Origin: Mesorhizobium sp. PAMC28654
Lineage (GTDB): Bacteria; Pseudomonadota; Alphaproteobacteria; Rhizobiales; Rhizobiaceae
Assembly: GCF_020616515.1 (NCBI RefSeq)
Contig: NZ_CP085135.1
Location: 372,001-436,000 of the forward strand
Reading direction: 5' to 3'
DNA length: 64,000 nt
Below are positions 1 to 64,000 of the stretch, one piece after another. A model generated the notes under the pieces. The model saw nothing but the letters and a program-made list of their open reading frames with translations. It was not told where the DNA came from and searched no databases. Numbering within the stretch: the stretch's first letter is position 1; each line of letters begins with the position of its first letter. Position numbers and translations under genes: made by a program.

Positions 1-120
1 ATGCGGTTGATTCTTTGAGGCAAACGCCCGATTGTCGATGCCCGTCTTGCGGCTGTGATGGTATTTTCCTACCAGAACAGCGAAATGTTTTCGCCATCTG
101 AGGCCAAACGGAGAATTTGC

Positions 121-1662
121 GTGAACCGTGTCCTGCCATTTGCTTTCCTTCTTGCGCTGAGCGCGCCTGCTTTCGGACAGACAGTCGACAGCCAGGGTGC
201 GACGCATCTTTCCGAGAATCTGTCTCGCTATGTCGGCAAGCAGGCGGTCGACAAGGGCGTGCTGAAGGTCTCCGTGGAAGGCGATGCCTACAAGATCGCT
301 TTCGACTTGAAGGCACTTGCCGCGATGTTTCCGGACCAGAAGCTCCTGAAATTCGACTTTGCCCCCTATGCCTTGCTGGTCAAACCGCGCAGCGATGGAT
401 CCTGGGATGTTTCGATGGATTTTTCGCAAAGCGCGTCCTTTGAGTTCAAAGGGCCCCAGGGGCTGCAAAGCACGCAGTTCTCGATCAAGGACGGCAAGGG
501 TTCTGGCGTTTACGATCCCAATCTGGCGGCGTTCACCAGCGGCGCCAGTTCGATGGCCGGCATGACGATGACGTCGAAGGATGACAAGCAGCACATCGAT
601 GTCAGTGCCGGCGCCGGCACCGCGACCATCGCCGGGACCAAGTCAGCGAATGGCGGCGTCGATTTCACCACATCGCAAAAGGTGTCGAGCTTCGTCGAAG
701 CGGTCAATTTCGACGATCCGGAAAGTGGGTTGAAATTCCCGGTCACCATCAAGTCGCCGGAAGTGTCGTTGGAGGCGGCCGGCAAGGGCGTGCGGACAAA
801 GCCGTTGCTCGACCTGCTGGCATTTGCGGTGGCCAACGAAGACGAGGCCACGCTCAAGGCCAACCAGGCGCAGCTCAAGACGCTTTTGCGCGCCGCTTTG
901 CCTTTGTGGGAGCGGGTCGACGGAAGCTACGGTTTCAAGGATCTGGCCGTGGCGAGCCCAGTCGGCAATTTCGGCGCGGCGCAGCTCAGCACCGCATTCG
1001 GAATGGACGGGATCGCGCAGAGCGGAACGGTCAATTATGCGATCAAGGCGTCAGGTTTGACCATTCCGACGCAGGTTCTGCCAGGCTGGAGCGTCGCGCT
1101 GCTGCCGACCGATATCGACCTCAATTTCGGCGGCGCCAACATTGATCTCGACAGTATGGCAAAGAAGGCGATCGATGCCTTCGATCTCAATCAGAATCCG
1201 CCGCTGTCGGCTGAATTTGGCAACTCACTGACCGCCGACTTCCTGGCCAGGACGCCGAAGGTCGTCATCGGACACAGCACGGTGAAGAACGCCAATATGG
1301 AAGTCGCAGTGGAAGGCGAGATGACCTTCCCCGATGAGAAACCCGAGGCCAATCTCAAGGTTGATGTTGGCGGCTACGACAAGATCGTCGAAAGCCTGCA
1401 GGAGGCGGCAAAGTCCGATCCGGATGTCGCGCAATACGTACCTGTCGCGCTCGTCGTCAAAGGTTTTGCCAAGACGCTCCCCGATGGTCACCTCGAATGG
1501 GTCGTCAACACCAAGGCGGACGGCTCGGTGACGGTCAACGGCGTCATGGTGAAGCCTGCCGATCCAGTCCAGGATGACAGCGGCGCAACCGACGACAGCA
1601 GCGACGATGATGGCGGCGATTCCGGCGCCCAGATGGGACAGCCTTCACAGGAAAGCAAGTAA
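121..1662 (+). CDS. Secreted protein of unknown function (DUF2125-like)
   Basis: Encodes 513 aa. The GTG start at 121 is preceded by a GGAGA site about 6 bases upstream and gives an immediate signal peptide (VNRVLPFAFLLALSAPAFG, cleaved near residue 20). A longer reading from an upstream start would put a non-signal leader in front. The body is a long, low-cysteine, beta-rich periplasmic-type sequence. It ends in an acidic Asp/Ser/Gly tail (about residues 482-505). The composition resembles the alphaproteobacterial DUF2125 proteins, but I cannot confirm that without a profile search. It is probably monocistronic, since the next gene is convergent. Function unknown. Confidence 0.75.
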   Translation: MNRVLPFAFLLALSAPAFGQTVDSQGATHLSENLSRYVGKQAVDKGVLKVSVEGDAYKIAFDLKALAAMFPDQKLLKFDFAPYALLVKPRSDGSWDVSMDFSQSASFEFKGPQGLQSTQFSIKDGKGSGVYDPNLAAFTSGASSMAGMTMTSKDDKQHIDVSAGAGTATIAGTKSANGGVDFTTSQKVSSFVEAVNFDDPESGLKFPVTIKSPEVSLEAAGKGVRTKPLLDLLAFAVANEDEATLKANQAQLKTLLRAALPLWERVDGSYGFKDLAVASPVGNFGAAQLSTAFGMDGIAQSGTVNYAIKASGLTIPTQVLPGWSVALLPTDIDLNFGGANIDLDSMAKKAIDAFDLNQNPPLSAEFGNSLTADFLARTPKVVIGHSTVKNANMEVAVEGEMTFPDEKPEANLKVDVGGYDKIVESLQEAAKSDPDVAQYVPVALVVKGFAKTLPDGHLEWVVNTKADGSVTVNGVMVKPADPVQDDSGATDDSSDDDGGDSGAQMGQPSQESK

Positions 1663-1755
1663 ACGCGACGAAATTCGACCGCTGGCAGATAGAGCGGTTC
1701 GCATTCGCGAGCCGCTATCTATTTGATTTTCTGCGTATATGCGGGTGCCAGAGCT

Positions 1756-2409
1756 CTATAGCCCAAGCGCTGCCGCGATCTTCGGCGCCGCCTCGGGCCA
1801 GTCCTGCACGACGATAATGTCGTCGGGTATCGGCGGCAGGAATTCGCGCAGCGAATTGTCGGCCATCAGATGGAAAAGATGCGCGTCGGCGACCGAATGG
1901 CGCGCCGACACCAGATTCGGCGGCTGATCGTCGACGAAGGCAATGGGGCGTCCCTTGTCGCCGCGCAACTTGGCCACCGCCGGCCCCTTGGCCATTTCCG
2001 TGGTCAAAAGCGGGTAATTCAGCCCGAGCGCATCGAGATGGGCGCGGCGAACAGCGCGATGCTTGTGCGGCATGGCCGTCAGCATGACGATCTCGGCCTG
2101 GTCGCCGAGAGCCGAAAGCGCCTCGGCCGCGCCGTCGGTGATGCTTTGCCATTCGGCTTGCGTGTGGAAGAAGTCGTCCAGAAGCGCCGTCACTTCCGCC
2201 TGCTCGACCAATCTGCCGGTTCCCTGCTCGGCAATGTTGCCGGTCAGACGGAACGAAGCCAGTGTCAGACCGAAGCCGCGAGCCTTGAGGAAATTCGGGA
2301 AGGGGCGGATGAATTCGAGCACGACATCGTCGACGTCGAGTATCAGCAAGGGTCGGTCGTCGTCCGCCAGTTCGGCGATCTGTCGTGCGGTTTCTGGATC
2401 ATCGCTCAT
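1756..2409 (-). CDS. HAD-superfamily hydrolase
   Basis: Encodes 217 aa. The motif LILDVDDVVLEF (about residues 21-32) is the HAD motif I DxD, with the nucleophile and the acid/base Asp. VMLTAMP (about residues 108-114) fits motif II (S/T), and FVDDQPPN (about residues 153-160) fits the motif IV acidic pair. These imply a Mg-dependent phosphatase or phosphonatase-like enzyme of the cytoplasm. The substrate is unknown. The start codon overlaps the stop of the upstream DUF3572 gene (ATGA), so the two are translationally coupled. Confidence 0.8.
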   Translation of the reverse strand: MSDDPETARQIAELADDDRPLLILDVDDVVLEFIRPFPNFLKARGFGLTLASFRLTGNIAEQGTGRLVEQAEVTALLDDFFHTQAEWQSITDGAAEALSALGDQAEIVMLTAMPHKHRAVRRAHLDALGLNYPLLTTEMAKGPAVAKLRGDKGRPIAFVDDQPPNLVSARHSVADAHLFHLMADNSLREFLPPIPDDIIVVQDWPEAAPKIAAALGL

Positions 2410-2705
2410 ATCGAATGCTCATGGTTGTCGTCGCCAAGGGGAAGCGCCCGCAGAGCCTTGCCGACGGACGCGGGCGGGGTGCCCGTTTCCTCCGCGAAGC
2501 GCAGGAGCGTCGGCTCGTGGGCGAGAATGAATTGCAGGACGCCGGCCAGGAATCCCGGTTCGCCGGCCGCCAGACGGATGGAATGCGCCTCGATGCCGGT
2601 GATCGCCAGGAAGCGCGACAACAACTCCGGGTCCGAGGCGACGAAGGCCAGTGCCTTCACGGCAATGGTTTCCGCTTCTTCGCGCATTGACGCTACGTTT
2701 GCCAT
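2406..2705 (-). CDS. DUF3572 family protein
   Basis: Encodes 99 aa from the ATG at 2705; an in-frame extension further upstream is Arg/Lys-rich and unlikely to be coding. The sequence is a short helical protein (ALAFVASDPELLSRFLAITG) matching the small alphaproteobacterial DUF3572 family, often found next to divK. Its role is unknown. It overlaps the downstream HAD gene by 4 bases and is transcribed away from divK. The 234 bases between it and divK must hold both promoters. Confidence 0.8.
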   Translation of the reverse strand: MANVASMREEAETIAVKALAFVASDPELLSRFLAITGIEAHSIRLAAGEPGFLAGVLQFILAHEPTLLRFAEETGTPPASVGKALRALPLGDDNHEHSI

Positions 2706-2939
2706 CACTACCTTCAGGTGTGCGGGATGAGTCTGTTTCCGCAGTAATGGCAAGCGTCGCTTGCGGCAAGCCACCAACTCCTTCCAAGCGGCGTCGAGGT
2801 GGAATCCGGGCAGCTTTTCCCGCGGCGGATTTCCGTTTCGTCAATCATATTGCCGTAAAGTGAGGCAGGGTTTGGTGCGCTCCGACGGGAACGCATGACG
2901 GCAGCCTTCAAGCGGAAGGTCGGCCGGGACGGGAAGTAA

Positions 2940-3311
2940 ATGCCTAAGAAGGTCATGATCGTCGAGGACAATGAGCTCAATATGAAGCTCTTTCGAGACC
3001 TCATCGAAGCGAGCGGCTACGAGACCGTGCGCACGCGCAACGGCCTGGAAGCCCTGGATCTGGCGCGACAGCACCGGCCGGATCTCATCTTGATGGACAT
3101 CCAGTTGCCCGAAGTTTCAGGCCTGGAAGTGACCAAATGGCTGAAGGAGGATGATGACCTTCATTCCATCCCGGTCATTGCCGTCACGGCGTTCGCCATG
3201 AAGGGCGATGAAGAACGTATTCGCCAGGGCGGTTGCGAGGCGTATATTTCCAAGCCGATCTCGGTGCCGCGTTTCATCGAAACCATCAAATCCTATCTGG
3301 GCGATGCATGA
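2940..3311 (+). CDS. divK: Single-domain response regulator DivK
   Basis: Encodes 123 aa consisting only of a receiver domain. The acidic pair is in VEDN (E9, D10), the phospho-acceptor is D53 (LILMDIQLP), the Thr is in AVTAFA, and the conserved Lys is K105 (SKPIS). In Caulobacter and rhizobia DivK is phosphorylated by PleC/DivJ-type kinases and controls the DivL-CckA-CtrA cell-cycle pathway. The gene directly precedes pleD with a 33-base gap, the standard alphaproteobacterial order, which supports the specific name over a generic receiver protein. Confidence 0.93.
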
Positions 3312-3344
3312 TGTGCCCTTCCAGCCGAGCCGGAGCCTTGTGAA

Positions 3345-4718
3345 ATGACCGCGCGGATCCTCGTCGTCGACGACATCCCTGCCAATGTAAGGCTGCTCGA
3401 GGTCCGGTTGCTTGCCGAGTATTTCGAGGTCCTGACGGCCACCAACGGGCCGGATGCGATCGAGACCTGCGAGAACGGCAAGGTCGACGTCGTGCTGCTC
3501 GACGTGATGATGCCGGGCATGGATGGGTTCGAGGTCTGCCGGCGGCTGAAGAGCGATCCCGCGACCTCACACATTCCTGTCGTCATGATCACGGCTCTGG
3601 ATCAGGTTTCGGACCGGGTACGCGGCCTTGAAGCCGGCGCCGATGATTTCCTGACCAAGCCGGTCAACGATCTGCAACTGATGACGCGCGTCAAGAGCCT
3701 GGTGCGGCTGAAGTCGCTGACCGACGAGTTGCGGCTGCGCGCCTCGACCACGCGCAACATCGGCATCGAGGAATTGTTGAGCCGCAGTTTCGCCTCCGAG
3801 GACACGACGCCGAAAGTGCTTCTGATCGATGAGCGCAAGTCCTCCTTCGATCGTATCCAGAAAATGCTGCGCGGCAGCGCCGATGTCGACCTTGCCATGG
3901 ACCCGCATGCCGGCTTCTTCCAGGCTGCGGAGCTTCCCTATGAATGCGTGCTGATCTCGACGGCCTTCACCGATTTCGATCCGCTCAGGCTCTGCTCGCA
4001 ATTGCGATCGCTGGATCGCACGCGCTTCCTGCCGATCATCCTGCTGGCGGAGCAGGGCGATGAGGCGCGCATCATCCGCGGTCTCGAACTCGGTATCAAC
4101 GATTACCTGATGCGGCCGATCGACCAGCATGAATTGACGGCGCGTCTGCGCACGCAGGTGCGCCGCAAGCGCTACAACGACCATTTGCGCGCCAGCGTCA
4201 CCCAGACGATCGAGATGGCGGTCACCGACGGCCTGACCGGGCTGCACAATCGCCGCTATCTGGACAGCCATCTGCATACCCTGTTCGAGCGCGCCGTGGC
4301 GCGGCGGCGGCCGCTGTCGGTGATGATCACCGATCTCGATCGATTCAAGAGCATCAACGACACGCATGGCCATGATGGCGGTGACGAGGTGCTGCGTGAA
4401 TTCGCGCGGCGGCTGCGCAAGAATGTGCGCGGCATCGATCTGGCCTGTCGTTTTGGCGGCGAGGAGTTCGTCGTGGTGATGCCGGATACGGATGGCACAG
4501 TGGCCGAAAAGGTCGCCGAGCGTATCCGCGCGGAGATCGCACAGCTTCCATTCGCGGTCGGTCACGACGGCAAGACGATCGAAGTCACCGTCAGTGTCGG
4601 CGTCTCATCCGTGCTGAAGGGCGTGGACACTGTCGCGGCGCTGATGAAGCGCGCCGACCTTGCGCTCTACGAAGCCAAGAGCGGCGGCCGCAACCGCGTC
4701 GTCGCCAAGGCAGCATAG
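3345..4718 (+). CDS. pleD: Diguanylate cyclase response regulator PleD
   Basis: Encodes 457 aa: a REC domain (phospho-acceptor D53 in LLDVMMPGMD), a second degenerate REC domain (about residues 155-275), and a GGDEF domain. The active-site loop reads GGEEF at residues 371-375. An inhibitory RxxD I-site (RGID, 362-365) lies at the canonical distance. It makes cyclic di-GMP when phosphorylated, links the DivJ/PleC pathway to the swarmer-to-stalked transition, and is feedback-inhibited through the I-site. It is in one operon with divK. Confidence 0.94.
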   Translation: MTARILVVDDIPANVRLLEVRLLAEYFEVLTATNGPDAIETCENGKVDVVLLDVMMPGMDGFEVCRRLKSDPATSHIPVVMITALDQVSDRVRGLEAGADDFLTKPVNDLQLMTRVKSLVRLKSLTDELRLRASTTRNIGIEELLSRSFASEDTTPKVLLIDERKSSFDRIQKMLRGSADVDLAMDPHAGFFQAAELPYECVLISTAFTDFDPLRLCSQLRSLDRTRFLPIILLAEQGDEARIIRGLELGINDYLMRPIDQHELTARLRTQVRRKRYNDHLRASVTQTIEMAVTDGLTGLHNRRYLDSHLHTLFERAVARRRPLSVMITDLDRFKSINDTHGHDGGDEVLREFARRLRKNVRGIDLACRFGGEEFVVVMPDTDGTVAEKVAERIRAEIAQLPFAVGHDGKTIEVTVSVGVSSVLKGVDTVAALMKRADLALYEAKSGGRNRVVAKAA

Positions 4719-5162
4719 GGCAATCGCCCGATTATCCAGCGAAGCCGACAGGGTTACGAATTTACCTTAATCCAAGCGATTCGCGAGCCGTGGTTAAGAA
4801 ACTGTTGATTTTCATCAGTTCTTGGGCGAGTGTGCTGGTAGACAAAGATGGCCGGCGCGAGGATAGATTGCCGGTCAATCCCTAGAATACCCCATGTCTC
4901 AGGTCCGCCGCATCTCCTGGGTCCGTGGGGTCGGCCGGCCGGCGCTGGCACATAGTGGCCTCCTCGTACCGCTGCCAAACGCCGACCGGCCCCCTTTTTC
5001 CAAAACACATCAGGATTCCATGCCAGGCCTTTGAAAAGGCTGGCGGTTGACGGGGCGTCTCTCGAAGCTCGCCGTCGCGTCGCGGCGATCGTCCGTCATG
5101 CCTGCCGCTCAGCTCTCGGCTCACGATTTCCGGCGAAAGCAGTTATCGCTCCTGACATTCGG
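4719..5162. other. Intergenic stretch, no gene recognised
   Basis: About 440 bases between pleD and the regulator promoter. Short open frames here have neither a ribosome-binding site nor protein-like composition. In related genomes rpmG often follows pleD, but here rpmG lies about 8 kb away. Confidence 0.5.
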
Positions 5163-5210
5163 TTGACAGGAGCTTTCTTCTGTGCAGAAATTGGTTGGAC
5201 CATTGGACCA
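5163..5210 (+). promoter_or_regulatory. Promoter and probable autoregulatory operator of the FadR-type gene
   Basis: TTGACA at 5163-5168 is followed after 17 bases by AGAAAT (5186-5191), a reasonable -35/-10 pair. Immediately downstream are two tandem copies of TTGGACCA (5195-5202 and 5203-5210). The first forms TGGT-N3-ACCA, the half-site style used by FadR-family regulators. The position at the transcription start suggests repression by the encoded regulator. This is inference from sequence only. Confidence 0.5.
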
Positions 5211-5222
5211 CTTGGAGGATTT

Positions 5223-5957
5223 GTGGACCAGAACAGCCTGCCACCCATACAGACGACGGCGCGCGACGACGCCGTGCTGAAGGCATTGGTGGGCTTTGTC
5301 GGCGCCGAGGCCTTGCAGCCCGGTGAAAAACTTCCGACCGAACGCATTCTTGCCGAGCGGCTGAAGGTCAGCCGAAACACCGTGCGCGAGGCGCTGACGC
5401 GTTGGGAGGGGTTGGGTCTGGTCGAGCGGCGGCAAGGCAGCGGCACCTATCTCAAGGCGGCTGTATCGGCCGATATGCTGCATATGCCGCTGACGCTGGC
5501 GGGCGGCAGTGATTTCACCAGCCTGATGCAGACCCTGGAAATCCGCCGCGCGCTGGAGGCGGAAGCGGCAGCACTTTGCGCCGAACGCGCAAGCCAGGAG
5601 GACATCGCGGAGATTGCCCGCAAGCTGGACGCCATGGAACAGGCTTTTCTCATGCGTGACGGCATGTCGTCGAATGAGGACTGGGAGTTCCACCAGGCGA
5701 TCTACCGGGTTTCGGGCAACCCGCTGTTCGAGCAGATCATCTCCGCCATGCACGAATTGTTTCACCGCTTCTGGGAGCACCCGCTCGGCGTGCGCGATTT
5801 TGGCCACGCCAGCTTTCCCTACCATCGCACCATCTACGAATGCATCGCCACCGGTGACCCAGCTGGCGCACGCGCCGAGGCACTGAAGCTGATCGCCACT
5901 GTCGAGAACGACCTCAAGCGCGGCGCCGCCAAACTCAAACTCCTGGACCTGAAATGA
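5223..5957 (+). CDS. FadR-type GntR family transcriptional regulator
   Basis: Encodes 244 aa. GTG at 5223 is chosen because GGAGGA lies 7 bases upstream and the frame beyond it is not protein-like. The N-terminal winged helix-turn-helix has GEKLPTERILAERLKVSRNTVREALTR in pieces typical of GntR proteins (about residues 35-75). The helical C-terminal FCD effector domain includes EDWEFHQAIYRVSGN and FPYHRTIYEC, whose His and Asp normally bind a metal or ligand. It overlaps the following PLP-enzyme gene by 4 bases, so it very likely regulates the enzyme and the ABC importer behind it. Confidence 0.88.
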   Translation: MDQNSLPPIQTTARDDAVLKALVGFVGAEALQPGEKLPTERILAERLKVSRNTVREALTRWEGLGLVERRQGSGTYLKAAVSADMLHMPLTLAGGSDFTSLMQTLEIRRALEAEAAALCAERASQEDIAEIARKLDAMEQAFLMRDGMSSNEDWEFHQAIYRVSGNPLFEQIISAMHELFHRFWEHPLGVRDFGHASFPYHRTIYECIATGDPAGARAEALKLIATVENDLKRGAAKLKLLDLK

Positions 5958-7141
5958 ACGAGCATCCAACCGGTTTCGACAAGGACTATCTCGCCGAGGC
6001 GGCAACGCTTCTGGCTCACGACGAGCCATTTCCCGGTGGCGCGGTGGTGCCGCCGATCTACCAGACTTCGCTGTTCACCTTTGGCAACTACGCCGAGATG
6101 GCCGATACATTCGCCGGCAAGCGGCGCCAGCCGATCTATTCGCGCGGCGACAACCCGACGGTGATGGAGTTCGAGAGCCGCGTGGCGGCGCTGGAAGGTG
6201 CTGAAGCCGCGCGTGGCTTTTCCAGCGGCATGGCGGCCATCAGCGCCACCGTGCTCGCGTTCGTCGGGGCGGGTGAGCGCATTGTCGCGGTGCGCAATTG
6301 CTACGGCGATGCCTACCGACTTTTCGAGCGATTGCTGCCGCGGATGAACATCAAGGTCGACTATGTCGATGGCTCCGACCCGGATGCGGTCGCGGCGGCA
6401 CTGCCCGGTGCGAAGCTGCTTTATCTCGAAAGCCCGACCTCGATGATGTTCGAGTTGCAGGATCTGCCGCACCTGACCCGGTTGGCGAAGGAACAGGGCA
6501 TCATCACCACGATCGACAATTCCTGGGCGACGCCGGTTTTCCAGAAACCCATCCTGCACGGCGTGGACCTGGTCCTTCACTCGGCCTCGAAATATCTCGG
6601 CGGCCACAGCGATACGGTCGCCGGCGTCGTGGCGGGTTCATCGGCCCATATCAAGCATATCAACGAGCAGACCTATTCCTTTCTCGGCGGCAAGCTGTCT
6701 CCCTTCGAGGCCTGGCTGCTGCTGCGCGGGCTGCGCACGCTGCCGCTGCGCTTGCCGCACCATATGAAGAGCGGCCTGACCATCGCTGAACGGCTGAAGG
6801 CGCATGGCAATGTGGAGCGGGTCAACCACCCCGTCTATTCGAACCATCCAGGCAAGGCCACGCTGGCTGGCTATGCGGGCCTGTTCTCGTTCGAGGTGAC
6901 CGAGGATATCGACATCCCCGTCTTCGTCGACGCGCTGAAATATTTCCGCATTGGCGTCAGCTGGGGTGGGCATGAGAGCCTGGTCGTGCCTGCCAAGGCG
7001 TCGCTTGAGCAGACGCCCGGCGTGAATTCGATGGCGCGCTTCGGCGTCAGCCCCCGAACCATCCGCTTCAATGTCGGATTGGAAAATGTCGAGGACCTCT
7101 GGGCGGATGTGGCCCAGGCCTTCGAAAAAGCAAAAAAATAG
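5954..7141 (+). CDS. PLP-dependent Cys/Met metabolism enzyme (cystathionine lyase-like)
   Basis: Encodes 395 aa, full length for the fold-type I Cys/Met metabolism family. Visible family hallmarks are YSRGDNPT near the N-terminus, GFSSGMAAI (cofactor phosphate loop), ESPTS, IDNSWATP (the Asp that contacts the pyridine N), and the Schiff-base lysine K213 in SASKYLGGHSD. Family members include cystathionine beta-lyase, gamma-lyases and trans-sulfurylases, and the exact reaction cannot be read from sequence. It sits between a regulator and a sugar-type ABC importer, so it probably processes the imported compound rather than serving general methionine synthesis. Confidence 0.85.
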   Translation: MNEHPTGFDKDYLAEAATLLAHDEPFPGGAVVPPIYQTSLFTFGNYAEMADTFAGKRRQPIYSRGDNPTVMEFESRVAALEGAEAARGFSSGMAAISATVLAFVGAGERIVAVRNCYGDAYRLFERLLPRMNIKVDYVDGSDPDAVAAALPGAKLLYLESPTSMMFELQDLPHLTRLAKEQGIITTIDNSWATPVFQKPILHGVDLVLHSASKYLGGHSDTVAGVVAGSSAHIKHINEQTYSFLGGKLSPFEAWLLLRGLRTLPLRLPHHMKSGLTIAERLKAHGNVERVNHPVYSNHPGKATLAGYAGLFSFEVTEDIDIPVFVDALKYFRIGVSWGGHESLVVPAKASLEQTPGVNSMARFGVSPRTIRFNVGLENVEDLWADVAQAFEKAKK

Positions 7142-7174
7142 TTGGAGCAGCAAACTAAAATGGGAGTGTTCAAG

Positions 7175-8452
7175 ATGAAACGACTGAGCGTGATGCTTGC
7201 AGCCGCCGCGGGACTGGCGATTTCCGCCGGAAGCGCGATGGCGGATACGACCCTCAAGATGGTCGAGGTGATCACCAGCCCGCCGCGCACGGAATTCCTG
7301 AAGAAACAGATCGCCGAGTTCGAGGCGGCAAACCCGGGCGTCAAGGTTGATCTGGTCTCGCTGCCCTGGGGCCAGGCGTTCGAGAAATTCCTCACCATGG
7401 TGCAGGCCGGCGATACCCCTGACGTGGTCGAGATGCCGGAGCGCTGGATGGGTCTCTACGCCAACAACGGCCAGCTCGAGGATCTCGGCCCGTACATGGC
7501 CAAATGGCCTGACGCCAAGACGCTGGGCGACCGAGCCAAGGAGTTCGGTTCCACCGTCAACAACACGCAGTACATGATCCCCTACGGCTACTACGTGAAC
7601 GCGCTGTTCTGGAACAAGAAGCTGTTCAAGCAGGCAGGTCTCGACGGTCCGCCCGCGACGCTCGACGAATTCATCGCGGACGCCAAGAAGATTTCGGCAC
7701 TGCCCGGCAAATATGGCTACTGCCTGCGCGGCGGCCCGGGTGGCTTCAACGGAATGCACATGTTCATGAACATCGCGGACGGGAAGGGCGGTTACTTCAA
7801 CGCCGACGGCACGTCGACCATCAACGATCCGGGTTCGGTGAAGGGCCTCCAGATGCTGGCCGACATGTACAAGGACGGTCTGGCGCCGAAGGATGCCGTC
7901 AGTTGGGGCTTCAACGAAACCGTCACCGGTTTCTATTCGGGCACCTGTGCCATGATCAACCAGGATCCGGATGCGTTGCTCGGCATTGCCGACAAGATGA
8001 GCGCTGATGATTTCGCCGTGGCGCCGATGCCGGTTGGGCCAACGGGCAAGTCGTTCCCGACGCTGGGCTATGGCGGCTGGGCGATGTTCGCCAACTCGCA
8101 GCACAAGGATGACGCCTGGAAGCTGATGGCGACGCTTTTGTCGCCCAAGGACAATCTTGACTGGGCCAAGGAAGTCGGTGTCATTCCGATCCACAACGGC
8201 GCTGATCAGGACGCTCATTTCAAGACCGAGCAGTTCAAGGGCTGGTTCGAGGAACTGAGCGACACCAGCAAATACGAAATGGTGACGCCGCCGACCCATC
8301 TGGAAAATCTCGGCAATTTTGTCGACCAGGTCGCGATCAAGAACTTCCAGGAAGTTCTGCTTGGCCAGAAGACGGCCAAGGACGTGGCCGACGAATGGGC
8401 TGCGTTCCTGACCAAGGAGCAGCAGGACTGGATGGCGAAGAACAAGAAGTAG
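7175..8452 (+). CDS. ABC transporter extracellular solute-binding protein (CUT1 type)
   Basis: Encodes 425 aa. ATG at 7175 has GGGAG 8 bases upstream and begins a signal peptide (MKRLSVMLAAAAGLAISAGSAMA). The mature protein looks like family 1 solute-binding proteins: TLKMVEVITSPPRTEFLKKQI at the N-terminus, a VVEMPERWMGLYANNGQLEDL segment in pieces, and several Trp/Tyr residues suited to stacking on a sugar-like ligand. Permease and ATPase genes follow, so it should deliver substrate to them in the periplasm. The substrate is unknown. Confidence 0.88.
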   Translation: MKRLSVMLAAAAGLAISAGSAMADTTLKMVEVITSPPRTEFLKKQIAEFEAANPGVKVDLVSLPWGQAFEKFLTMVQAGDTPDVVEMPERWMGLYANNGQLEDLGPYMAKWPDAKTLGDRAKEFGSTVNNTQYMIPYGYYVNALFWNKKLFKQAGLDGPPATLDEFIADAKKISALPGKYGYCLRGGPGGFNGMHMFMNIADGKGGYFNADGTSTINDPGSVKGLQMLADMYKDGLAPKDAVSWGFNETVTGFYSGTCAMINQDPDALLGIADKMSADDFAVAPMPVGPTGKSFPTLGYGGWAMFANSQHKDDAWKLMATLLSPKDNLDWAKEVGVIPIHNGADQDAHFKTEQFKGWFEELSDTSKYEMVTPPTHLENLGNFVDQVAIKNFQEVLLGQKTAKDVADEWAAFLTKEQQDWMAKNKK

Positions 8453-8462
8453 GGCGCCTCTT

Positions 8463-8503
8463 CCTTCTCCCCGTTCACGGGGAGAAGGTGGCCCGAAAGG
8501 GCC
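8463..8503. repeat. Palindromic intergenic repeat (two adjacent hairpins)
   Basis: Positions 8463-8488 form a perfect 11-bp stem (CCTTCTCCCCG / CGGGGAGAAGG) with loop TTCA. Positions 8490-8503 form GGCCC-GAAA-GGGCC. This double hairpin is like the dispersed palindromic repeats common between rhizobial genes. It lies right after the solute-binding protein stop. There it may stabilise the upstream mRNA or attenuate transcription, giving more binding protein than permease. The rest of the gap to 8714 holds no gene. Confidence 0.7.
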
Positions 8504-8714
8504 GGATGAGGGGCGGCGCCAACACCCCAAGGTTCGCGCTGCCTCTTATCCGCCTGCCGGCATCTGGCCGGTCACGGCCGCTCCGGGCGTTCGTTGTTCG
8601 AAAAGCCAGGCAATTGGCTTTTCATCCGCTACGCGGACCACGCCTCACCCCCGTAGAACGGGGACAAGGGCGCTGTCGCCTACGCGGCATTCACCTCTCA
8701 ACGCAGAGCTATCA

Positions 8715-9641
8715 ATGACCTATGCCGTCCCCGAAATACGATCCGCCGGCGCCCCGCGCCGCAAGCGGCTGTCCTATGCGGCGGTCGAGCCCTGGCTTTA
8801 TCTCAGCCCGGCGATCGTGCTTCTGATCATCGTGCTGGTGGTGCCGCTCATCATCGGCATCAGCTATTCGTTTCGCAAATTCTCCGCCTTCAAATCGGAA
8901 TACGTCGGGCTTGGGCAGTACCACGCCATGCTGTCCGATGCGGCGTTGGGGCAGGCGCTTGTCAACACGCTGTGGTGGACGGTCGCCAGTCTTTTCTTCC
9001 AGTTCTTCCTTGGCCTTGGCCTGGCGTTGCTGCTCGACAAACCGTTCATCGGGCGTAAGTTCGTCCAGGCCGTGGTTTTCCTGCCGTGGGCGGTGCCGTC
9101 CTTCCTGTCGGGTCTGACATGGGCTTGGCTGTTCAACCCGATCATCGGGCCGCTGCCTCACTGGCTTTTCGCACTGGGGCTCAGGGCTGATCCGTCCACC
9201 AGCATCCTGTCCGATCCGGCCACTGCCATGTGGGGGCCGATCATCGCCAACATCTGGTTCGGCATTCCGTTCTTCGCCATCACGCTGCTGGCTGCGCTGA
9301 AGTCGATCCCATCGGAGCTGCATGAGGCCGCGGCGATCGATGGCGCCTCGCCATGGCAGCGCTTCAGCAAGGTGACGCTGCCATTCCTGGCGCCGACCAT
9401 CGTCATCACCGTCATGCTGCGCACCATCTGGATCGCCACCTTCGCCGACCTGATCTTCGTGATGACGTCAGGAGGGCCCGCAGGGTCGACCAGCACCGTG
9501 CCGGTCTACATCTACGTCAGCGCCTTCAAGTCGCTGGACAAGGGCTATGCCTCGGCGGTGGCGTTGCTGCTGCTCGTCTTGCTCATCGTCTATGCCGTGG
9601 CGCTGATCGGCATTCGACGCTCAATCGTGAGGCATGTCTGA
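8715..9641 (+). CDS. ABC transporter permease (MalF/UgpA type)
   Basis: Encodes 308 aa with six predicted membrane helices (the first is AIVLLIIVLVVPLIIGISYSF, split here). The EAA loop that contacts the ATPase reads ELHEAAAIDGASPWQRF. It is the first of two CUT1-type permeases. Its stop overlaps the start of the second permease by one base (TGATG), indicating coupled translation. It works with the binding protein upstream and the ATPase downstream. Confidence 0.9.
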   Translation: MTYAVPEIRSAGAPRRKRLSYAAVEPWLYLSPAIVLLIIVLVVPLIIGISYSFRKFSAFKSEYVGLGQYHAMLSDAALGQALVNTLWWTVASLFFQFFLGLGLALLLDKPFIGRKFVQAVVFLPWAVPSFLSGLTWAWLFNPIIGPLPHWLFALGLRADPSTSILSDPATAMWGPIIANIWFGIPFFAITLLAALKSIPSELHEAAAIDGASPWQRFSKVTLPFLAPTIVITVMLRTIWIATFADLIFVMTSGGPAGSTSTVPVYIYVSAFKSLDKGYASAVALLLLVLLIVYAVALIGIRRSIVRHV

Positions 9642-10489
9642 TGATCGCCGGACGCACCACCTCTTCGCGCATTCTCAGTGGCGTCGGCCTCTATGGCGCC
9701 ATTGCGGCCTATATGATCTTCGCGCTGTTCCCGATCTTCTGGACGTTGAAGATATCGGTCACGCCGGAGCGGTTGCTCTATTCCGAGGGCATCACCTTAT
9801 GGCCCTCGCAGACGACGTTCCAGAATTTCTACACCGTGCTGGAAGCCTCTGATTTCCCGCGCTATTTCCTGAACAGCGTCATCGTCTCGGTGGCGACGGC
9901 GGCCCTGGTGACCGTCATTGCCACGCTCGCCGGCTATGCCATGTCGCGCTTCACCTTCCGTGGCAAGGCGATACTCGCCATCATGCTGCTTTTGACCCAG
10001 ACCTTCCCGCTGGTGATGGTCATTCCGCCGATCTACCGGGTCATGGGCGAGCTTGGCCTCACCAACAGCCTGATCGGGCTGATCATCATCTACACCGCCT
10101 TCAACACCGCCTTCGCGACCTTTCTGATGCAGTCCTTCTTCGACGGCATCCCAAAGGACCTGGAAGAGGCGGCGATGATCGACGGCTGCACGCGCGCCCA
10201 GGCGATGCGCAAGGTGATCGTGCCACTGACGCTGCCCGGTATGGGCGCGACGCTCGGCTTCGTCTTCACGGCGGCGTGGAGCGAGCTTCTGTTCGCGCTG
10301 ATGCTGATCTCCAGCGACGACAAGAAGACTTTCGCGGTTGGCCTGCTCACCTATATCGGCAAGTTCGCCGTCGACTGGGGACAGATGATGGCTGCGTCCA
10401 TCCTCGCGCTGATCCCGGTCTGCATCTTCTTCGCCTTCCTGCAACGCTATCTCGTGACCGGCCTCACCGCCGGCGCGGTCAAAGGATAA
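9641..10489 (+). CDS. ABC transporter permease (MalG/UgpE type)
   Basis: Encodes 282 aa. The ATG at 9641 overlaps the upstream stop. Six membrane helices are expected. The EAA loop reads DLEEAAMIDGCTRAQAM, and TLKISVTPERLLYSEGITLWP between the first helices, written here in part, is typical of MalG-type subunits. It pairs with the preceding permease to form the translocation channel of the importer. Confidence 0.9.
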   Translation: MIAGRTTSSRILSGVGLYGAIAAYMIFALFPIFWTLKISVTPERLLYSEGITLWPSQTTFQNFYTVLEASDFPRYFLNSVIVSVATAALVTVIATLAGYAMSRFTFRGKAILAIMLLLTQTFPLVMVIPPIYRVMGELGLTNSLIGLIIIYTAFNTAFATFLMQSFFDGIPKDLEEAAMIDGCTRAQAMRKVIVPLTLPGMGATLGFVFTAAWSELLFALMLISSDDKKTFAVGLLTYIGKFAVDWGQMMAASILALIPVCIFFAFLQRYLVTGLTAGAVKG

Positions 10490-10492
10490 TCG

Positions 10493-11560
10493 ATGGCTTC
10501 CGTTACGCTGCAACAAGTCGCGAAAAATTACGGTTCGGTACGGATCCTTCACGGTGTCGACCTCGAAATCGCCGACGGCGAGTTCGTCGTGCTGGTCGGT
10601 CCGTCCGGCTGCGGGAAGTCGACCCTGCTGCGCATGATCGCCGGTCTGGAGGAGGTTTCGGGCGGCGAGATTCGCATCGGTGAACAGCTGGTCAACGACG
10701 TTGCGCCGAAGGACCGCGACATCGCCATGGTGTTCCAATCCTACGCGCTCTATCCGCACATGGACGTATCGTCGAACATGGGCTTCAGCCTGCTCCTGAA
10801 GAAGGCGGAGAAGGCAACGATCGACAAGCGCGTCGGCAGCGCGGCCAGCCGGCTGGGTCTCGATACTTTCCTGCAGCGCTTGCCGCGCCAGCTTTCCGGC
10901 GGCCAGCGCCAGCGCGTCGCCATGGGCCGCGCCATCGTGCGCGATCCGAAGGTTTTCCTGTTCGATGAGCCGCTGTCCAACCTCGATGCCAAGCTGCGGG
11001 TCCATATGCGCGCCGAGATCAAGGCATTGCATCAGCAGTTGAAGACCACCTCTGTCTACGTCACCCACGACCAGATCGAAGCGATGACCATGGCCGACCG
11101 CATCGTCGTCATGCATGATGGCTTCGTGCAGCAGGTCGGCGCTCCGCTGGAGCTCTACGACCGGCCGGTCAACATTTTCGTGGCCGGCTTCATCGGTTCG
11201 CCCGGCATGAATTTCCTGCCGGCGACGGTGCGCAAGGACGGCAAGACGAGCGCGGTGCTGGCCGACGGCCAGGCACTCGCGCTGCCCGATGGATTGCCGC
11301 TGAAGGACGGCGATGCGCTCACCATCGGGTTGCGGCCGGAGCATATCCAACTGGCCGACGATGGAGCCATCAAGGCCGAGGTCCAAGTGGTGGAGCCGCT
11401 CGGCCTGTCGACGCAGTTCTACGTCAAGCTTGCCAATCAGCAGGTCTGCGTCTTCGCCATGGGGCGCAGCGGTGTCAGACCAGGCGACATGGTGCGGCTA
11501 TCGGCTGATCCAGCGGCGCTCCACCTGTTCGATCCCAAGAGCGGCGATCGCATCGGGTAG
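10493..11560 (+). CDS. ABC transporter ATP-binding protein (UgpC/MalK type)
   Basis: Encodes 355 aa. Walker A is GPSGCGKST (residues 36-44), the signature is LSGGQ (134-138), Walker B is VFLFDEPLSNLD, and the switch His is in VTHDQ. The C-terminal region (about 240-355) has the TOBE/MalK-type regulatory fold (FIGSPGMNFLPA, GLRPEHIQL). It starts 3 bases after the second permease and ends the operon. It powers the importer and could be shared with other CUT1 systems. Confidence 0.92.
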   Translation: MASVTLQQVAKNYGSVRILHGVDLEIADGEFVVLVGPSGCGKSTLLRMIAGLEEVSGGEIRIGEQLVNDVAPKDRDIAMVFQSYALYPHMDVSSNMGFSLLLKKAEKATIDKRVGSAASRLGLDTFLQRLPRQLSGGQRQRVAMGRAIVRDPKVFLFDEPLSNLDAKLRVHMRAEIKALHQQLKTTSVYVTHDQIEAMTMADRIVVMHDGFVQQVGAPLELYDRPVNIFVAGFIGSPGMNFLPATVRKDGKTSAVLADGQALALPDGLPLKDGDALTIGLRPEHIQLADDGAIKAEVQVVEPLGLSTQFYVKLANQQVCVFAMGRSGVRPGDMVRLSADPAALHLFDPKSGDRIG

Positions 11561-11684
11561 GGGCGGAACCGATCAGTTGCGGTGCGAGGGTTTCAAGGTA
11601 CCGCGCAAGGATAGGTGAGATTGCGCCAAGGTGCACCTTCAAGACAGCGGGGCGCCATCCATGCTCGAGTGGCCAGGAGAATGT

Positions 11685-12152
11685 CTATTTGACGCTTCTA
11701 GGGCAGAGCGCCTTGAATTGCTCCAAAGCCACGTCGTAGCCGTCCGCCGAACTTCCGCCGATGGATTCGCCATTTGAGTTCAGGAGGAGATATTCAGGTT
11801 GTGACGCCGAATCGTTGGGGTCGTGGTTCGGGTTGGGGCCGGAAAACGTAAACCCTTCGCTATTCAACGTGCTGAACTTCCCAGTTTTGCAGTTAGCCGA
11901 GATTGATACGGCGAGGGGCACCTTCAATTCATCCGACACGCATCTGGGCGTGACTTTGCCGACATAATCGCGGCAGTAGGCAACAGCGTTCGCCTTCGTG
12001 TGTTTGACATTTATGATGGCGTGCGACGTGCCTAAATTTGACTTGCTCACCACCGTGACCTCCATGCCGGCGCGGGAGCCGTAGCCAAGGGTTTCGCCGT
12101 GGGCGACGGTAGCTGATGCTGCGCACAAACAAAGCGCGGCCAGTATTCTCAT
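11685..12152 (-). CDS. Secreted protein of unknown function
   Basis: Encodes 155 aa. The ATG at 12152 has a G-rich ribosome site just upstream (GGGGGGCAACGAC) and opens a signal peptide (MRILAALCLCAASATVAHG). Three cysteines in the mature part (in YCRDYV, PRCVSD and NCKTG) plus one near the end (LCPRS) could form two disulfides. It has no recognised domain. It is convergent with the ABC operon. Confidence 0.65.
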   Translation of the reverse strand: MRILAALCLCAASATVAHGETLGYGSRAGMEVTVVSKSNLGTSHAIINVKHTKANAVAYCRDYVGKVTPRCVSDELKVPLAVSISANCKTGKFSTLNSEGFTFSGPNPNHDPNDSASQPEYLLLNSNGESIGGSSADGYDVALEQFKALCPRSVK

Positions 12153-12486
12153 GTCGTTGCCCCCCCATTTCTCGACCGACAATATCTTCGGCGTTGGCAA
12201 ACGCAACAACCGTTCCCCTCCACAAGCGCCGCGCCAAATTTGAATCCAGCAGCTGTCGCAAGGCGGATTTGGGAAGGCGCACACATGAACCGCAAGCGCG
12301 GCCTTTTCAGGCTATGGCCGGCCTTGCCGGCGCCTTGGGTACTGGCGGTGGCCGGCGGCGGGGCGTTCTGATTCCAGTCGCCGTGGCTACAATGTGGCTA
12401 GAAATTTCATAGCCGGGGAAGGGCTATCGGGTAACCGATGTGGTGAAGAATAAAAAAGACAGTGAATTCAACAGCCTGCAAACGAA
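12153..12486. other. Intergenic stretch, no gene recognised
   Basis: About 330 bases between the secreted-protein start and the rpmG terminator. It must contain the promoter of the minus-strand secreted protein. No RNA gene or protein-like frame was seen. Confidence 0.5.
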
Positions 12487-12512
12487 AAACGCCGCCCGAT
12501 GGCGGCGTTTTG
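12487..12512 (-). terminator. Intrinsic terminator of rpmG
   Basis: AACGCCGCC-CGAT-GGCGGCGTT forms a 9-bp GC-rich stem with a 4-base loop. On the minus strand it is followed by a T run, the form of a rho-independent terminator. It lies 20 bases after the rpmG stop. Confidence 0.8.
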
Positions 12513-12532
12513 GCATGCATGGGAAAACCAGA

Positions 12533-12700
12533 TTACTTGATCTTGGTTTCCTTGAATTCGACGTGCTTCTTGGCGACCGGGTCGTACTTGCGGAACGACA
12601 GCTTGTCGGTCTTGGTGCGGCTGTTCTTGCTGGTCACGTAGAAGAAACCGGTGTCAGCGGTCGACAGAAGCTTGATCTTGATGTTTGCGGCTTTGGCCAT
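12533..12700 (-). CDS. rpmG: 50S ribosomal protein L33
   Basis: Encodes 55 aa starting [20 protein letters not shown], the usual L33 length and sequence. It ends [17 protein letters not shown]. The longer frame upstream has no family similarity, so the ATG at 12700 is used. It lacks the four Cys of the zinc-binding form (the C-minus type). A strong terminator follows. In relatives rpmG is often close to pleD, so the ABC operon region may have been inserted between them. Confidence 0.96.
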
Positions 12701-12802
12701 GATGTTCGTCCGTTGTGTTCGTGGAGTTTTTGCCGCTGGAGCACGGGGAAACACCCGGACGCGGGAAACTTGGCGCGACACATAAAGAACGTACCCGGAA
12801 AG

Positions 12803-13345
12803 TCAAGCCCGATGGTCCTGTAACTGGTCGGCGGCGGGCGCCATCGCGATGTTTATCGAGGTGTCGGCGGCCGGAAATATCTCCCGGTTTGCCTCTATCT
12901 TGGCCGGCGCGGCAGCCTTTTTCCAGTCGCCGGTGGTGTTCCACCAGCGATTCGGATTGGCGCGATCGTCCAATCCCTTGGAGCGGCTGGCGAGGATCGG
13001 CTGGATGCGGATCACCGGTTCCTGATAGCTATGCGCCTGGAAGATCGTTTCGACGACACGGGCGGCCAGTGCCTGGTCATCAGGCAATTCGAATGAAATC
13101 TCGACCGTGCCAGGGCGTCTGCGCAATTCGGTCTCCGGGCCGGCGGCAGCGCCCTCAAGCGGCCTGTAGCGCTCGATGCCGTCAGCCGACTGATAGGCAT
13201 TGCGATCATACTTGCCCATGCGCAGCGGGGTGATCGCGACCACCGCTTCCATGATGCGGTCGACATCGGCGGTGGGCGCCTGAAAGGTCACAAGCAGGAG
13301 CAGTGTCATGCGCAACGAAGTGGTTTCAAAGCCGCTGTCGATCAT
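12803..13345 (-). CDS. Nif3-insert/YqfO-like domain protein
   Basis: Encodes 180 aa. ATG at 13345 is preceded by GAGGGA at about 8 bases; an alternative Met lies 12 codons in. The core (about residues 20-125: MGKYDRNAYQS, YRPLEGAAAG, AHSYQEPVIRI) matches the pattern of the small PII/CutA-like domain inserted in Nif3/YqfO proteins (GxYD/N, FRPLxGS, HPYEEP). These stand-alone forms have no proven function. The C-terminal 55 residues are an alphaproteobacterial extension with NRWWNTTGDWKKA. Confidence 0.65.
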   Translation of the reverse strand: MIDSGFETTSLRMTLLLLVTFQAPTADVDRIMEAVVAITPLRMGKYDRNAYQSADGIERYRPLEGAAAGPETELRRRPGTVEISFELPDDQALAARVVETIFQAHSYQEPVIRIQPILASRSKGLDDRANPNRWWNTTGDWKKAAAPAKIEANREIFPAADTSINIAMAPAADQLQDHRA

Positions 13346-13462
13346 CGGAGTATCCCTCAACTCAGGTGTTTTGAGGTCTCCTTATAACCGGGGGCTCCTG
13401 ACACGGTTCTGTCAGCAGCCTGTCACCGTGCCATCGTGAATGTCGGGCCACGCGGCCCGTGC

Positions 13463-14638
13463 TCAGAGGATCTTGCGGACGAGCCTGGCGCCGACGAGCA
13501 CCATGTAGGCGGCGAAGAACAGCCCGAGCGACCAGCCGAATCCGGAAGGCCCAAAAGCATCCATGCCGATGCCGATCGCCTGCGGACCGAGCACCATGCC
13601 GACACCGTAGCAGAGCACGAAGGCGGCGTTGGCGGAGGCCAGTTCGTGACCGGAAAGCTGGGAGCCCAGATGGGCGAGGCCGATCGTGTACATGGCCGCG
13701 ACGACACCGCCCCAGACGAATAGAAGTGCCGCCATCAGGTGCCAGTTCTGCGCGAAGAAGGGCATGAAGATCGTGCCTGCGAACCCGACAGTGGCGCAGG
13801 CAAGCAGCAGATACCGGCGGTCGCTGACGCGGTCGCTGATCATGCCGATCGGTATCTGCAGCAGCACATTGCCGAGACCGATCATGGTCAAGAGAAGTGC
13901 CGCGTCGGCTTCGGAATAGCCGATGCGGTTGCCATAGATTGGAAACAGCGCAAAGCCACCGGTTTCGACCGCGCCGAACACCAGCACCGCGGCGGTCGCC
14001 GTCGGCACCAGCCAGATATAGCGCAGGAAGTTGCTGGTCTCGCCATCGGCCACGATTGTCGGGCTTTCGTTGCGCGCCGCCAGCACCGGTATTGCCGCCA
14101 AGGTCACCAGCACGATGATGACGCCGAAAGGCCTGAAGCCGGAACTGCCGAGATGGGCGAAGATCCACGGTCCCGCGGCAAAGCCCAGCGACAAGACGGT
14201 GGCGTAGATGCCCAGCACCAGCCCGCGCCGGTGCGGCGGCGCCGATGTGCTGATCCAGAACTCCGACAGGATGAACAGCACCGTCAACGCGATATGCAGC
14301 ACGATGCGCAACGGAAACCACATCCAGAAATCTGGCGCGAAATGAAAGCCGACGAAAGCCAGCGCGCCGGCGGCGATCATGGCAATCATGGTCCAGGCCA
14401 CACCGAATCGCATGGCGAGTGGGGTGGCAAGCGGCGCGCCCGCGATCGAGGCGAGACCGGCGACGGCGGTATTGAGGCCGATCATCGACGCCGAATGGCC
14501 GCGTGTTTCGAGGATGACGCTAAGCAGCGGCATGCCAAGGCCGATGGCAATGCCGACGACGCTGATCGACGAGATCGCCGCCACCATCGGCAGCCAGTGT
14601 ACGCGTTCGTCGCCCTGTGGTTGGGTATCGACCGTCAT
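13463..14638 (-). CDS. MFS transporter
   Basis: Encodes 391 aa with about twelve hydrophobic helices. ATG at 14638 (MTVDTQPQGDERVHW) is used because the frame upstream reads into the preceding NUDIX gene. The pattern GMISDRVSDRRYLL between helices is the MFS loop motif. It is likely a drug- or sugar-efflux-type carrier in the inner membrane, with no substrate evidence. The NUDIX gene ends 22 bases upstream on the same strand, so the two are probably cotranscribed. Confidence 0.85.
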   Translation of the reverse strand: MTVDTQPQGDERVHWLPMVAAISSISVVGIAIGLGMPLLSVILETRGHSASMIGLNTAVAGLASIAGAPLATPLAMRFGVAWTMIAMIAAGALAFVGFHFAPDFWMWFPLRIVLHIALTVLFILSEFWISTSAPPHRRGLVLGIYATVLSLGFAAGPWIFAHLGSSGFRPFGVIIVLVTLAAIPVLAARNESPTIVADGETSNFLRYIWLVPTATAAVLVFGAVETGGFALFPIYGNRIGYSEADAALLLTMIGLGNVLLQIPIGMISDRVSDRRYLLLACATVGFAGTIFMPFFAQNWHLMAALLFVWGGVVAAMYTIGLAHLGSQLSGHELASANAAFVLCYGVGMVLGPQAIGIGMDAFGPSGFGWSLGLFFAAYMVLVGARLVRKIL

Positions 14639-14660
14639 GGGATGTCTGAATACTCGATGT

Positions 14661-15401
14661 TTACAGAATTTCGCGGGTGAAACGGTTGCGGACAAGCCGG
14701 TAGAAGGGCACGGGACCGCCCGGACGCAGCAGCGGATCATGGGCGAGGCGGTTTTCCAGTTCGTCCAGGATCATTCGGGTAATGTCGGGTATGTCAGCTT
14801 CCCTGGCCTTGGCAAGCGGCAGCCAGACCAGTTCCTCGAGTTCGTTGGTCGGGCCGCCACCCGGCAATTCGACCGCGACATCGTCGCGCCAGGCGCTGAA
14901 GAAGCGGGTGTCGAAGCGGCGCACCCGGTTGGGCGGCGTAATGGCGCGTGCGATGAAGCGCAGCGTTTCGAGCGAAGGTCTCACGCCGTGTTCGACAAAA
15001 CCCTGCCAGTCGCTGATGTCAGTCGCAAAGGCGCCTTTCTGGCCGATCAGCAGCCCGGCTTCCTCATACGTCTCGCGAATTGCCGACAGCGCTACAGCGC
15101 GGGCGCGCGCCAAGCTGATGCGACCGGGACCCGCAAGCAGCTTTGCCTCTTCCTGGTGGTGTAGTGCAGTGGCTGTGAGGATACGGCTGTCGGCGGGGTC
15201 GGTGCGGCCGCCAGGAAAGACGAATTTGCCGGGCATGAAGGCATGGCTGGCGTGGCGACGTCCCATCAGGACGAGGAATTCCTCGCCCTTGCGGTCCAGA
15301 AGGATCAGGGTCGCCGCGTCGCGCGGGCGAATTGGCTTGTCGCTATGAGCGATCATGCTCCGCTCGATCCTGTCGACTTCCGCCTTGGTCATACCGTCCA
15401 T
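14661..15401 (-). CDS. NUDIX hydrolase
   Basis: Encodes 246 aa. The Nudix box is stretched: PGGRTDPAD, then a 30-residue insert, then ALSAIRETYEEAGLLIG, which holds the REtxEExG metal-binding core. This split arrangement is typical of the alphaproteobacterial NUDT8/CoA-type relatives. It presumably cleaves a nucleoside-diphosphate-linked metabolite in the cytoplasm. Three in-frame Met codons near the N-terminus make the exact start uncertain. Confidence 0.85.
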   Translation of the reverse strand: MDGMTKAEVDRIERSMIAHSDKPIRPRDAATLILLDRKGEEFLVLMGRRHASHAFMPGKFVFPGGRTDPADSRILTATALHHQEEAKLLAGPGRISLARARAVALSAIRETYEEAGLLIGQKGAFATDISDWQGFVEHGVRPSLETLRFIARAITPPNRVRRFDTRFFSAWRDDVAVELPGGGPTNELEELVWLPLAKAREADIPDITRMILDELENRLAHDPLLRPGGPVPFYRLVRNRFTREIL

Positions 15402-15492
15402 GCGCAGGACCTAGCGGAAACTTCGGGCAAGCGAAAGTGGCCTTTCACGGTCGGTATGTTGCGCCAGGCGCCGTTCTGGCCGCGACCTAGGC

Positions 15493-15924
15493 TCAGGAAT
15501 GGGGCTCTATAACGTCGTGTTCGTCACCAAAGCCGTGCATATAGAAGGCCCATTGCAGTCCGATGACGGCACCTTTCACAGGCTGCAGCAGTGCGACCGA
15601 CAAAAGAATCGTCAGCGGCACCCAGATGGCGATGTGCTGCCAGGTGGAAAGCGTCGATGTCGCTTCGACCCCCATGAAGGCGCCGAGAACGATGTGGCCG
15701 ACAATGACGATCACGAGATAGGCGGGAAGGTCGTCGGCGCGATGGTGATGAATTTCCTCGCCGCAGACGCTGCATGTGTCGACGGTCTTGGTGAAGGCGC
15801 GAAACAGCTTGCCTTCTCCACAATTCGGGCAGCGGCCAAGCATGCCGCGCTTCACGGCCGTCCACAGCGGACGCGCGACCCGGCCCGAGTGATGTTCGCC
15901 ACCGAAAACCTGTTGTTCCATCAT
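15493..15924 (-). CDS. DUF983 family membrane protein
   Basis: Encodes 143 aa. A CxxC zinc-knuckle-like pair of motifs (RCPNCGEG and TCSVCGEE) precedes two membrane helices (YLVIVIVGHIVLGAF and IWVPLTILLSVALLQ). This is the DUF983 layout, whose function is unknown. The start overlaps the stop of the RNase R gene (ATGA), so it is the coupled last gene of a topA-rnr-DUF983 run. Confidence 0.9.
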   Translation of the reverse strand: MMEQQVFGGEHHSGRVARPLWTAVKRGMLGRCPNCGEGKLFRAFTKTVDTCSVCGEEIHHHRADDLPAYLVIVIVGHIVLGAFMGVEATSTLSTWQHIAIWVPLTILLSVALLQPVKGAVIGLQWAFYMHGFGDEHDVIEPHS

Positions 15925-18227
15925 CGTCTCCTGCCGCGCGAACCTGGACGCGATTGCGACGCGCGGGCGCGGCCCTTAGCCTTGTGAAACGACCGCTTGG
16001 AGCCTGGCAGGGGCTTCGGGTCGGTCAACATCTCGAATCGCATCGCTCCGGCCATGGGGGCTACCTCAATCAGGCGAACCTCGACGCGATCCGCCAACTG
16101 ATAACCCTTGCCGCTGCGTTCTCCGAAAAGCGAGCGGGCCGCTTCGTCGTATATATAGTAATCGCCGCCCAAGGTTGACACCGGGATGAAACCATCCGCG
16201 CCGAACTGCGGCAATTGGACAAAAAGTCCTGACTTGGTGACGCCTGAAATGCGCGCGTCGAAACGATCGTCGATACGCTCGGCAAGATATGCGGCGATCA
16301 GCCGGTCGACCGTGTCGCGCTCTGCTGCCATGGCGCGGCGTTCGTTGCCGGAAATCAGCACGGAAACATCTTCGAGCCGCGCCTCCTCATCCTGCGTCAA
16401 TCCGCCTGGGCCGAGATCGAGTGCGGCAATAAGTCCGCGATGCACGATGAGATCGGCATAACGGCGGATCGGCGAGGTGAAGTGCGCATAGCGTTTCAGG
16501 TTGAGGCCGAAATGGCCGATATTCTTGGGCGAGTATTCTGCCTGGCTCTGCGAGCGCAGCACCACCTCGTTGACCAGTCCTTCATTGTCGTCACCGCGTA
16601 CGCGCTCCAGAATGCCATTGAACTGGGCAGGGCGCATCTGCGCGCCCCGCGCCAGCGACAATCCAAGCGTCTGCAGGAACTCGCGCAGCGATTCCTGCTT
16701 GGCCAGCGATGGCGCGTCATGAACGCGGAAAACCAGCGCCTGTTTCTTCGCCTCCAATGTCTCCGCTGCCGCGACATTGGCCTGGATCATGAATTCTTCG
16801 ATCAGTTTGTGGGCGTCGAGCCGCTCCGGAACGATGACGCGGTCGACGGTTCCGTCAGGCTTGAGAATGATCTTGCGCTCGGGCAAGTCCAGTTCCAGCG
16901 GCTGGCGGCCGTCGCGGCCGCGCTTCAGGACCGCGTAGGCGGCCCAGAGCGGCTTCAGCACGGTGTCGAGGATCGGGCCGGTCTTGTCGTCCGGGGCTCC
17001 GTCGATCGCGGCCTGCGCCTGCTGGTAGGAGAGTTTCGCCGCCGACTTCATCATGACACGGTGGAAGGAATGCCTGATCTTGCGGCCTTCGGCCGAAAAC
17101 ACCATGCGCACGGCCAATGCCGGCCGGTCCTGGCCTTCGCGCAGCGAACAGAGGTCGTTGGAGATACGCTCGGGCAGCATCGGCACGACGCGATCCGGGA
17201 AATAGACCGAATTGCCACGCTTCAGCGCCTCGCGGTCAAGTGCTGTGCCATAACGGACATAGGCGGCGACATCGGCGATCGCAACGGTGGCAACCACGCC
17301 GCCGGGGTTGTTCTCGTCCGGATCGGCTATCGCGAACACCGCGTCGTCATGGTCTTTGGCGTCGGCCGGATCGATGGTGAGCAAGGGCAGGTCGCGCCAG
17401 TCCTCGCGATGGGCCATCGTGGCTGGCTGGACGGCTTCGGACTCGGCGATGACGTCGTCCGGAAAGATGTGCGGGATATCGTGGGCATGGATGGCGATCA
17501 TCGAGACCGCCTTTTCGCTGGTCAGCGAGCCCAGAACCGCCAGCACCTTGGCCCTGGGCAGCCCAAAGCGGGAGGCTCGCGCCGGCTCGACCTCGACCAG
17601 ATCGCCGTTCTTCGCGCCGTTCTGGAATTCCTTGTCGACGATCAGTTCCGGCTGGCGCCGCTCCACGGGCTCTATGCGGAAGGTGCCATCCTGCAGGATG
17701 CGAAACACACCCAGGACCGCATCGGTGCGCTTCTCGAAAATCTTCATCACCCGGCCGGTGTAGGCGGGGCCAGTCGCGTCGTTGGTCGGGAAGGTCTTGG
17801 CCAGTACGCGGTCGCCGATGCCCGGTGCCGGGCCGTTGCCGCTACGCGAGACGCGAATGGAGATGACAGGCGGCTCGCCGGTGCCGACGGCTTCCACCGG
17901 ATGCGCCAGCAAGACGCCATCGCCGTCGCGGCCAAAAATGTCGAGCACGGCGACATGGGGCAGGGCGCCGACACGGGCAAGTTTCTTGCGCTCCTTGGTC
18001 AGCAGGCCCTCGTCCTGCAGATCGTGCAAGATGTCCTTCAGCCAGATGCGGTCGTCGCCGCGCAGCGCGAACGCCTTTGCTATATCGCGCTTTCCCGCGC
18101 GATCCGGATTTTCGGCGATGTAGCGCAGGATTTCATCGCGCGAGGGCTTGTAGTCGTCCTTGACCTTGGCCCTGTTGTCGGCGGTGCGCGGATCGCCGTG
18201 ACTTCTACCGGTGATCCTTCGCGCCAC
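15921..18227 (-). CDS. rnr: Ribonuclease R
   Basis: Encodes 768 aa. An N-terminal winged-helix region (PSRDEILRYIAENP) and cold-shock domains precede the RNB catalytic domain. In it LLTIDPADAKDHDDAVF carries the Mg-binding aspartates, and LPERISNDLCSL and FTSPIRRYADLIVHR are family signatures. A C-terminal S1 domain (ARISGVTKSGLFVQL) and a Lys/Arg-rich tail follow. It is a 3'-5' exoribonuclease degrading structured RNA. It begins 6 bases after topA. Confidence 0.95.
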   Translation of the reverse strand: MARRITGRSHGDPRTADNRAKVKDDYKPSRDEILRYIAENPDRAGKRDIAKAFALRGDDRIWLKDILHDLQDEGLLTKERKKLARVGALPHVAVLDIFGRDGDGVLLAHPVEAVGTGEPPVISIRVSRSGNGPAPGIGDRVLAKTFPTNDATGPAYTGRVMKIFEKRTDAVLGVFRILQDGTFRIEPVERRQPELIVDKEFQNGAKNGDLVEVEPARASRFGLPRAKVLAVLGSLTSEKAVSMIAIHAHDIPHIFPDDVIAESEAVQPATMAHREDWRDLPLLTIDPADAKDHDDAVFAIADPDENNPGGVVATVAIADVAAYVRYGTALDREALKRGNSVYFPDRVVPMLPERISNDLCSLREGQDRPALAVRMVFSAEGRKIRHSFHRVMMKSAAKLSYQQAQAAIDGAPDDKTGPILDTVLKPLWAAYAVLKRGRDGRQPLELDLPERKIILKPDGTVDRVIVPERLDAHKLIEEFMIQANVAAAETLEAKKQALVFRVHDAPSLAKQESLREFLQTLGLSLARGAQMRPAQFNGILERVRGDDNEGLVNEVVLRSQSQAEYSPKNIGHFGLNLKRYAHFTSPIRRYADLIVHRGLIAALDLGPGGLTQDEEARLEDVSVLISGNERRAMAAERDTVDRLIAAYLAERIDDRFDARISGVTKSGLFVQLPQFGADGFIPVSTLGGDYYIYDEAARSLFGERSGKGYQLADRVEVRLIEVAPMAGAMRFEMLTDPKPLPGSKRSFHKAKGRARASQSRPGSRGRRR

Positions 18228-18233
18228 GCTGAC

Positions 18234-20855
18234 CTATCCTTTTTTCTTTGCTGCCGGCTTCTTAGCCGCCGTTTTCTTGGTTGCCGGTGCCTTGGCCGCG
18301 GCAGCCTTGCGGACCGGCTTCTTGCCGCCGCCGCCCTTGGCTTCCTTCTCGGCAATCAGCGCCAAGGCATCCTCGATCGTCACCGACTGCGGATCCTTGC
18401 CCTTGGGCAGCGTGGCGTTGACCTTGCCGAAGTTCACGTAAGGCCCGTATTTGCCGTCACGCACGACGATCTTGCCGCCACCATCGGGATGCTCGCCGAG
18501 CTCCTTCAGGGCCGCGGCGGTGCCGCCATTGCGGCCGCCCTTGCCCTTCAGCTGCTTCTCGGCAATCACCGAGACGGCGCGGTTCAATCCGATCGAGAAC
18601 ACATCCTCGATGCTCTCAAGGTTGGCGTAGGTTCCGTCATGCAGGACGAACGGGCCGTAGCGGCCGAGCCCGGCGGAAATCATCTTGCCGGATTCCGGAT
18701 GCTGGCCGACATCGCGCGGCAGCGCCAGCAAGGCGAGCGCCTTTTCGTGGTCGATGGACTCCGGCGTCCAGCCCTTGGGCAGGCTGGAACGCTTGGCTTC
18801 CTTGCCGTCGCCACGCTGGATGTAGGGGCCGAAGCGGCCGCTGCGCAGCGTGATTTCCTCGGCCGTGTACGGATCCTTGCCGAGCACCTTGGTACCGTCA
18901 TCGCCGCCGCCGTTGTCGCCATTCGGGTTGGCGGCGTCGCCGAGCTGGCGAGTGAAGCAGCATTCGGGATAGTTTGAACAGCCAACGAAGGCGCCGAACT
19001 TGCCGAGCTTCAGCGACAGGTTGCCGCTGCCGCATTTTGGACAGATGCGGGGGTTCGAACCGTCCTCGCGGGCGGGGAAAACCAGCGGCGCCAGCTCTTC
19101 GTTGAGAGCATCGAGAACGTCGGTGACGCGCAATTCCTTGATGTCGGCGACGGCGCCCGAAAAATCCTTCCAGAAGTCGCGCAGCACATCCTTCCAGGCG
19201 AGCTTGCCGTCCGAAATCTCGTCGAGCTTTTCCTCAAGCGATGCCGTGAAGTCGTACTCGACATAGCGCTCGAAGAAGCTTTCCAGGAAAGCCGACAGCA
19301 GGCGGCCCTTGGCCTGCGGCACCAGCCGGCGCTTGTCGATGGTGACATAGTCACGATCCTCAAGCGTCTTCAGGATCGCCGTATAGGTCGACGGGCGGCC
19401 AATGCCGAGCTCTTCCAGCTTCTTGATCAGCGAGGCTTCCGAATAACGCGGCGGCGGCTCTGTCGTGTGCTGGGTGGCGTTGATGGCCTGGCGTGCCAAC
19501 TGTTCGCCGGGGCGGATCTCGGGCAGGCGGCGGCTTTCCTCGTCTTCCGCGTCATCGTCCTTCTGGTCGGTGTAGGCGGCGATGAAGCCATCGAAGCGAA
19601 CGACCGAGCCGATAGCGCGCAGCTCGGCGCTGCGGGCGCCGTTGACGGCTTCGATCTCGACGGTGGTACGCTCGATCTCGGCCGGCTGCATCTGGCTGGC
19701 GATGGCGCGCTTCCAGATCAACTCATAGAGCCGCATCTGATCGGAATCGAGATACTGCCTGACCGATGCCGGAGTGCGCATGAAATCCGTCGGGCGGATC
19801 GCTTCGTGCGCTTCCTGGGCATTCTTGGCCTTGGCGGTGTATTGGCGCGGCTTTTCGGGCAGATATTTTGGTCCGAACTCCTTGGCAATGGCGTCACGAG
19901 CAGCAGAGATCGCCTCCGGTGCCATCTGAACGCCATCGGTTCGCATGTAGGTGATCAGGCCGGTGGTCTCCCCGCCGATTTCCATGCCTTCATACAGCCG
20001 CTGCGCCACCTGCATGGTGCGGCTGGCCGAAAAGCCGAGCCCCGATGAGGCGGCCTGCTGCAGCGTCGAGGTGGTGAAGGGCGGGCCGGGATTGCGCTTT
20101 GTCGGCTTGGCTTCGACCGAGGCGACCTTGAAGGTCGCGCCTTCGAGCATCGACTTGATGTCGTCGGCCTGCGTCTTGTTGGCTATATCGAGCTTTTGCA
20201 GCTTCTTGCTCTCGAACGCGGTCAGCCGAGCCTCGAAAGTCTCGTTGCGCGGAGTGCCGAGCAGTGCGGCGATCTGCCAGTATTCCTCGCGGATGAACCG
20301 CTCGATCTCGGATTCGCGGTCGCAGACCAAGCGCAAGGCCACGGACTGGACGCGGCCGGCGGAGCGGGCGCCCGGCAATTTGCGCCACAGAACGGGTGAG
20401 AGTGTGAAACCGACAAGATAGTCGAGCGCGCGGCGGGCGAGATAGGCATCGACCAGCGGCACATCGATCTGGCGCGGATTGGCCATCGCTTCCAGCACCG
20501 ACGACTTGGTGATGGCGTTGAAGACGACACGGCTGACCGTCTTGTCCTTCAACGCGCGCTTCTGCTTGAGCACTTCCAGAACGTGCCAGGAGATTGCTTC
20601 GCCCTCACGATCCGGATCGGTTGCGAGGATCAGGCCATCGGCATCCTTCACCGCCTGGGCGATTTCGGCGAGGCGTTTGCCCGAGGCCGTGTCGACAGCC
20701 CAGGACATGGCAAAATCCTCGTCCGGGCGCACCGAGCCGTCCTTGGCCGGCAAATCACGGACGTGACCAAACGAGGCCAGAACCTTGTAGTTCTTTCCCA
20801 GGTACTTGTTGATTGTCTTCGCCTTGGCCGGCGATTCGACGACGACTACGTCCAT
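18234..20855 (-). CDS. topA: DNA topoisomerase I
   Basis: Encodes 873 aa. The Toprim domain begins VVVESPAKAKTINKYLG and contains DPDREGE. The catalytic Tyr is in GLITYMRTDG. A C-terminal four-Cys zinc ribbon (CPKCGSG...GCSNYPEC) and several topoisomerase-repeat modules follow. The protein ends in a Lys/Ala/Pro-rich basic tail. It relaxes negative supercoils. It heads a minus-strand run with rnr and DUF983. Confidence 0.96.
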   Translation of the reverse strand: MDVVVVESPAKAKTINKYLGKNYKVLASFGHVRDLPAKDGSVRPDEDFAMSWAVDTASGKRLAEIAQAVKDADGLILATDPDREGEAISWHVLEVLKQKRALKDKTVSRVVFNAITKSSVLEAMANPRQIDVPLVDAYLARRALDYLVGFTLSPVLWRKLPGARSAGRVQSVALRLVCDRESEIERFIREEYWQIAALLGTPRNETFEARLTAFESKKLQKLDIANKTQADDIKSMLEGATFKVASVEAKPTKRNPGPPFTTSTLQQAASSGLGFSASRTMQVAQRLYEGMEIGGETTGLITYMRTDGVQMAPEAISAARDAIAKEFGPKYLPEKPRQYTAKAKNAQEAHEAIRPTDFMRTPASVRQYLDSDQMRLYELIWKRAIASQMQPAEIERTTVEIEAVNGARSAELRAIGSVVRFDGFIAAYTDQKDDDAEDEESRRLPEIRPGEQLARQAINATQHTTEPPPRYSEASLIKKLEELGIGRPSTYTAILKTLEDRDYVTIDKRRLVPQAKGRLLSAFLESFFERYVEYDFTASLEEKLDEISDGKLAWKDVLRDFWKDFSGAVADIKELRVTDVLDALNEELAPLVFPAREDGSNPRICPKCGSGNLSLKLGKFGAFVGCSNYPECCFTRQLGDAANPNGDNGGGDDGTKVLGKDPYTAEEITLRSGRFGPYIQRGDGKEAKRSSLPKGWTPESIDHEKALALLALPRDVGQHPESGKMISAGLGRYGPFVLHDGTYANLESIEDVFSIGLNRAVSVIAEKQLKGKGGRNGGTAAALKELGEHPDGGGKIVVRDGKYGPYVNFGKVNATLPKGKDPQSVTIEDALALIAEKEAKGGGGKKPVRKAAAAKAPATKKTAAKKPAAKKKG

Positions 20856-21297
20856 GAGGTCTCATATCAGCTGTGATGCGGCAGAAGAATTCCGCTGCGC
20901 GCGACGAAATCTCGTTCAATTTGTCGCTCACATGGCCGCGCTTTTGCATCCGGTCAAGGGCGAACGCCCAAAATGCATGTCTTGTGCGATGTATGCAATC
21001 GGCCGATGCGGAGCGAAATTTGAGGGCAAGAGCTGGGTTGTTGCTGCCACAGGGCAAGCCGACAACGAAGCCGGAAGGAGGAACAAATCACGTTGAATAT
21101 AAGGGGAACATTGATCCGGCGCCACCCTTTGTGAAAATGCGCGGTGACTAGCTGTCCGTTGAGGCCGGACCGGTTGCGCCCCGGCCGAGGGTTTGCGACG
21201 CCCCCGCCGGGGCGGATCGGATGGGAAACCGGCCGCCGGGGTTGGAGAATTGTCCGGCGACCGGAACCGTCGGGAATGAAAGCGGTTCAGTTTGGGC
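20856..21297. other. Intergenic stretch, no gene recognised
   Basis: About 440 bases upstream of topA. It should contain the topA promoter. The dprA gene that often precedes topA is absent. GC-rich inverted stretches near 21170-21240 could fold, but no specific element is recognised. Confidence 0.5.
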
Positions 21298-21675
21298 TCA
21301 ATCGGCCTTCAGAACGTGCCATACGCCGCCAACACCTTCGCCGCTCATGTCGCCGGCCTTCTTGTCCTTCATGAAAGTGTAGGCAGGCTTGCCGTCATAG
21401 GCCCACATCTTGGTGCCGTCGGTGCGGTCGACGACAGTCCATTCGCCGTCGGCCTTCGCGCCGGCCTCGGCCTTCAGCGGTGGCCAGTTGGTGGCGCATT
21501 TGTCGTAGCAGTTGGTCTTGCCCTTCTCGTCCTTGTCGAAGGTGTAAAGCGTCATGCCGTTGGCATCGGTGTAGATCTTGGTGCCTGCGACATCAGCTTC
21601 CTTCCACGCCTCGGCGGCAAAGGATGCGGCGGTGCCGAGCAAAAGCACGGCCAGTCCAACGATCATCGTCTTCAT
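21298..21675 (-). CDS. Secreted COG4315-type repeat protein
   Basis: Encodes 125 aa. ATG at 21675 has a GGGAGA site 4-5 bases upstream and gives a signal peptide (MKTMIVGLAVLLLGTAASFA). Two repeats of the COG4315 type follow: G-x-TLYTFDKDEKGKTNCYDKCATNWPPL in pieces, and MWAYDGKPAYTFMKDKKAGD. The two Cys in CYDKC are conserved in this family. Function is unknown; the product is likely periplasmic. It is divergent from ccdA, sharing a 180-base promoter region. Confidence 0.82.
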   Translation of the reverse strand: MKTMIVGLAVLLLGTAASFAAEAWKEADVAGTKIYTDANGMTLYTFDKDEKGKTNCYDKCATNWPPLKAEAGAKADGEWTVVDRTDGTKMWAYDGKPAYTFMKDKKAGDMSGEGVGGVWHVLKAD

Positions 21676-21854
21676 GAAAATCTCCCTGGGATGCAAAGAG
21701 GCGCGGCAAATCGCGGCCTCGTTCATGCAAACGCTCTCGGGATACTGTTTCTTCCGGACAATCCGCTTGACCGGAGCGACGACTTGCCACGCAACGGTGA
21801 TTGGCGGACAAGACTTGGCGTCGCTATATCGGCGCCACTGAGTGGAGCTTGGAA

Positions 21855-22601
21855 ATGGCATTGGACATCGGCTATGTCAGCGCGATCGGGGCGGGAGCCA
21901 TCTCGTTCCTGTCGCCTTGCGTGCTGCCGCTGGTGCCGCCCTATCTCTGCTACATGGCCGGCGTTTCGGTAGACGATTTCCGCGGCAATGCGGGCACCGC
22001 CGCGAAGGCTGTCGCGCGCGGCGCGCTGCTCTATTCCTCGCTCGCTTTCGTGCTTGGTTTTTCCACCGTTTTCGTGGCGCTCGGAGCCGGAGCCTCGACC
22101 ATCGGCCGGCTGCTGCGCGTCTGGCAGGAGCCGCTGGCGATGGGAGCCGGCGTGCTCATCATCCTGATGGGGCTGAATTTCCTCGGCATACTGCGCATTC
22201 CGCTGCTGTCGCGCGAGGCGCGCTTCCAGTCGCAGGGCAAGCCGGCAAGCGCTGTCGCCGCCTATGTCATGGGCTTGGCTTTCGCCTTCGGCTGGACGCC
22301 TTGCATCGGCCCGGTGCTTGGGCCGATCCTGACGCTGGCCGGCGGACGCGAGACGGTTGGCGAGGGCGCATTGCTGCTTGCCGCCTATTCGCTCGGCCTC
22401 GGCATTCCGTTCCTGATCGCGGCGCTGTTTTCCGGCGCCTTCATGCGTTTCCTTGGAAAATTCCGCGTCCATCTCGGTCGCGTAGAAAAGGCCATCGGGG
22501 CATTGCTGGTCGTCGCCGGCGTCTTCTTCCTCACCGGCGGCGTGCAGACCGTGTCCTATTGGCTGCTGGAAAATTTCCCGGTGCTTGGCCGACTGGGGTA
22601 G
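21855..22601 (+). CDS. ccdA: Cytochrome c biogenesis protein CcdA
   Basis: Encodes 248 aa. ATG at 21855 follows a GTGGAG site. Six membrane helices carry the two conserved redox cysteines, in FLSPCVLPLVPPY and GWTPCIGPVLGP, diagnostic of the CcdA/DsbD transmembrane domain. It moves electrons from cytoplasmic thioredoxin to periplasmic thiol partners used in haem attachment to c-type cytochromes. The divergent cysteine-containing secreted protein could be a client, but that is speculation. Confidence 0.92.
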   Translation: MALDIGYVSAIGAGAISFLSPCVLPLVPPYLCYMAGVSVDDFRGNAGTAAKAVARGALLYSSLAFVLGFSTVFVALGAGASTIGRLLRVWQEPLAMGAGVLIILMGLNFLGILRIPLLSREARFQSQGKPASAVAAYVMGLAFAFGWTPCIGPVLGPILTLAGGRETVGEGALLLAAYSLGLGIPFLIAALFSGAFMRFLGKFRVHLGRVEKAIGALLVVAGVFFLTGGVQTVSYWLLENFPVLGRLG

Positions 22602-22661
22602 GCAGCGCGCCAAGGCAAGTTCGCTGGCGGCGTTGTCAACCCGGCCGGTTGCAAGCCGTTC

Positions 22662-22994
22662 TCATTGAAGCGGATTGCCGGAAAGGTTGTTCTGCAACTT
22701 GTCAAGCCAAGCTTTGAGTCGTGCGGCATCGTCGTTGTTGGCCCCGCCATTGCCCTGATCGTTGCCAACATTGCTGTTGCCGTTCCCATCGGTGGCGTTG
22801 TCGTTGCCGTTGTTGTTGCCGGTGTTGAAATTGCCGTTGTCGTTTCCCGAATTGCCGTTGCCATTGCCGTTGCCGACATTGCCATTGCCGTTTCCATTTC
22901 CGCTACCAGCCATCACGGAGGTCACGGAAAACGCTACCGCCAAAGCGACAGCGAACATGAGCAGGACGGTGATCGTTGATGTGTTGTTGGCCAT
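22662..22994 (-). CDS. Small secreted Gly-Asn repeat protein
   Basis: Encodes 110 aa. An N-terminal hydrophobic signal or anchor (TITVLLMFAVALAVAFSVTS) is followed by about 55 residues built almost only of Gly and Asn (GNGNGNGNVGNGNGN type) with a few Asp. It ends with a short helical segment (ARLKAWLDKLQNNLSG). The repeat is probably unstructured or amyloid-like. It lies near a second Gly-Asn protein on the same strand. No known function; it could be a surface or envelope protein. Confidence 0.7.
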   Translation of the reverse strand: MANNTSTITVLLMFAVALAVAFSVTSVMAGSGNGNGNGNVGNGNGNGNSGNDNGNFNTGNNNGNDNATDGNGNSNVGNDQGNGGANNDDAARLKAWLDKLQNNLSGNPLQ

Positions 22995-23167
22995 CGTTCA
23001 CCTCACGGAGAGTTGCCGTTTGCCTCTGAAGCCCCCGTTGCCGGCCCGGTATGCTGGTCCGGCTGCTGTGATAGCCCAATTTCCGTTGGCCGGCGCTGTG
23101 CCGTTGCCAGCATTACCGTTGCCGGCCAACGTTACTTTTACTCGTACTCGTACTATTACTATTACTC

Positions 23168-23617
23168 TTACTTAGGGCAAATGCTTTCGAAAGAGTGGAA
23201 ACCACCGCAGACCGTCGAGACCGACGTCTGGGAGGAGCCGGATCGGCTATTGCTTCCGCCGCCAGTACCACCCGTGCCGCCAGTACCACCCGTGCCGCCG
23301 GTGCCACCCGTGCCACCCGTGCCGCCAGTACCACCCGTGCCACCAGTACCTCCGGTGCCGCCGTTGCCGTTGCCGTTGCCGTTGCCATTGCCGACACCGG
23401 TATTGCCGTTGCCGTTACCGTTGCCGTTGCCGATGCCGGAATTACCGTTACCGTTGCCGTTACCGTTGCCGATACCGGAATTGCCATTTCCGTTTCCGTT
23501 GCCGTTTCCGACGCCTGAGTTGCCATTGCCGTTTCCATTACCGCTTCCGACAGACATAGCGTCGGAGTAGCCAGTAAAGGCAACCAGAATTGCTGCAACG
23601 AGAAGGATCTTTTTCAT
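23168..23617 (-). CDS. Secreted Gly-Asn / Gly-Gly-Thr repeat protein
   Basis: Encodes 149 aa. It has a clear signal peptide (MKKILLVAAILVAFTGYSDA). Next are four 12-13-residue units of the form GNGNGNGNSG[VI]GN, then nine or more GGT tripeptides. The C-terminus (GSSQTSVSTVCGGFHSFESICPK) has two Cys that may form a disulfide. Ordered repeat blocks plus a signal peptide suggest a secreted structural or adhesive protein. Repeat number may vary between strains by slippage. Confidence 0.72.
   Translation of the reverse strand: MKKILLVAAILVAFTGYSDAMSVGSGNGNGNGNSGVGNGNGNGNGNSGIGNGNGNGNGNSGIGNGNGNGNGNTGVGNGNGNGNGNGGTGGTGGTGGTGGTGGTGGTGGTGGTGGTGGTGGGSNSRSGSSQTSVSTVCGGFHSFESICPK
23230..23545. repeat. 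Tandem repeats within the Gly-Asn/Gly-Gly-Thr gene
   Basis: On the plus strand the 5' part is a 9/18-bp tandem array of GCCGCCAGTACCACCCGTG-type units (coding GGT on the minus strand). The 3' part is a 36-39-bp array rich in CCGTTGCCGTT units (coding GN). Both are protein-coding low-complexity repeats, not a CRISPR array: there are no unique spacers. Confidence 0.75.
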
Positions 23618-24138
23618 AGCCGCATCCTCTTCCTGAGATGTGCGTATTGATTACTTCTTGCCAACAACCAATCCGTGATGGCAAAGTTAACGATCTCATC
23701 ATCGGTCGATACGGAATTTAAACAATTGTGATTCACCCACGTATTGAGTCAGGTTTTAAGCGGGCATCCCTGTTCGGTTTATCCGCCCCGAGTCGGGAAA
23801 AGCCCGACAGGCAAGCCGGGAAAAAAGGCGTATTTATTCGCTCTGATTGTGGCGATGCGGCCATACTCGCGCCCCCTGCTCTGCCAGCGCGGTGCGCGAA
23901 GGTTTGCTGACGTCGCCTGCCACCGCTCCCATTTTCTGCCTGGGCAGTGACTCTGATGGGCAAGCAGGAAATCAAGTTCCTGATTTGATTGTCGTGAGTG
24001 CGACGGATCGGGCTCTGGACCCGCTGATCAAGAGGCAGTTGCTCCACCGGCTCACCGGAATTTAACCGCATTGGTGAAGCACTTCGCCACTGCTAGCATG
24101 CGTTGATTCCAAACTCCTTTTCTTACGGTTGCCATTCC
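23618..24138. other. Intergenic stretch upstream of glmU, with a tRNA-like trace
   Basis: About 520 bases without a convincing gene. It must contain the promoters of glmU and of the divergent repeat-protein gene. On the minus strand, roughly 24055-23990 resembles the D-arm and anticodon arm of tRNA-Lys(CTT) (GGTGGAGCAACTGCCTCTTG, then ATCAGCGGGTCCAGAG). It has stem mismatches and no pairable T arm, so it is not a functional tRNA as written. Confidence 0.4.
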
Positions 24139-25515
24139 ATGAGTCAGAGATCCTGCCTGTCCGTCATCCTCGCCGCCGGCGAGGGCACGCGCATGAAGAG
24201 TGCGCTGCCGAAGGTGCTGCACCAGATCGCCGGGCTACCGATGGTCGCCCATGTGGCGAAGGCGGCTGAAGCCGCCGGCGCCAGCAGCCAGGCGCTGGTG
24301 ATCGGCCACGGGGCCGACGAGATGCGCAAGGCAGCGCAGAAATTCGCTCCGAAGGCGGAGACGTTCGTGCAGGAGAAGCGGCTGGGCACGGCACATGCGG
24401 TGCTTGCCGCGCGCGAAGCGATATCAAGGGGTTATGACGATATCCTGGTCATGTTCGGCGACACGCCGCTGATCGACCCGGAGGCGCTCATCCTGGCGCG
24501 GCAGAAGCTGGCCAAAGGTGCGGCTGTCGTGGTCATCGGTTTCCGTCCGCCCAGTCCTGCCGGCTATGGCCGGCTGATCGAGAAAGGCGGCAAGCTCGTC
24601 GCCATCCGCGAGGAAAAGGACTGCAGCGAGGAAGAGAAGAAGATCACTTTCTGCAACGCCGGCATGATGGCGGTGGCCGGCAACCAGGCGCTGAAGCTGC
24701 TCGATGCGGTCGGCAACAAGAATGCCAAGGGCGAATATTACCTCACCGACATCGTGGAGATTGCCGGGGCGCAGGGGCTTGATGTCGTGGCCACCGAAGC
24801 AAGTTTCGAGAGCGCGCTTGGCATCAACAACCGCGCCGAACTGGCACAGGCTGAAGGTATCTGGCAGACCCGCCGCCGGCGTGAGGCGATGCTGTCCGGC
24901 GTGACGCTGATTGCGCCGGAAACCGTGTTCTTTTCCCACGACACCGAGATCGGCGCCGACACGATTGTCGAGCCAAACGTCTGGTTCGGGCCGGCGGTGA
25001 AAATTGCTGGTGGAGCCAAGATCCATGCCTTCAGCCACATCGAAGGCGCCACGATCGCATCGAACTGCGATGTCGGACCGTTCGCCCGACTGAGGCCGGG
25101 CGCCGACCTCAGGAACAAGGCCAAGGTCGGCAATTTCTGCGAGGTCAAGCAGGCTGTTATCGAGGAAGGCGCCAAGGTCAATCACCTCACCTATATCGGC
25201 GACGCTCGGGTCGGCGCGGGCGCCAATATCGGCGCCGGCACCATCACCTGCAACTATGACGGCTACTCGAAATTCTTCACCGACATCGGCGAGGGCGCTT
25301 TCATAGGCTCGAATTCCTCATTGGTGGCACCGGTGTCGATCGGCAAGGGCGGCTATATCGCCTCCGGCAGCGTGATCACCGAAAGCGTGCCTGATGATGC
25401 GCTGGCCTTCGGTCGCGCCCGCCAGAAGACGATCCCGGGCAAGGGCAAGGAATTGCGCGAGCGCTTCGCTTCGGCCGCGGCCGCGAAGAAGAAGGCGTCA
25501 GGCGCTGACCATTAG
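24139..25515 (+). CDS. glmU: Bifunctional GlcNAc-1-phosphate uridylyltransferase / GlcN-1-P acetyltransferase
   Basis: Encodes 458 aa from the ATG at 24139, the normal GlmU length. The N-terminal nucleotidyltransferase begins [14 protein letters not shown] and contains [12 protein letters not shown]. The C-terminal half is a left-handed beta-helix of hexapeptide repeats with the acetyltransferase signatures [22 protein letters not shown] (in pieces) and NYDGYSK. It makes UDP-GlcNAc for peptidoglycan and LPS. The pathway partner glmS lies 1 kb downstream. Its stop overlaps the convergent next gene by 4 bases. Confidence 0.96.
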
Positions 25516-25886
25516 CGGCAACTGGCGGCATCCTTGCCGAAAGCGGCGGTCACCTCGATCCTGCCGACGATTGCCCGGTTGAAATCGGCAAGGTTCTCAG
25601 CAGGAATCCAATATTCCAGATGCGCCTTGCTGCCGGCGTGCTCGACCCGGTACCGGTCGAGAAAGCTTTTCAGGACATCGAACCGCGTGACATAGCCCGC
25701 GCCACTGGCGGGTACATTCCAGTCGCGCGCTATCTGCACGGCATAGGCTTCGGACAGGACCGGGTAGAAGATGGGCTGGTCCGGCAAGCGTGGCGGAAAC
25801 GCCCGCATCCCCGAGCCTTCGATGAGCTCAAGTTCCTGGGGGCCGACCGGGCGCCACAGTGTCACGACGTCTCTGATTTCACTCAT
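25512..25886 (-). CDS. ADP-ribosylation/crystallin J1-like protein
   Basis: Encodes 124 aa. The sequence ([70 protein letters not shown]) matches a compact family usually labelled ADP-ribosylation/crystallin J1. That label is inherited and no enzymatic activity is proven for the short form. It is convergent with glmU, overlapping by 4 bases. Confidence 0.75.
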
Positions 25887-25934
25887 CGCCTTGCTGCCTG
25901 ACTGGACCGCGGCAAAGTGATCGCGGGCATCCCA

Positions 25935-26330
25935 TTACGCCAGCCACAGATAGATAATTCGCCCGAGTGCGCCCAGCAACAGTGCAAGGGCCGCCACGGT
26001 CTGAATGAAAAATCCAGGATATCGTTTCAAAGGGGCAGAGAGATATCCGACGAAGTACGCCACACGGCCGACAAGCCACAGAACGCCGAGGCCTGCCGCC
26101 CATGTGGCGCTCCAGTAGATGGCGAACAGCCACAAGGCGGGGAGAAAGATCGGCAGCCATTCGAGCGTATTGGAATGTGCTCGAATTGCCCGCTCGAGCA
26201 GCGGGTCGCCGGTCATGGTGGGGGCATGTATTCCAGTCTTGGAATGGGTTTTAGCGACCGTGAGCGCCATGCCGAATACGGCGAGGCCACAAAGAAGGGT
26301 CACTATTGCCACCGGGTAGTAGCGTTCCAT
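25935..26330 (-). CDS. MAPEG family membrane protein
   Basis: Encodes 131 aa. ATG at 26330 is used; the open frame upstream is not protein-like. Four hydrophobic helices and the pattern RAHSNTLEWLPIFLPALWL plus VGRVAYFVGYL are typical of MAPEG proteins (membrane glutathione and eicosanoid metabolism relatives). The bacterial role is uncertain. It reads away from glmS across a 270-base gap. Confidence 0.85.
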   Translation of the reverse strand: MERYYPVAIVTLLCGLAVFGMALTVAKTHSKTGIHAPTMTGDPLLERAIRAHSNTLEWLPIFLPALWLFAIYWSATWAAGLGVLWLVGRVAYFVGYLSAPLKRYPGFFIQTVAALALLLGALGRIIYLWLA

Positions 26331-26602
26331 TGTGGCGTTCCTTTTCCAACGGGCCGTGTTTCGTCGCGCCACTCTACCGGAAACAGCATTCTGGCAATAC
26401 CGTGTGGCGGCAACGGCCAACGCCCGGAAAATCGCAAAAATCCTGATGATAATGGTAACGGGATTGCAAGAGCGGTCTGTCATGATGCATGCGTGCAGGA
26501 GCGTTCCGGCTGATACGGGACGAAATGCAATGTGACTTTCGCGGCAGGCCGGCCATCCCTAAATAGCGCTGGGTTTTCTGCGGGGAATCGGGGGTTGTCT
26601 GC

Positions 26603-28424
26603 ATGTGCGGTATCGTTGGAATTGTTGGTCAGTCGCAAGTCGCGCCACTCATTGTCGATGCGCTGAAACGGCTCGAATACCGCGGCTATGATTCCGCCGG
26701 TGTCGCCACCATCGAACATGGTCAGCTCGGCCGCCGCCGCGCCGAAGGCAAGCTGGTCAATCTCGAACGCCGGCTGAAGGACGAGCCGCTCGGCGGCACG
26801 ATCGGCATCGGCCATACGCGCTGGGCAACCCATGGTGTGCCGAACGAGACCAATGCGCATCCGCATTTTTCCGATGGCGTCGCCATTGTCCATAACGGCA
26901 TCATCGAGAATTTCGCCGAGCTGCGCGAGGAACTGATCCGCGACGGCTACGCCTTTACCTCGCAGACCGACACCGAGGTCGTCGCGCATCTGGTGGCGCG
27001 CGAACTGGCCAGGGGGCTGAAGCCGGTCGAGGCCGCGCACCAGGCGCTGAAGCGGCTGGAAGGCGCGTTTGCGCTGGCCATCATGTTCAAGGGCGACGAG
27101 GATCTGATTGTCGGCGCGCGCAACGGGCCGCCGCTGGCCGTCGGTCATGGCGACGGCGAGATGTTCCTTGGATCCGATGCCATCGCGCTTGCCCCGTTCA
27201 CCAATTCGATCACCTATCTGGAAGACGGCGACTGGGCGGTGGTGCGTCGCAATGGCGTCGCCATCTTCGACATCGACGGCAAACAGGTCGAACGCAAACG
27301 CCAGCAGTCGCTGTCGACCAGCTTCATGGTCGACAAGGGCAACCGGCGCCATTTCATGGAAAAGGAAATCCATGAACAGCCCGAGGTGATCTCGCACACG
27401 CTGGCGAATTATCTCGATTTCGTCGGCGGCGTCTCCAAGCCGCTCGATCTGCCTTTCGATTTCGCAGAGATCAACCGGCTGGCAATCTCGGCCTGCGGCA
27501 CCGCCTACCTGGCAGGCCTGATCGGCAAATACTGGTTCGAGCGCTACGCGCGGCTGCCGGTCGACATCGATGTCGCTTCGGAATTCCGCTACCGCGAAAT
27601 GCCATTGTCGAAGAACGACGCCGCTTTCTTCATCTCGCAGTCCGGTGAAACCGCCGATACGCTGGCCTCGCTGCGCTATTGCCGCAAGGCGGGGATGAAG
27701 ATCGGCGCCGTGGTGAATGTGCGTGAATCGACCATGGCGCGTGAATCCGACGTGGTGCTGCCGACCCTGGCAGGGCCGGAGATCGGCGTCGCCTCGACCA
27801 AGGCTTTTACCTGCCAGCTGTCCGTCCTTGCATCGCTTGCCGTGCGCGGGCGTTGCGCGGGGAACGATCTCGCCAGAGCGGGAAAAAACGCTGGTGCGCG
27901 AGCTTTCGGAAGCGCCGCGCTTTGCCAATCAGGTGCTGAAGCTCGACCAACAGATCGAGAAGGTTGCGCGCGATCTCGCTCACTACAAGAACGTGCTTTA
28001 TCTCGGCCGCGACACCAATTTCCCGCTCGCCATGGAAGGCGCGCTGAAGCTCAAGGAAATCTCCTACATCCACGCCGAGGGCTATGCCGCCGGCGAGCTG
28101 AAGCACGGTCCCATCGCGCTGATCGACGAGAACATGCCGGTCATCGTCATCGCCCCGCATGACCGCATCTTCGAAAAGACGGTGTCGAACATGCAGGAAG
28201 TGGCCGCGCGCGGCGGCAAGATCATCCTGATCACCGACGCCAAGGGCGCGGCGCAGTCGAGCGTCAAGACGATGGAGACGATCATCCTGCCCGAGGTGCC
28301 GGAAATCATCTCGCCCATCATCTACGCGCTGCCGATCCAGATGCTCGCCTATTTCACCGCCGTGTTCATGGGCACGGACGTCGACCAGCCGCGCAACCTG
28401 GCGAAATCGGTGACGGTGGAATAG
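26603..28424 (+). pseudogene. glmS: glmS, glutamine-fructose-6-phosphate aminotransferase, frameshifted
   Basis: The frame opens MCGIVGIVGQ with Cys2 as the glutaminase nucleophile. It carries the class II amidotransferase domain and first SIS domain (SACGTAYLAG, SQSGETADT) up to about residue 414 (LASLAV). The remainder (ARGTISPEREKTL through the second SIS domain to AKSVTVE) is intact but in the next frame. Restoring two bases in the GCGCGGGCG run at 27843-27851 gives exactly 607 aa, the family length. GlmS makes glucosamine-6-P from fructose-6-P and glutamine and is essential, so a sequence error is more likely than real loss. No glmS riboswitch was seen upstream. Confidence 0.9.
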
Positions 28425-28517
28425 CCGCTGGCAACACGACGTCTTTAAAAACTTCGCAGTTCCAAACGGGGCAGCGGTTCACTAATGTTGCGGCGCAATA
28501 GCGCGCCGCGGTGAATC

Positions 28518-29276
28518 ATGTCCGATGCCCCCAAGACCTCCGGCATGACCCGGCTCAGAAACTACTTTCTGACCGGCTTCATCGTCTGTGCGCCACTGGC
28601 GATCACCGCTTACATCGCCTGGTCGGTTGTCGGCTGGGTGGATTCCTGGGTGAAACCCTATATTCCCGCCCGATACAGCCCAGATACCTACCTGCCTTTT
28701 CCGGTACCGGGTTTTGGGCTGATCGTGGCGCTGTTCCTGATCACCCTCATCGGTTTCCTGGCAGCCAACATCGTCGGCCGGGCCATCGTCTCTTTCGGCG
28801 AGCGCCTTCTTGGCCGCATGCCGCTGGTGCGTGGCATTTACGGGTCGCTCAAGCAGATTTTCGAGACCGTGCTGTCGAACAAGGGTGACATGTTCCGCCA
28901 GGTCGGGCTGGTCGAATATCCGCGCAAGGGCGTCTGGTCGCTGGTCTTTGTCGCTGGCGAGAGGCACACCGAGATCAATGAGAAGCTGGATCAGGAAGGC
29001 GACCCGCTGATCGCGGTGTTCATGCCGTGCACGCCCAACCCGACCACCGGCTTCCTGATGTATGTGCTGAAATCCGACATCGTGCTGCTCGACATGACGA
29101 TCGAGGACGGCGCCAAGCTGATCGTCTCGGCTGGGCTTGTGGCACCCGAGGTCAAGACGAAGGTGCTGACCGTGAACGGCGAGCCGATCAACGGAACACT
29201 CGCCAACCCGCCGCTAGGCTCAGGGCCTCAGCCGGCGCGCAGCAACCGCACGGCCTCATCGCGGCCGAACAAGTAG
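28518..29276 (+). CDS. DUF502 family membrane protein
   Basis: Encodes 252 aa. Two N-terminal membrane helices (YFLTGFIVCAPLAITAYIAW and LIVALFLITLIGFLAANIVG) are followed by the conserved DUF502 body: PLVRGIYGSLKQIFETV, VEYPRKGVWSLVFV, FMPCTPNPTTGFLMYV. Function is unknown. It follows glmS and overlaps the convergent recG 3' end by 49 bases, a common rhizobial arrangement. Confidence 0.9.
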   Translation: MSDAPKTSGMTRLRNYFLTGFIVCAPLAITAYIAWSVVGWVDSWVKPYIPARYSPDTYLPFPVPGFGLIVALFLITLIGFLAANIVGRAIVSFGERLLGRMPLVRGIYGSLKQIFETVLSNKGDMFRQVGLVEYPRKGVWSLVFVAGERHTEINEKLDQEGDPLIAVFMPCTPNPTTGFLMYVLKSDIVLLDMTIEDGAKLIVSAGLVAPEVKTKVLTVNGEPINGTLANPPLGSGPQPARSNRTASSRPNK

Positions 29277-31336
29277 AGCAACAGCCGAAGGGCCTCGCCG
29301 CGCTCGGATTGCAGGTCCGGATCGCGCGACAGGATCAGGCGCGCGTCGTCACGGGCGGCTTCGAGCAGATCGGCATGCGCCTCGATACGCGCAACCTGGA
29401 AACCCGGCGTGCCCGACTGGCGGGTGCCCAGCAATTCGCCTTCGCCACGCAGTTTCAGGTCCTCCTCGGCGATGCGGAAGCCGTCTTCCGTTTCACGCAT
29501 GACCGACAGGCGGCGTTTTGCCGTTTCGCCGAGCGGGTCCTTGTAGAGCAGCACGCAGGACGATGGCTTGTCGCCACGCCCGACCCGCCCACGCAACTGG
29601 TGAAGTTGGGCAAGGCCAAAACGCTCGGCGTGCTCGATGACCATGATCGTCGCATCGGGAACGTCGACGCCAACCTCGATCACGGTGGTGGCGATGAGGA
29701 TGCGTGTTTCGCCCTGCTTGAAGGCGCGCATCGCCTCGTCCTTGTCGGCGCCTTTCATGCGGCCGTGAACGAGGCCGATCCGGTCGCCGAACAGCGGCTG
29801 CAGCGAGGCAAAGCGGTCCTCGGCCGACATCAGCTTGATCTCTTCGGATTCCTCGACCAGCGGACAGATCCAGTAGATCTTCTGGCCCTCCGCCACCGCG
29901 TCGTGCATGCGGCCAACCAGTTCATCCAACCGTTCCAGCGGCAGGGTGACGGTGCGGATCGGCTGGCGCCCGGCCGGCTTCTCGGTCAGCTTCGACACGT
30001 CCATGTCGCCGAAAGCGGTCAGCACCAGCGTGCGCGGGATGGGTGTGGCCGTCATCACCAGCATGTCGGGCGCGTCGCCCTTGGCGGTCATGGCGAGACG
30101 CTGGTGAACGCCGAAACGATGCTGTTCGTCGATGACGGCGAAGACGAGATCGTGGAACGTCACCGTCTCCTGGAATAGCGCATGTGTGCCGATGACGATG
30201 TCGATGTCACCGTTAGCCAGACCGGCCAATGTGTCGCTACGCTCGCGGCCCTTTTCGCGGCCGGTGAGGACGGCTACCTTCATGCCGGCTTTTGCGGCCA
30301 GCGGCGCGATCGTGGCGAGATGTTGCCGCGCCAGGATTTCGGTAGGCGCCATCAGCGCCGCCTGGCCGCCGGCCTCGACGGCGCGGGCCATGGCGAGCAA
30401 CGCCACCACCGTCTTGCCGGAGCCGACATCGCCCTGCAACAGCCGCAGCATGCGTTCGGGATCGGCGAGGTCGGCGTTGATCTCGGCCAGTGCGAATTCC
30501 TGGCTGGCGGTCAGCGAATAAGGTAGGGCCGCACGCAGTTTTTCGACGATGCGGCCGTCACCGATCAGCGGGCGGCCGGACAGGCGGCGGACCTTTGCCC
30601 GCACCAGCGCCAACGACACCTGGCCCGCCAACAACTCGTCATAGGCGAGCCGCCGCCACGCCGCGCCGTCAACGGAAACATCGATGGGGTCGGCTGGATT
30701 GTGGATGCGGGCAAGCGCGTCGCCAAAAGCGGGAAATGTACGACGGCGCAGAAACTCAGCATTCTGCCATTCGGGCAATATAGGCAGACGGCCGAGTGCC
30801 TGGCCGATCGCCCGGCGCAGCACCTTGCCCGACAGTCCCGCCGTCAGCGGATAGACGGGCTCGACCAGCGGCAGGTTTTCAGCTTCGCTGGCCAGCGCAA
30901 TGTGGTCGGGATGGACCATGGACGGGCGGCCGTTGAACCATTCCATGCGGCCGGAAACGATGACATGCTCGCCCTCGGGCATCGCCTTTTCGAGATAGGC
31001 GGCGTGGGCATGGAAGAAGGTCAGCGCGATCTCGCCCGTGTCGTCATGGGCATAGACCCTGTACGGCACCGATCGGTTGCCGCGCGGCGGCGGCTGGTGA
31101 CGGTCGATGCGCACGTCGAGCGTGACGATCTGGCCCTCGGCGGAACCTGCGATGCCCGGCCGGTCGCGGCGGTCGATGACGGTGTGCGGCAGCACGAACA
31201 GGAGGTCGCCGGCGCGCGCCGCCCGGTCACCGAGGTCGGCTGTCACGACCTTCTCGATCAGCGCGCCAACCTTCGGTCCGACACCAGCAAGCGAGGTGAT
31301 CGGGACGAACAACGGATCGAGGAGGGAAGGGCGCAT
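29228..31336 (-). CDS. recG: ATP-dependent DNA helicase RecG
   Basis: Encodes 702 aa. The N-terminal OB-type wedge domain is followed by superfamily 2 helicase motifs: LLQGDVGSGKTVVALLAMA (I), APTEILARQH (Ia), IDEQHRFGVHQR (II, DEQH), MTATPIPRTL (III), and QLHQLRGRVGRG (VI). It reverses stalled replication forks and processes recombination intermediates. It is divergent from sdhE-mfd. Confidence 0.96.
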   Translation of the reverse strand: MRPSLLDPLFVPITSLAGVGPKVGALIEKVVTADLGDRAARAGDLLFVLPHTVIDRRDRPGIAGSAEGQIVTLDVRIDRHQPPPRGNRSVPYRVYAHDDTGEIALTFFHAHAAYLEKAMPEGEHVIVSGRMEWFNGRPSMVHPDHIALASEAENLPLVEPVYPLTAGLSGKVLRRAIGQALGRLPILPEWQNAEFLRRRTFPAFGDALARIHNPADPIDVSVDGAAWRRLAYDELLAGQVSLALVRAKVRRLSGRPLIGDGRIVEKLRAALPYSLTASQEFALAEINADLADPERMLRLLQGDVGSGKTVVALLAMARAVEAGGQAALMAPTEILARQHLATIAPLAAKAGMKVAVLTGREKGRERSDTLAGLANGDIDIVIGTHALFQETVTFHDLVFAVIDEQHRFGVHQRLAMTAKGDAPDMLVMTATPIPRTLVLTAFGDMDVSKLTEKPAGRQPIRTVTLPLERLDELVGRMHDAVAEGQKIYWICPLVEESEEIKLMSAEDRFASLQPLFGDRIGLVHGRMKGADKDEAMRAFKQGETRILIATTVIEVGVDVPDATIMVIEHAERFGLAQLHQLRGRVGRGDKPSSCVLLYKDPLGETAKRRLSVMRETEDGFRIAEEDLKLRGEGELLGTRQSGTPGFQVARIEAHADLLEAARDDARLILSRDPDLQSERGEALRLLLYLFGRDEAVRLLRAG

Positions 31337-31429
31337 GATGTCAGCTTATGTCGAGACGGTCACAGCGCAAGGCTGACACCGCTGTCTATCCACGCTATAT
31401 GCGCCGTTCAAGACCCAGGATCCCGCACG

Positions 31430-31717
31430 ATGACCGGAACGACACGATCAAGCGAAGGGCTCGACGCCCGCCGCCGCAAGCTTTTGTTCCGCTCGTGGCA
31501 TCGCGGCATGCGCGAAATGGACCTGATCCTGGGCAGCTTCGCCGATGCCGAGATCGACGCCTTGACCGGTGATGAAATCGACCAATATGAGAGGCTCCTG
31601 GATATTCCCGACACCGAATTCCTGCCGATGATCACCGGAGAGCGACCAGTTCCGGCGGACATTGATTGCAGCGTTCTGCAAAAAATCCTGGCCTCACGCC
31701 GATCCATGACATTCTAA
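31430..31717 (+). CDS. sdhE: FAD assembly factor SdhE (DUF339)
   Basis: Encodes 95 aa starting at ATG 31430. The family core is present: RRKLLFRSWHRGMREMDLILG, where the RGxxE/D-type motif binds succinate dehydrogenase SdhA, then YERLLDIPDTEFLPMITG. It helps insert FAD covalently into SdhA. It stands between recG and mfd as in many alphaproteobacteria. Confidence 0.9.
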   Translation: MTGTTRSSEGLDARRRKLLFRSWHRGMREMDLILGSFADAEIDALTGDEIDQYERLLDIPDTEFLPMITGERPVPADIDCSVLQKILASRRSMTF

Positions 31718-31725
31718 ACACAAGT

Positions 31726-31771
31726 AATTCCAGGAAAAGTGCGAAGCGGTTTTCCGTCCGGAATTGCGACA
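31726..31771. repeat. Rhizobial short intergenic repeat, copy 1
   Basis: TTCCAGGAAAAGTGCGAAGC followed by GGTTTTCCGTCCGGAATTGC. A near-identical copy lies in the opposite orientation at about 35407-35455, after mfd. The ends (AATTCC / GGAATT) are complementary, so each copy is palindromic. This sequence family recurs between rhizobial genes. Confidence 0.75.
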
Positions 31772-31789
31772 AGACAAGACCGTGATTTC

Positions 31790-34700
31790 ATGACCCTTAT
31801 TCCCAAAATCGGCCTGCCCAAGGGCCGCGCCGGCCAGTTCATCGTCGACGGCGTCGCCGATGGCTACGAGGCCTTCGCGCTGGTGCAGACGGCGCTCGAG
31901 ATCGCTCCCGACAAGCCAGTGCTGTTCGTGGCGCGTGACGGACAGCGCCTGCCGGCAATCGTCGAGGCGCTGGCCTTCGCCGCACCGGGCCTGCCGGTGC
32001 TCGACCTGCCGGCATGGGATTGCCTGCCTTACGACCGCGTATCGCCCGGTTCCGATGTCGCCGCGCGGCGGCTCGATGCGCTTACCGCCATGATCGCGCT
32101 GGCCCGGAAGCCGCATCGCGCGGTCATCCTGACCACCGCCAATGCACTGCTGCAGCGCATTCCGCCGGCCGGCCTCGTCGAGGCGCAGACCTTCCACGCA
32201 AAACCCGGCAACCAGATCGACATGAACGCGCTGATATCGCGCCTGGAGATCTCCGGCTTCGAGCGGGTGCCGACCGTGCGTGGCGTTGGCGAATTCGCGG
32301 TGCGTGGCGGCATTCTTGATCTCCTGGCGCCGGGCTGGACCGAGGCGCTTCGGCTCGACTTCTTCGGCGACACACTGGAATCCATCCGCGTCTTCGACGC
32401 CGCGACCCAGCGCACCACCGGCCAGCGCAAGTCGATGGCGCTGCAGGCGATGAGCGAGGTGGCGCTGACGCCCGAAACCATCAGCCGCTTCCGCCGCTCC
32501 TATATCGAAGCGTTCGGCGCACCCCAGCGCGACGACGGGCTCTATGCAGCGGTTAGCGAAGGCCGGCGTTTCGCCGGCATGGAGCACTGGCTGCCATTCT
32601 TCTACGAAAAGCTGGAGACGGTTTTCGACTATCTGCCGGAAACGCCGGTGGTGTTCGACCATCTGGCGCACGAGGCCCTGGCCGAGCGCCACACGCTGAT
32701 CCTCGATCATTACGAGGCGCGCAAGAAGCAGGCCGACGCCGCATTGAAGGACGCCGTGCCCTACAAGCCGGTGCCGCCAGACCTGCTTTACCTGTCGCCG
32801 GAAAATCTGGTCGCCTCGCTCGGACCACGCGAAGCGATCGACTTCACGCCATTCGATGCGCCGGATGCCGGTGCGAAAAAGGTCTATCACGCCGGTTCGC
32901 GCCAGGGTCGCAGCTTTGTCGAGGAACGCGCCGATCCCAACATCAACGTCTTCGATGTCGTCGTAAAACACATTGGCGATGAGCGGGCGGCCCGCCGACG
33001 CGTCGTTGTTGCAGGCTGGACCGAAGGCTCGCTCGACCGGCTCGGGCAGATCCTGGCCGAGCACCACCTCGGCAATCTCAAGCAGGTTGCAACGCTGGCA
33101 GAAGCCGAAAAGCTCGAGCCGGGGCAGGCGGCACTGGCCGTGCTGCCGCTGGAATCCGGCTTCGAGACCGAAAAACTTGTCGTCGTCGCCGAGCAGGACA
33201 TTCTGGGCGACCGGCTGATCAGGCGTTCGAAGCGCAAGAAACGCGCTTCCGACTTCATCGCCGAGGCCTCCGCCCTGTCATCTGGCGATATCGTCGTTCA
33301 CACCGATCATGGCATTGGCCGCTTCATCGGCCTGCGCACCATCGAAGCGGTTGGCGCGCCGCATGATTGCCTCGAAATCCACTATGCCGGCGATGATCGG
33401 CTGTTCCTCCCGGTTGAAAACATCGAGCTTCTGTCGCGCTACGGCTCGGATTCAGCCGAGGCGACGCTCGACAAGCTTGGCGGCGGCGCCTGGCAATCGC
33501 GCAAGGCGAAGCTGAAGCGCCGCCTGCTCGACATGGCCGGCCAATTGATCCGCATCGCCGCCGAACGGCAGATGCGTGCAGCACCCGCGCTGGTGCCGGC
33601 GGACGGCCTCTATGACGAGTTCGCGGCACGCTTCCCCTATGAGGAGACCGACGATCAGCAGACGGCGATCGACTCGGTGCGGGACGATCTTGGCGCCGGC
33701 AAGCCGATGGACCGGCTGATCTGCGGCGACGTCGGCTTCGGCAAGACCGAAGTGGCGCTGCGCGCCGCCTTCATTGCCGCCATGGAAGGGTTCCAGGTCG
33801 CGGTGGTGGTGCCGACGACGTTGTTGTCGCGCCAGCATTTCAAGACGTTTTCGCAGCGTTTCTCCGGCTTGCCGATCCGCGTTGCCCAGGCCTCGCGGCT
33901 GGTCGGCGCCAAGGAACTGGCTGAAACCAAGAAGGGCATTGCCGAGGGGCAGGTCGACATCGTCGTCGGCACCCACGCGCTGCTTGGCTCGTCGATCTCG
34001 TTCAAGAATCTCGGCCTGCTGATCATCGACGAGGAGCAGCATTTTGGCGTCAAGCACAAGGAACGGTTGAAGGACCTCAAGACCGATGTCCACGTGCTGA
34101 CGCTGTCGGCGACGCCGATCCCGCGCACGCTGCAACTGGCGCTGACGGGCGTACGCGAACTCTCGCTGATCGCTACGCCGCCGGTCGATCGCATGGCGGT
34201 GCGCACCTTCATCTCGCCTTTCGATCCGCTGGTCATCCGCGAGACGCTGCTTCGGGAACGCTATCGCGGCGGCCATTCCTTCTACGTCGTTCCACGCATC
34301 AGCGATCTGGCGGAAATCCATGATTTTCTGAAGGAGTCTGTTCCGGAACTGAAAGTCGCGGTAGCCCATGGCCAGATGCCGCCGGGCGAACTCGACGACA
34401 TCATGAACGCCTTCTATGACGGCCAGTATGATGTGCTGCTGTCGACGACCATCGTCGAATCCGGCCTGGACATCCCGACCGCCAACACGCTGATCATCCA
34501 TCGCGCCGACATGTTCGGCCTGTCGCAGCTCTATCAGTTGCGCGGTCGTGTCGGGCGCTCCAAGGTGCGCGCCTACGCGCTGTTCACGCTGCCCGCCAAC
34601 CGCAAGCTCACCGATACGGCCGAGCGCCGGCTGAAGGTGCTGCAGTCGCTCGACACGTTGGGCGCCGGGTTCCAGCTCGCCAGCCACGATCTCGATATCA

Positions 34701-35287
34701 GGGGCGCCGGCAATCTTCTGGGCGAAGAGCAGTCCGGCCACATCAAGGAAGTGGGCTTCGAACTCTATCAGCAGATGCTGGAAGAGGCTGTCGCCGAGGT
34801 GAAGGATTCCGGCGAGGTTCAGGACGGCGGCTGGTCGCCGCAGATCGCCGTCGGCACGGCGGTGATGATCCCGGAAAGCTATGTTCCCGACCTGCAGCTG
34901 CGGCTGGCGCTATACCGTCGTCTCGGTGATCTCGAAAACACCGAGGAGATCGATGCCTTCGGCGCCGAGCTGATCGACCGTTTCGGACCGTTGCCGGAAG
35001 AGGTGAAGCATCTCCTCAAGATCGTCTTCATCAAGGCGCTCTGCCGCAAGGCCAATGTCGAGAAGCTCGATGCCGGGCCAAAGGGCGTCGTCATCCATTT
35101 CCGCAAGCGCGAGTTCTCCAACCCGGTCGGGCTGGTCAAGTTCATCGGCGAGCAGGGCTCGCTGGCCAAGATCCGGCCGGACCACAGCGTCGTCTTCGCC
35201 CGGGATTGGCCGACGCCGGAAAAGCGCCTGGCTGGCTCGGCAGTGGTGATGACGCAACTGGCCAAGCTGGTCGACAAGGCCGCCTAG
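31790..35287 (+). CDS. mfd: Transcription-repair coupling factor Mfd
   Basis: Encodes 1165 aa from the ATG at 31790. The order is a UvrB-homology N-terminal module, an RNA polymerase-interaction domain (about residues 495-560: SSGDIVVHTDHGIGRFIGL), RecG-like helicase motifs LICGDVGFGKTEVALRAAF (Walker A), IIDEEQHFGVKHKE (DEEQ) and QLYQLRGRVGRS, then a TRCF domain. It displaces stalled RNA polymerase and recruits UvrA. Length and motifs are normal. Confidence 0.96.
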   Translation: MTLIPKIGLPKGRAGQFIVDGVADGYEAFALVQTALEIAPDKPVLFVARDGQRLPAIVEALAFAAPGLPVLDLPAWDCLPYDRVSPGSDVAARRLDALTAMIALARKPHRAVILTTANALLQRIPPAGLVEAQTFHAKPGNQIDMNALISRLEISGFERVPTVRGVGEFAVRGGILDLLAPGWTEALRLDFFGDTLESIRVFDAATQRTTGQRKSMALQAMSEVALTPETISRFRRSYIEAFGAPQRDDGLYAAVSEGRRFAGMEHWLPFFYEKLETVFDYLPETPVVFDHLAHEALAERHTLILDHYEARKKQADAALKDAVPYKPVPPDLLYLSPENLVASLGPREAIDFTPFDAPDAGAKKVYHAGSRQGRSFVEERADPNINVFDVVVKHIGDERAARRRVVVAGWTEGSLDRLGQILAEHHLGNLKQVATLAEAEKLEPGQAALAVLPLESGFETEKLVVVAEQDILGDRLIRRSKRKKRASDFIAEASALSSGDIVVHTDHGIGRFIGLRTIEAVGAPHDCLEIHYAGDDRLFLPVENIELLSRYGSDSAEATLDKLGGGAWQSRKAKLKRRLLDMAGQLIRIAAERQMRAAPALVPADGLYDEFAARFPYEETDDQQTAIDSVRDDLGAGKPMDRLICGDVGFGKTEVALRAAFIAAMEGFQVAVVVPTTLLSRQHFKTFSQRFSGLPIRVAQASRLVGAKELAETKKGIAEGQVDIVVGTHALLGSSISFKNLGLLIIDEEQHFGVKHKERLKDLKTDVHVLTLSATPIPRTLQLALTGVRELSLIATPPVDRMAVRTFISPFDPLVIRETLLRERYRGGHSFYVVPRISDLAEIHDFLKESVPELKVAVAHGQMPPGELDDIMNAFYDGQYDVLLSTTIVESGLDIPTANTLIIHRADMFGLSQLYQLRGRVGRSKVRAYALFTLPANRKLTDTAERRLKVLQSLDTLGAGFQLASHDLDIRGAGNLLGEEQSGHIKEVGFELYQQMLEEAVAEVKDSGEVQDGGWSPQIAVGTAVMIPESYVPDLQLRLALYRRLGDLENTEEIDAFGAELIDRFGPLPEEVKHLLKIVFIKALCRKANVEKLDAGPKGVVIHFRKREFSNPVGLVKFIGEQGSLAKIRPDHSVVFARDWPTPEKRLAGSAVVMTQLAKLVDKAA

Positions 35288-35406
35288 GCGCGTCCCATTC
35301 GCCAGGCGGTCAAATCCGGTCTAGAATAGGAAATCGGCTTCGTGTATGGAGCCGCGATCCCCACATAGGGGTCGAAATGGCGGGCGATGGCGCTCGCTTG
35401 GTTGTT

Positions 35407-35455
35407 TGACGCAATTCCGGACGGAAAGCCGTTTTACACTTTTCCTGGAATTGCT
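35407..35455. repeat. Rhizobial short intergenic repeat, copy 2 (inverted)
   Basis: GCAATTCCGGACGGAAAGCC followed by GTTTTACACTTTTCCTGGAA. It is the reverse complement of the copy before mfd with a few substitutions. It lies just upstream of the DAHP synthase start and could affect its expression or end the mfd transcript. Confidence 0.75.
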
Positions 35456-35478
35456 CGGAAAGAGCGTTGGGTGCAGCG

Positions 35479-36846
35479 ATGACGAAATGGTCGCCGAATT
35501 CGTGGAGAGCAAAGCCGATCAAGCAGGTTCCTGCCTATCCGGACCTTGCCGCGCTGAAGAACACGGAAGCACAACTTGCCACCTTTCCGCCGCTGGTGCA
35601 GGTGAGGCGCGCAAGCTGAAGAAGCAGCTTGCGGCTGTCGCTGCCGGTGACGCATTCCTTCTGCAGGGCGGCGATTGCGCCGAGAGCTTTGCCGAGCATG
35701 GCGCGGACAACATCCGCGACTTCTTCCGCGTGTTCCTGCAGATGTCGGTCGTGCTGACCTTCGCCGGCGCACAGCCGGTGGTGAAGGTTGGTCGCGTTGC
35801 CGGCCAGTTCGCCAAGCCGCGCTCGTCCGACAACGAGACCAAGGGCGATGTGACTCTGCCCAGCTATCGTGGTGACATCATCAACGGCATCGAGTTCGAC
35901 GCCAAGTCGCGCATTCCCGATCCTGCCCGCCAGGAGATGGCCTACCGCCAGTCGGCGGCGACGCTCAACCTTCTGCGCGCCTTCGCGCAGGGCGGCTATG
36001 CCAGCCTGGAGAATGTGCATCGCTGGATGCTCGGCTTCGTGTCCGACAGCCCGCAGGGCGAGAAATACGAGTCGCTCGCCAACCGCATCACCGAGACGAT
36101 GGACTTCATGAAGGCCGTCGGCATCACCTCGGAAACCAATTACGCGCTTCGCGAGACGGATTTCTACACCAGCCACGAGGCGCTGTTGCTTGGCTATGAG
36201 GAAGCGCTGACCCGCGTCGATTCGACCTCCGGCGACTGGTACGCCACGTCAGGCCACATGATCTGGATCGGCGACCGCACCCGCCAGCCCGATCATGCGC
36301 ATGTCGAATATTGCAAGGGCATAAAGAACCCGCTCGGCCTGAAATGCGGTCCGTCGCTGACGCCGGATGGTTTGCTTGAACTGATCGACCTGCTCAACCC
36401 GGAGAACGAGCCGGGACGGCTGACGTTGATTGCGCGCTTCGGCTCCGACAAGGTAGCCGATCATCTGCCGAAGCTGGTGCGCGCGGTGAAGAAGGAAGGC
36501 CGCAGCGTGGTCTGGTCGTCGGACCCGATGCATGGCAACACCATCGAGGCCGCCGGCTACAAGACGCGGCCGTTCGACCGCATCCTGAAGGAAGTGCAGA
36601 CCTTCTTCGAGGTGCATCGCGCCGAAGGCACTCATCCGGGCGGTATCCATGTCGAGATGACCGGCAAGAATGTCACGGAATGCACCGGTGGCGCCCGCGC
36701 TATCACCGCCGAGGAACTGCACGATCGCTACCACACACATTGCGACCCGCGTCAATGCAGATCAGGCGATCGAACTGGCGTTCCTGGTCTCGGATCTGTT
36801 GAAGAAGAGCCAACCGGTCCAGCACAAGCAGGCCGTAAACGGCTAA
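35479..36846 (+). pseudogene. aroG: Class II 3-deoxy-7-phosphoheptulonate (DAHP) synthase, two frameshifts
   Basis: The first step of the shikimate pathway. The true N-terminus starts at ATG 35479 ([20 protein letters not shown]) and runs to FPPLV at 35598. There the frame is lost; family alignment suggests four missing bases that would encode FAG. The central part ([50 protein letters not shown]) is intact, with metal-binding Cys, His, Glu and Asp in place. A second break at about 36752 (after HCDPR) shifts into the genuine C-terminus ([20 protein letters not shown] to QAVNG). Restoring 4 and 2 bases gives about 457 aa, the usual length. Probably sequence error. Confidence 0.88.
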
Positions 36847-36871
36847 TATTGTTTCGATATTTGAATGTATC

Positions 36872-36904
36872 AAAAAGGGCGTCGGAGAAATCTGGCGCCT
36901 TTTC
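36872..36904 (+). terminator. Probable intrinsic terminator after the DAHP synthase gene
   Basis: AAAAAGGGCG...GGCGCCTTTT forms an A/G-C/T stem with GC core and a U tract on the plus strand, 25 bases after the DAHP synthase stop. The stem is imperfect. It also borders the convergent RES toxin gene. Confidence 0.5.
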
Positions 36905-36913
36905 AATTTGAAA

Positions 36914-37681
36914 TCAGCGCCCGCGTTCCCAACGCAGGTCCTTGAGCCTTGGATCGGCAAAAGCCGTCCTTGAAAACTCGATCCGCTTTTCCGGGAATTC
37001 GCAGATTGCCTGCACGCCGAAGGCGCCGAGACGAATGCGCCATGTCTGGGGTTCGATCGGCTTCGGCTTGGCGAAGCCACGGCAGGTGAGCAGCGCGATG
37101 TTGGCGCCGATGGGGTTGCGTGCCGAGCGATAGCGGATCGCTTCCAGTCCGGCTTCGCGCGCGACATCGGCAATGTCCTGGCAGGCCGCGTAGTCCTTAG
37201 GATGGGCCCATGTCGCGTCGTCGCGGTCAAGCGGCGGTCGGGTCAGGTCGACGGCTCTTGCACAGCGTATCGCGGCGGCGAAGGCGGTGTATTCGGCGGC
37301 GTCGCGTGGCCAGGGCGTACCCGGCGATTCAGCAAAGAACAGCAGCCGGTAGAAGGCCATTTCGGATACGGCGGTCATCATGGTCTCCGCCGCGTAGTAG
37401 ACGCCCTTGGTCCTGCCGGCACGGCGGAAGCGGGAGCCATGCGGATAGACCGAGCCGTAGCGGAAGGGCGTCGCCAGCAGATAATGGAGGTGCCGGCACT
37501 CAAGCGGGATTCGTGGCTTGGTTTCCTCGATGAGGTCTTCGAGCACTGCCTGCTCATCCAGCGTGTCGACGACTTTCAGCGTCGAGACACGGTGCTGCGC
37601 CTCGACCATGCGCCAGTATTTGCCTTCGAGGCTTACGGCTTCAGACGAGAGCGCGTCGGGAGTCCAGATAGGCGATGACAT
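36914..37681 (-). CDS. RES-domain toxin
   Basis: Encodes 255 aa from ATG 37681 (MSSPIWTPDALS). The RES domain is visible: YWRMVEAQH, PFRYGSVYPHGSRFRRAG, GVYYAAETMMTAVSEMAFYR (with the Arg and Glu of the ADP-ribosyltransferase-like fold), then DYAACQDIADVAREAGLEAIRYRSAR. RES toxins deplete NAD+. It overlaps the upstream antitoxin gene by 41 bases, the usual coupled order, antitoxin first. Confidence 0.85.
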   Translation of the reverse strand: MSSPIWTPDALSSEAVSLEGKYWRMVEAQHRVSTLKVVDTLDEQAVLEDLIEETKPRIPLECRHLHYLLATPFRYGSVYPHGSRFRRAGRTKGVYYAAETMMTAVSEMAFYRLLFFAESPGTPWPRDAAEYTAFAAAIRCARAVDLTRPPLDRDDATWAHPKDYAACQDIADVAREAGLEAIRYRSARNPIGANIALLTCRGFAKPKPIEPQTWRIRLGAFGVQAICEFPEKRIEFSRTAFADPRLKDLRWERGR

Positions 37682-38015
37682 CGACGAGCCCGGTGATGGT
37701 GAGGATTTTTTCAAGCGGCGTGGCGTCGAACGCCGTGTTGGAATTCTTCAGCCACGCCCGGGCAACGGTCTCGTCACCTCCGACAATGGCGTCGAGCGAA
37801 CGAAACAGCCTGACGAACAACACGGCGAGCTCGAATGGCTTGGTGCCGCGTTCCAGCAGGAATTCCTGCCTGCGCATACGCGAAACCGTCGCTTCGGAGA
37901 CGCCGATTACAGAGGCCAGCATCCTGGCGGTAATGTCCAGCAGATCAGCCGCGCGCAGCGTTGCCTTGGTCAGGACTGCGTTCTCGGCTGTCTTGGCTGC
38001 GGTCTGGAGTTGCAT
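37641..38015 (-). CDS. Xre/MbcA/ParS-type antitoxin
   Basis: Encodes 124 aa. An N-terminal helix-turn-helix (LLDITARMLASVIGVSEATVSRM) is followed by the DUF2384/ParS-like toxin-binding region (FVRLFRSLDAIVGGDETVARAWLKNSNTAFD, in pieces, and PLEKILTITGLVDVIAYLDS). It should neutralise the RES toxin and repress the pair. This is a standard type II RES-Xre module. Confidence 0.87.
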   Translation of the reverse strand: MQLQTAAKTAENAVLTKATLRAADLLDITARMLASVIGVSEATVSRMRRQEFLLERGTKPFELAVLFVRLFRSLDAIVGGDETVARAWLKNSNTAFDATPLEKILTITGLVDVIAYLDSRRALV

Positions 38016-38124
38016 CGCGCACGCACCCTTCCATTTCTATGGAAAATATAGGCCACAAAAATTCACATGGAAAGGGCAAGGGCAGCCAAAGTCGAAAGAT
38101 GGGAGGCGAAAGGCCGGTCGGGCG

Positions 38125-39195
38125 TCAATCTTTCTTGTAAAGCAGCCAGCTCTTGCCGGAGCGACCTGCCATGGTCGAATGCCTGGTCACACGGTTGCGG
38201 CCACCGACCTTCGAGCGGTAGAGCGCACGGTCTGCCTTGGTGTAAAGATCCTCGGGGTTTTCGGCCTCCGATGCCATGCAGATGCCCATGGAGACCGTGA
38301 CGGTGCCATAATTCGTGCCGGTCTGGCTGCTGGTGAAAGGAGTCTGTTCAATCAGCGCGCGGATACGCTCGGCTATCTCGTAGGTTGTATCCTCGCTGGC
38401 GCCTTCGATGATCAGCGCGAACTCCTCGCCGCCGGTGCGGGCAACGAACATGTCGCCACGAATGCTGGTCTGCAGGATGTCGGCGATGATCTGGATGATC
38501 TTGTCGCCAACAGGGTGGCCGTAGCGGTCGTTGATGTCCTTGAAGCGGTCGATGTCGGCAAGGATCAGGGCATTGAACAGGATGCCCTTGTTGCTGTTGT
38601 AGATCCTGGTGATTTCCTTGTCGAAGGCGCGACGATTCCAGATATGGGTCAGCGGATCGGTGTCCGCGAGCCGCTTGTACTCTTCGAGCTTCGATTTCAC
38701 GCTCTCGAGTTCAGCTGTCTTGTCGCTGAGCGTGGTTGCAACCTGCCGGCCGTGGTTGATCGTCGAATTGGTGGCCGTCGCCATGGCATTGGCGATCTTC
38801 TGCAGGAGATCCTGCGAAAGGAGGCTGCGGTTGCTCAGCCCGCTCGACGTCTCGTCGAGAATCCGGCCGTACTTCTCGATGTGGCTGCGCTCGCTTCTCA
38901 GCAGCGAGGCAACGTCCTCGAGTTCCTTGGCAATCACATCCCTGGCGTGTTCCACGATGCTAGGGCCATGGTTCTGCGCGAAGAAGGTGCGTCCGATCTT
39001 GTCCAGTTCGTCCTGGGTCGGGCGATTGCTGAGCGAAACGACGGCAAGGCTGAGTTCGTGATTGGTGCCGCTCAGCGCTTCGTAGAAAATCTCGTAGTTG
39101 CGCGGCAGGCCCAGGACGCCCAACTGTCGCATGGTCGCCACAACCGTGCTTGCAATGTCGGCGTTTCGTTCGGTCTGGGCGGTTGCCGGTTGCAT
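38125..39195 (-). CDS. Diguanylate cyclase (GGDEF)
   Basis: Encodes 356 aa. The N-terminal helical region (about 1-180) contains a likely coiled coil (DKTAELESVKSKLEEYKRLA) and no membrane segment. The GGDEF domain starts at DTDPLTHIWNRRAFD and has the active loop GGEEF in ARTGGEEFALI. At the I-site position it reads RGDM rather than RxxD, so product feedback inhibition may be missing. It makes cyclic di-GMP in the cytoplasm. Confidence 0.9.
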   Translation of the reverse strand: MQPATAQTERNADIASTVVATMRQLGVLGLPRNYEIFYEALSGTNHELSLAVVSLSNRPTQDELDKIGRTFFAQNHGPSIVEHARDVIAKELEDVASLLRSERSHIEKYGRILDETSSGLSNRSLLSQDLLQKIANAMATATNSTINHGRQVATTLSDKTAELESVKSKLEEYKRLADTDPLTHIWNRRAFDKEITRIYNSNKGILFNALILADIDRFKDINDRYGHPVGDKIIQIIADILQTSIRGDMFVARTGGEEFALIIEGASEDTTYEIAERIRALIEQTPFTSSQTGTNYGTVTVSMGICMASEAENPEDLYTKADRALYRSKVGGRNRVTRHSTMAGRSGKSWLLYKKD

Positions 39196-39578
39196 GTTTT
39201 GTTCACTCTACCCTAGGAGCCATCGCGGACTTGCGAGTGCCGGATGTCACCGACCGGGGGAACGCAACTCGACATTCCAGAGCATCTTGCGAAGTGACGC
39301 GTCCCCACCCACGACTTTCGCTCGCCGGCATGATAAATGCGGGCGCGCTAAAGTTTCCTTAATTTACTGTGGCTTCATAAGATTTTTCTACCTCAGGCTG
39401 TAGAAACGATGAGCCGGTTTTGAGGTAAGGCGTATCCGAAAGCATGGTCTTGGACCATTCCAACCGAGATCAGAGCTGTGACCTTGTCTGCAAACGAGTG
39501 AGTTTTGGACAAACCACCTTATTCCATTGATGCCGCCATTGCATTATCTCGGGCCGGTGATTCTGACGGGGATTTGGC
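39196..39578. other. Intergenic stretch with two palindromes, no gene
   Basis: A 7-bp stem hairpin TTTCTAC-N8-GTAGAAA lies at 39385-39406. A 6-bp palindrome ATGGTC-TTG-GACCAT lies at 39444-39458. The latter is a possible GntR-type operator, since TTGGACCATT also occurs at the FadR-type operator near 5200. The region should carry the divergent promoters of the GGDEF gene and dgkA. No protein gene seen. Confidence 0.45.
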
Positions 39579-39938
39579 ATGCAGCGGCTGATCGGCGCGT
39601 TTTTCAATTCGGTGCGGGCGTTTCGCAAGCTGGCCGCCAGCGAAAAGGCCTTCCAGCAGGAGTTGATGCTGCTGGTGCTTGCCTTGCCGCTGGGATGGTT
39701 CGTCTCGACGTCGTGGCGCGGCTACGCAGTGCTGATCGGTGCGGTGCTGCTCCTGATCATGGTGGAGGTGTTGAACACGGGCATTGAAGCAGCGTGCGAC
39801 GCTATCTCCCGCGAGTTCCACATAGACATTCAACTGGCCAAGGACTGCGGCTCGCTGGCGGTGCTGATTTCGGTCGTGATCGTTGCCGGCGTCTGGGGCA
39901 TCGCGTTGATCGAGCGGATCACGGGACTACCGATCTGA
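39579..39938 (+). CDS. dgkA: Diacylglycerol kinase
   Basis: Encodes 119 aa with three membrane helices. The DgkA signature is MVEVLNTGIEAACDAISREFH (in parts), with the Glu and Asn of the active site, preceded by AFRKLAASEKAFQQE. It phosphorylates diacylglycerol at the inner membrane, recycling lipid head-group by-products. It is followed 40 bases later by the hemerythrin gene. Confidence 0.94.
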   Translation: MQRLIGAFFNSVRAFRKLAASEKAFQQELMLLVLALPLGWFVSTSWRGYAVLIGAVLLLIMVEVLNTGIEAACDAISREFHIDIQLAKDCGSLAVLISVVIVAGVWGIALIERITGLPI

Positions 39939-39978
39939 CGGCTCAGTCACTACATGACGGTCACCAAAGGAGACTGTC

Positions 39979-40565
39979 ATGAGCGAAGCGGGCAATTTGC
40001 TTCTGTTAGAGCGTGCATGCCTACCGGACGATTTGCGCTGGCTGGCCGAAAAATACCCGCGTGAAAACTGGCAAGGGCATGCCAATATCCACGGCATTGC
40101 CAATATGTGGCTGCAGCGCCACGACATGTTCCGCGAACTCGGTGGCATGCTGACCGCGGGCATTGGCGACTACCGCGAGGGCAGGCTGACGGCGCCGGAC
40201 TTCGCGCAATGGTTCGCGCCGCGCCTCAACCATTTCCTCGGTAATCTCGATGGCCATCATAATGTCGAGGACCACCATTACTTCCCGGTCTTCGCCAAGG
40301 CCGAGACCCGATTGAAGCGTGGCTTCGATATCCTCGATGCCGATCATCATACCATCCATGAAGGATTGGAGCGCAATGCCGAAGCGGCGAACGCCTTCAT
40401 CCGACGCTTCAGGAGAGCGAGGACAAGCAGCGTTTCGCCGCGGACGCGTATGCCGACGAGAACAGCAGGCTGATCGCCATGCTGACCCGGCATCTTGCCG
40501 ATGAGGAAGACCTGATCATCCCCTTGATCCTCGATCGCGGCGACCGCGCTCTCGGCATCGATTAG
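39979..40565 (+). pseudogene. Hemerythrin HHE-domain protein, frameshifted near its end
   Basis: The intact part (MSEAGNLLLLERACLPDDLR through NAFIRRF at 40410) shows the His/Glu pattern of a hemerythrin-like iron-binding helix bundle: HANIHGIANMWLQRHDMFREL, FLGNLDGHHNVEDHHYFPVF, DADHHTIHEGLE. The frame then fails, but the next frame continues ESEDKQRFAADAY, ADENSRLIAMLTRHLADEED and LIIPLILDRGD to a TAG at 40565. That part has the last His/Glu ligand pair. One lost base after CGCTTC explains it. As written the product would lack its final helix. Confidence 0.82.
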
Positions 40566-41167
40566 GCTCCTCCGGTTTCCCTGACTTCCTTGTCGCGTTC
40601 CTTCCTCGAGGCGTAACGGGCGATCAGCCAGGCGATGACGGCTACGGTCAGGCCGATAGCGAGGCCGATCAGCAATTTCTCGTGGCGCGCCAGGGCCTTG
40701 CCGACGATCTGCTCCGCGCCCAGCCCGAAAACATAACCAATGCCGCTGAACAGGACCGCCCAGATCACCGACGATATGGCGTTCAGGATGACGAAGCGCA
40801 GCATGCCTATCCGCGAGAGCCCAGCCGCTATGCCGCCGACGAGACGAAGTCCGTAGATGTAGCGGTTCGACAGGACGAAGATGTTGGGATGCGTGTTGAC
40901 CAGCCGGTAGGCGCGCCTGAAGCCGGGCCGTTTTCTCAATCTGACCACGAATGGATATTCGGCGAAGCTTCGCCCAAGAATGAAGAACAGCGTGTCACCG
41001 GCAAAGGCGCCCAGCGCGGCCGCAAGGACGGTATGCCAGAGAACGAAGAGATGCTGGTGCGCGAAGAACCCACCCAGGATCGCCGCGCTTTCACCTTCGG
41101 CGACGCAACCGAGAAAAACGGCAAGCAGTCCGTATTGTTCGATGAGATGATGGATGAACTCCGTCAT
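40562..41167 (-). CDS. DedA family membrane protein
   Basis: Encodes 201 aa. DedA/SNARE-associated features: GCVAEGESAAILGGFFAHQ near the N-terminus, AALGAFAGDTLFFILGRSF, SNRYIYGLRLVGGIAAGLS (the conserved Arg/Tyr segment), and a C-terminal helix. These proteins are flippases or transporters of undecaprenyl phosphate and related lipids. It is convergent with the hemerythrin gene, overlapping by 4 bases. Confidence 0.87.
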   Translation of the reverse strand: MTEFIHHLIEQYGLLAVFLGCVAEGESAAILGGFFAHQHLFVLWHTVLAAALGAFAGDTLFFILGRSFAEYPFVVRLRKRPGFRRAYRLVNTHPNIFVLSNRYIYGLRLVGGIAAGLSRIGMLRFVILNAISSVIWAVLFSGIGYVFGLGAEQIVGKALARHEKLLIGLAIGLTVAVIAWLIARYASRKERDKEVRETGGA

Positions 41168-41357
41168 GAAGCTGACCGCTGTTGCGGCGGCATGTCGTTG
41201 AACGAATCAAGACCGTCCGCCCGTCGCCTTCGCCAACGGTTTGGCAGACGTCTTTTCGTCTTGTCCATGCTCGTCCCCATAGCTATGTCCTCGACAGACG
41301 TAGAGGCTGCCGGCTTCTACGGGAAGTGGTACATTCGCGGCAATTGGCGAGGGTGCG

Positions 41358-41543
41358 ATGGCAGATTTTCGAAAAATTCGTCTGCGTGCCGCAAAACGCA
41401 AGGGCGGTGAGGGCGAACTGGCGTCACTGCTGGGGCCGGCGCCCGACAATGCGGCCGTGGCCGGCATCGCGGATGACCGCATTCTCTCGACCATGGCTGA
41501 GCGCGTCTTTGCCGCCGGATTCGTGTGGCGGGTCATCGACTAA
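41358..41543 (+). pseudogene. DNA-3-methyladenine glycosylase I, 5' part (cut by island)
   Basis: Codes for MADFRKIRLRAAKRKGGEGE through VFAAGFVWRVID and then a stop. This is the N-terminal 57 residues of the alphaproteobacterial 3-methyladenine glycosylase I family (pattern R-A-x-x-RKGG, ADDRxLSxMxxxVFxAGFxWxVI). The remaining 180 residues are found at 58092-58634. Joining at CGG (41529 or 58092) restores an uninterrupted 237-aa frame. As it stands it makes only a 61-aa fragment. Confidence 0.85.
41529..41533. other. attL core (CGGGT)
   Basis: Left junction, inside the codons for WRV of the glycosylase. Sequence to its left is glycosylase gene; sequence to its right (CATCGACTAAACG) belongs to the element. 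A 5-bp core is in the short range expected for serine integrases. The precise exchange dinucleotide cannot be told apart inside the core. Confidence 0.65.
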
Positions 41544-41615
41544 ACGTTTGGACATAAGGGAAACCCTTGCATCCGTGAGGCACGTTCCTATATGTGCCCG
41601 AGCGGAGCTAACCTC

Positions 41616-43487
41616 ATGAATTATAATGATAAAGTTATAGTGGATTTCTCAGAAGAATCCGATTCTACAGTGAATTTTCACATTGCTTCGGTCAGCGAAA
41701 CAGCGCTGACATACGCCGGACCAGTGGCCTATTCGTACATCAGATGGTCCACCGCCATCCAAGAGCAAGGCGATAGCTTCAGGCGGCAATTCGCCTTGGC
41801 CGAGAAATGGAGTATCGAGAACGGAATCCCATTGGCCGATGACAGGATCATGACTGATGCCGGCGTGTCTGCCTTCAAGGGCAGGAACCTTGAACAGGCG
41901 AGTGCGCTTGGGGCATTTTTGAAGGCTGCACAGGACGGGAAAATCCGGCGTGGTTCTTACCTTCTGGTGGAGTCGATTGACCGTCTAAGCCGCCAAGGCG
42001 TGTTCGCTACCGCTGCCATTGTCCAAGAGATTTGGAAGGCTGGAATTTCAATTGTCACGCTTACCGATTCCAAGACCTACCATCCCGATTGCAATGACAT
42101 GGATGCGCTGATGATTGTGTTTGTGGCCATGCGAGCGAAGGAAGAGTCGGCCACAAAGGGCAAGCGAGTTAAGCAGAGCTATATCAAGCGCAATGCCAAG
42201 GCCGCTGCCACTGGTGAAGTCGTGTCAGGCAACCTGCCGGGATGGCTGCTCAAAGACCCACAGACGGGCAAGGCGAAGCTACATGAACTGAAGGCAGAGA
42301 TTGTCAGGCGGGTTTTTGATTTGAGCCTGAACGGGTGTGGCCTGCCCAAGATCGCCAAGATTCTGAACGAAGCTGGGGTCCGTCCATTCGCCATGGATAA
42401 GCGCAGGAAGGGCAGGGCAGAATATTGGACCATTGCGAACGTCCATTACATCCTGAAATCCAAGGCCACTTACGGTCTGTATGCGCCACCGAAATCAGAC
42501 CCATGCATGATCTTTCCAGCGGTCATCACCGTTGAAGAATACAATCGGGCGCAAGCTGGCATGGCACAACGCCAGCGCACCGGTAAGGGCAGGAAAGGGC
42601 AAGCCTATTCGAACCTGTTTGGTGGCATTGCCAAATGCCACCATTGCGCTGAGCCCATGACTATCAGAAACCCAAAGCCGGGCCGGGCTATCCAGTTCTA
42701 TTGCAAGGGTTCGTTGGTGGGTAAGTGCATGGATGCAGCACCATGGAACTATGAACGGTTTGAAAAATCCTTCCTGTCATTCGTAGCTGAGATCGATCTG
42801 AAGACCATCATCCATGGCGGGACGGGATCACGCCAAGACACCATTACGCAACAGATTCAGCAATTGGAAGGCGAACGGATTGCGCTTTTCAAATCCCAAC
42901 AGACCTTCATCAAAATGATCGTTGATGACGAAATCCTTCGGGAATCGTTGCAGCCTTCCATGGTGAAGAACGCCACCAAGCTAAAGGCCATAAACGAACA
43001 GATAGGCGCATTGGCGATTGAGCGGAATAAAATCCAGTCAGAACAGCAAGCGTCAAACGATGGCAACCGGATCACCTTTCCAAGGGTAGGAACTGGACCC
43101 AGCGAAGTGACAATGGCCGAACTGTATCAGCTACGAGCAAAGGCCGCTGAACATATCAGAACCATTGTTGAGTTCATCGAACTGGATAGGATTCACTGGC
43201 GCAAGCGTTACCTGCAAGCAGCCAAACAGGCCACCAATGAGTCAGAGCGGGAACTCTGGCTGAATGCAGCGGGTAACGTGAAACCATCAGCTATAGATTC
43301 AAAATATCTGGTGCGTTTCAAAGGTGGCGCATCACGCTTGATCTATCCGGATAACCGGGATGCCACAGAGTCCTTTGCCGTGGCGAATATGGGCTTCAAG
43401 GGAAATGCGGCCAAGTTGCCGAAGGCCACCAGAACCATTGAAGAATTTCACGAGGCCCGGATGGGCGTGAATTTCAGCTTGGGCTAA
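41616..43487 (+). CDS. Large serine recombinase (integrase)
   Basis: Encodes 623 aa. ATG 41616 has GGAG 8 bases upstream. The N-terminal resolvase domain has the nucleophile S45 in SYIRWSTAIQEQGDSFR and the conserved SIDRLSRQG. A recombinase domain (about residues 180-290) is followed by a four-Cys zinc ribbon (AKCHHCAEPM...FYCKGSLVGKCMD) and a coiled-coil-like segment (about 410-480), the layout of phage and island integrases. It is oriented inward from the left junction. It would catalyse insertion into the glycosylase gene; no excision factor is recognised. Confidence 0.93.
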   Translation: MNYNDKVIVDFSEESDSTVNFHIASVSETALTYAGPVAYSYIRWSTAIQEQGDSFRRQFALAEKWSIENGIPLADDRIMTDAGVSAFKGRNLEQASALGAFLKAAQDGKIRRGSYLLVESIDRLSRQGVFATAAIVQEIWKAGISIVTLTDSKTYHPDCNDMDALMIVFVAMRAKEESATKGKRVKQSYIKRNAKAAATGEVVSGNLPGWLLKDPQTGKAKLHELKAEIVRRVFDLSLNGCGLPKIAKILNEAGVRPFAMDKRRKGRAEYWTIANVHYILKSKATYGLYAPPKSDPCMIFPAVITVEEYNRAQAGMAQRQRTGKGRKGQAYSNLFGGIAKCHHCAEPMTIRNPKPGRAIQFYCKGSLVGKCMDAAPWNYERFEKSFLSFVAEIDLKTIIHGGTGSRQDTITQQIQQLEGERIALFKSQQTFIKMIVDDEILRESLQPSMVKNATKLKAINEQIGALAIERNKIQSEQQASNDGNRITFPRVGTGPSEVTMAELYQLRAKAAEHIRTIVEFIELDRIHWRKRYLQAAKQATNESERELWLNAAGNVKPSAIDSKYLVRFKGGASRLIYPDNRDATESFAVANMGFKGNAAKLPKATRTIEEFHEARMGVNFSLG

Positions 43488-43587
43488 TGCGAGCGAACTC
43501 GATGGTGAATGCACCCCGACGCCGTGACAACCGAGACGCCAAAGCGTTCAGCAATCTGACTTTGCCAGGCGAACGCCATGGAACGTC

Positions 43588-44169
43588 TCAAAGACTGTAA
43601 GCGCCACAATCCTCGAACGCTGTTGAAAAGCGTTGGTTAAAGGCTCTACCACGCCAACCGGGATCTTCACCGGCTCGTATTTTCTTCGAGGTCTCTTGTT
43701 CCCAACCGCCATCCGGGAATTTAGACCAGACGCAATCACAAAAATGGGTCAGTTGATCGCTTGTTGGGTTGGATTTTTCTCCAAGTGTGAATTCGGGAAG
43801 GGGCTGCTTACATGTAAAAGAAAGATGGTCGGCGGCAGCGGTTTGAACCGTGTATGATTTGAACATTTCCAAAGCATAGCCGGCGGGAAAAAAAGCCAGG
43901 ATTAGGCCGATGAAGGCAGCCCACGAAAAAGCATGAGGACTACCTTGCGCACTGCCGGTGACCGCCTTGGTGATACCAGCCGCAATGAGTGCCAGACCGC
44001 CGCCGATGATGATGGATGCTGCAAACATTCCGACGACAATCAGCACGATGTGTGCCCAAATCGGGACCGATATTGGACTCCGAGAAAACCAGTTGTAATA
44101 AGCAAGGCCGACAAACCACCCGAAAATCACCATCCCTGATGCTTTGCCATTGATTTGATCGACGGTCAT
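43588..44169 (-). CDS. Membrane protein of unknown function
   Basis: Encodes 193 aa. Three hydrophobic helices occupy the N-terminal 110 residues (MVIFGWFVGLAYYNWF, HIVLIVVGMFAASIIIGGG, AAFIGLILAFFPAGYALEM). A soluble C-terminal domain of about 80 residues follows, with four cysteines (FTCKQ, HFCDCV, EDCGA) that could bind metal or form disulfides. ATG at 44169 has GGGGGAAG just upstream. No family recognised. It diverges from the ClpP-like gene. Confidence 0.6.
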   Translation of the reverse strand: MTVDQINGKASGMVIFGWFVGLAYYNWFSRSPISVPIWAHIVLIVVGMFAASIIIGGGLALIAAGITKAVTGSAQGSPHAFSWAAFIGLILAFFPAGYALEMFKSYTVQTAAADHLSFTCKQPLPEFTLGEKSNPTSDQLTHFCDCVWSKFPDGGWEQETSKKIRAGEDPGWRGRAFNQRFSTAFEDCGAYSL

Positions 44170-44366
44170 AAGCTTCCCCCCTTTTATGCACAGCTATGTC
44201 TAAGTGCCAGATCGGTGGTTTGGAAGAGGCAATCATTGGGACAAATGGATTTATCAATGCTGCTGGCCGCCATGGTTAGCTGCTCGATCTTTAAATCCTG
44301 TGTCCGTTGTCTTGCCCTAAACTACGGCTCTGGCAGAATGCAAAGCCTCATGGGTGGGAGGGTAAA

Positions 44367-45287
44367 GTGGGCAGATTGTTGTGGTTAGTTGCGGCAACGC
44401 TGTTGGCGGGGCATGCCAGTGCGGCGGTCATCCAAAAAAGACCCCAAGCGTTGGGTTCGCCGGACTTGATCACGGTTACCGGGATCATAGAGCCCAACGA
44501 CGATCTCCAGTTCAGTCAAATCGCTGCGACGACCGGGCAAGCAATTGTTCTGCTCGATAGCGAGGGCGGATCGGTATTGCCGGCGCTGGAAATAGGTCGG
44601 GCTATTAGGCTGAAGGGTTTCGCTACCGCTGTGGCAAGCGAAACCCTTTGTGCCTCCGCATGTGCATTGACTTGGCTCGCTGGCTCGCCACGGCTGGCGG
44701 GCGAGCAAGCCAAACTTGGCTTCCATGCATCCTATATCGTCAACAATGGCGTTGCCAGCGAAACGGGTGTCGGGAACGCTTTGATCGGGGCGTATCTCAA
44801 CCAAATCGGGCTTTCGCAGAATGCAATCGTTTTCGTCACTTCTGCGCCGCCTGAAGGGATGGCTTGGCTGTCATGGGATAAGGCCAGGGAACTCGGCCTA
44901 CAGGTAGGTTCGTATCAAGCGAACGTTATGTCTCCGGGCACTGGAGACGGGCAAACGGCACCCGAGCCGTACGATCCAATGAAGGCAGCCGCTGCGTTCT
45001 ACAATGCCTTGTCCAACGCCGATGGGGTTTCGGCTGCGGCCCTCGTGGTTCCTGAAAAACGAGGCATCGGCCCGTTCAACGAGGCTTCTATCCATTCATT
45101 TTTCGGTGGGCTTTCCGTTCCGCTGCAACTCGAATCCATTGCACGGCGTGGCGTCGACAAGGTCGCTGTCTCGTATACATATTCCAGATCCGATGGCTCC
45201 GTCTGTGCAGGTAAGGCGGAGGTCCAGACCATCTACAAATACGGCAAGACCCTGATTGGCAAAATACGAGCCCTTAGCGGGTGCTAG
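44367..45287 (+). CDS. Secreted ClpP/crotonase-like protease-fold protein
   Basis: Encodes 306 aa. GTG at 44367 is chosen since GGGAGG lies 5 bases upstream and the first residues form a signal peptide (MGRLLWLVAATLLAGHASA). The body has the COG3904 periplasmic Clp-like pattern: IVLLDSEGGSVLPALEIGRA, the Ser-containing turn SETLCASACALTWLAGSPR, and LGFHASYIVNNG with the His at the catalytic position. A C-terminal region of about 110 residues has two Cys. The stop codon lies inside the left copy of a 30-bp inverted repeat. Confidence 0.72.
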   Translation: MGRLLWLVAATLLAGHASAAVIQKRPQALGSPDLITVTGIIEPNDDLQFSQIAATTGQAIVLLDSEGGSVLPALEIGRAIRLKGFATAVASETLCASACALTWLAGSPRLAGEQAKLGFHASYIVNNGVASETGVGNALIGAYLNQIGLSQNAIVFVTSAPPEGMAWLSWDKARELGLQVGSYQANVMSPGTGDGQTAPEPYDPMKAAAAFYNALSNADGVSAAALVVPEKRGIGPFNEASIHSFFGGLSVPLQLESIARRGVDKVAVSYTYSRSDGSVCAGKAEVQTIYKYGKTLIGKIRALSGC

Positions 45288-45313
45288 TGGTGAAAACCTA
45301 ACGCTTGATACCC
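45284..45313. repeat. 30-bp inverted repeat, left copy
   Basis: Begins CTAGTGGTGAAAACCTAACG and ends CTTGATACCC. It is a perfect reverse complement of 46162-46191. It includes the TAG stop of the ClpP-like gene. The two copies bracket a single gene, like terminal inverted repeats of a small element or sites for inversion. Confidence 0.9.
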
Positions 45314-45389
45314 GCTGATACGACCGCAATGGGTAGAAAGCGGCCATTCGGGCAGGTGACAGATAGCGGTGGCACGGTCCAAGTCGTCG

Positions 45390-46154
45390 TCACCTGGCCG
45401 ATGTTGTAGAAACCGGCGGCGCTAGATCTGCACCACAAACCTGCGACTGCAGATACTCGACATGAGCTGCCAGCAATGATGGCCAATTTGCCCAGTCGAT
45501 ACCGCTGACCCAAGCGCAAGCTGCTTCATGCCCGTGAACTTGTCGCAGCAGGCAGAAGTAAGCATGGTCTCGCCATGAACCACATAACTGCTCATTGCCG
45601 CTCATCACCTCCATCGCCGAACGCCATGTGAACCACCTCTTGATCCATTCGCCAACCCTGCCGTCGAGATCATCGACGCACTGGGCTATGAAGGCATCAA
45701 GATCACTTTCGTTTGCGACCCAAAAGGGACCACGACCTCCGACAAAGTTTCCGTCGATGCCATCAAAAGATACTCTAAGAAATTGTTTGTTCAGCCGTCG
45801 AGAACTTTGAGTTTTGAACTGCGCCGAACTTGGATCTTTGAGTTCATACCAAGCGTCGAAATCCTTGTATGATTTGGCGAATTTCTTCCACTTGAACACA
45901 ACTACAAGGGCGCAATCATAATCTCCGTACCGGCGGTCCGCATAGCAGTCGAACTCGATGTCGAAGTCCGTCTGATTGTCCGCAGATGCCACCACAAGCT
46001 TGGTGCTGTCCGGCTTAAACCATTTCGCCCCAAGGCGGGTATGGAGTTCTCCTGCCACTTTCATTCGGATTGTTTTTGAATCCAACATACTGAGCAAAGC
46101 CTTCTCTGCGGTTAGTGTAACTGAACTCAGCGGGTATGGGTCGTTTCCTGCCAT
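45390..46154 (-). CDS. Unknown protein inside the inverted-repeat unit
   Basis: Encodes 254 aa, with ATG 46154 only 8 bases inside the right inverted repeat. It is a soluble, Trp/Phe/Asp-rich protein (FDIEFDCYADRRYGDYDCALVV, FKWKKFAKSYKDFDAWYEL, RVGEWIKRWFTWRSAMEV in parts). No known domain or transposase signature was recognised. It fills nearly all of the 908-base unit, so it is either cargo or the protein that moves the unit. Confidence 0.6.
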   Translation of the reverse strand: MAGNDPYPLSSVTLTAEKALLSMLDSKTIRMKVAGELHTRLGAKWFKPDSTKLVVASADNQTDFDIEFDCYADRRYGDYDCALVVVFKWKKFAKSYKDFDAWYELKDPSSAQFKTQSSRRLNKQFLRVSFDGIDGNFVGGRGPFWVANESDLDAFIAQCVDDLDGRVGEWIKRWFTWRSAMEVMSGNEQLCGSWRDHAYFCLLRQVHGHEAACAWVSGIDWANWPSLLAAHVEYLQSQVCGADLAPPVSTTSAR

Positions 46155-46161
46155 TCCCTGT

Positions 46162-46191
46162 GGGTATCAAGCGTTAGGTTTTCACCACTAG
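46162..46191. repeat. 30-bp inverted repeat, right copy
   Basis: Begins GGGTATCAAGCGTTAGGTTT and ends TCACCACTAG. It is the perfect partner of 45284-45313. GATACGAC follows immediately outside this copy and also occurs just inside the left copy (45317-45324), which may reflect past recombination. Confidence 0.9.
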
Positions 46192-46280
46192 GATACGACG
46201 GGACGAAATCTGTTGCCATTTTTAAATGCCGTCGAAGCCTGCTGTCGTGGCTCTCCCTCGATCCAACAGATTTCCCTCAG

Positions 46281-47210
46281 TGTCTGACCCAAAAAGAAGT
46301 TGGGTGATATCAATGACTTGTGATTCAATCGGAGTTGCGAAGCCTCGACGGAGCATCACATGTGGACTGATATCACCCGCGCCAAGCATGCCCGAAAGGG
46401 ACTACGTTATTCAAGCGATTTGACGGACGCGGAATGGATGGTTCTGGAACCGCTGCTTCCGCCTCGCTCGGCGCTTGGCCGCCCGCCGAAATGGTCGCAG
46501 CGGTCTATCATGGAGGGCGTGTTTTATGTGCTGCGTAGCGGTCTGCCTTGGCGAATGCTGCCCAGGGACTTGCCGCCGGTATCGACGGTGCAGCGCTATT
46601 TCTACGCTTGGCGCGACAGCGGCCTTTGGAACACGATCAACCACCTGCTGCTGATGGCCGTGCGTGTCGCCGCAGGTCGGGAGGCGTCGCCCAGCGCCGG
46701 CGTAATCGACAGCCAAAGCGTGAAAACCACTGAAAGCGGCGGGCTTTGTGGCTACGATGCGGGCAAGAAGATCAAAGGCCGAAAGCGCCATATCCTGACC
46801 GACACCTTGGGCCTGCTGGTCGGCGCGATCGTCCATACCGCTGACATCCAGGACCGAGACGGCGCCCCCGAGGTTCTGGCTTCTATTCGGGAAAGCTTTC
46901 CCTGGCTGCGCCACGTCTTCGCCGATGGCGGCTACGCCGGTGAAAAACTCCAGACCGCGCTCAGGGGAAAAGGTGGCTGGACCCTCGAAATCATCAAGCG
47001 ATCCGACGCCGCAAAAGGCTTCGTCCTGCTCCCGCGCCGGTGGGTGGTGGAACGAACCTTCGCCTGGTTCGGCCGCAACCGACGCCTGTCCAAGGACTTC
47101 GAGCAGACCATCGAAAGCTCCACGGCTTGGCTGCTCCTCGCATCCGTTCAACTCATGACACGGCGCATCGCAAATCCATGATATCCATCAGAAATATTAT
47201 GAGTCAGACT
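46281..47210 (+). mobile_element. IS5-family insertion sequence
   Basis: A 930-bp element. The ends are imperfect inverted repeats (TGTCTGACCCAAAAAG at the left; the right end reversed reads AGTCTGACTCATAATA). CTCAG occurs directly outside both ends (46276-46280 and 47211-47215), a likely target duplication. One transposase gene fills it. Confidence 0.8.
46360..47181 (+). CDS. IS5-family transposase
   Basis: Encodes 273 aa. An N-terminal DUF4096-like region (LTDAEWMVLEPLLPP, RSIMEGVFYVLRSGLPWRML) is followed by a DDE domain with Asp in GVIDSQSVKT, Asp in FADGGYAG, and Glu in RWVVERTFAWFGRNRRLSKD. Full length and uninterrupted, so potentially active. Confidence 0.93.
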   Translation: MWTDITRAKHARKGLRYSSDLTDAEWMVLEPLLPPRSALGRPPKWSQRSIMEGVFYVLRSGLPWRMLPRDLPPVSTVQRYFYAWRDSGLWNTINHLLLMAVRVAAGREASPSAGVIDSQSVKTTESGGLCGYDAGKKIKGRKRHILTDTLGLLVGAIVHTADIQDRDGAPEVLASIRESFPWLRHVFADGGYAGEKLQTALRGKGGWTLEIIKRSDAAKGFVLLPRRWVVERTFAWFGRNRRLSKDFEQTIESSTAWLLLASVQLMTRRIANP

Positions 47211-47240
47211 CTCAGGAATTCGGGCCGAAGGCACGAACCG

Positions 47241-47453
47241 CTAATTTAATTGGTCACAACGTCTGCCATTTATGGCCTCGATATTAAACCGCCGCCCTTT
47301 ATCCCCACTTTGCACAAGTAATCCTGCAACGTTTTCGCTGCACTCTCTATATTGAACGTATTTCCTTCTTGGGACTCGTTCGTCCAATGGGTAAAAATGT
47401 TTTGGATAGGGCATTATTCGATTCAGATATCTTTCTAAAAGTATGCGAAGCAA
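47241..47453 (-). pseudogene. Fragment of an unknown gene
   Basis: An open frame of about 70 codons with protein-like composition (YPKHFYPLDERVPRRKYVQY) beside the IS5 copy. Its frame continues upstream for about 24 more codons without a start. A separate short frame beginning ATG near 47549 (MKSIGILSEAKLPKATN), with TATAAT overlapping its start codon, ends just before it in another frame. Together they could be one roughly 100-aa gene broken by a frameshift. Family unknown. Confidence 0.3.
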
Positions 47454-48337
47454 TGAGCCTTTGAAAAAGGCGAAATCGGTTGTTGCACATTCAATTGGTT
47501 GCCTTCGGCAATTTCGCTTCGCTCAATATTCCAATTGATTTCATTATAACCTATCAACACAAGAATCTAATGATGCACTGGTTGAAGGATACACTTTTCC
47601 CTGCCATTAGAATCGGTTTTCCAAAAAAGTGCTGGAAAGACCAATCCCAAAGTGGAAGGGGAAAAGTGTAATCCTGATACCTATGCACTATGGCCATCAG
47701 ATACGTTCTATAAGGCGAACCCCGTTTTATGGGTAAGGAAAGGTCGTCCGTTTTTTCCTTGTGCCCGACTTTCGGCGGAACTTCATGAAATCGATAGAAC
47801 CCGGATCATGAAGTTTGTAGGCGACGAATTTTCACGCTCCTACTCTTGCGAATTTTCTTATAGACAGCTTTTTCCGCTTGGCTGTTCCAAAGCATTGCGG
47901 ATGCTCTGGTTTCCGTATTACCCATTTTTAAAAGTTCGATCTCAGCGGCATATTCGCAACGTGGTCACTACTCGATTGCACGTGTCCGGAACCAACCGGG
48001 ATGGCGATGGGGCTTTAATCGTCAAACTCGCAAATTCATAATCTCTGTTCTAATATGTATCCGTCGAGCTCAATCCAAATTTCAAAACATCGATCACGAA
48101 TTGTTACATTCGTAAAAAGGCGTGATCTGGTGTAATTACGGGTGGTTTAGGCTAAAGCGTTGAAAAATGCATTGGCGCTCTGGCTTATTAAGTCAGCTTT
48201 CTCAACTCTGTGTATCGAGATATTTTCGAATTGCTTGTCGAGCAATACATGAAACGGAAACGCCAGACGTTTCGGAAAGCCGGATCAATCGGAGATGGTC
48301 ACCCGGAAGCAGTGTTGCTGAAAGCCTTTTGTTTGAG
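47454..48337. other. AT-rich region, no convincing gene
   Basis: About 880 bases of low-GC DNA inside the island. A plus-strand frame at 47652-48041 starts with GTG and has no clear ribosome site or family resemblance. I do not call it. The region looks like eroded accessory DNA. Confidence 0.5.
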
Positions 48338-48590
48338 TTAGCCAACATCATCGTCTTCCAATTCGATTTGTTCGGAATCGTGAGCCTGCTCTAATAGCAT
48401 ACATATCAGAGGATGCTCGCTTTGTTCGCCGTAAATTTCTAATGTTGAAGTCATGTGGTCGAAAATGTTGGATTTGACGAGGCGATATGATCCGAGGCTG
48501 GACTTTATTTTTGGAGTCTTCAATATTGATAGTCCCGTTAATTAGATGCTGTACCGAATGTGATACAGAGGTATTTATAATTTTGAGCAT
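48338..48590 (-). pseudogene. Small acidic protein gene, apparently frameshifted
   Basis: ATG 48590 has GAGG 4 bases upstream and opens MLKIINTSVSHSVQHLINGT. Around 48520 the coding character moves to another frame, which continues KTPKIKSSLGSYRLVKSNIF, DHMTSTLEIYGEQSEHPLIC, MLLEQAHDSEQIELEDDDVG to the stop at 48338. The joined product would be about 84 aa with an acidic tail. Family unknown. Confidence 0.4.
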
Positions 48591-48631
48591 TTTGCCTCAT
48601 ATTGAGGCGCTGTCGGATCGTGGAACTCCTA

Positions 48632-48844
48632 TTACAGCCTATTAAATGCATCCATGGCAGACTCATGATGCTGACAAACAAACAGTCTCGACGGCGGGAC
48701 GGGCAGGTTTAGCGCTCTCCTAGCAGGATCATATTCACTCGGAACAACGGGATGCCCACGATCTTCTGGATGTGAGCAGCGAGTTCCCAATTCCATCGCC
48801 AGCAACTGAGCCAAATGCCGGAAATCGCCGCAATCCAGCTTCAT
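48632..48844 (-). CDS. Small protein of unknown function
   Basis: Encodes 70 aa (MKLDCGDFRHLAQLLAMELG, then CSHPEDRGHPVVPSEYDPAR). An earlier ATG at 48863 overlaps the upstream gene's stop in ATGA fashion and would add MNAEHV, but in another frame. So either the start is 48844 or a small frameshift separates the true start from the body. Last of three tightly packed small genes. Confidence 0.45.
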   Translation of the reverse strand: MKLDCGDFRHLAQLLAMELGTRCSHPEDRGHPVVPSEYDPARRALNLPVPPSRLFVCQHHESAMDAFNRL

Positions 48845-48859
48845 TGACGTGCTCGGCGT

Positions 48860-49039
48860 TCATTGCGATTTCGCTGTCGAGTCGAGCTTTGCTGCCGCCT
48901 TGCGTTCCTCGCTGGCGAGATATTTGTGGAACGAGTCCTCCAGATGGTCAAATCGCTCGACCCCATCCCTTTGGTCGAGTTCAGCCAGTGTGAATCCGGG
49001 GATTGCCTTTCTTTTCGCCTTGGTCGATTTGCTGTTCAA
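48860..49039 (-). CDS. Small charged protein, TTG start
   Basis: Encodes 59 aa. The start TTG overlaps the stop of the preceding gene as TTGA, implying translational coupling. The sequence (STKAKRKAIPGFTLAELDQR, then DGVERFDHLEDSFHKYLASE) is highly charged and helical. Its own stop overlaps an ATG of the next frame. No family recognised. Confidence 0.5.
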   Translation of the reverse strand: MNSKSTKAKRKAIPGFTLAELDQRDGVERFDHLEDSFHKYLASEERKAAAKLDSTAKSQ

Positions 49040-49224
49040 TTGGCCTTCGATCCAGATTGCTGATTGTCCATTATGTCCGATATGACCCTGCGTACCGTGG
49101 ATCGGCTTAACCCGGCTGCGGCTGCAATTTGGTACGGGCTTTTTGCCGCCAAATGCATTTCGATTATGCGAAATGTCTTTGTCTGGGTCTTTGGACGACG
49201 ATACATCAGTCGATTTTGGGGCAT
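49036..49224 (-). CDS. Small helix-turn-helix protein
   Basis: Encodes 62 aa. ATG 49224 follows a GGGAGAGG ribosome site. The sequence RIIEMHLAAKSPYQIAAAAG followed by LSRSTVRRVI is a compact helix-turn-helix, like resolvase or transposase DNA-binding tails. It lies 22 bases after the resolvase gene and heads the three-gene mini cluster. It may be a regulator or recombination accessory. Confidence 0.6.
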   Translation of the reverse strand: MPQNRLMYRRPKTQTKTFRIIEMHLAAKSPYQIAAAAGLSRSTVRRVISDIMDNQQSGSKAN

Positions 49225-49246
49225 TAGGTACCTCTCCCGGTGATTG

Positions 49247-49801
49247 TTAGGCGGCTTCTGCCAAAATTCGATAGACCGATGATCGACCAATGCCCAGCTC
49301 GTTGGCGATGTCGACTGGCTTCTTGCCTGCCTGATGCATAGACACTACGACAGATGACTTGCGCCGAGCGGTTGGGGCTCTCCCTTTGAACTTGTGCTCC
49401 GCTTTGGCCTTGGCGATGCCTTCCCGCTGACGAGCAAGCATAATTTCACGCTCGAACTGCGCTATCGATCCGACGAGGTTCATAAGAAGTCTGCCCGTGG
49501 GCGATGTCGTATCAATCGACATGTCGAGGATTTTCAATCCAACCTGCTTGGCTTCGAGCCGGGCAACAATCTGGCCCAGGTCCGCAACCGAGCGGGCGAG
49601 ACGATCCAATCGGGTGACAACGAGAACATCGTTCTCTCGCACAAAATCAATTGCCCGATCCAGCTCCGGGCGGTTGGAATTAACGGAAGAAACCTGTTCG
49701 CTGAAAACCTTTTCGCATCCCTGCGATTTCAAATCCCGAAGTTGCGCTTCGTAACCGGCCTTTTGCTCGATGGTGCTTGTCCTGCAGTAGCCCACGAACA
49801 T
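49247..49801 (-). CDS. Small serine resolvase/invertase
   Basis: Encodes 184 aa. The catalytic domain starts MFVGYCRTSTIEQKAGYEAQ (the nucleophile is a Ser in RTST) and includes VTRLDRLARSVADL. The long E helix is present, and the C-terminal helix-turn-helix reads GKKPVDIANELGIGRSSVYRIL. It is a Tn3-resolvase/Hin-type recombinase. No matching transposase gene is found nearby, so it may act on sites in the island. Confidence 0.9.
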   Translation of the reverse strand: MFVGYCRTSTIEQKAGYEAQLRDLKSQGCEKVFSEQVSSVNSNRPELDRAIDFVRENDVLVVTRLDRLARSVADLGQIVARLEAKQVGLKILDMSIDTTSPTGRLLMNLVGSIAQFEREIMLARQREGIAKAKAEHKFKGRAPTARRKSSVVVSMHQAGKKPVDIANELGIGRSSVYRILAEAA

Positions 49802-49832
49802 GCCATATCCTTTCCCAATAGCCTCTTAGAGA

Positions 49833-49881
49833 TTGTGGGACAGAATTCCTAAAATGTCAATGGAACTCTTGTGGGACAGAA
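49833..49881. repeat. Direct repeats upstream of the resolvase (res-like)
   Basis: TTGTGGGACAGAA occurs at 49833-49845 and again at 49869-49881, 36 bases apart. Beyond the IS3 element the inverted form TTTCCCACAAGAG appears at about 51138. Repeats just upstream of a resolvase gene are the usual layout of a res recombination site, here split by the IS3 insertion. Confidence 0.5.
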
Positions 49882-49931
49882 ACGAACGGATATGGTCTGG
49901 ACTTGCTTCGGTAAAGTGGAGAGCGGGTTGC

Positions 49932-50792
49932 TCATTCGGCGGCGTTTCGCTCGAACTGCATCGGGCTGATGTAGTCGAGCGCGGAATGCCGCCGGATGGG
50001 ATTGTAGAAGCCGTCGATATATCGGGCAATGGCGGCTTGGGCATCGGCGCGGGTAAGGAAAGAGGTGCGCCAGATCAGTTCAGTTTTCAGCGTCTTGAAG
50101 AATGTTTCGACCATGGCGTTATCAAAGCAATTGCCCTTGCCTGACATTGAGATGATGACGCCGGCGGCACGCAATTCGGCTTGGTAGTCGATAGAACAAT
50201 ATTGGCTGCCGCGGTCGGAGTGGTGAATGAGGCCGGGTTCCGGCTGCCGCATGACGAACGCCTTGTTGAGCGCTGCCAGAGCCAGGCTGCGGTGTAGCCG
50301 GTTGCCAGCAGCCCAGCCAACGACCTTGCGGGCAAACAGATCGATGACGACAGCAAGGTACAACCAGCCCTCCCGCGTCCAGATGTAGGAGATGTCGGCA
50401 CCCCATTTCTGGTTGGGACCAGTGGCGGCAAAATCCTGGTCGATGACATTGGGGGCAACCGGAAAGGCGTGTTCGCTGTCCGTCGTGCGCTTGAACCGCC
50501 GCTTCTGTCTTGCCTGGAGGCCATTCTCCCGCATCAGACGCGCCGTTCGTCGCCGGCCAATGGCAAAGCCATTGTCTTGCAGTTCCCGCGTCATGCGCGG
50601 GCTACCATAGGTTCCGTTCGACAGCGCGAACGACGATCGCACATGCGCCAGCATTATCATGTCGTCGCGCTGCCGGCGGCACGCCGGCCGGCGCCCCCAG
50701 GCAAAGTAGCCGCTCGGGCTGACACCCAGCGTCGCGCACAAACGGTCCACAGGGAAATCCTTCTTCGCCTGGTCGATGAGCGCGAACCTCAC
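49932..50792 (-). CDS. IS3-family transposase OrfB
   Basis: Encodes 286 aa, with an HTH_21 region (YGSPRMTRELQDNGFAIGRR) and an integrase core whose DDE residues are in WGADISYIW, LIHHSDRGSQY and NAMVETFFKTLKTE. Normally made as an OrfAB fusion by -1 frameshifting across the 4-base overlap with orfA. Intact. Confidence 0.94.
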   Translation of the reverse strand: MRFALIDQAKKDFPVDRLCATLGVSPSGYFAWGRRPACRRQRDDMIMLAHVRSSFALSNGTYGSPRMTRELQDNGFAIGRRRTARLMRENGLQARQKRRFKRTTDSEHAFPVAPNVIDQDFAATGPNQKWGADISYIWTREGWLYLAVVIDLFARKVVGWAAGNRLHRSLALAALNKAFVMRQPEPGLIHHSDRGSQYCSIDYQAELRAAGVIISMSGKGNCFDNAMVETFFKTLKTELIWRTSFLTRADAQAAIARYIDGFYNPIRRHSALDYISPMQFERNAAE

Positions 50793-51082
50793 CGACTTCC
50801 CTCCTTGACGAAAAAAGCCGTCGCCCGTTTCAAGATATCCCGCTCCTGCCGAAGGATTTCATTCTCCCGCCGCAGCCGTTTCAATTCAGCGGCGACATCA
50901 GCATCAGGCGGACGCCCAGGATCGCCCATCTCACGATCCAGCTGCCGACCCATCCATCGCGTCAGCGTCGAGAAACCAACACCAAGATCCTCCGCGATCT
51001 GCCGCTTCGTCCGACCGCTCGTTCGCACAAGGCCAACCGCCTCCGCCTTGAACGCATCCGTAAACTGTCTCTGTTTCGTCAT
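50789..51082 (-). CDS. IS3-family transposase OrfA
   Basis: Encodes 97 aa. The N-terminal helix-turn-helix (FKAEAVGLVRTSGRTKRQIA, EDLGVGFSTLTRWM) is followed by a leucine-zipper-like coiled coil (AAELKRLRRENEILRQERDI). It binds the IS ends and is fused to OrfB by frameshift. Confidence 0.93.
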   Translation of the reverse strand: MTKQRQFTDAFKAEAVGLVRTSGRTKRQIAEDLGVGFSTLTRWMGRQLDREMGDPGRPPDADVAAELKRLRRENEILRQERDILKRATAFFVKEGSR

Positions 51083-51166
51083 CGAGGTCGCCTTTCATCA
51101 GAAGGAAACTCTCCACTTTTTCGGGGCAAGTCCAGTCTTTCCCACAAGAGCAGGGGCTATTGGTTC

Positions 51167-52171
51167 ATGGGGGCGGATTTGGACAGCGCAAAATCGCAAA
51201 GCGATGAAGGTGCCCTCCGGAAGCTCTTTCTGGGTCCCTTGCTGGAACGCTACAGCCTTCTAAAGAATAATGACCTCATTACACTCGCTCACTATACGTC
51301 TGCAAAAGTTCTCCTTGATATGCTGGAAAAGAAAGAAGTGTGGATGAGAAACGCCAGATGCATGAATGATTTTAGCGAAATCGACTATGCGAAGTGGTGT
51401 ATTCAGGAGTATTTTAGAGACGAAAAGCGGCGAGACGCATTTCGATTAGCTTGCGAGAATTGTCATGAAGGTGCCTTTGATTTCGTCAGCAAGCTATTGG
51501 ATGGACATTTACCGGCCATTTATAACAGAACTTACATTTCATGCCTTGCCCAACACGACATTGAAGACGATGCAAACGGACGCTTGTCTATGTGGAGAGG
51601 GTACGGCGGTGCAGACGTAGCCGTTTCGATTGTCCTTCGAAAAGCGGCGGTCATAAGGGATGGGTCTGGGCCCTATGGCATTCAAGGGTATCCGGTGCAG
51701 TATCCAAAAATGGATGGGCTTTTTGAGGATCTAAATAGAAGACGGGATATCATGGTTGAAAATAAGGAGGAGATATCCAGCGGAAGTTTCGAATATTTTA
51801 GAAATCATCTATTCGGAATGTTCCAAGTTTTATTGGCTACAATAAAGCATCCGGGGTTTTCGGAAGAGAACGAGTGGAGGCTAATTTACCTTCCTGATTT
51901 GAACCCGTCTAAAGATATGGAGAAGACCAAGGTGCAGATTGCTTTGAATGGAATGCCGCAATCTATATACAAGATTCCAGTCAATGGAGAGAAGTTCAAT
52001 GATGACCGGGCGGTTACTGTCGATGAGCTTATCCAAGGCATTATTGTCGGCCCGTGCGCAGAAGCCGGCGTCGCAATTGCCGCTATTCAAGATGCATTGA
52101 TGCGAGCAAATCATCGATCCGCTCAAAAGATCGTTCACTTTTGCGGAATCCCATATCGAGAACGCCTATAG
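51167..52171 (+). CDS. DUF2971 family protein
   Basis: Encodes 334 aa. The typical DUF2971 beginning is present: LAHYTSAKVLLDMLEKKEVW followed by MRNARCMNDFSEIDY. The mid-motif is ISCLAQHDIEDDANGRLSMW then RGYGG. EENEWRLIYLP and IVGPCAE follow. DUF2971 proteins are of unknown biochemistry but are frequent in defence islands and abortive-infection loci. It is the first of a plus-strand cluster with the UDG-like and reverse transcriptase genes. An IS3 copy sits 32 bases upstream and probably displaced or supplies its promoter. Confidence 0.82.
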   Translation: MGADLDSAKSQSDEGALRKLFLGPLLERYSLLKNNDLITLAHYTSAKVLLDMLEKKEVWMRNARCMNDFSEIDYAKWCIQEYFRDEKRRDAFRLACENCHEGAFDFVSKLLDGHLPAIYNRTYISCLAQHDIEDDANGRLSMWRGYGGADVAVSIVLRKAAVIRDGSGPYGIQGYPVQYPKMDGLFEDLNRRRDIMVENKEEISSGSFEYFRNHLFGMFQVLLATIKHPGFSEENEWRLIYLPDLNPSKDMEKTKVQIALNGMPQSIYKIPVNGEKFNDDRAVTVDELIQGIIVGPCAEAGVAIAAIQDALMRANHRSAQKIVHFCGIPYRERL

Positions 52172-52245
52172 CTGCGTCACCAGAATATGGCCCCAATGGC
52201 ACCTGATGGCCTCCATTGAACTAACTGTTTGCGCCGGGAGATTGG

Positions 52246-53059
52246 ATGATAATGAACCCGCAAAGCCAGTTCAATCCCGAGCTGATGGGAGGAATGCAGG
52301 TTGGTCTGGGATGTTCTAAACGCAAGAATACTGGAGATATGGCAAGAGCACATTCCGCCAAACGAGGAGGGGGCGCTCGCACCTCTTTTTTATCCGGATC
52401 GTGGCAAGTCAGATTTGCTGTTTGTGGGATTCAATCCATCATTCAGTGAGAAGGAAGCGGCAAAGCGAGCTTTGGGTATCGACGTATCGGAGTTTTACAA
52501 GTGGAAAGGTTTTCAAGGCGAACGTTTACCGCAAATGGCAGAGATTCAAGGTCGTTTTATGAAGGATCTTTATTACTTCAAGCCAATGCAACTCGTTGCT
52601 CAAGAGGTGAAAATGGCTTGGGCTCATCTTGATATTTATCCTGTTCGGAAAACTAATCAGAAGAAGACGCTAAGTTATCTAAAAGGGAAAACCCGATTGA
52701 AGGATAGCCTTGAAAGTCTGTTCGAGACGACAATCCGCAGGTTGCAACCCGAAATTATCATAGTTGCGAACGCCTATGCGTCCCAGTGCGTTAAGCGGCT
52801 TTTTGACGGCCATCTTCCCTTCGACGAAAAGGTTGGGTTTCATCGTCTGCAAATAGAAGGAACATGTGCAGCAGTCTTTTTCAGTAGCATGCTGTCGGGG
52901 CAACGTGCTCTTGATACCGGTTCGTTTGAGCGTCTTCGTTGGCACGTGCGAAAGGCCGCCGAAACTTTGAAGCCAACAAAGGAGGACCGGAGTAGGCACA
53001 TGAGCTGGGAAGCGGGGAACGGTGGAATTTCACTAGGACGTTCAGGTCAAGGCTTATGA
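52246..53059 (+). CDS. Uracil-DNA-glycosylase-like protein (possible frameshift near start)
   Basis: About 252-270 aa. A UDG-fold is suggested by SDLLFVGFNPSFSE (like motif A G-[IM]-N-P of TDG/SMUG enzymes), ARLQP-type PEIIIVANAYASQCV, and a C-terminal FFSSMLSGQRALD segment at the place of the leucine-loop motif. The best ribosome site (GGGAG) precedes ATG 52246, but that frame runs into the body frame only if two bases are missing near 52295. Otherwise translation must begin at TTG 52301. It lies between DUF2971 and the reverse transcriptase. It could be a DNA or nucleic-acid glycosylase; the assignment is by motif only. Confidence 0.55.
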
Positions 53060-53269
53060 CGCTTACAAGGGATAGAATTGGCGCTGTTCCCAGTTGAAAA
53101 TTGGGGTGGTGTTCGACCACAAACCTGCAGTTGGCTAATCGAGTTAGTGCCGGGGTAGACGCAATGGGGTAGGGTGGGGAACCTCACGTTGGGAGGGACA
53201 TCATTCATCGGCTTGAGCGATTTGGTTTTATGACCTACGTCTAGTGATGCGCTGGGGGGACGAAAAAAG
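53060..53269 (+). other. 210-base noncoding leader of the reverse transcriptase gene
   Basis: No protein-like frame. A hairpin GTGGT-GTTCG-ACCAC lies at about 53107-53121, and G-rich tracts occur at 53165-53180. Several defence reverse transcriptases need a noncoding RNA encoded just upstream. This is the place such an RNA would be, but sequence alone does not prove one. Confidence 0.35.
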
Positions 53270-54808
53270 ATGGGCACCGGGAAGAGACCATCAACCCCGT
53301 GGCGTCGCAATATTGCCGATGCACGGGCTTTCTTTCTAAACGACTATGGGCAGACGCTCTTCCCGTTAAAAACCAATCGATTTCTGGCGGAATTTGGCTT
53401 CGACCAATTGCGGGACTTCGGGCTCTCTGCCGCAGAAGCCGTTGAAAAAGCGGCCTTTCTGCCGCAGCGAAACGTGTCAGCGCTAAAGGCAGGTTGGCAC
53501 CAGAGAAGAACGGTGAAGTTGGACCCGGTCGCAGAGGCTTTTATCTACGATTTCATGTTCCGAAATCGAGGTTTGATAAGAGGTGCCATCTCAACTGAGC
53601 GAGAGTGCTACGGCTATACATTTAGAGAGGGCGCACCGCTGAGCCCCACTTTCTCCTACAGGGGCTTCAAAGGCGCAAAAAGCGAGTATTCAGCTAAGTT
53701 TGAGCATAGTCTATCGTTTGATATTTCCTCCTATTTCAACTCCATTTATCATCATGATTTGCCGGAATGGGCTGAAGATCGGGGGTTTTCTGGAGATGAT
53801 GTTGTTCTCCTTGGACGATTTTTGCGAGAAATCAAGTCTGGCCGAAGCATTGATTGCCTTCCGCAAGGCCTGTATCCTACAAAAATGATCGGTAACGATT
53901 TTTTGAAATTCATTGATAATTCGGTTCGTCTAAAATCACCAAAGTTAATCAGGTTTATGGACGACATAGTCATTTTCTCTGATAATAAGTCTGACTTGCT
54001 CTCCGATTTCTACTTGATTCAGGACTTACTTGGACAACGGGGATTGTCTATTAATTCTGCAAAGACGAAAACTTCGGAGGAAGAGCAGGATGTCGCCGTT
54101 ACCGTTGACGATGTTAAAAGAGGCCTGCTCAGGAAGAGGCGCTCGGTGATTTCAAAGGGCTATTCACAAGATGACGACGACGACGAAAAGGAAACGCTTG
54201 GAGTCGTTCGTAATCTGACGGGCAAAGAGGTTGCCCGTCTACAAGAAATGTTGAAGGAACCACATCTGGAGGAGGAAGATGCAGAGTTAATACTTACGCT
54301 TATGGGCGAGCATTCGTCTGACGTATTGGCGAGATTTGATGATCTTTTGGGGGATTTTCCGAATCTATCGAAAAGCCTTTATAGTTTCTGCAAACATATA
54401 TCGGATCGGGAATATTTGGCTGAGGCTGTTTTAGGTTTTTTGAATAAAGCCGCATTTGTTCCAGAATTTCAATTGTTTTGGATCGCCATGATTTTAGACG
54501 ATTATCTATTAAGAACAAAAAAGGCGGGCGCAATCATAGCCAAACTGATTGTGCACCCGCAGTCGACCCCCATTACTGTTGCGAAGTTACTGGAGATTCC
54601 AACTTCGAATTTTGGGCTGCCCGAGCTACGGACTGAACACCTGCGGGAAGGCAAGTCAGATTGGCTTGCATGGTCAGCGGCTGTGGGTTCCCGGGCTGCA
54701 CCGAAAGGGGCCAGAAATCAGATGCTAAAATACTACAGACACGGATCGCCGATGAATTCGGTGATCGCCGATATCGTATCGTCTTATGATGCCAGCGTGT
54801 TTGATTAA
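53270..54808 (+). CDS. Abi/UG-type (defence-associated) reverse transcriptase
   Basis: Encodes 512 aa. Palm motifs: SLSFDISSYFNSIYH with D151 (motif A), CLPQGLYPTKMIGNDFLKFI (motif B, LPQG at 197-200), RFMDDIVIFSD with D231-D232 (motif C), and GLSINSAKTK (motif D region). So it keeps all catalytic Asp. There is no maturase X or endonuclease domain of group II introns. Instead about 250 residues of alpha-helical repeats follow (LLGDFPNLSKSLYSFCKHIS, IAMILDDYLLRTKKAGAIIA), the mark of Abi/UG defence enzymes. The exact subgroup is not assigned. Low GC relative to host. Confidence 0.85.
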   Translation: MGTGKRPSTPWRRNIADARAFFLNDYGQTLFPLKTNRFLAEFGFDQLRDFGLSAAEAVEKAAFLPQRNVSALKAGWHQRRTVKLDPVAEAFIYDFMFRNRGLIRGAISTERECYGYTFREGAPLSPTFSYRGFKGAKSEYSAKFEHSLSFDISSYFNSIYHHDLPEWAEDRGFSGDDVVLLGRFLREIKSGRSIDCLPQGLYPTKMIGNDFLKFIDNSVRLKSPKLIRFMDDIVIFSDNKSDLLSDFYLIQDLLGQRGLSINSAKTKTSEEEQDVAVTVDDVKRGLLRKRRSVISKGYSQDDDDDEKETLGVVRNLTGKEVARLQEMLKEPHLEEEDAELILTLMGEHSSDVLARFDDLLGDFPNLSKSLYSFCKHISDREYLAEAVLGFLNKAAFVPEFQLFWIAMILDDYLLRTKKAGAIIAKLIVHPQSTPITVAKLLEIPTSNFGLPELRTEHLREGKSDWLAWSAAVGSRAAPKGARNQMLKYYRHGSPMNSVIADIVSSYDASVFD

Positions 54809-54832
54809 GCTGAGCGAGGGAAGGGTACAGCA

Positions 54833-55051
54833 GTGAATGCCATTTCTGCACTGATCGGGATCCTGGCGCTCATTGCGGCGCTTGTTGCGTTCATACCACT
54901 TGTAGGATGGTTGAATTGGCTCGTGATACCCGTGGCGGTGATTGGTCTCGTATTGGGGCTGTTTTCTAAAAATACGACGGGCCGAAACATCAATATCGTT
55001 GTCCTTCTTGTCTCGATGTTTCGGCTTTTCGTCGGAGGCGGGCTTCTATAG
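54833..55051 (+). CDS. Small three-helix membrane protein
   Basis: Encodes 72 aa, GTG start 24 bases after the reverse transcriptase stop with a GAGGGAAGGG site. Almost entirely hydrophobic: ALIGILALIAALVAFIPLVG, WLVIPVAVIGLVLGLFSK, and INIVVLLVSMFRLFVGGGLL. Tiny membrane proteins are common effectors in abortive-infection systems, but similar ones are also widespread housekeeping proteins. Cotranscription with the reverse transcriptase is likely from spacing. Confidence 0.65.
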   Translation: MNAISALIGILALIAALVAFIPLVGWLNWLVIPVAVIGLVLGLFSKNTTGRNINIVVLLVSMFRLFVGGGLL

Positions 55052-55077
55052 CTGGATGCCTGAACAGGAGGTCGCTT

Positions 55078-55548
55078 GTGTTCCTAAGAATGCTAATGTC
55101 TGCATCAATAGCTGTTGCAAGTTTGCCTTCGCCGGTGGCTGCTGATGAGATGAGGGGTTTCGTAACGCTCAAGGGAAAATGCGAGAGGCTGATAGTTTCC
55201 GGGAGGAACTTTTCGGTAGATTGTAATGGTCTAATTATGCAATCAATATACCGGTCTGGACGGACTGGTTTTACCGTAACTGTCGGTGACAAGGGAGTTG
55301 CGGTGACGTTCAGCGGAATGGAAGGTGTGAAGCCGGATGAAAATTCCCAGCTGCAAACTGTCGACCATCTTATATTTAATCTAGGTATCAAAGGCGTTGA
55401 GCCGTCGACTGAGAAAATACAGGGAAGTTGTTCTTACAGTAATCCGAACTTAGGTCCCACGAATATAAACTGTCAGGCGATTGACAAAAAAAGGAATGGG
55501 TACCTTCTTGAGTTTAGAACAGATGGGTCAGCTCCTACCTACAATTAA
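55078..55548 (+). CDS. Secreted protein of unknown function
   Basis: Encodes 156 aa. GTG 55078 follows a strong AGGAGGT site 5 bases upstream. Signal peptide LRMLMSASIAVASLPSPVAA; the mature part is beta-rich with four Cys (GKCERL, VDCNG, GSCSYS, INCQA) that may form two disulfides. No known domain. Confidence 0.6.
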   Translation: MFLRMLMSASIAVASLPSPVAADEMRGFVTLKGKCERLIVSGRNFSVDCNGLIMQSIYRSGRTGFTVTVGDKGVAVTFSGMEGVKPDENSQLQTVDHLIFNLGIKGVEPSTEKIQGSCSYSNPNLGPTNINCQAIDKKRNGYLLEFRTDGSAPTYN

Positions 55549-55645
55549 ATTTACGTGCCGGTAGAGGCCGAGAGCCGTGTCAAGGGCTATTCGCTGCTAG
55601 TCGGACTGGGGCCTAGGACGACCTGTCGTGGAGGGCCTCGCCCTA

Positions 55646-55987
55646 TCATGCCGAACGGGTTCTTTTTGCCAAAGCCTTTAGCTGTTCAATAGCAACATTC
55701 AAATCCCGGTCACTGAGTCCCGAGAGTATCAAGCCGGCTTGAATTTCAAGCGTCGCCCGTTGCTCAGATTGCGCCATATCGCCCTCCTGAAAGAAAACCC
55801 TTACAGGGACATCAAGCGCTCTGCCAAGACGCACAAGTGTCTCGAAATTTGGCCAATTCAGTCCTCTTTCCCATTGGGAGACGGAGTCAACAGACCTATC
55901 CGTCCGGAGCGCCAAATCGTCCTGCGTGAGCTCTCGCAACTTGCGGAGTTCCCTTAGAATCGTACCGAAGTTTTTGGTCGCTAACAT
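55646..55987 (-). CDS. Xre-family transcriptional regulator
   Basis: Encodes 113 aa from ATG 55987; a start 7 codons earlier is also possible. The N-terminal helix-turn-helix is classic: FGTILRELRKLRELTQDDLA then LRTDRSVDSVSQWERGLNWP. The C-terminus is a short helical region. It may regulate island genes; it is divergent from the next secreted-protein gene. Confidence 0.85.
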   Translation of the reverse strand: MLATKNFGTILRELRKLRELTQDDLALRTDRSVDSVSQWERGLNWPNFETLVRLGRALDVPVRVFFQEGDMAQSEQRATLEIQAGLILSGLSDRDLNVAIEQLKALAKRTRSA

Positions 55988-56143
55988 AGCGCAGCATTGC
56001 GCTGCCATCCTCTAGCCGTGAACCGAACAATGTCCGTCTAAAGCGTCATAAATCCGTAATAAATTACGGTTTCCTCATTGAGCAGCCGCCCCCACTCGGC
56101 TATGGAATTGGGCGTCAAGGCTGCACGAGAGACGGAGGCAAAA

Positions 56144-56641
56144 ATGGCGTTGTTGAATTTCACGACCAAAATAGTGCTGGCGGTATCTTTGGTCAGCATC
56201 GGTACGTTGTCTTTTGCGGCCGATGGCGACCATACCTCTTGGCGGGGCACCTTCTTGGGGCAGAGCAGGGGGGATGTGGTAAAAGCTCTTGAGGGAAAAC
56301 TTGTGACGACAGAAGATGATTTTGCAGGTGATCCGCAAATACAAGCTATCGGAAAATCACATGAACGGTGTGGAACATTTGATCTTAGGAATGATATTGT
56401 TGTTAGAATGAATTTGAATCCATGCTTCTTCGATATATATGATAATATATCTGACAGAGATTTTGCAAAAATACTTTTGAACCATTACGATATTTCCTCT
56501 TTTGAGCCTGAGCCGACGCAAATGAGTGGTGTATCTATAGTCTACAAAGGGAATACAACCCACGGGGAATCGCTGACAGTATTTGAGCAGATTGGGACAA
56601 TTTCTGTTACCGTTGAGCCTGAACCGAAAGGTGAGTTTTGA
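56144..56641 (+). CDS. Secreted protein of unknown function
   Basis: Encodes 165 aa. ATG 56144 has GGAGG 6 bases upstream and starts a signal peptide (ALLNFTTKIVLAVSLVSIGTL then SFA). The mature part has GTFLGQSRGDVVKALEGKLV and two Cys (ERCGTF, NPCFFD). AT-rich coding in the second half is unlike the host chromosome. Function unknown. Confidence 0.6.
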   Translation: MALLNFTTKIVLAVSLVSIGTLSFAADGDHTSWRGTFLGQSRGDVVKALEGKLVTTEDDFAGDPQIQAIGKSHERCGTFDLRNDIVVRMNLNPCFFDIYDNISDRDFAKILLNHYDISSFEPEPTQMSGVSIVYKGNTTHGESLTVFEQIGTISVTVEPEPKGEF

Positions 56642-56785
56642 AAGGGGGCAACACCAACGGCTTCTTATGTGTAATTGCAAAGTGGGGCGTCAAGATACAC
56701 TAGGAAAATTAGGTGCGTAGCCAACCATCAAACTGGCGAATGATCGGAGTGCGCCTGCTTTGCGCTAACGCACTCCCAATGGTTT

Positions 56786-57628
56786 TCATAGGCCAAACAA
56801 AAATTGCTTGTTCAAGCCCTGAATCTCCGAATCAATCTTGGCCAAGTTATCTATATCTGGCCAGTCTTTCCCTGAATTGGAGTCGTTCCATGCCTTCATG
56901 AGATATTTGCAAAGTACGCCGTCATTGTATCGTCCCGGCGAAGATGCAAAATATTCATAAAGTCTGTTGAACGGGTTTCCTTCCGGCTCTTTCGAATTTC
57001 CAATCAGGGCCTGAAAAACTTTCTGGACGCCTTCCTCTGCATCGCTTTGCCCCTGTGACAGTTGTTGAAGGGCATAGCAAAATGCGACGGTAAATCGTGC
57101 GGGAAAATCCGTCTCTCTCCAGAAATCTCTAATGGCGGATTCGATATCTGGATGGGCATTCAGAATGTCTGAGATCTTTGAGCTTCCAAGCGTTACGCTT
57201 GAATGCTCGCCGCACAGGAAAGCTACGAGGCGTGCAACTTGCACGCACTTGTTGGGTTTGCTGAAGCCGGCGATAGTCGCCATATGCGCTGGAGTTCTTC
57301 GAACGCCCACATCCACGTGACTTGCTTTTGTATCGTCTTCGTCACGAACAATCCAGAAATACTGGGATCGTCCGGAACGTTCAATTGCTTTGAGTCTGTG
57401 CTGTCCGTCAATTACGCAACTCGTGGACGAGAGCAGACGTATCGTATTGTTTGATACGATGGAAGAATCCCACCTTCCCTCCTTCATATCGGCTGCATAG
57501 AGCCGAACGGCATTGCGATTTATCTGGCGCTTGTTGCCTGGAATTGAAAGAAGCTGTTTTGCTCGCTCCGGTGATATGAGTTCCTGTTCGAACTTTTCGA
57601 TTTCAGGTTTGATCATTTCGTTTTGCAT
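56786..57628 (-). CDS. ParB/Srx-like DGQHR-type protein
   Basis: Encodes 280 aa from ATG 57628. The central motif SCVIDGQHRLKAIERSG is the ParB/sulfiredoxin-fold nucleotide-binding signature. It is preceded by KRQINRNAVRLYAADMKEGR, typical of phage and island ParB-like proteins, and followed by a helical C-terminal half. There is no partner parA, so a role in partition is unlikely. Related proteins act in DNA modification or defence. It is the last gene before the right junction. Confidence 0.72.
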   Translation of the reverse strand: MQNEMIKPEIEKFEQELISPERAKQLLSIPGNKRQINRNAVRLYAADMKEGRWDSSIVSNNTIRLLSSTSCVIDGQHRLKAIERSGRSQYFWIVRDEDDTKASHVDVGVRRTPAHMATIAGFSKPNKCVQVARLVAFLCGEHSSVTLGSSKISDILNAHPDIESAIRDFWRETDFPARFTVAFCYALQQLSQGQSDAEEGVQKVFQALIGNSKEPEGNPFNRLYEYFASSPGRYNDGVLCKYLMKAWNDSNSGKDWPDIDNLAKIDSEIQGLNKQFLFGL

Positions 57629-58091
57629 TTTACTGTGCCCTTGTTTGCATCGCTTGTTTGCGATGTTTGGGCATTTAGAGAAGCGGCTCGGGCGTTTCAA
57701 CCCCATCAGAAATGTATAGTTCGTCTACATGATTCTATAATCAAAAAAAGATTGTTTGAATTTCTATTAATCGCTACGGGAATGTTTTTATGATGCGAGG
57801 TCAAAACAAGGGATTGTTCGTTTCTATTCAAGGATTGTTATTTTCTATATGTCGGAAGTCGGCATGTATAGGAATATATTCTTTCCTCAATCGTGGCCGC
57901 AGCTTGCGCTTCAAACCGAGAATGCGCCACCGGACGTTGCCCACAAGCAGGCGTTTCATGACAATCGGTTTAATCAAGAAGCCGGGCGACAGGTCGGAAT
58001 CCGTTCGAATGATGACCGCCATGTTGGCCTTTCGGCGCTCGCTGGATTGCGTCGGAAACCAATGAATGCATGATGTTCAATTGACTGTTGT
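57629..58091. other. AT-rich region to the right island end; repeated motif, no gene
   Basis: It contains three copies of a GATTGTT-N2/3-TTTCTAT motif at 57750-57768, 57811-57828 and 57832-57848. They are upstream of the divergent ParB-like gene and near the right junction, so they could be operator or recombination accessory sites. No convincing open frame. Confidence 0.5.
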
Positions 58092-58096
58092 CGGGT
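58092..58096. other. attR core (CGGGT)
   Basis: Right junction. Element sequence TTGACTGTTGT lies to its left and glycosylase sequence (TATTGAGCAG) to its right. Excision by recombination with 41529-41533 would remove 16,563 bp and rebuild the gene. Confidence 0.65.
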
Positions 58097-58634
58097 TATT
58101 GAGCAGAAATGGCCTGGCTTCGAGGAAGCGTTTCTAGGCTTCGAGCCGAAGCGTTTGTTGTTCCAGCCCGATGATTTCTGGCACGATCTGACCGCCGACA
58201 AGCGCATCGTGCGCAATCCGCAGAAGATCAAATCCGTTCGTGATAACGCTGCCTTCGTCGAGCGTGTGTCGAAGGAGCATGGCGGATTTGGCAAGTTCCT
58301 TGCGCAATGGCCGGCTGATGATCAGGTCGGGCTGATGGCCTATCTGGGCAAGCATGGCAGCCGCCTCGGCGGCAATACCGGCCAGTATTTTCTGCGCTGG
58401 CTGAACTGGGACGCCTTTCTCATTTCAGGCGATATGTCGGCCGCGCTGCGCGACGCCGGTCTCGACATCGCCGAAAGCCCGACGTCGAAGAAGGACCTTG
58501 ACAAGATCCAGGCCCAGGTCGACGTCTGGGCAGCGGAAACCGGCCTGTCGCGCCGGCATATTTCGCGGATCCTGGCGATGTCGATCGGCGAGAACCATTC
58601 GCCGGAATCGCTGCGCGAATATATGGGCGAGTAG
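58092..58634 (+). pseudogene. DNA-3-methyladenine glycosylase I, 3' part (cut by island)
   Basis: Begins at the attR core CGGGT (58092-58096) and continues VIEQKWPGFEEAFLGFEPKR, LLFQPDDFWHDLTADKRIVR, FLRWLNWDAFLISGDMSAAL to ARNP-type C-terminus ISRILAMSIGENHSPESLRE. It codes for the 180 C-terminal residues, including most of the helix-hairpin-helix-type catalytic region. The frame is exactly that of the 5' part at 41358-41528. No good start of its own, so probably silent unless the island excises. Confidence 0.85.
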
Positions 58635-58720
58635 GCCGCGATCGACATTCCTTCGATCTGTCCGGGTGGTCCAAACGAACGCCATTGCCCGGCGAATTCC
58701 GCCGCGCTAAACCCGCTGAC

Positions 58721-60403
58721 ATGACCAAGAAGACCGCTCCCGATATCCTGCGCATCGCTGTCGCCCAGCTCAATCCGACTGTCGGCGATATTGCCGGCAA
58801 CCTCGCCAAGGCGCGCGAGGCGAGGGCGGATGCCGCCCGCCAGGGCGCGGACATCGTCCTCTTCACCGAGCTTTTCCTTGCCGGTTATCCGCCAGAGGAT
58901 CTGGTGCTGAAGCCGGCGTTCCTCAGGGCGTGCGAGCGGGCGGCGGAAGATTTTGCCGGGGATACCGCCGATGGCGGGCCGGGCGTCATCATCGGCACGC
59001 CATTGAAGCGCAAGAGCGGGACGCACAATTCGATCATTGTTGCAGACGGCGGCAAGATCCTTGCCGAGCGCTACAAGCTCGACCTGCCGAACTACGGTGA
59101 ATTCGACGAGAAGCGCGTCTTCCAGGCCGGGCCGGAGATCCAGGGGCCGGTCAATTTCCGCGGCGTAAGGCTGGGAATTCCGATCTGCGAGGATATCTGG
59201 GGCGATGTCGCCATCTGCGAAACGCTGGCCGAGAGCGGGGCGGAGATCCTGCTGGTGCCGAACGGCTCGCCCTATTATCGCGCCAAGATCGACGTTCGGC
59301 ACCAGGTTGTCATTCGACAGGTTATCGAGTGCGGGTTGCCGATCATCTATGCCAACCAGCTTGGCGGCCAGGACGAACTGATCTTCGACGGTGCGTCCTT
59401 CGCCATCGGTGCCGACAAGACGCTGGCCTTCCAGATGAGCCAGTTCGAGGAAGCCGTCGACGTCACCACCTGGAAGAGACAAGCCGATCATTGGGTCTGT
59501 TCGGAAGGACCGATGTCCAAAATCCCGGACAAGGAGGAGGCCGACTACCGCGCCTGCATGCTGGGACTGCGCGACTACGTCAACAAGAACGGCTTCAAGA
59601 ATGTCGTGCTCGGCCTGTCCGGCGGTATCGATTCGGCGATCTGCGCCGCACTTGCCGTCGATGCGCTTGGCGAGGAGCGGCTGCGGGCCGTGATGATGCC
59701 CTATCGCTATACGTCGAAGGATTCGTTGAAGGACGCCGAGGACTGCGCCCGCGCGCTCGGCTGCCGCTATGACATCGTGCCGATCTTCGAGCCGGTCGAA
59801 GGGTTCATGCATGCGCTGACGCAGCTTTTCGAGGGCACCAAGGAAGGCATTACCGAGGAGAACCTGCAAAGTCGTGCGCGCGGCACCATCCTGATGGCGA
59901 TCTCCAACAAGTTCGGCTCGATGGTCGTCACCACCGGCAACAAGAGCGAAATGTCGGTCGGCTACGCCACGCTCTATGGCGACATGAATGGCGGCTTCAA
60001 TCCGATCAAGGACCTCTACAAGATGCAGGTCTACGCGCTGTCGCGCTGGCGCAATTCGCATGTGCCGCCGGGTGCGCTAGGTCCCTCGGGCGAAGTGATC
60101 CCGAGCAACATCATCGACAAGGCGCCATCGGCGGAGTTGCGCGAGAACCAGACCGACCAGGATTCACTGCCGCCCTATCCGGTGCTCGACGACATCCTCG
60201 AATGCCTGGTCGAAAACGAGATGGGCGTCGACGACATCGTCGCGCGCGGCCACGACCGGGCGACGGTTACGCGCATCGAGCATCTGCTCTACATAGCCGA
60301 GTACAAGCGCCGGCAGGCCGCACCCGGAGTGAAGATCACCAGGAAGAATTTTGGTCGCGACCGCCGCTATCCGATCACCAACCGGTTCAGGGATCGCGGA
60401 TAG
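58721..60403 (+). CDS. nadE: NAD+ synthase (glutamine-hydrolysing)
   Basis: Encodes 560 aa, ATG 58721. The N-terminal nitrilase-fold amidase has the catalytic Glu (FTELFLAGYPPED), Lys (KLDLPNYGEFDEKR) and Cys (GIPICEDIWGD). The C-terminal NAD synthetase has the P-loop LGLSGGIDSAICAALAVDA. It converts deamido-NAD+ to NAD+ using glutamine. Normal length. Confidence 0.95.
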   Translation: MTKKTAPDILRIAVAQLNPTVGDIAGNLAKAREARADAARQGADIVLFTELFLAGYPPEDLVLKPAFLRACERAAEDFAGDTADGGPGVIIGTPLKRKSGTHNSIIVADGGKILAERYKLDLPNYGEFDEKRVFQAGPEIQGPVNFRGVRLGIPICEDIWGDVAICETLAESGAEILLVPNGSPYYRAKIDVRHQVVIRQVIECGLPIIYANQLGGQDELIFDGASFAIGADKTLAFQMSQFEEAVDVTTWKRQADHWVCSEGPMSKIPDKEEADYRACMLGLRDYVNKNGFKNVVLGLSGGIDSAICAALAVDALGEERLRAVMMPYRYTSKDSLKDAEDCARALGCRYDIVPIFEPVEGFMHALTQLFEGTKEGITEENLQSRARGTILMAISNKFGSMVVTTGNKSEMSVGYATLYGDMNGGFNPIKDLYKMQVYALSRWRNSHVPPGALGPSGEVIPSNIIDKAPSAELRENQTDQDSLPPYPVLDDILECLVENEMGVDDIVARGHDRATVTRIEHLLYIAEYKRRQAAPGVKITRKNFGRDRRYPITNRFRDRG

Positions 60404-60453
60404 GCGCTTTCTCAAGCGTCCAGCCGAGCCTTCCGTCCGGATGAGGGTGTGCC

Positions 60454-60864
60454 ATGTCCGACTATGAAATCAGCTTCGACGTTTTCCGCATCGATTTCCG
60501 GGTGACATCCGACAGGTTGATGGCAAGCTACTGGGGCGCCGGGCGCACCGATGACATCCATCGCCGCGCCTTTGCCAATTCGCTTTCCGTCGGCGCCTAC
60601 ATCGACGGAGGCCAGGTCGGTTTCGGCCGGGCGATCACAGACCGCACGGTGTTCGCCTATCTCGCCGATATCATCGTCTGGCCCGAACATCGCGGGCAGG
60701 GCATAGGAATGCGCATGGTTCGAGCCCTCATCGACCATCCGGATCTCAGGAGTGTCTGCCACTGGAGCCTATCGACCAGCGATGCGCACGGGCTTTACGA
60801 AAAGCTCGGCTTCAAGCCCTCTATGGATGGCCGCTACATGCGGTTCGATCGCGTTCCGGAGTGA
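60454..60864 (+). CDS. GNAT family N-acetyltransferase
   Basis: Encodes 136 aa. The acetyl-CoA loop is seen as DIIVWPEHRGQGIGMRMVRA (motif A R-G-x-G-x-G/A variant), followed by SDAHGLYEKLGFKPS (motif B). Substrate unknown. It follows nadE by 50 bases. Confidence 0.88.
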   Translation: MSDYEISFDVFRIDFRVTSDRLMASYWGAGRTDDIHRRAFANSLSVGAYIDGGQVGFGRAITDRTVFAYLADIIVWPEHRGQGIGMRMVRALIDHPDLRSVCHWSLSTSDAHGLYEKLGFKPSMDGRYMRFDRVPE

Positions 60865-61253
60865 GGACCGCGACGACGGTGTACAACCCGTCGTTGTTGC
60901 AAAACAATCTCAATGGTTGGCACAGTTGCACTTTTGGCGTGCGCTCGTCTTGGCGATGCCCGGAGGAATCTCTATAAAAGCGTCTCCGCGATTCTTTGCG
61001 GGAGGTCCGAATGGCAGTATTTGAAATGGTAATGCGAGGCCGCGAAGCTTAGGTCTCCACCGGCGTACCACGAAGGTCATGCCTTCGTGCGCGAGCCGGA
61101 TTGAGAACAGGCTTATGCCGATGCCGGTCGCCGCCCGATTACGGGCGAGTCGCCAAATACGCCACTCCGCATTCTAGGCAATCCTTAGCCTTTTCGCGGT
61201 TCTTCAATTTTCGAACTTAATGGGACCGGGCTCTTTTGCGCCCGAATGACATC
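60865..61253. other. Intergenic stretch, no gene recognised
   Basis: About 390 bases between the acetyltransferase and the ABC exporter, presumably with the exporter promoter. No RNA gene or protein-like frame was recognised. Confidence 0.5.
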
Positions 61254-63059
61254 ATGGCTCGTTTTCGAATCGATCTGCGCGCCAGCGCCTTTCGTAGCGT
61301 TCTTGGCTTCACGCTCACCCATTGGCGGCGCCAGCCCTGGCGGCTTTCGCTCATCATGGGCACCTTCATGTTGTCGACGTTGGCCGACGTGATGACGCCG
61401 CTCTATTCCGGCAGGCTGGTCGACGCCGTTGCCAGCAGTGCGTCCGCGGACGAGGTGGCATGGAATGCCGCGATGGCGGCGTTCTCGATGTTGGTGGCAT
61501 TGGCGCTGACCGGCGTCGTGCTGCGCAATCTCGCCTTCATCGGGATCACCGATCTGACCCTGAAGATGATGGCGGATATTGCCGCCGACGCCTTCCACCG
61601 CGTTCAGCGCTTTTCCACCGACTGGCACGCCAACAGCTTCGCCGGCTCGACCGTGCGCAAGGTGACGCGCGGTATGTGGGCACTCGACCTGCTCAACGAC
61701 ACGATCCTTATCGCCCTGTTTCCTTCGCTGGTGATGCTGGTTGGCTCGACAGTGCTCCTCGGTTGGTTCTGGCCGATGATGGGCGTTGTGGTCGCGGCTG
61801 GCTCGGTACTCTTCATCATCGTCACAGCGATGCTTTCCTTGGGCTATGTCGCCCCGGCGGCACGGCTTGCCAACACCTGGGATACGCGCATGGGTGGCTC
61901 GCTCGCCGACGCCGTCAGTTGCAATGCGGTGGTGAAGGGTTTTGGCGCCGAGACGCGTGAGGAAGCCCGCCTTGCCAAGGTTGTCGCCAAATGGCGCGGC
62001 CGCACAAGGCGAACCTGGGTGCGCGGCACCGTCAACGGCACGACGCAGGGAACAATGCTATTGCTGCTCAGAGTGGCGGTGATCGGCCTTGTCCTTCTGC
62101 TGTGGTCATGGGGGCAAGCAAGCGCCGGCGATGTCGCATTCGTGCTGACCTCGTTCTTCGTGTTGCAAGGCTATCTGCGCGACATCGGCACGCACATCCG
62201 CAATTTGCAGCGCTCGATCAATGACATGGAGGAACTCGTCGATTTCCAGTCCGAACCGCTGGGCATCGAGGACCAACCCGGCGCGAAGCCGATCCGGATC
62301 ACCGACGGCCATATCACCTTTGACAATGTCACCTTCCACTATGGCAGCCACCGGTCGCCGCTTTATCGCGACTTCTCGGTGGACATAGCTCCGGGGGAAA
62401 GGGTCGGACTGGTCGGTCACTCCGGTTCGGGCAAGACGACCTTCGTCAAGCTGATACAGCGGCTCTATGACGTGAACGCCGGGCAAATTCTTGTCGACGG
62501 ACAGGATATTTCCGGGGTGGCGCAGGCGTCGCTGCGCGGGCAGATCGCCATCGTCCAGCAGGAACCGATCCTGTTCCACCGGTCGCTGGCGGAGAATATC
62601 GCCTATGCCCGGCCGGACGCCAGCCAGGCGGAGATCGAACATGCCGCGCGGCTTGCCAGTGCCCATGACTTCATCGTCAACCTGCCGAAGGGCTATGGCA
62701 CGCTGGTCGGCGAACGCGGCGTGAAACTGTCGGGCGGCGAACGCCAGCGCGTGGCGATTGCACGCGCGTTCCTGGCCGATGCACGCATCCTGATCCTGGA
62801 CGAGGCGACATCAAGCCTCGATTCGGAATCGGAAGTGCTGATCCAGCAGGCGATGGAGCGCCTGATGGTCGGTCGCACGACATTGGTCATCGCGCATCGG
62901 CTTTCGACGGTGAGGGCGCTCGACCGGCTGTTGGTGTTCGATCGTGGCCGCATCGTCGAAGAAGGCTCGCATGACGAGCTGATCCGGCTGAAGGGCGGCA
63001 TTTACCGTCGCCTGTTCGAGCGCCAGGCGCTGGAACTGACCAAGGGCCTGGTGATCTGA
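61254..63059 (+). CDS. ABC transporter, fused permease/ATPase (exporter)
   Basis: Encodes 601 aa from ATG 61254; an upstream TTG would add 6 residues. The N-terminal six-helix transmembrane domain has an ABC type-1 fold. The C-terminal ATPase has Walker A GHSGSGKTT, signature LSGGERQR, Walker B ILILDEATSSLD and switch His in IAHRLSTV. It is an MsbA/lipid- or drug-type half-exporter acting as a homodimer. Substrate unknown. Confidence 0.92.
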   Translation: MARFRIDLRASAFRSVLGFTLTHWRRQPWRLSLIMGTFMLSTLADVMTPLYSGRLVDAVASSASADEVAWNAAMAAFSMLVALALTGVVLRNLAFIGITDLTLKMMADIAADAFHRVQRFSTDWHANSFAGSTVRKVTRGMWALDLLNDTILIALFPSLVMLVGSTVLLGWFWPMMGVVVAAGSVLFIIVTAMLSLGYVAPAARLANTWDTRMGGSLADAVSCNAVVKGFGAETREEARLAKVVAKWRGRTRRTWVRGTVNGTTQGTMLLLLRVAVIGLVLLLWSWGQASAGDVAFVLTSFFVLQGYLRDIGTHIRNLQRSINDMEELVDFQSEPLGIEDQPGAKPIRITDGHITFDNVTFHYGSHRSPLYRDFSVDIAPGERVGLVGHSGSGKTTFVKLIQRLYDVNAGQILVDGQDISGVAQASLRGQIAIVQQEPILFHRSLAENIAYARPDASQAEIEHAARLASAHDFIVNLPKGYGTLVGERGVKLSGGERQRVAIARAFLADARILILDEATSSLDSESEVLIQQAMERLMVGRTTLVIAHRLSTVRALDRLLVFDRGRIVEEGSHDELIRLKGGIYRRLFERQALELTKGLVI

Positions 63060-63191
63060 TCGACCTCAACTCAGCGCCGCGCATCCAGCGCGGCGCTGTA
63101 GCCTTTTCATTCCGTCCGGCATGTTCTATGTCTGCCGCTCGGCGCGGGGGCGCGTCTTGTCAACAACAAAAGCATCCGGTACGCCCCGCTC

Positions 63192-64000
63192 ATGACAGTT
63201 ACCGTACGTTTCGCCCCTTCGCCCACAGGCCGCATTCATATCGGCAATGCGCGCACCGCCTTGTTCAACTGGCTGTTTGCCATGAAGAACAAAGGCCGCT
63301 TCATCCAGCGCTTCGACGATACTGACCTTGCGCGCTCGAAGCAGGAATTCTCCGACGCCATACTCTACGATCTGCATTGGCTGGGAATTTTCCAGGATGC
63401 GACGGAGTATCAGTCACGGCGCTTCGAGATCTACGATGCCGCGATGGAGAAGCTGAAGGAGGAGGGCGTTCTCTACGCCTGCTACGAAACACCGGAAGAG
63501 CTTGACCTGCGGCGCAAGGTGCGCCGCACGCGTGGGCTGCCGCCAGTCTACGGCCGGGAGGCGTTGACGCTGACGTCGCAGCAGATCGCCGAGTACCAAT
63601 CCGATGGCCGCCGGCCGCACTGGCGCTTCCTGCTGCCCAATTTCATCGGCGATCCGCAGGAGCCGGAACGCACGGAAATCCATTGGAACGACCTGGTTCG
63701 CGGCGAGGAAACCGTCGACCTTGCGTCGCTTTCCGACCCCGTTCTGGTGCGCGAGGACGGCACCTATCTCTACACCCTGCCTTCGGTGGTCGATGACATC
63801 GACATCGGCATCAGCCATGTCATTCGCGGTGACGACCACGTCACCAACACGGGCGTGCAGATAGCGCTATTCAAGGCGCTGGGCGCCGAGCCGCCGGTGT
63901 TCGGTCACCACAATCTGCTGACAACGATCTCGGGCGAGGGATTGTCGAAGCGGACCGGTGCGCTGTCGATCGAGAGCCTGCGCGAAAGCGGCATCGAACC
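63192..64000 (+). CDS. gltX: Glutamyl-tRNA synthetase (partial, runs off the window)
   Basis: The first 269 codons of a class I aminoacyl-tRNA synthetase: [20 protein letters not shown] with the HIGN (HIGH) motif, [12 protein letters not shown], and [11 protein letters not shown] (KMSKS equivalent). Asp/Tyr residues in the catalytic core are intact. The 3' end lies beyond 64000. Whether it is the Glu-specific or the dual Glu/Gln-charging paralogue of rhizobia cannot be told. Confidence 0.93.

Follow-up and report, generated by a model that had tools for sequence, protein, structure and literature searches.

The four genes at positions 51167–55051 of the window (the whole 64-kb stretch of DNA analyzed here) are, on balance, best read as stacked anti-phage cargo of an integrated element with a serine integrase, and not as one four-gene system. 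Drt5, a reverse transcriptase (RT), would defend by protein-primed, template-free DNA synthesis, by analogy with what is published for other DRT5 proteins. Its DUF2971 neighbor would be an ADP-ribosyltransferase-like, NAD-using protein that possibly modifies DNA as DarT does, and would work with Drt5 as an effector or a regulated toxin. A protein resembling uracil-DNA glycosylases (UDGs) would act separately and in a Brig-like manner, flipping out and removing a modified base from invading phage DNA and leaving abasic sites in it, while a 72-aa membrane protein would be a passenger. The boundaries of the element, the identity of Drt5, the UDG fold of a predicted structure and a second DUF2971–Drt5 adjacency come directly from the analysis; the activity of each protein is inferred.

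The host is a soil bacterium. An earlier note on this DNA described four plus-strand open reading frames (ORFs) in a row, and these are indeed present within 3.9 kb: the DUF2971 protein (51167–52171, 334 aa), with a possible ADP-ribosyltransferase fold; the UDG-superfamily protein (52301–53059, 252 aa, TTG start); Drt5 (53270–54808, 512 aa); and the small membrane protein (54833–55051, 72 aa, GTG start). Successive genes are separated by 129, 210 and 24 bp, which makes the last pair the only closely spaced one. Another plus-strand ORF (55078–55548, 156 aa) begins 26 bp past the membrane-protein gene; its start looks like a signal peptide by eye, and it matches no Pfam family above cut-off. Scans for promoters and terminators gave fewer hits than shuffled sequences did.

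The cluster lies in a low-GC island, as the earlier note had said (GC drops from about 0.60 to 0.46–0.50 across 51–58 kb), and the island is truly an integrated mobile element. Flank alignments showed an empty site, without the element, in 19/19 compared relatives from the genus (L124–L142). In a draw of 61 genus genomes, the right flank was matched in 60, own genome included, in some cases over only a few dozen bases; the 19 are the best of the other 59. All 19 relatives match the left flank as far as 41539, where the right flank joins directly, starting at 58089 in 18 of them and at 58101 in L132. Since the flanks are contiguous at 41539/58089 in relatives, the element spans about 41540–58088, or approximately 16.55 kb. 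Its ends bear a 14-base imperfect, attachment-like repeat, located in the overlap of the flank alignments at 41526–41539 on the left and 58089–58102 on the right (both plus strand; 11 of 14 bases are the same by eye).

Just inside the left end is a large serine recombinase (41592–43487, plus strand) with the Pfam Resolvase and Recombinase domains and a match of 219 bits to the integrase family PHROG 95, which is likely the integrase of the element. On the other side, positions 58155–58634 of the right flank match Adenine_glyco in Pfam with 25.0 bits, exactly at the cut-off of 25, and three of the empty sites can be read through in frame across the junction by eye. The element therefore seems to split a host gene resembling methyladenine-DNA glycosylases, at 41539 and 58089–58634. 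Toward its right end, the element encodes at 56786–57706 a protein that matches PHROG 5931, a family of unknown function, with 94 bits.

Between the integrase and the cluster are a small serine resolvase (49247–49801, minus strand; Pfam Resolvase, 137 bits) and an IS3-type insertion sequence (49897–51134, minus strand), typed by its gene content (Pfam rve and HTH_Tnp_1). The insertion sequence stops about 32 bp short of the start codon of DUF2971. Counting this copy, the genome contains at least 40 of full length (40 of the 135 candidates were scored). The resolvase is related to that of a Drt5 locus in Mesorhizobium Root552 (L031), with which positions 49142–49879 share 70% DNA identity.

The RT scores 617.4 bits against NCBIfam NF041750, for which the curated equivalog cut-off is 550, and 641 bits against the PADLOC Drt5 model. 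The catalytic aspartates that the earlier note had pointed out (D151, D231 and D232) are shared by all 22 Drt5 proteins in an alignment that includes this one. From these scores and residues, the RT is assigned to Drt5, a named class of antiviral RTs; the earlier description as a defense RT is thus supported, while an RT class without a name is not. In work on purified DRT5S and DRT5L, the DNA is reported to be made covalently attached to protein without an added template (PMC13275509). According to an overview from 2026, no mechanism dedicated to DRT5 has yet been established (PMC13213688), and a recurring partner of Drt5 would therefore be of help. Free space next to the Root552 Drt5 gene amounts to 94 bp upstream and 2 bp downstream, which leaves little room for a template RNA. 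In the window, Rfam at gathering thresholds yielded no template-RNA candidate for Drt5; its only match was the small RNA Atu_C6/EcpR1 at 4887–4996 (100 bits). A phage collection gave no Drt5 or UDG-like match, and a set of viral contigs contained three Drt5 loci and no UDG-like locus.

The earlier note had proposed that the genes form one system, with the DUF2971 and UDG-like proteins modifying or checking the DNA that Drt5 makes and the membrane protein causing cell death. It is consistent with this idea that the four genes share one strand, 3.9 kb and one element, and that the three large proteins all resemble enzymes acting on nucleic acids. However, conserved co-occurrence did not materialize in the loci examined. 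The survey of Drt5 neighbors comprised 65 distinct loci, the window and 64 others, 38 of which have more than 3 kb on both sides. They derive from 67 entries, in which the window (L001) appears twice and L002 is identical to L033; L092, L093 and the loci of other RTs (L003–L030) scored under the limit and are not part of the counts. The UDG-like gene was found in 0/64 other Drt5 loci and DUF2971 in 1/64, that of Root552; neither was found in four further Drt5 loci that were scanned (L109 and L113–L115). The gaps of 129 and 210 bp, the relatives of the membrane protein (described below) and a by-eye comparison of contigs also speak against one system, in that the listed relatives of the UDG-like protein and of Drt5 have only the window's own contig in common. 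The set of genes was thus not found together in the examined relatives; the co-occurrence counts are the reason that a four-gene system was rejected as the leading reading, and it is now considered improbable.

Other Drt5 loci have other neighbors. In the Rhodobacterales loci L041, L042, L043 and L078, Drt5 (at position 4772 in L043 and around 8001 in the other three) directly follows a SIR2 and HerA pair, recognized by PADLOC in L041 (292 and 487 bits, respectively) and by similarity in the rest. The plasmid locus L113 carries an annotated SIR2 family protein and ATP-binding proteins. L053, L054 and L090 have, next to Drt5, a protein that combines a HerA-like ATPase domain with an N-terminus judged hydrophobic by eye; it lies upstream of Drt5 in L053 and downstream of it in the other two. 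Of these three loci, the PADLOC searches covered L053 and L054.

The DUF2971 assignment in the earlier note was borne out (PF11185, 28.4 bits against a Pfam gathering cut-off of 22), and the gene adjoins the RT in one other genome as well. The Root552 DUF2971 protein is 57% identical to that of the window. There, a resolvase is followed by Drt5, an oppositely oriented DUF2971 gene and a tyrosine integrase, compared with resolvase, IS3-type element, DUF2971, UDG-like gene and Drt5 in the window. The DNA just before the Root552 Drt5 gene resembles both flanks of the insertion sequence before the window's DUF2971 gene (the left by BLAST, the right by eye). Among 144 genomes of the genus, DUF2971 was found in four (E up to 1e-20): the close pair of the window's own genome and Root552, and two distant relatives (32%), whose genomes gave no Drt5 match at E up to 1e-30. 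By-eye comparison of contigs found those of length 61,936 (Root552), 5,171, 3,492 and 1,854 in both the DUF2971 and the Drt5 lists, and contigs of 58,279 and 1,473 in both the UDG-like and the DUF2971 lists; since the contig of 1,854 is too short for DUF2971 and Drt5 together, chance collisions do occur in this comparison.

These observations point weakly to a link between DUF2971 and Drt5, since there are only two such loci, in one Drt5 clade, and both have a related resolvase; the other six members of the clade are known as proteins only. When labels were shuffled, the same single change arose in 41 of 500 cases. An alternative is that a cargo hotspot accumulated three unrelated defense genes by chance and that DUF2971 has no functional link to Drt5. 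The small number of loci and the shared resolvase fit such a pile-up, as do the differences in gene order and orientation between the window and Root552 and the different neighbors at other Drt5 loci, such as HerA in 7/67 entries. However, of the 144 genus genomes, only the window's own and Root552 have a close DUF2971, and in both it stands beside Drt5, in an adjacency that outlasts a rearrangement. A chance pile-up is accordingly held to be somewhat unlikely, and stacked cargo in which DUF2971 works with Drt5 is preferred.

The DUF2971 protein has a possible ADP-ribosyltransferase fold, as judged from structural matches to DarT and Tpt1, for which Foldseek was not significant. In an alignment of 38 sequences, own included, the motifs H-Y-T and E-x-E-W-R are near-invariant, and the candidate residues H42, R144, Y146, E236 and R238 are kept in 36–38 of the 38, as placed by alignment. 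The catalytic residues of DarT are given in a review as R51, Y71, H119 and E160. A sequence profile of DUF2971 returned no row from the PDB, and Pfam searches with the 38 members gave weak matches to AbiGi in two (best E 0.013) and SLATT_4 in three (best E 0.018). A literature search turned up one paper naming DUF2971 and nothing linking it to defense or ADP-ribosyl. At 8205–10100 of L121, another DUF2971 gene precedes one whose product matches a TIR effector with 44.6 bits.

For the UDG-like protein, the structure was predicted with a pLDDT of 88.9, and in each of two structural searches, 50 of the 50 matches listed belong to the UDG superfamily, the best being family 4, SMUG, UdgX and TDG enzymes. 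The predicted structure thus supports the UDG fold that the earlier note had suspected. In sequence searches, a profile of the family gave ten rows from the PDB, none of them glycosylases (best E 0.002), and Pfam found UDG (PF03167) in one of 30 members (E 0.07). The GFNPS motif noted earlier is present and corresponds to motif 1, G-x-N-P, with G43, N45 and P46 each kept in 79/80 sequences, own included. The consensus of motif 2 in TDG and SMUG enzymes is HPSP. No such motif with a histidine is found in the alignment of the family, which has S/T-S-M-L-S-G-Q-R there (SSMLSGQR). In the same 80 sequences, H109-x-D111 is kept as H in 67 and D in all 80, and E50 is E in 46.

It might be supposed that this protein is an ordinary repair enzyme, removing uracil or a damaged base and carried along with the element, as the fold and its best structural matches would allow. 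This is considered very improbable, since SSMLSGQR replaces the motif-2 histidine and the gene was found only in its own genome in overlapping draws of 394, 146 and 397 genomes; relatives are present in Mesorhizobium B2-6-1 and M0924 (63% and 57%). A distant relative also adjoins a restriction–modification pair on the conjugative Runella plasmid L112 (5929–6699), where the pair consists of a cytosine methyltransferase and a restriction enzyme of the MvaI/BcnI type. A separate, Brig-like role remains our preferred reading. The target base would likely be a cytosine derivative, since the presumed base-reading position is an aspartate; the UNG mutant N204D is reported to acquire cytosine excision (PMC11289083).

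Sliding hydropathy shows two hydrophobic stretches in the 72-aa protein, one covering its first half and the other close to the C-terminus. Among 215 genomes of the class, five gave a match, its own being one of them and two being weak; in another draw, of 61 genomes, its own was the only one. Around its two clear relatives, L149 and L150, the roughly 1.5 kb examined on either side contains neither Drt5 nor a DUF2971 or UDG-like gene. With no sign of Drt5 specificity among these, the protein is best treated as a passenger, and not as the dedicated effector that it was earlier taken to be.

The locus offers two testable assignments: a possible ADP-ribosyltransferase beside a defense RT for the uncharacterized Pfam family DUF2971, and a putative glycosylase for modified cytosine, distinct from the Brig proteins named so far, for a UDG-superfamily branch in which the position that may read the base in UDGs is an invariant aspartate. 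A more daring, and quite unlikely, idea is that the locus is a new variant of DRT5, in which Drt5-made DNA would be the substrate or trigger of a DarT-like DUF2971 protein while a Brig-like glycosylase removes modified phage bases. If so, DNA bases would be written, tagged and unmade by three enzymes on one element, and DUF2971 would be a broad, unrecognized family of ADP-ribosyltransferase effectors.

Among known systems, DRT5 is the closest, as the window RT passes the curated Drt5 cut-off and retains the catalytic residues; however, the published text on DRT5, as far as available, concerns the RT, whereas the window has DUF2971 and a UDG-like gene just upstream. DUF2971 differs from DarT and Tpt1 in lacking a sequence match to them, and its structural match is not significant in Foldseek. 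The UDG-like protein is set apart from family 4, SMUG, UdgX and TDG enzymes by its identity of only 9–15% and by the near-invariant block MLxGQRALD in place of the motif-2 histidine. With Brig1, Brig2 and Brig3, it shares the UDG superfamily and a mobile defense setting; in contrast to them, it adjoins an RT, and its E50 is not invariant. In Brig3, N50 and D127 are reported to be required for defense while H125 stacks the base (PMC13160076). E55 of Brig3 stands five residues after N50, as E50 does after N45, and N45-P-S and H109-x-D111 would correspond, judged by residue order, to N50-P-S and H125-x-D127 of Brig3.
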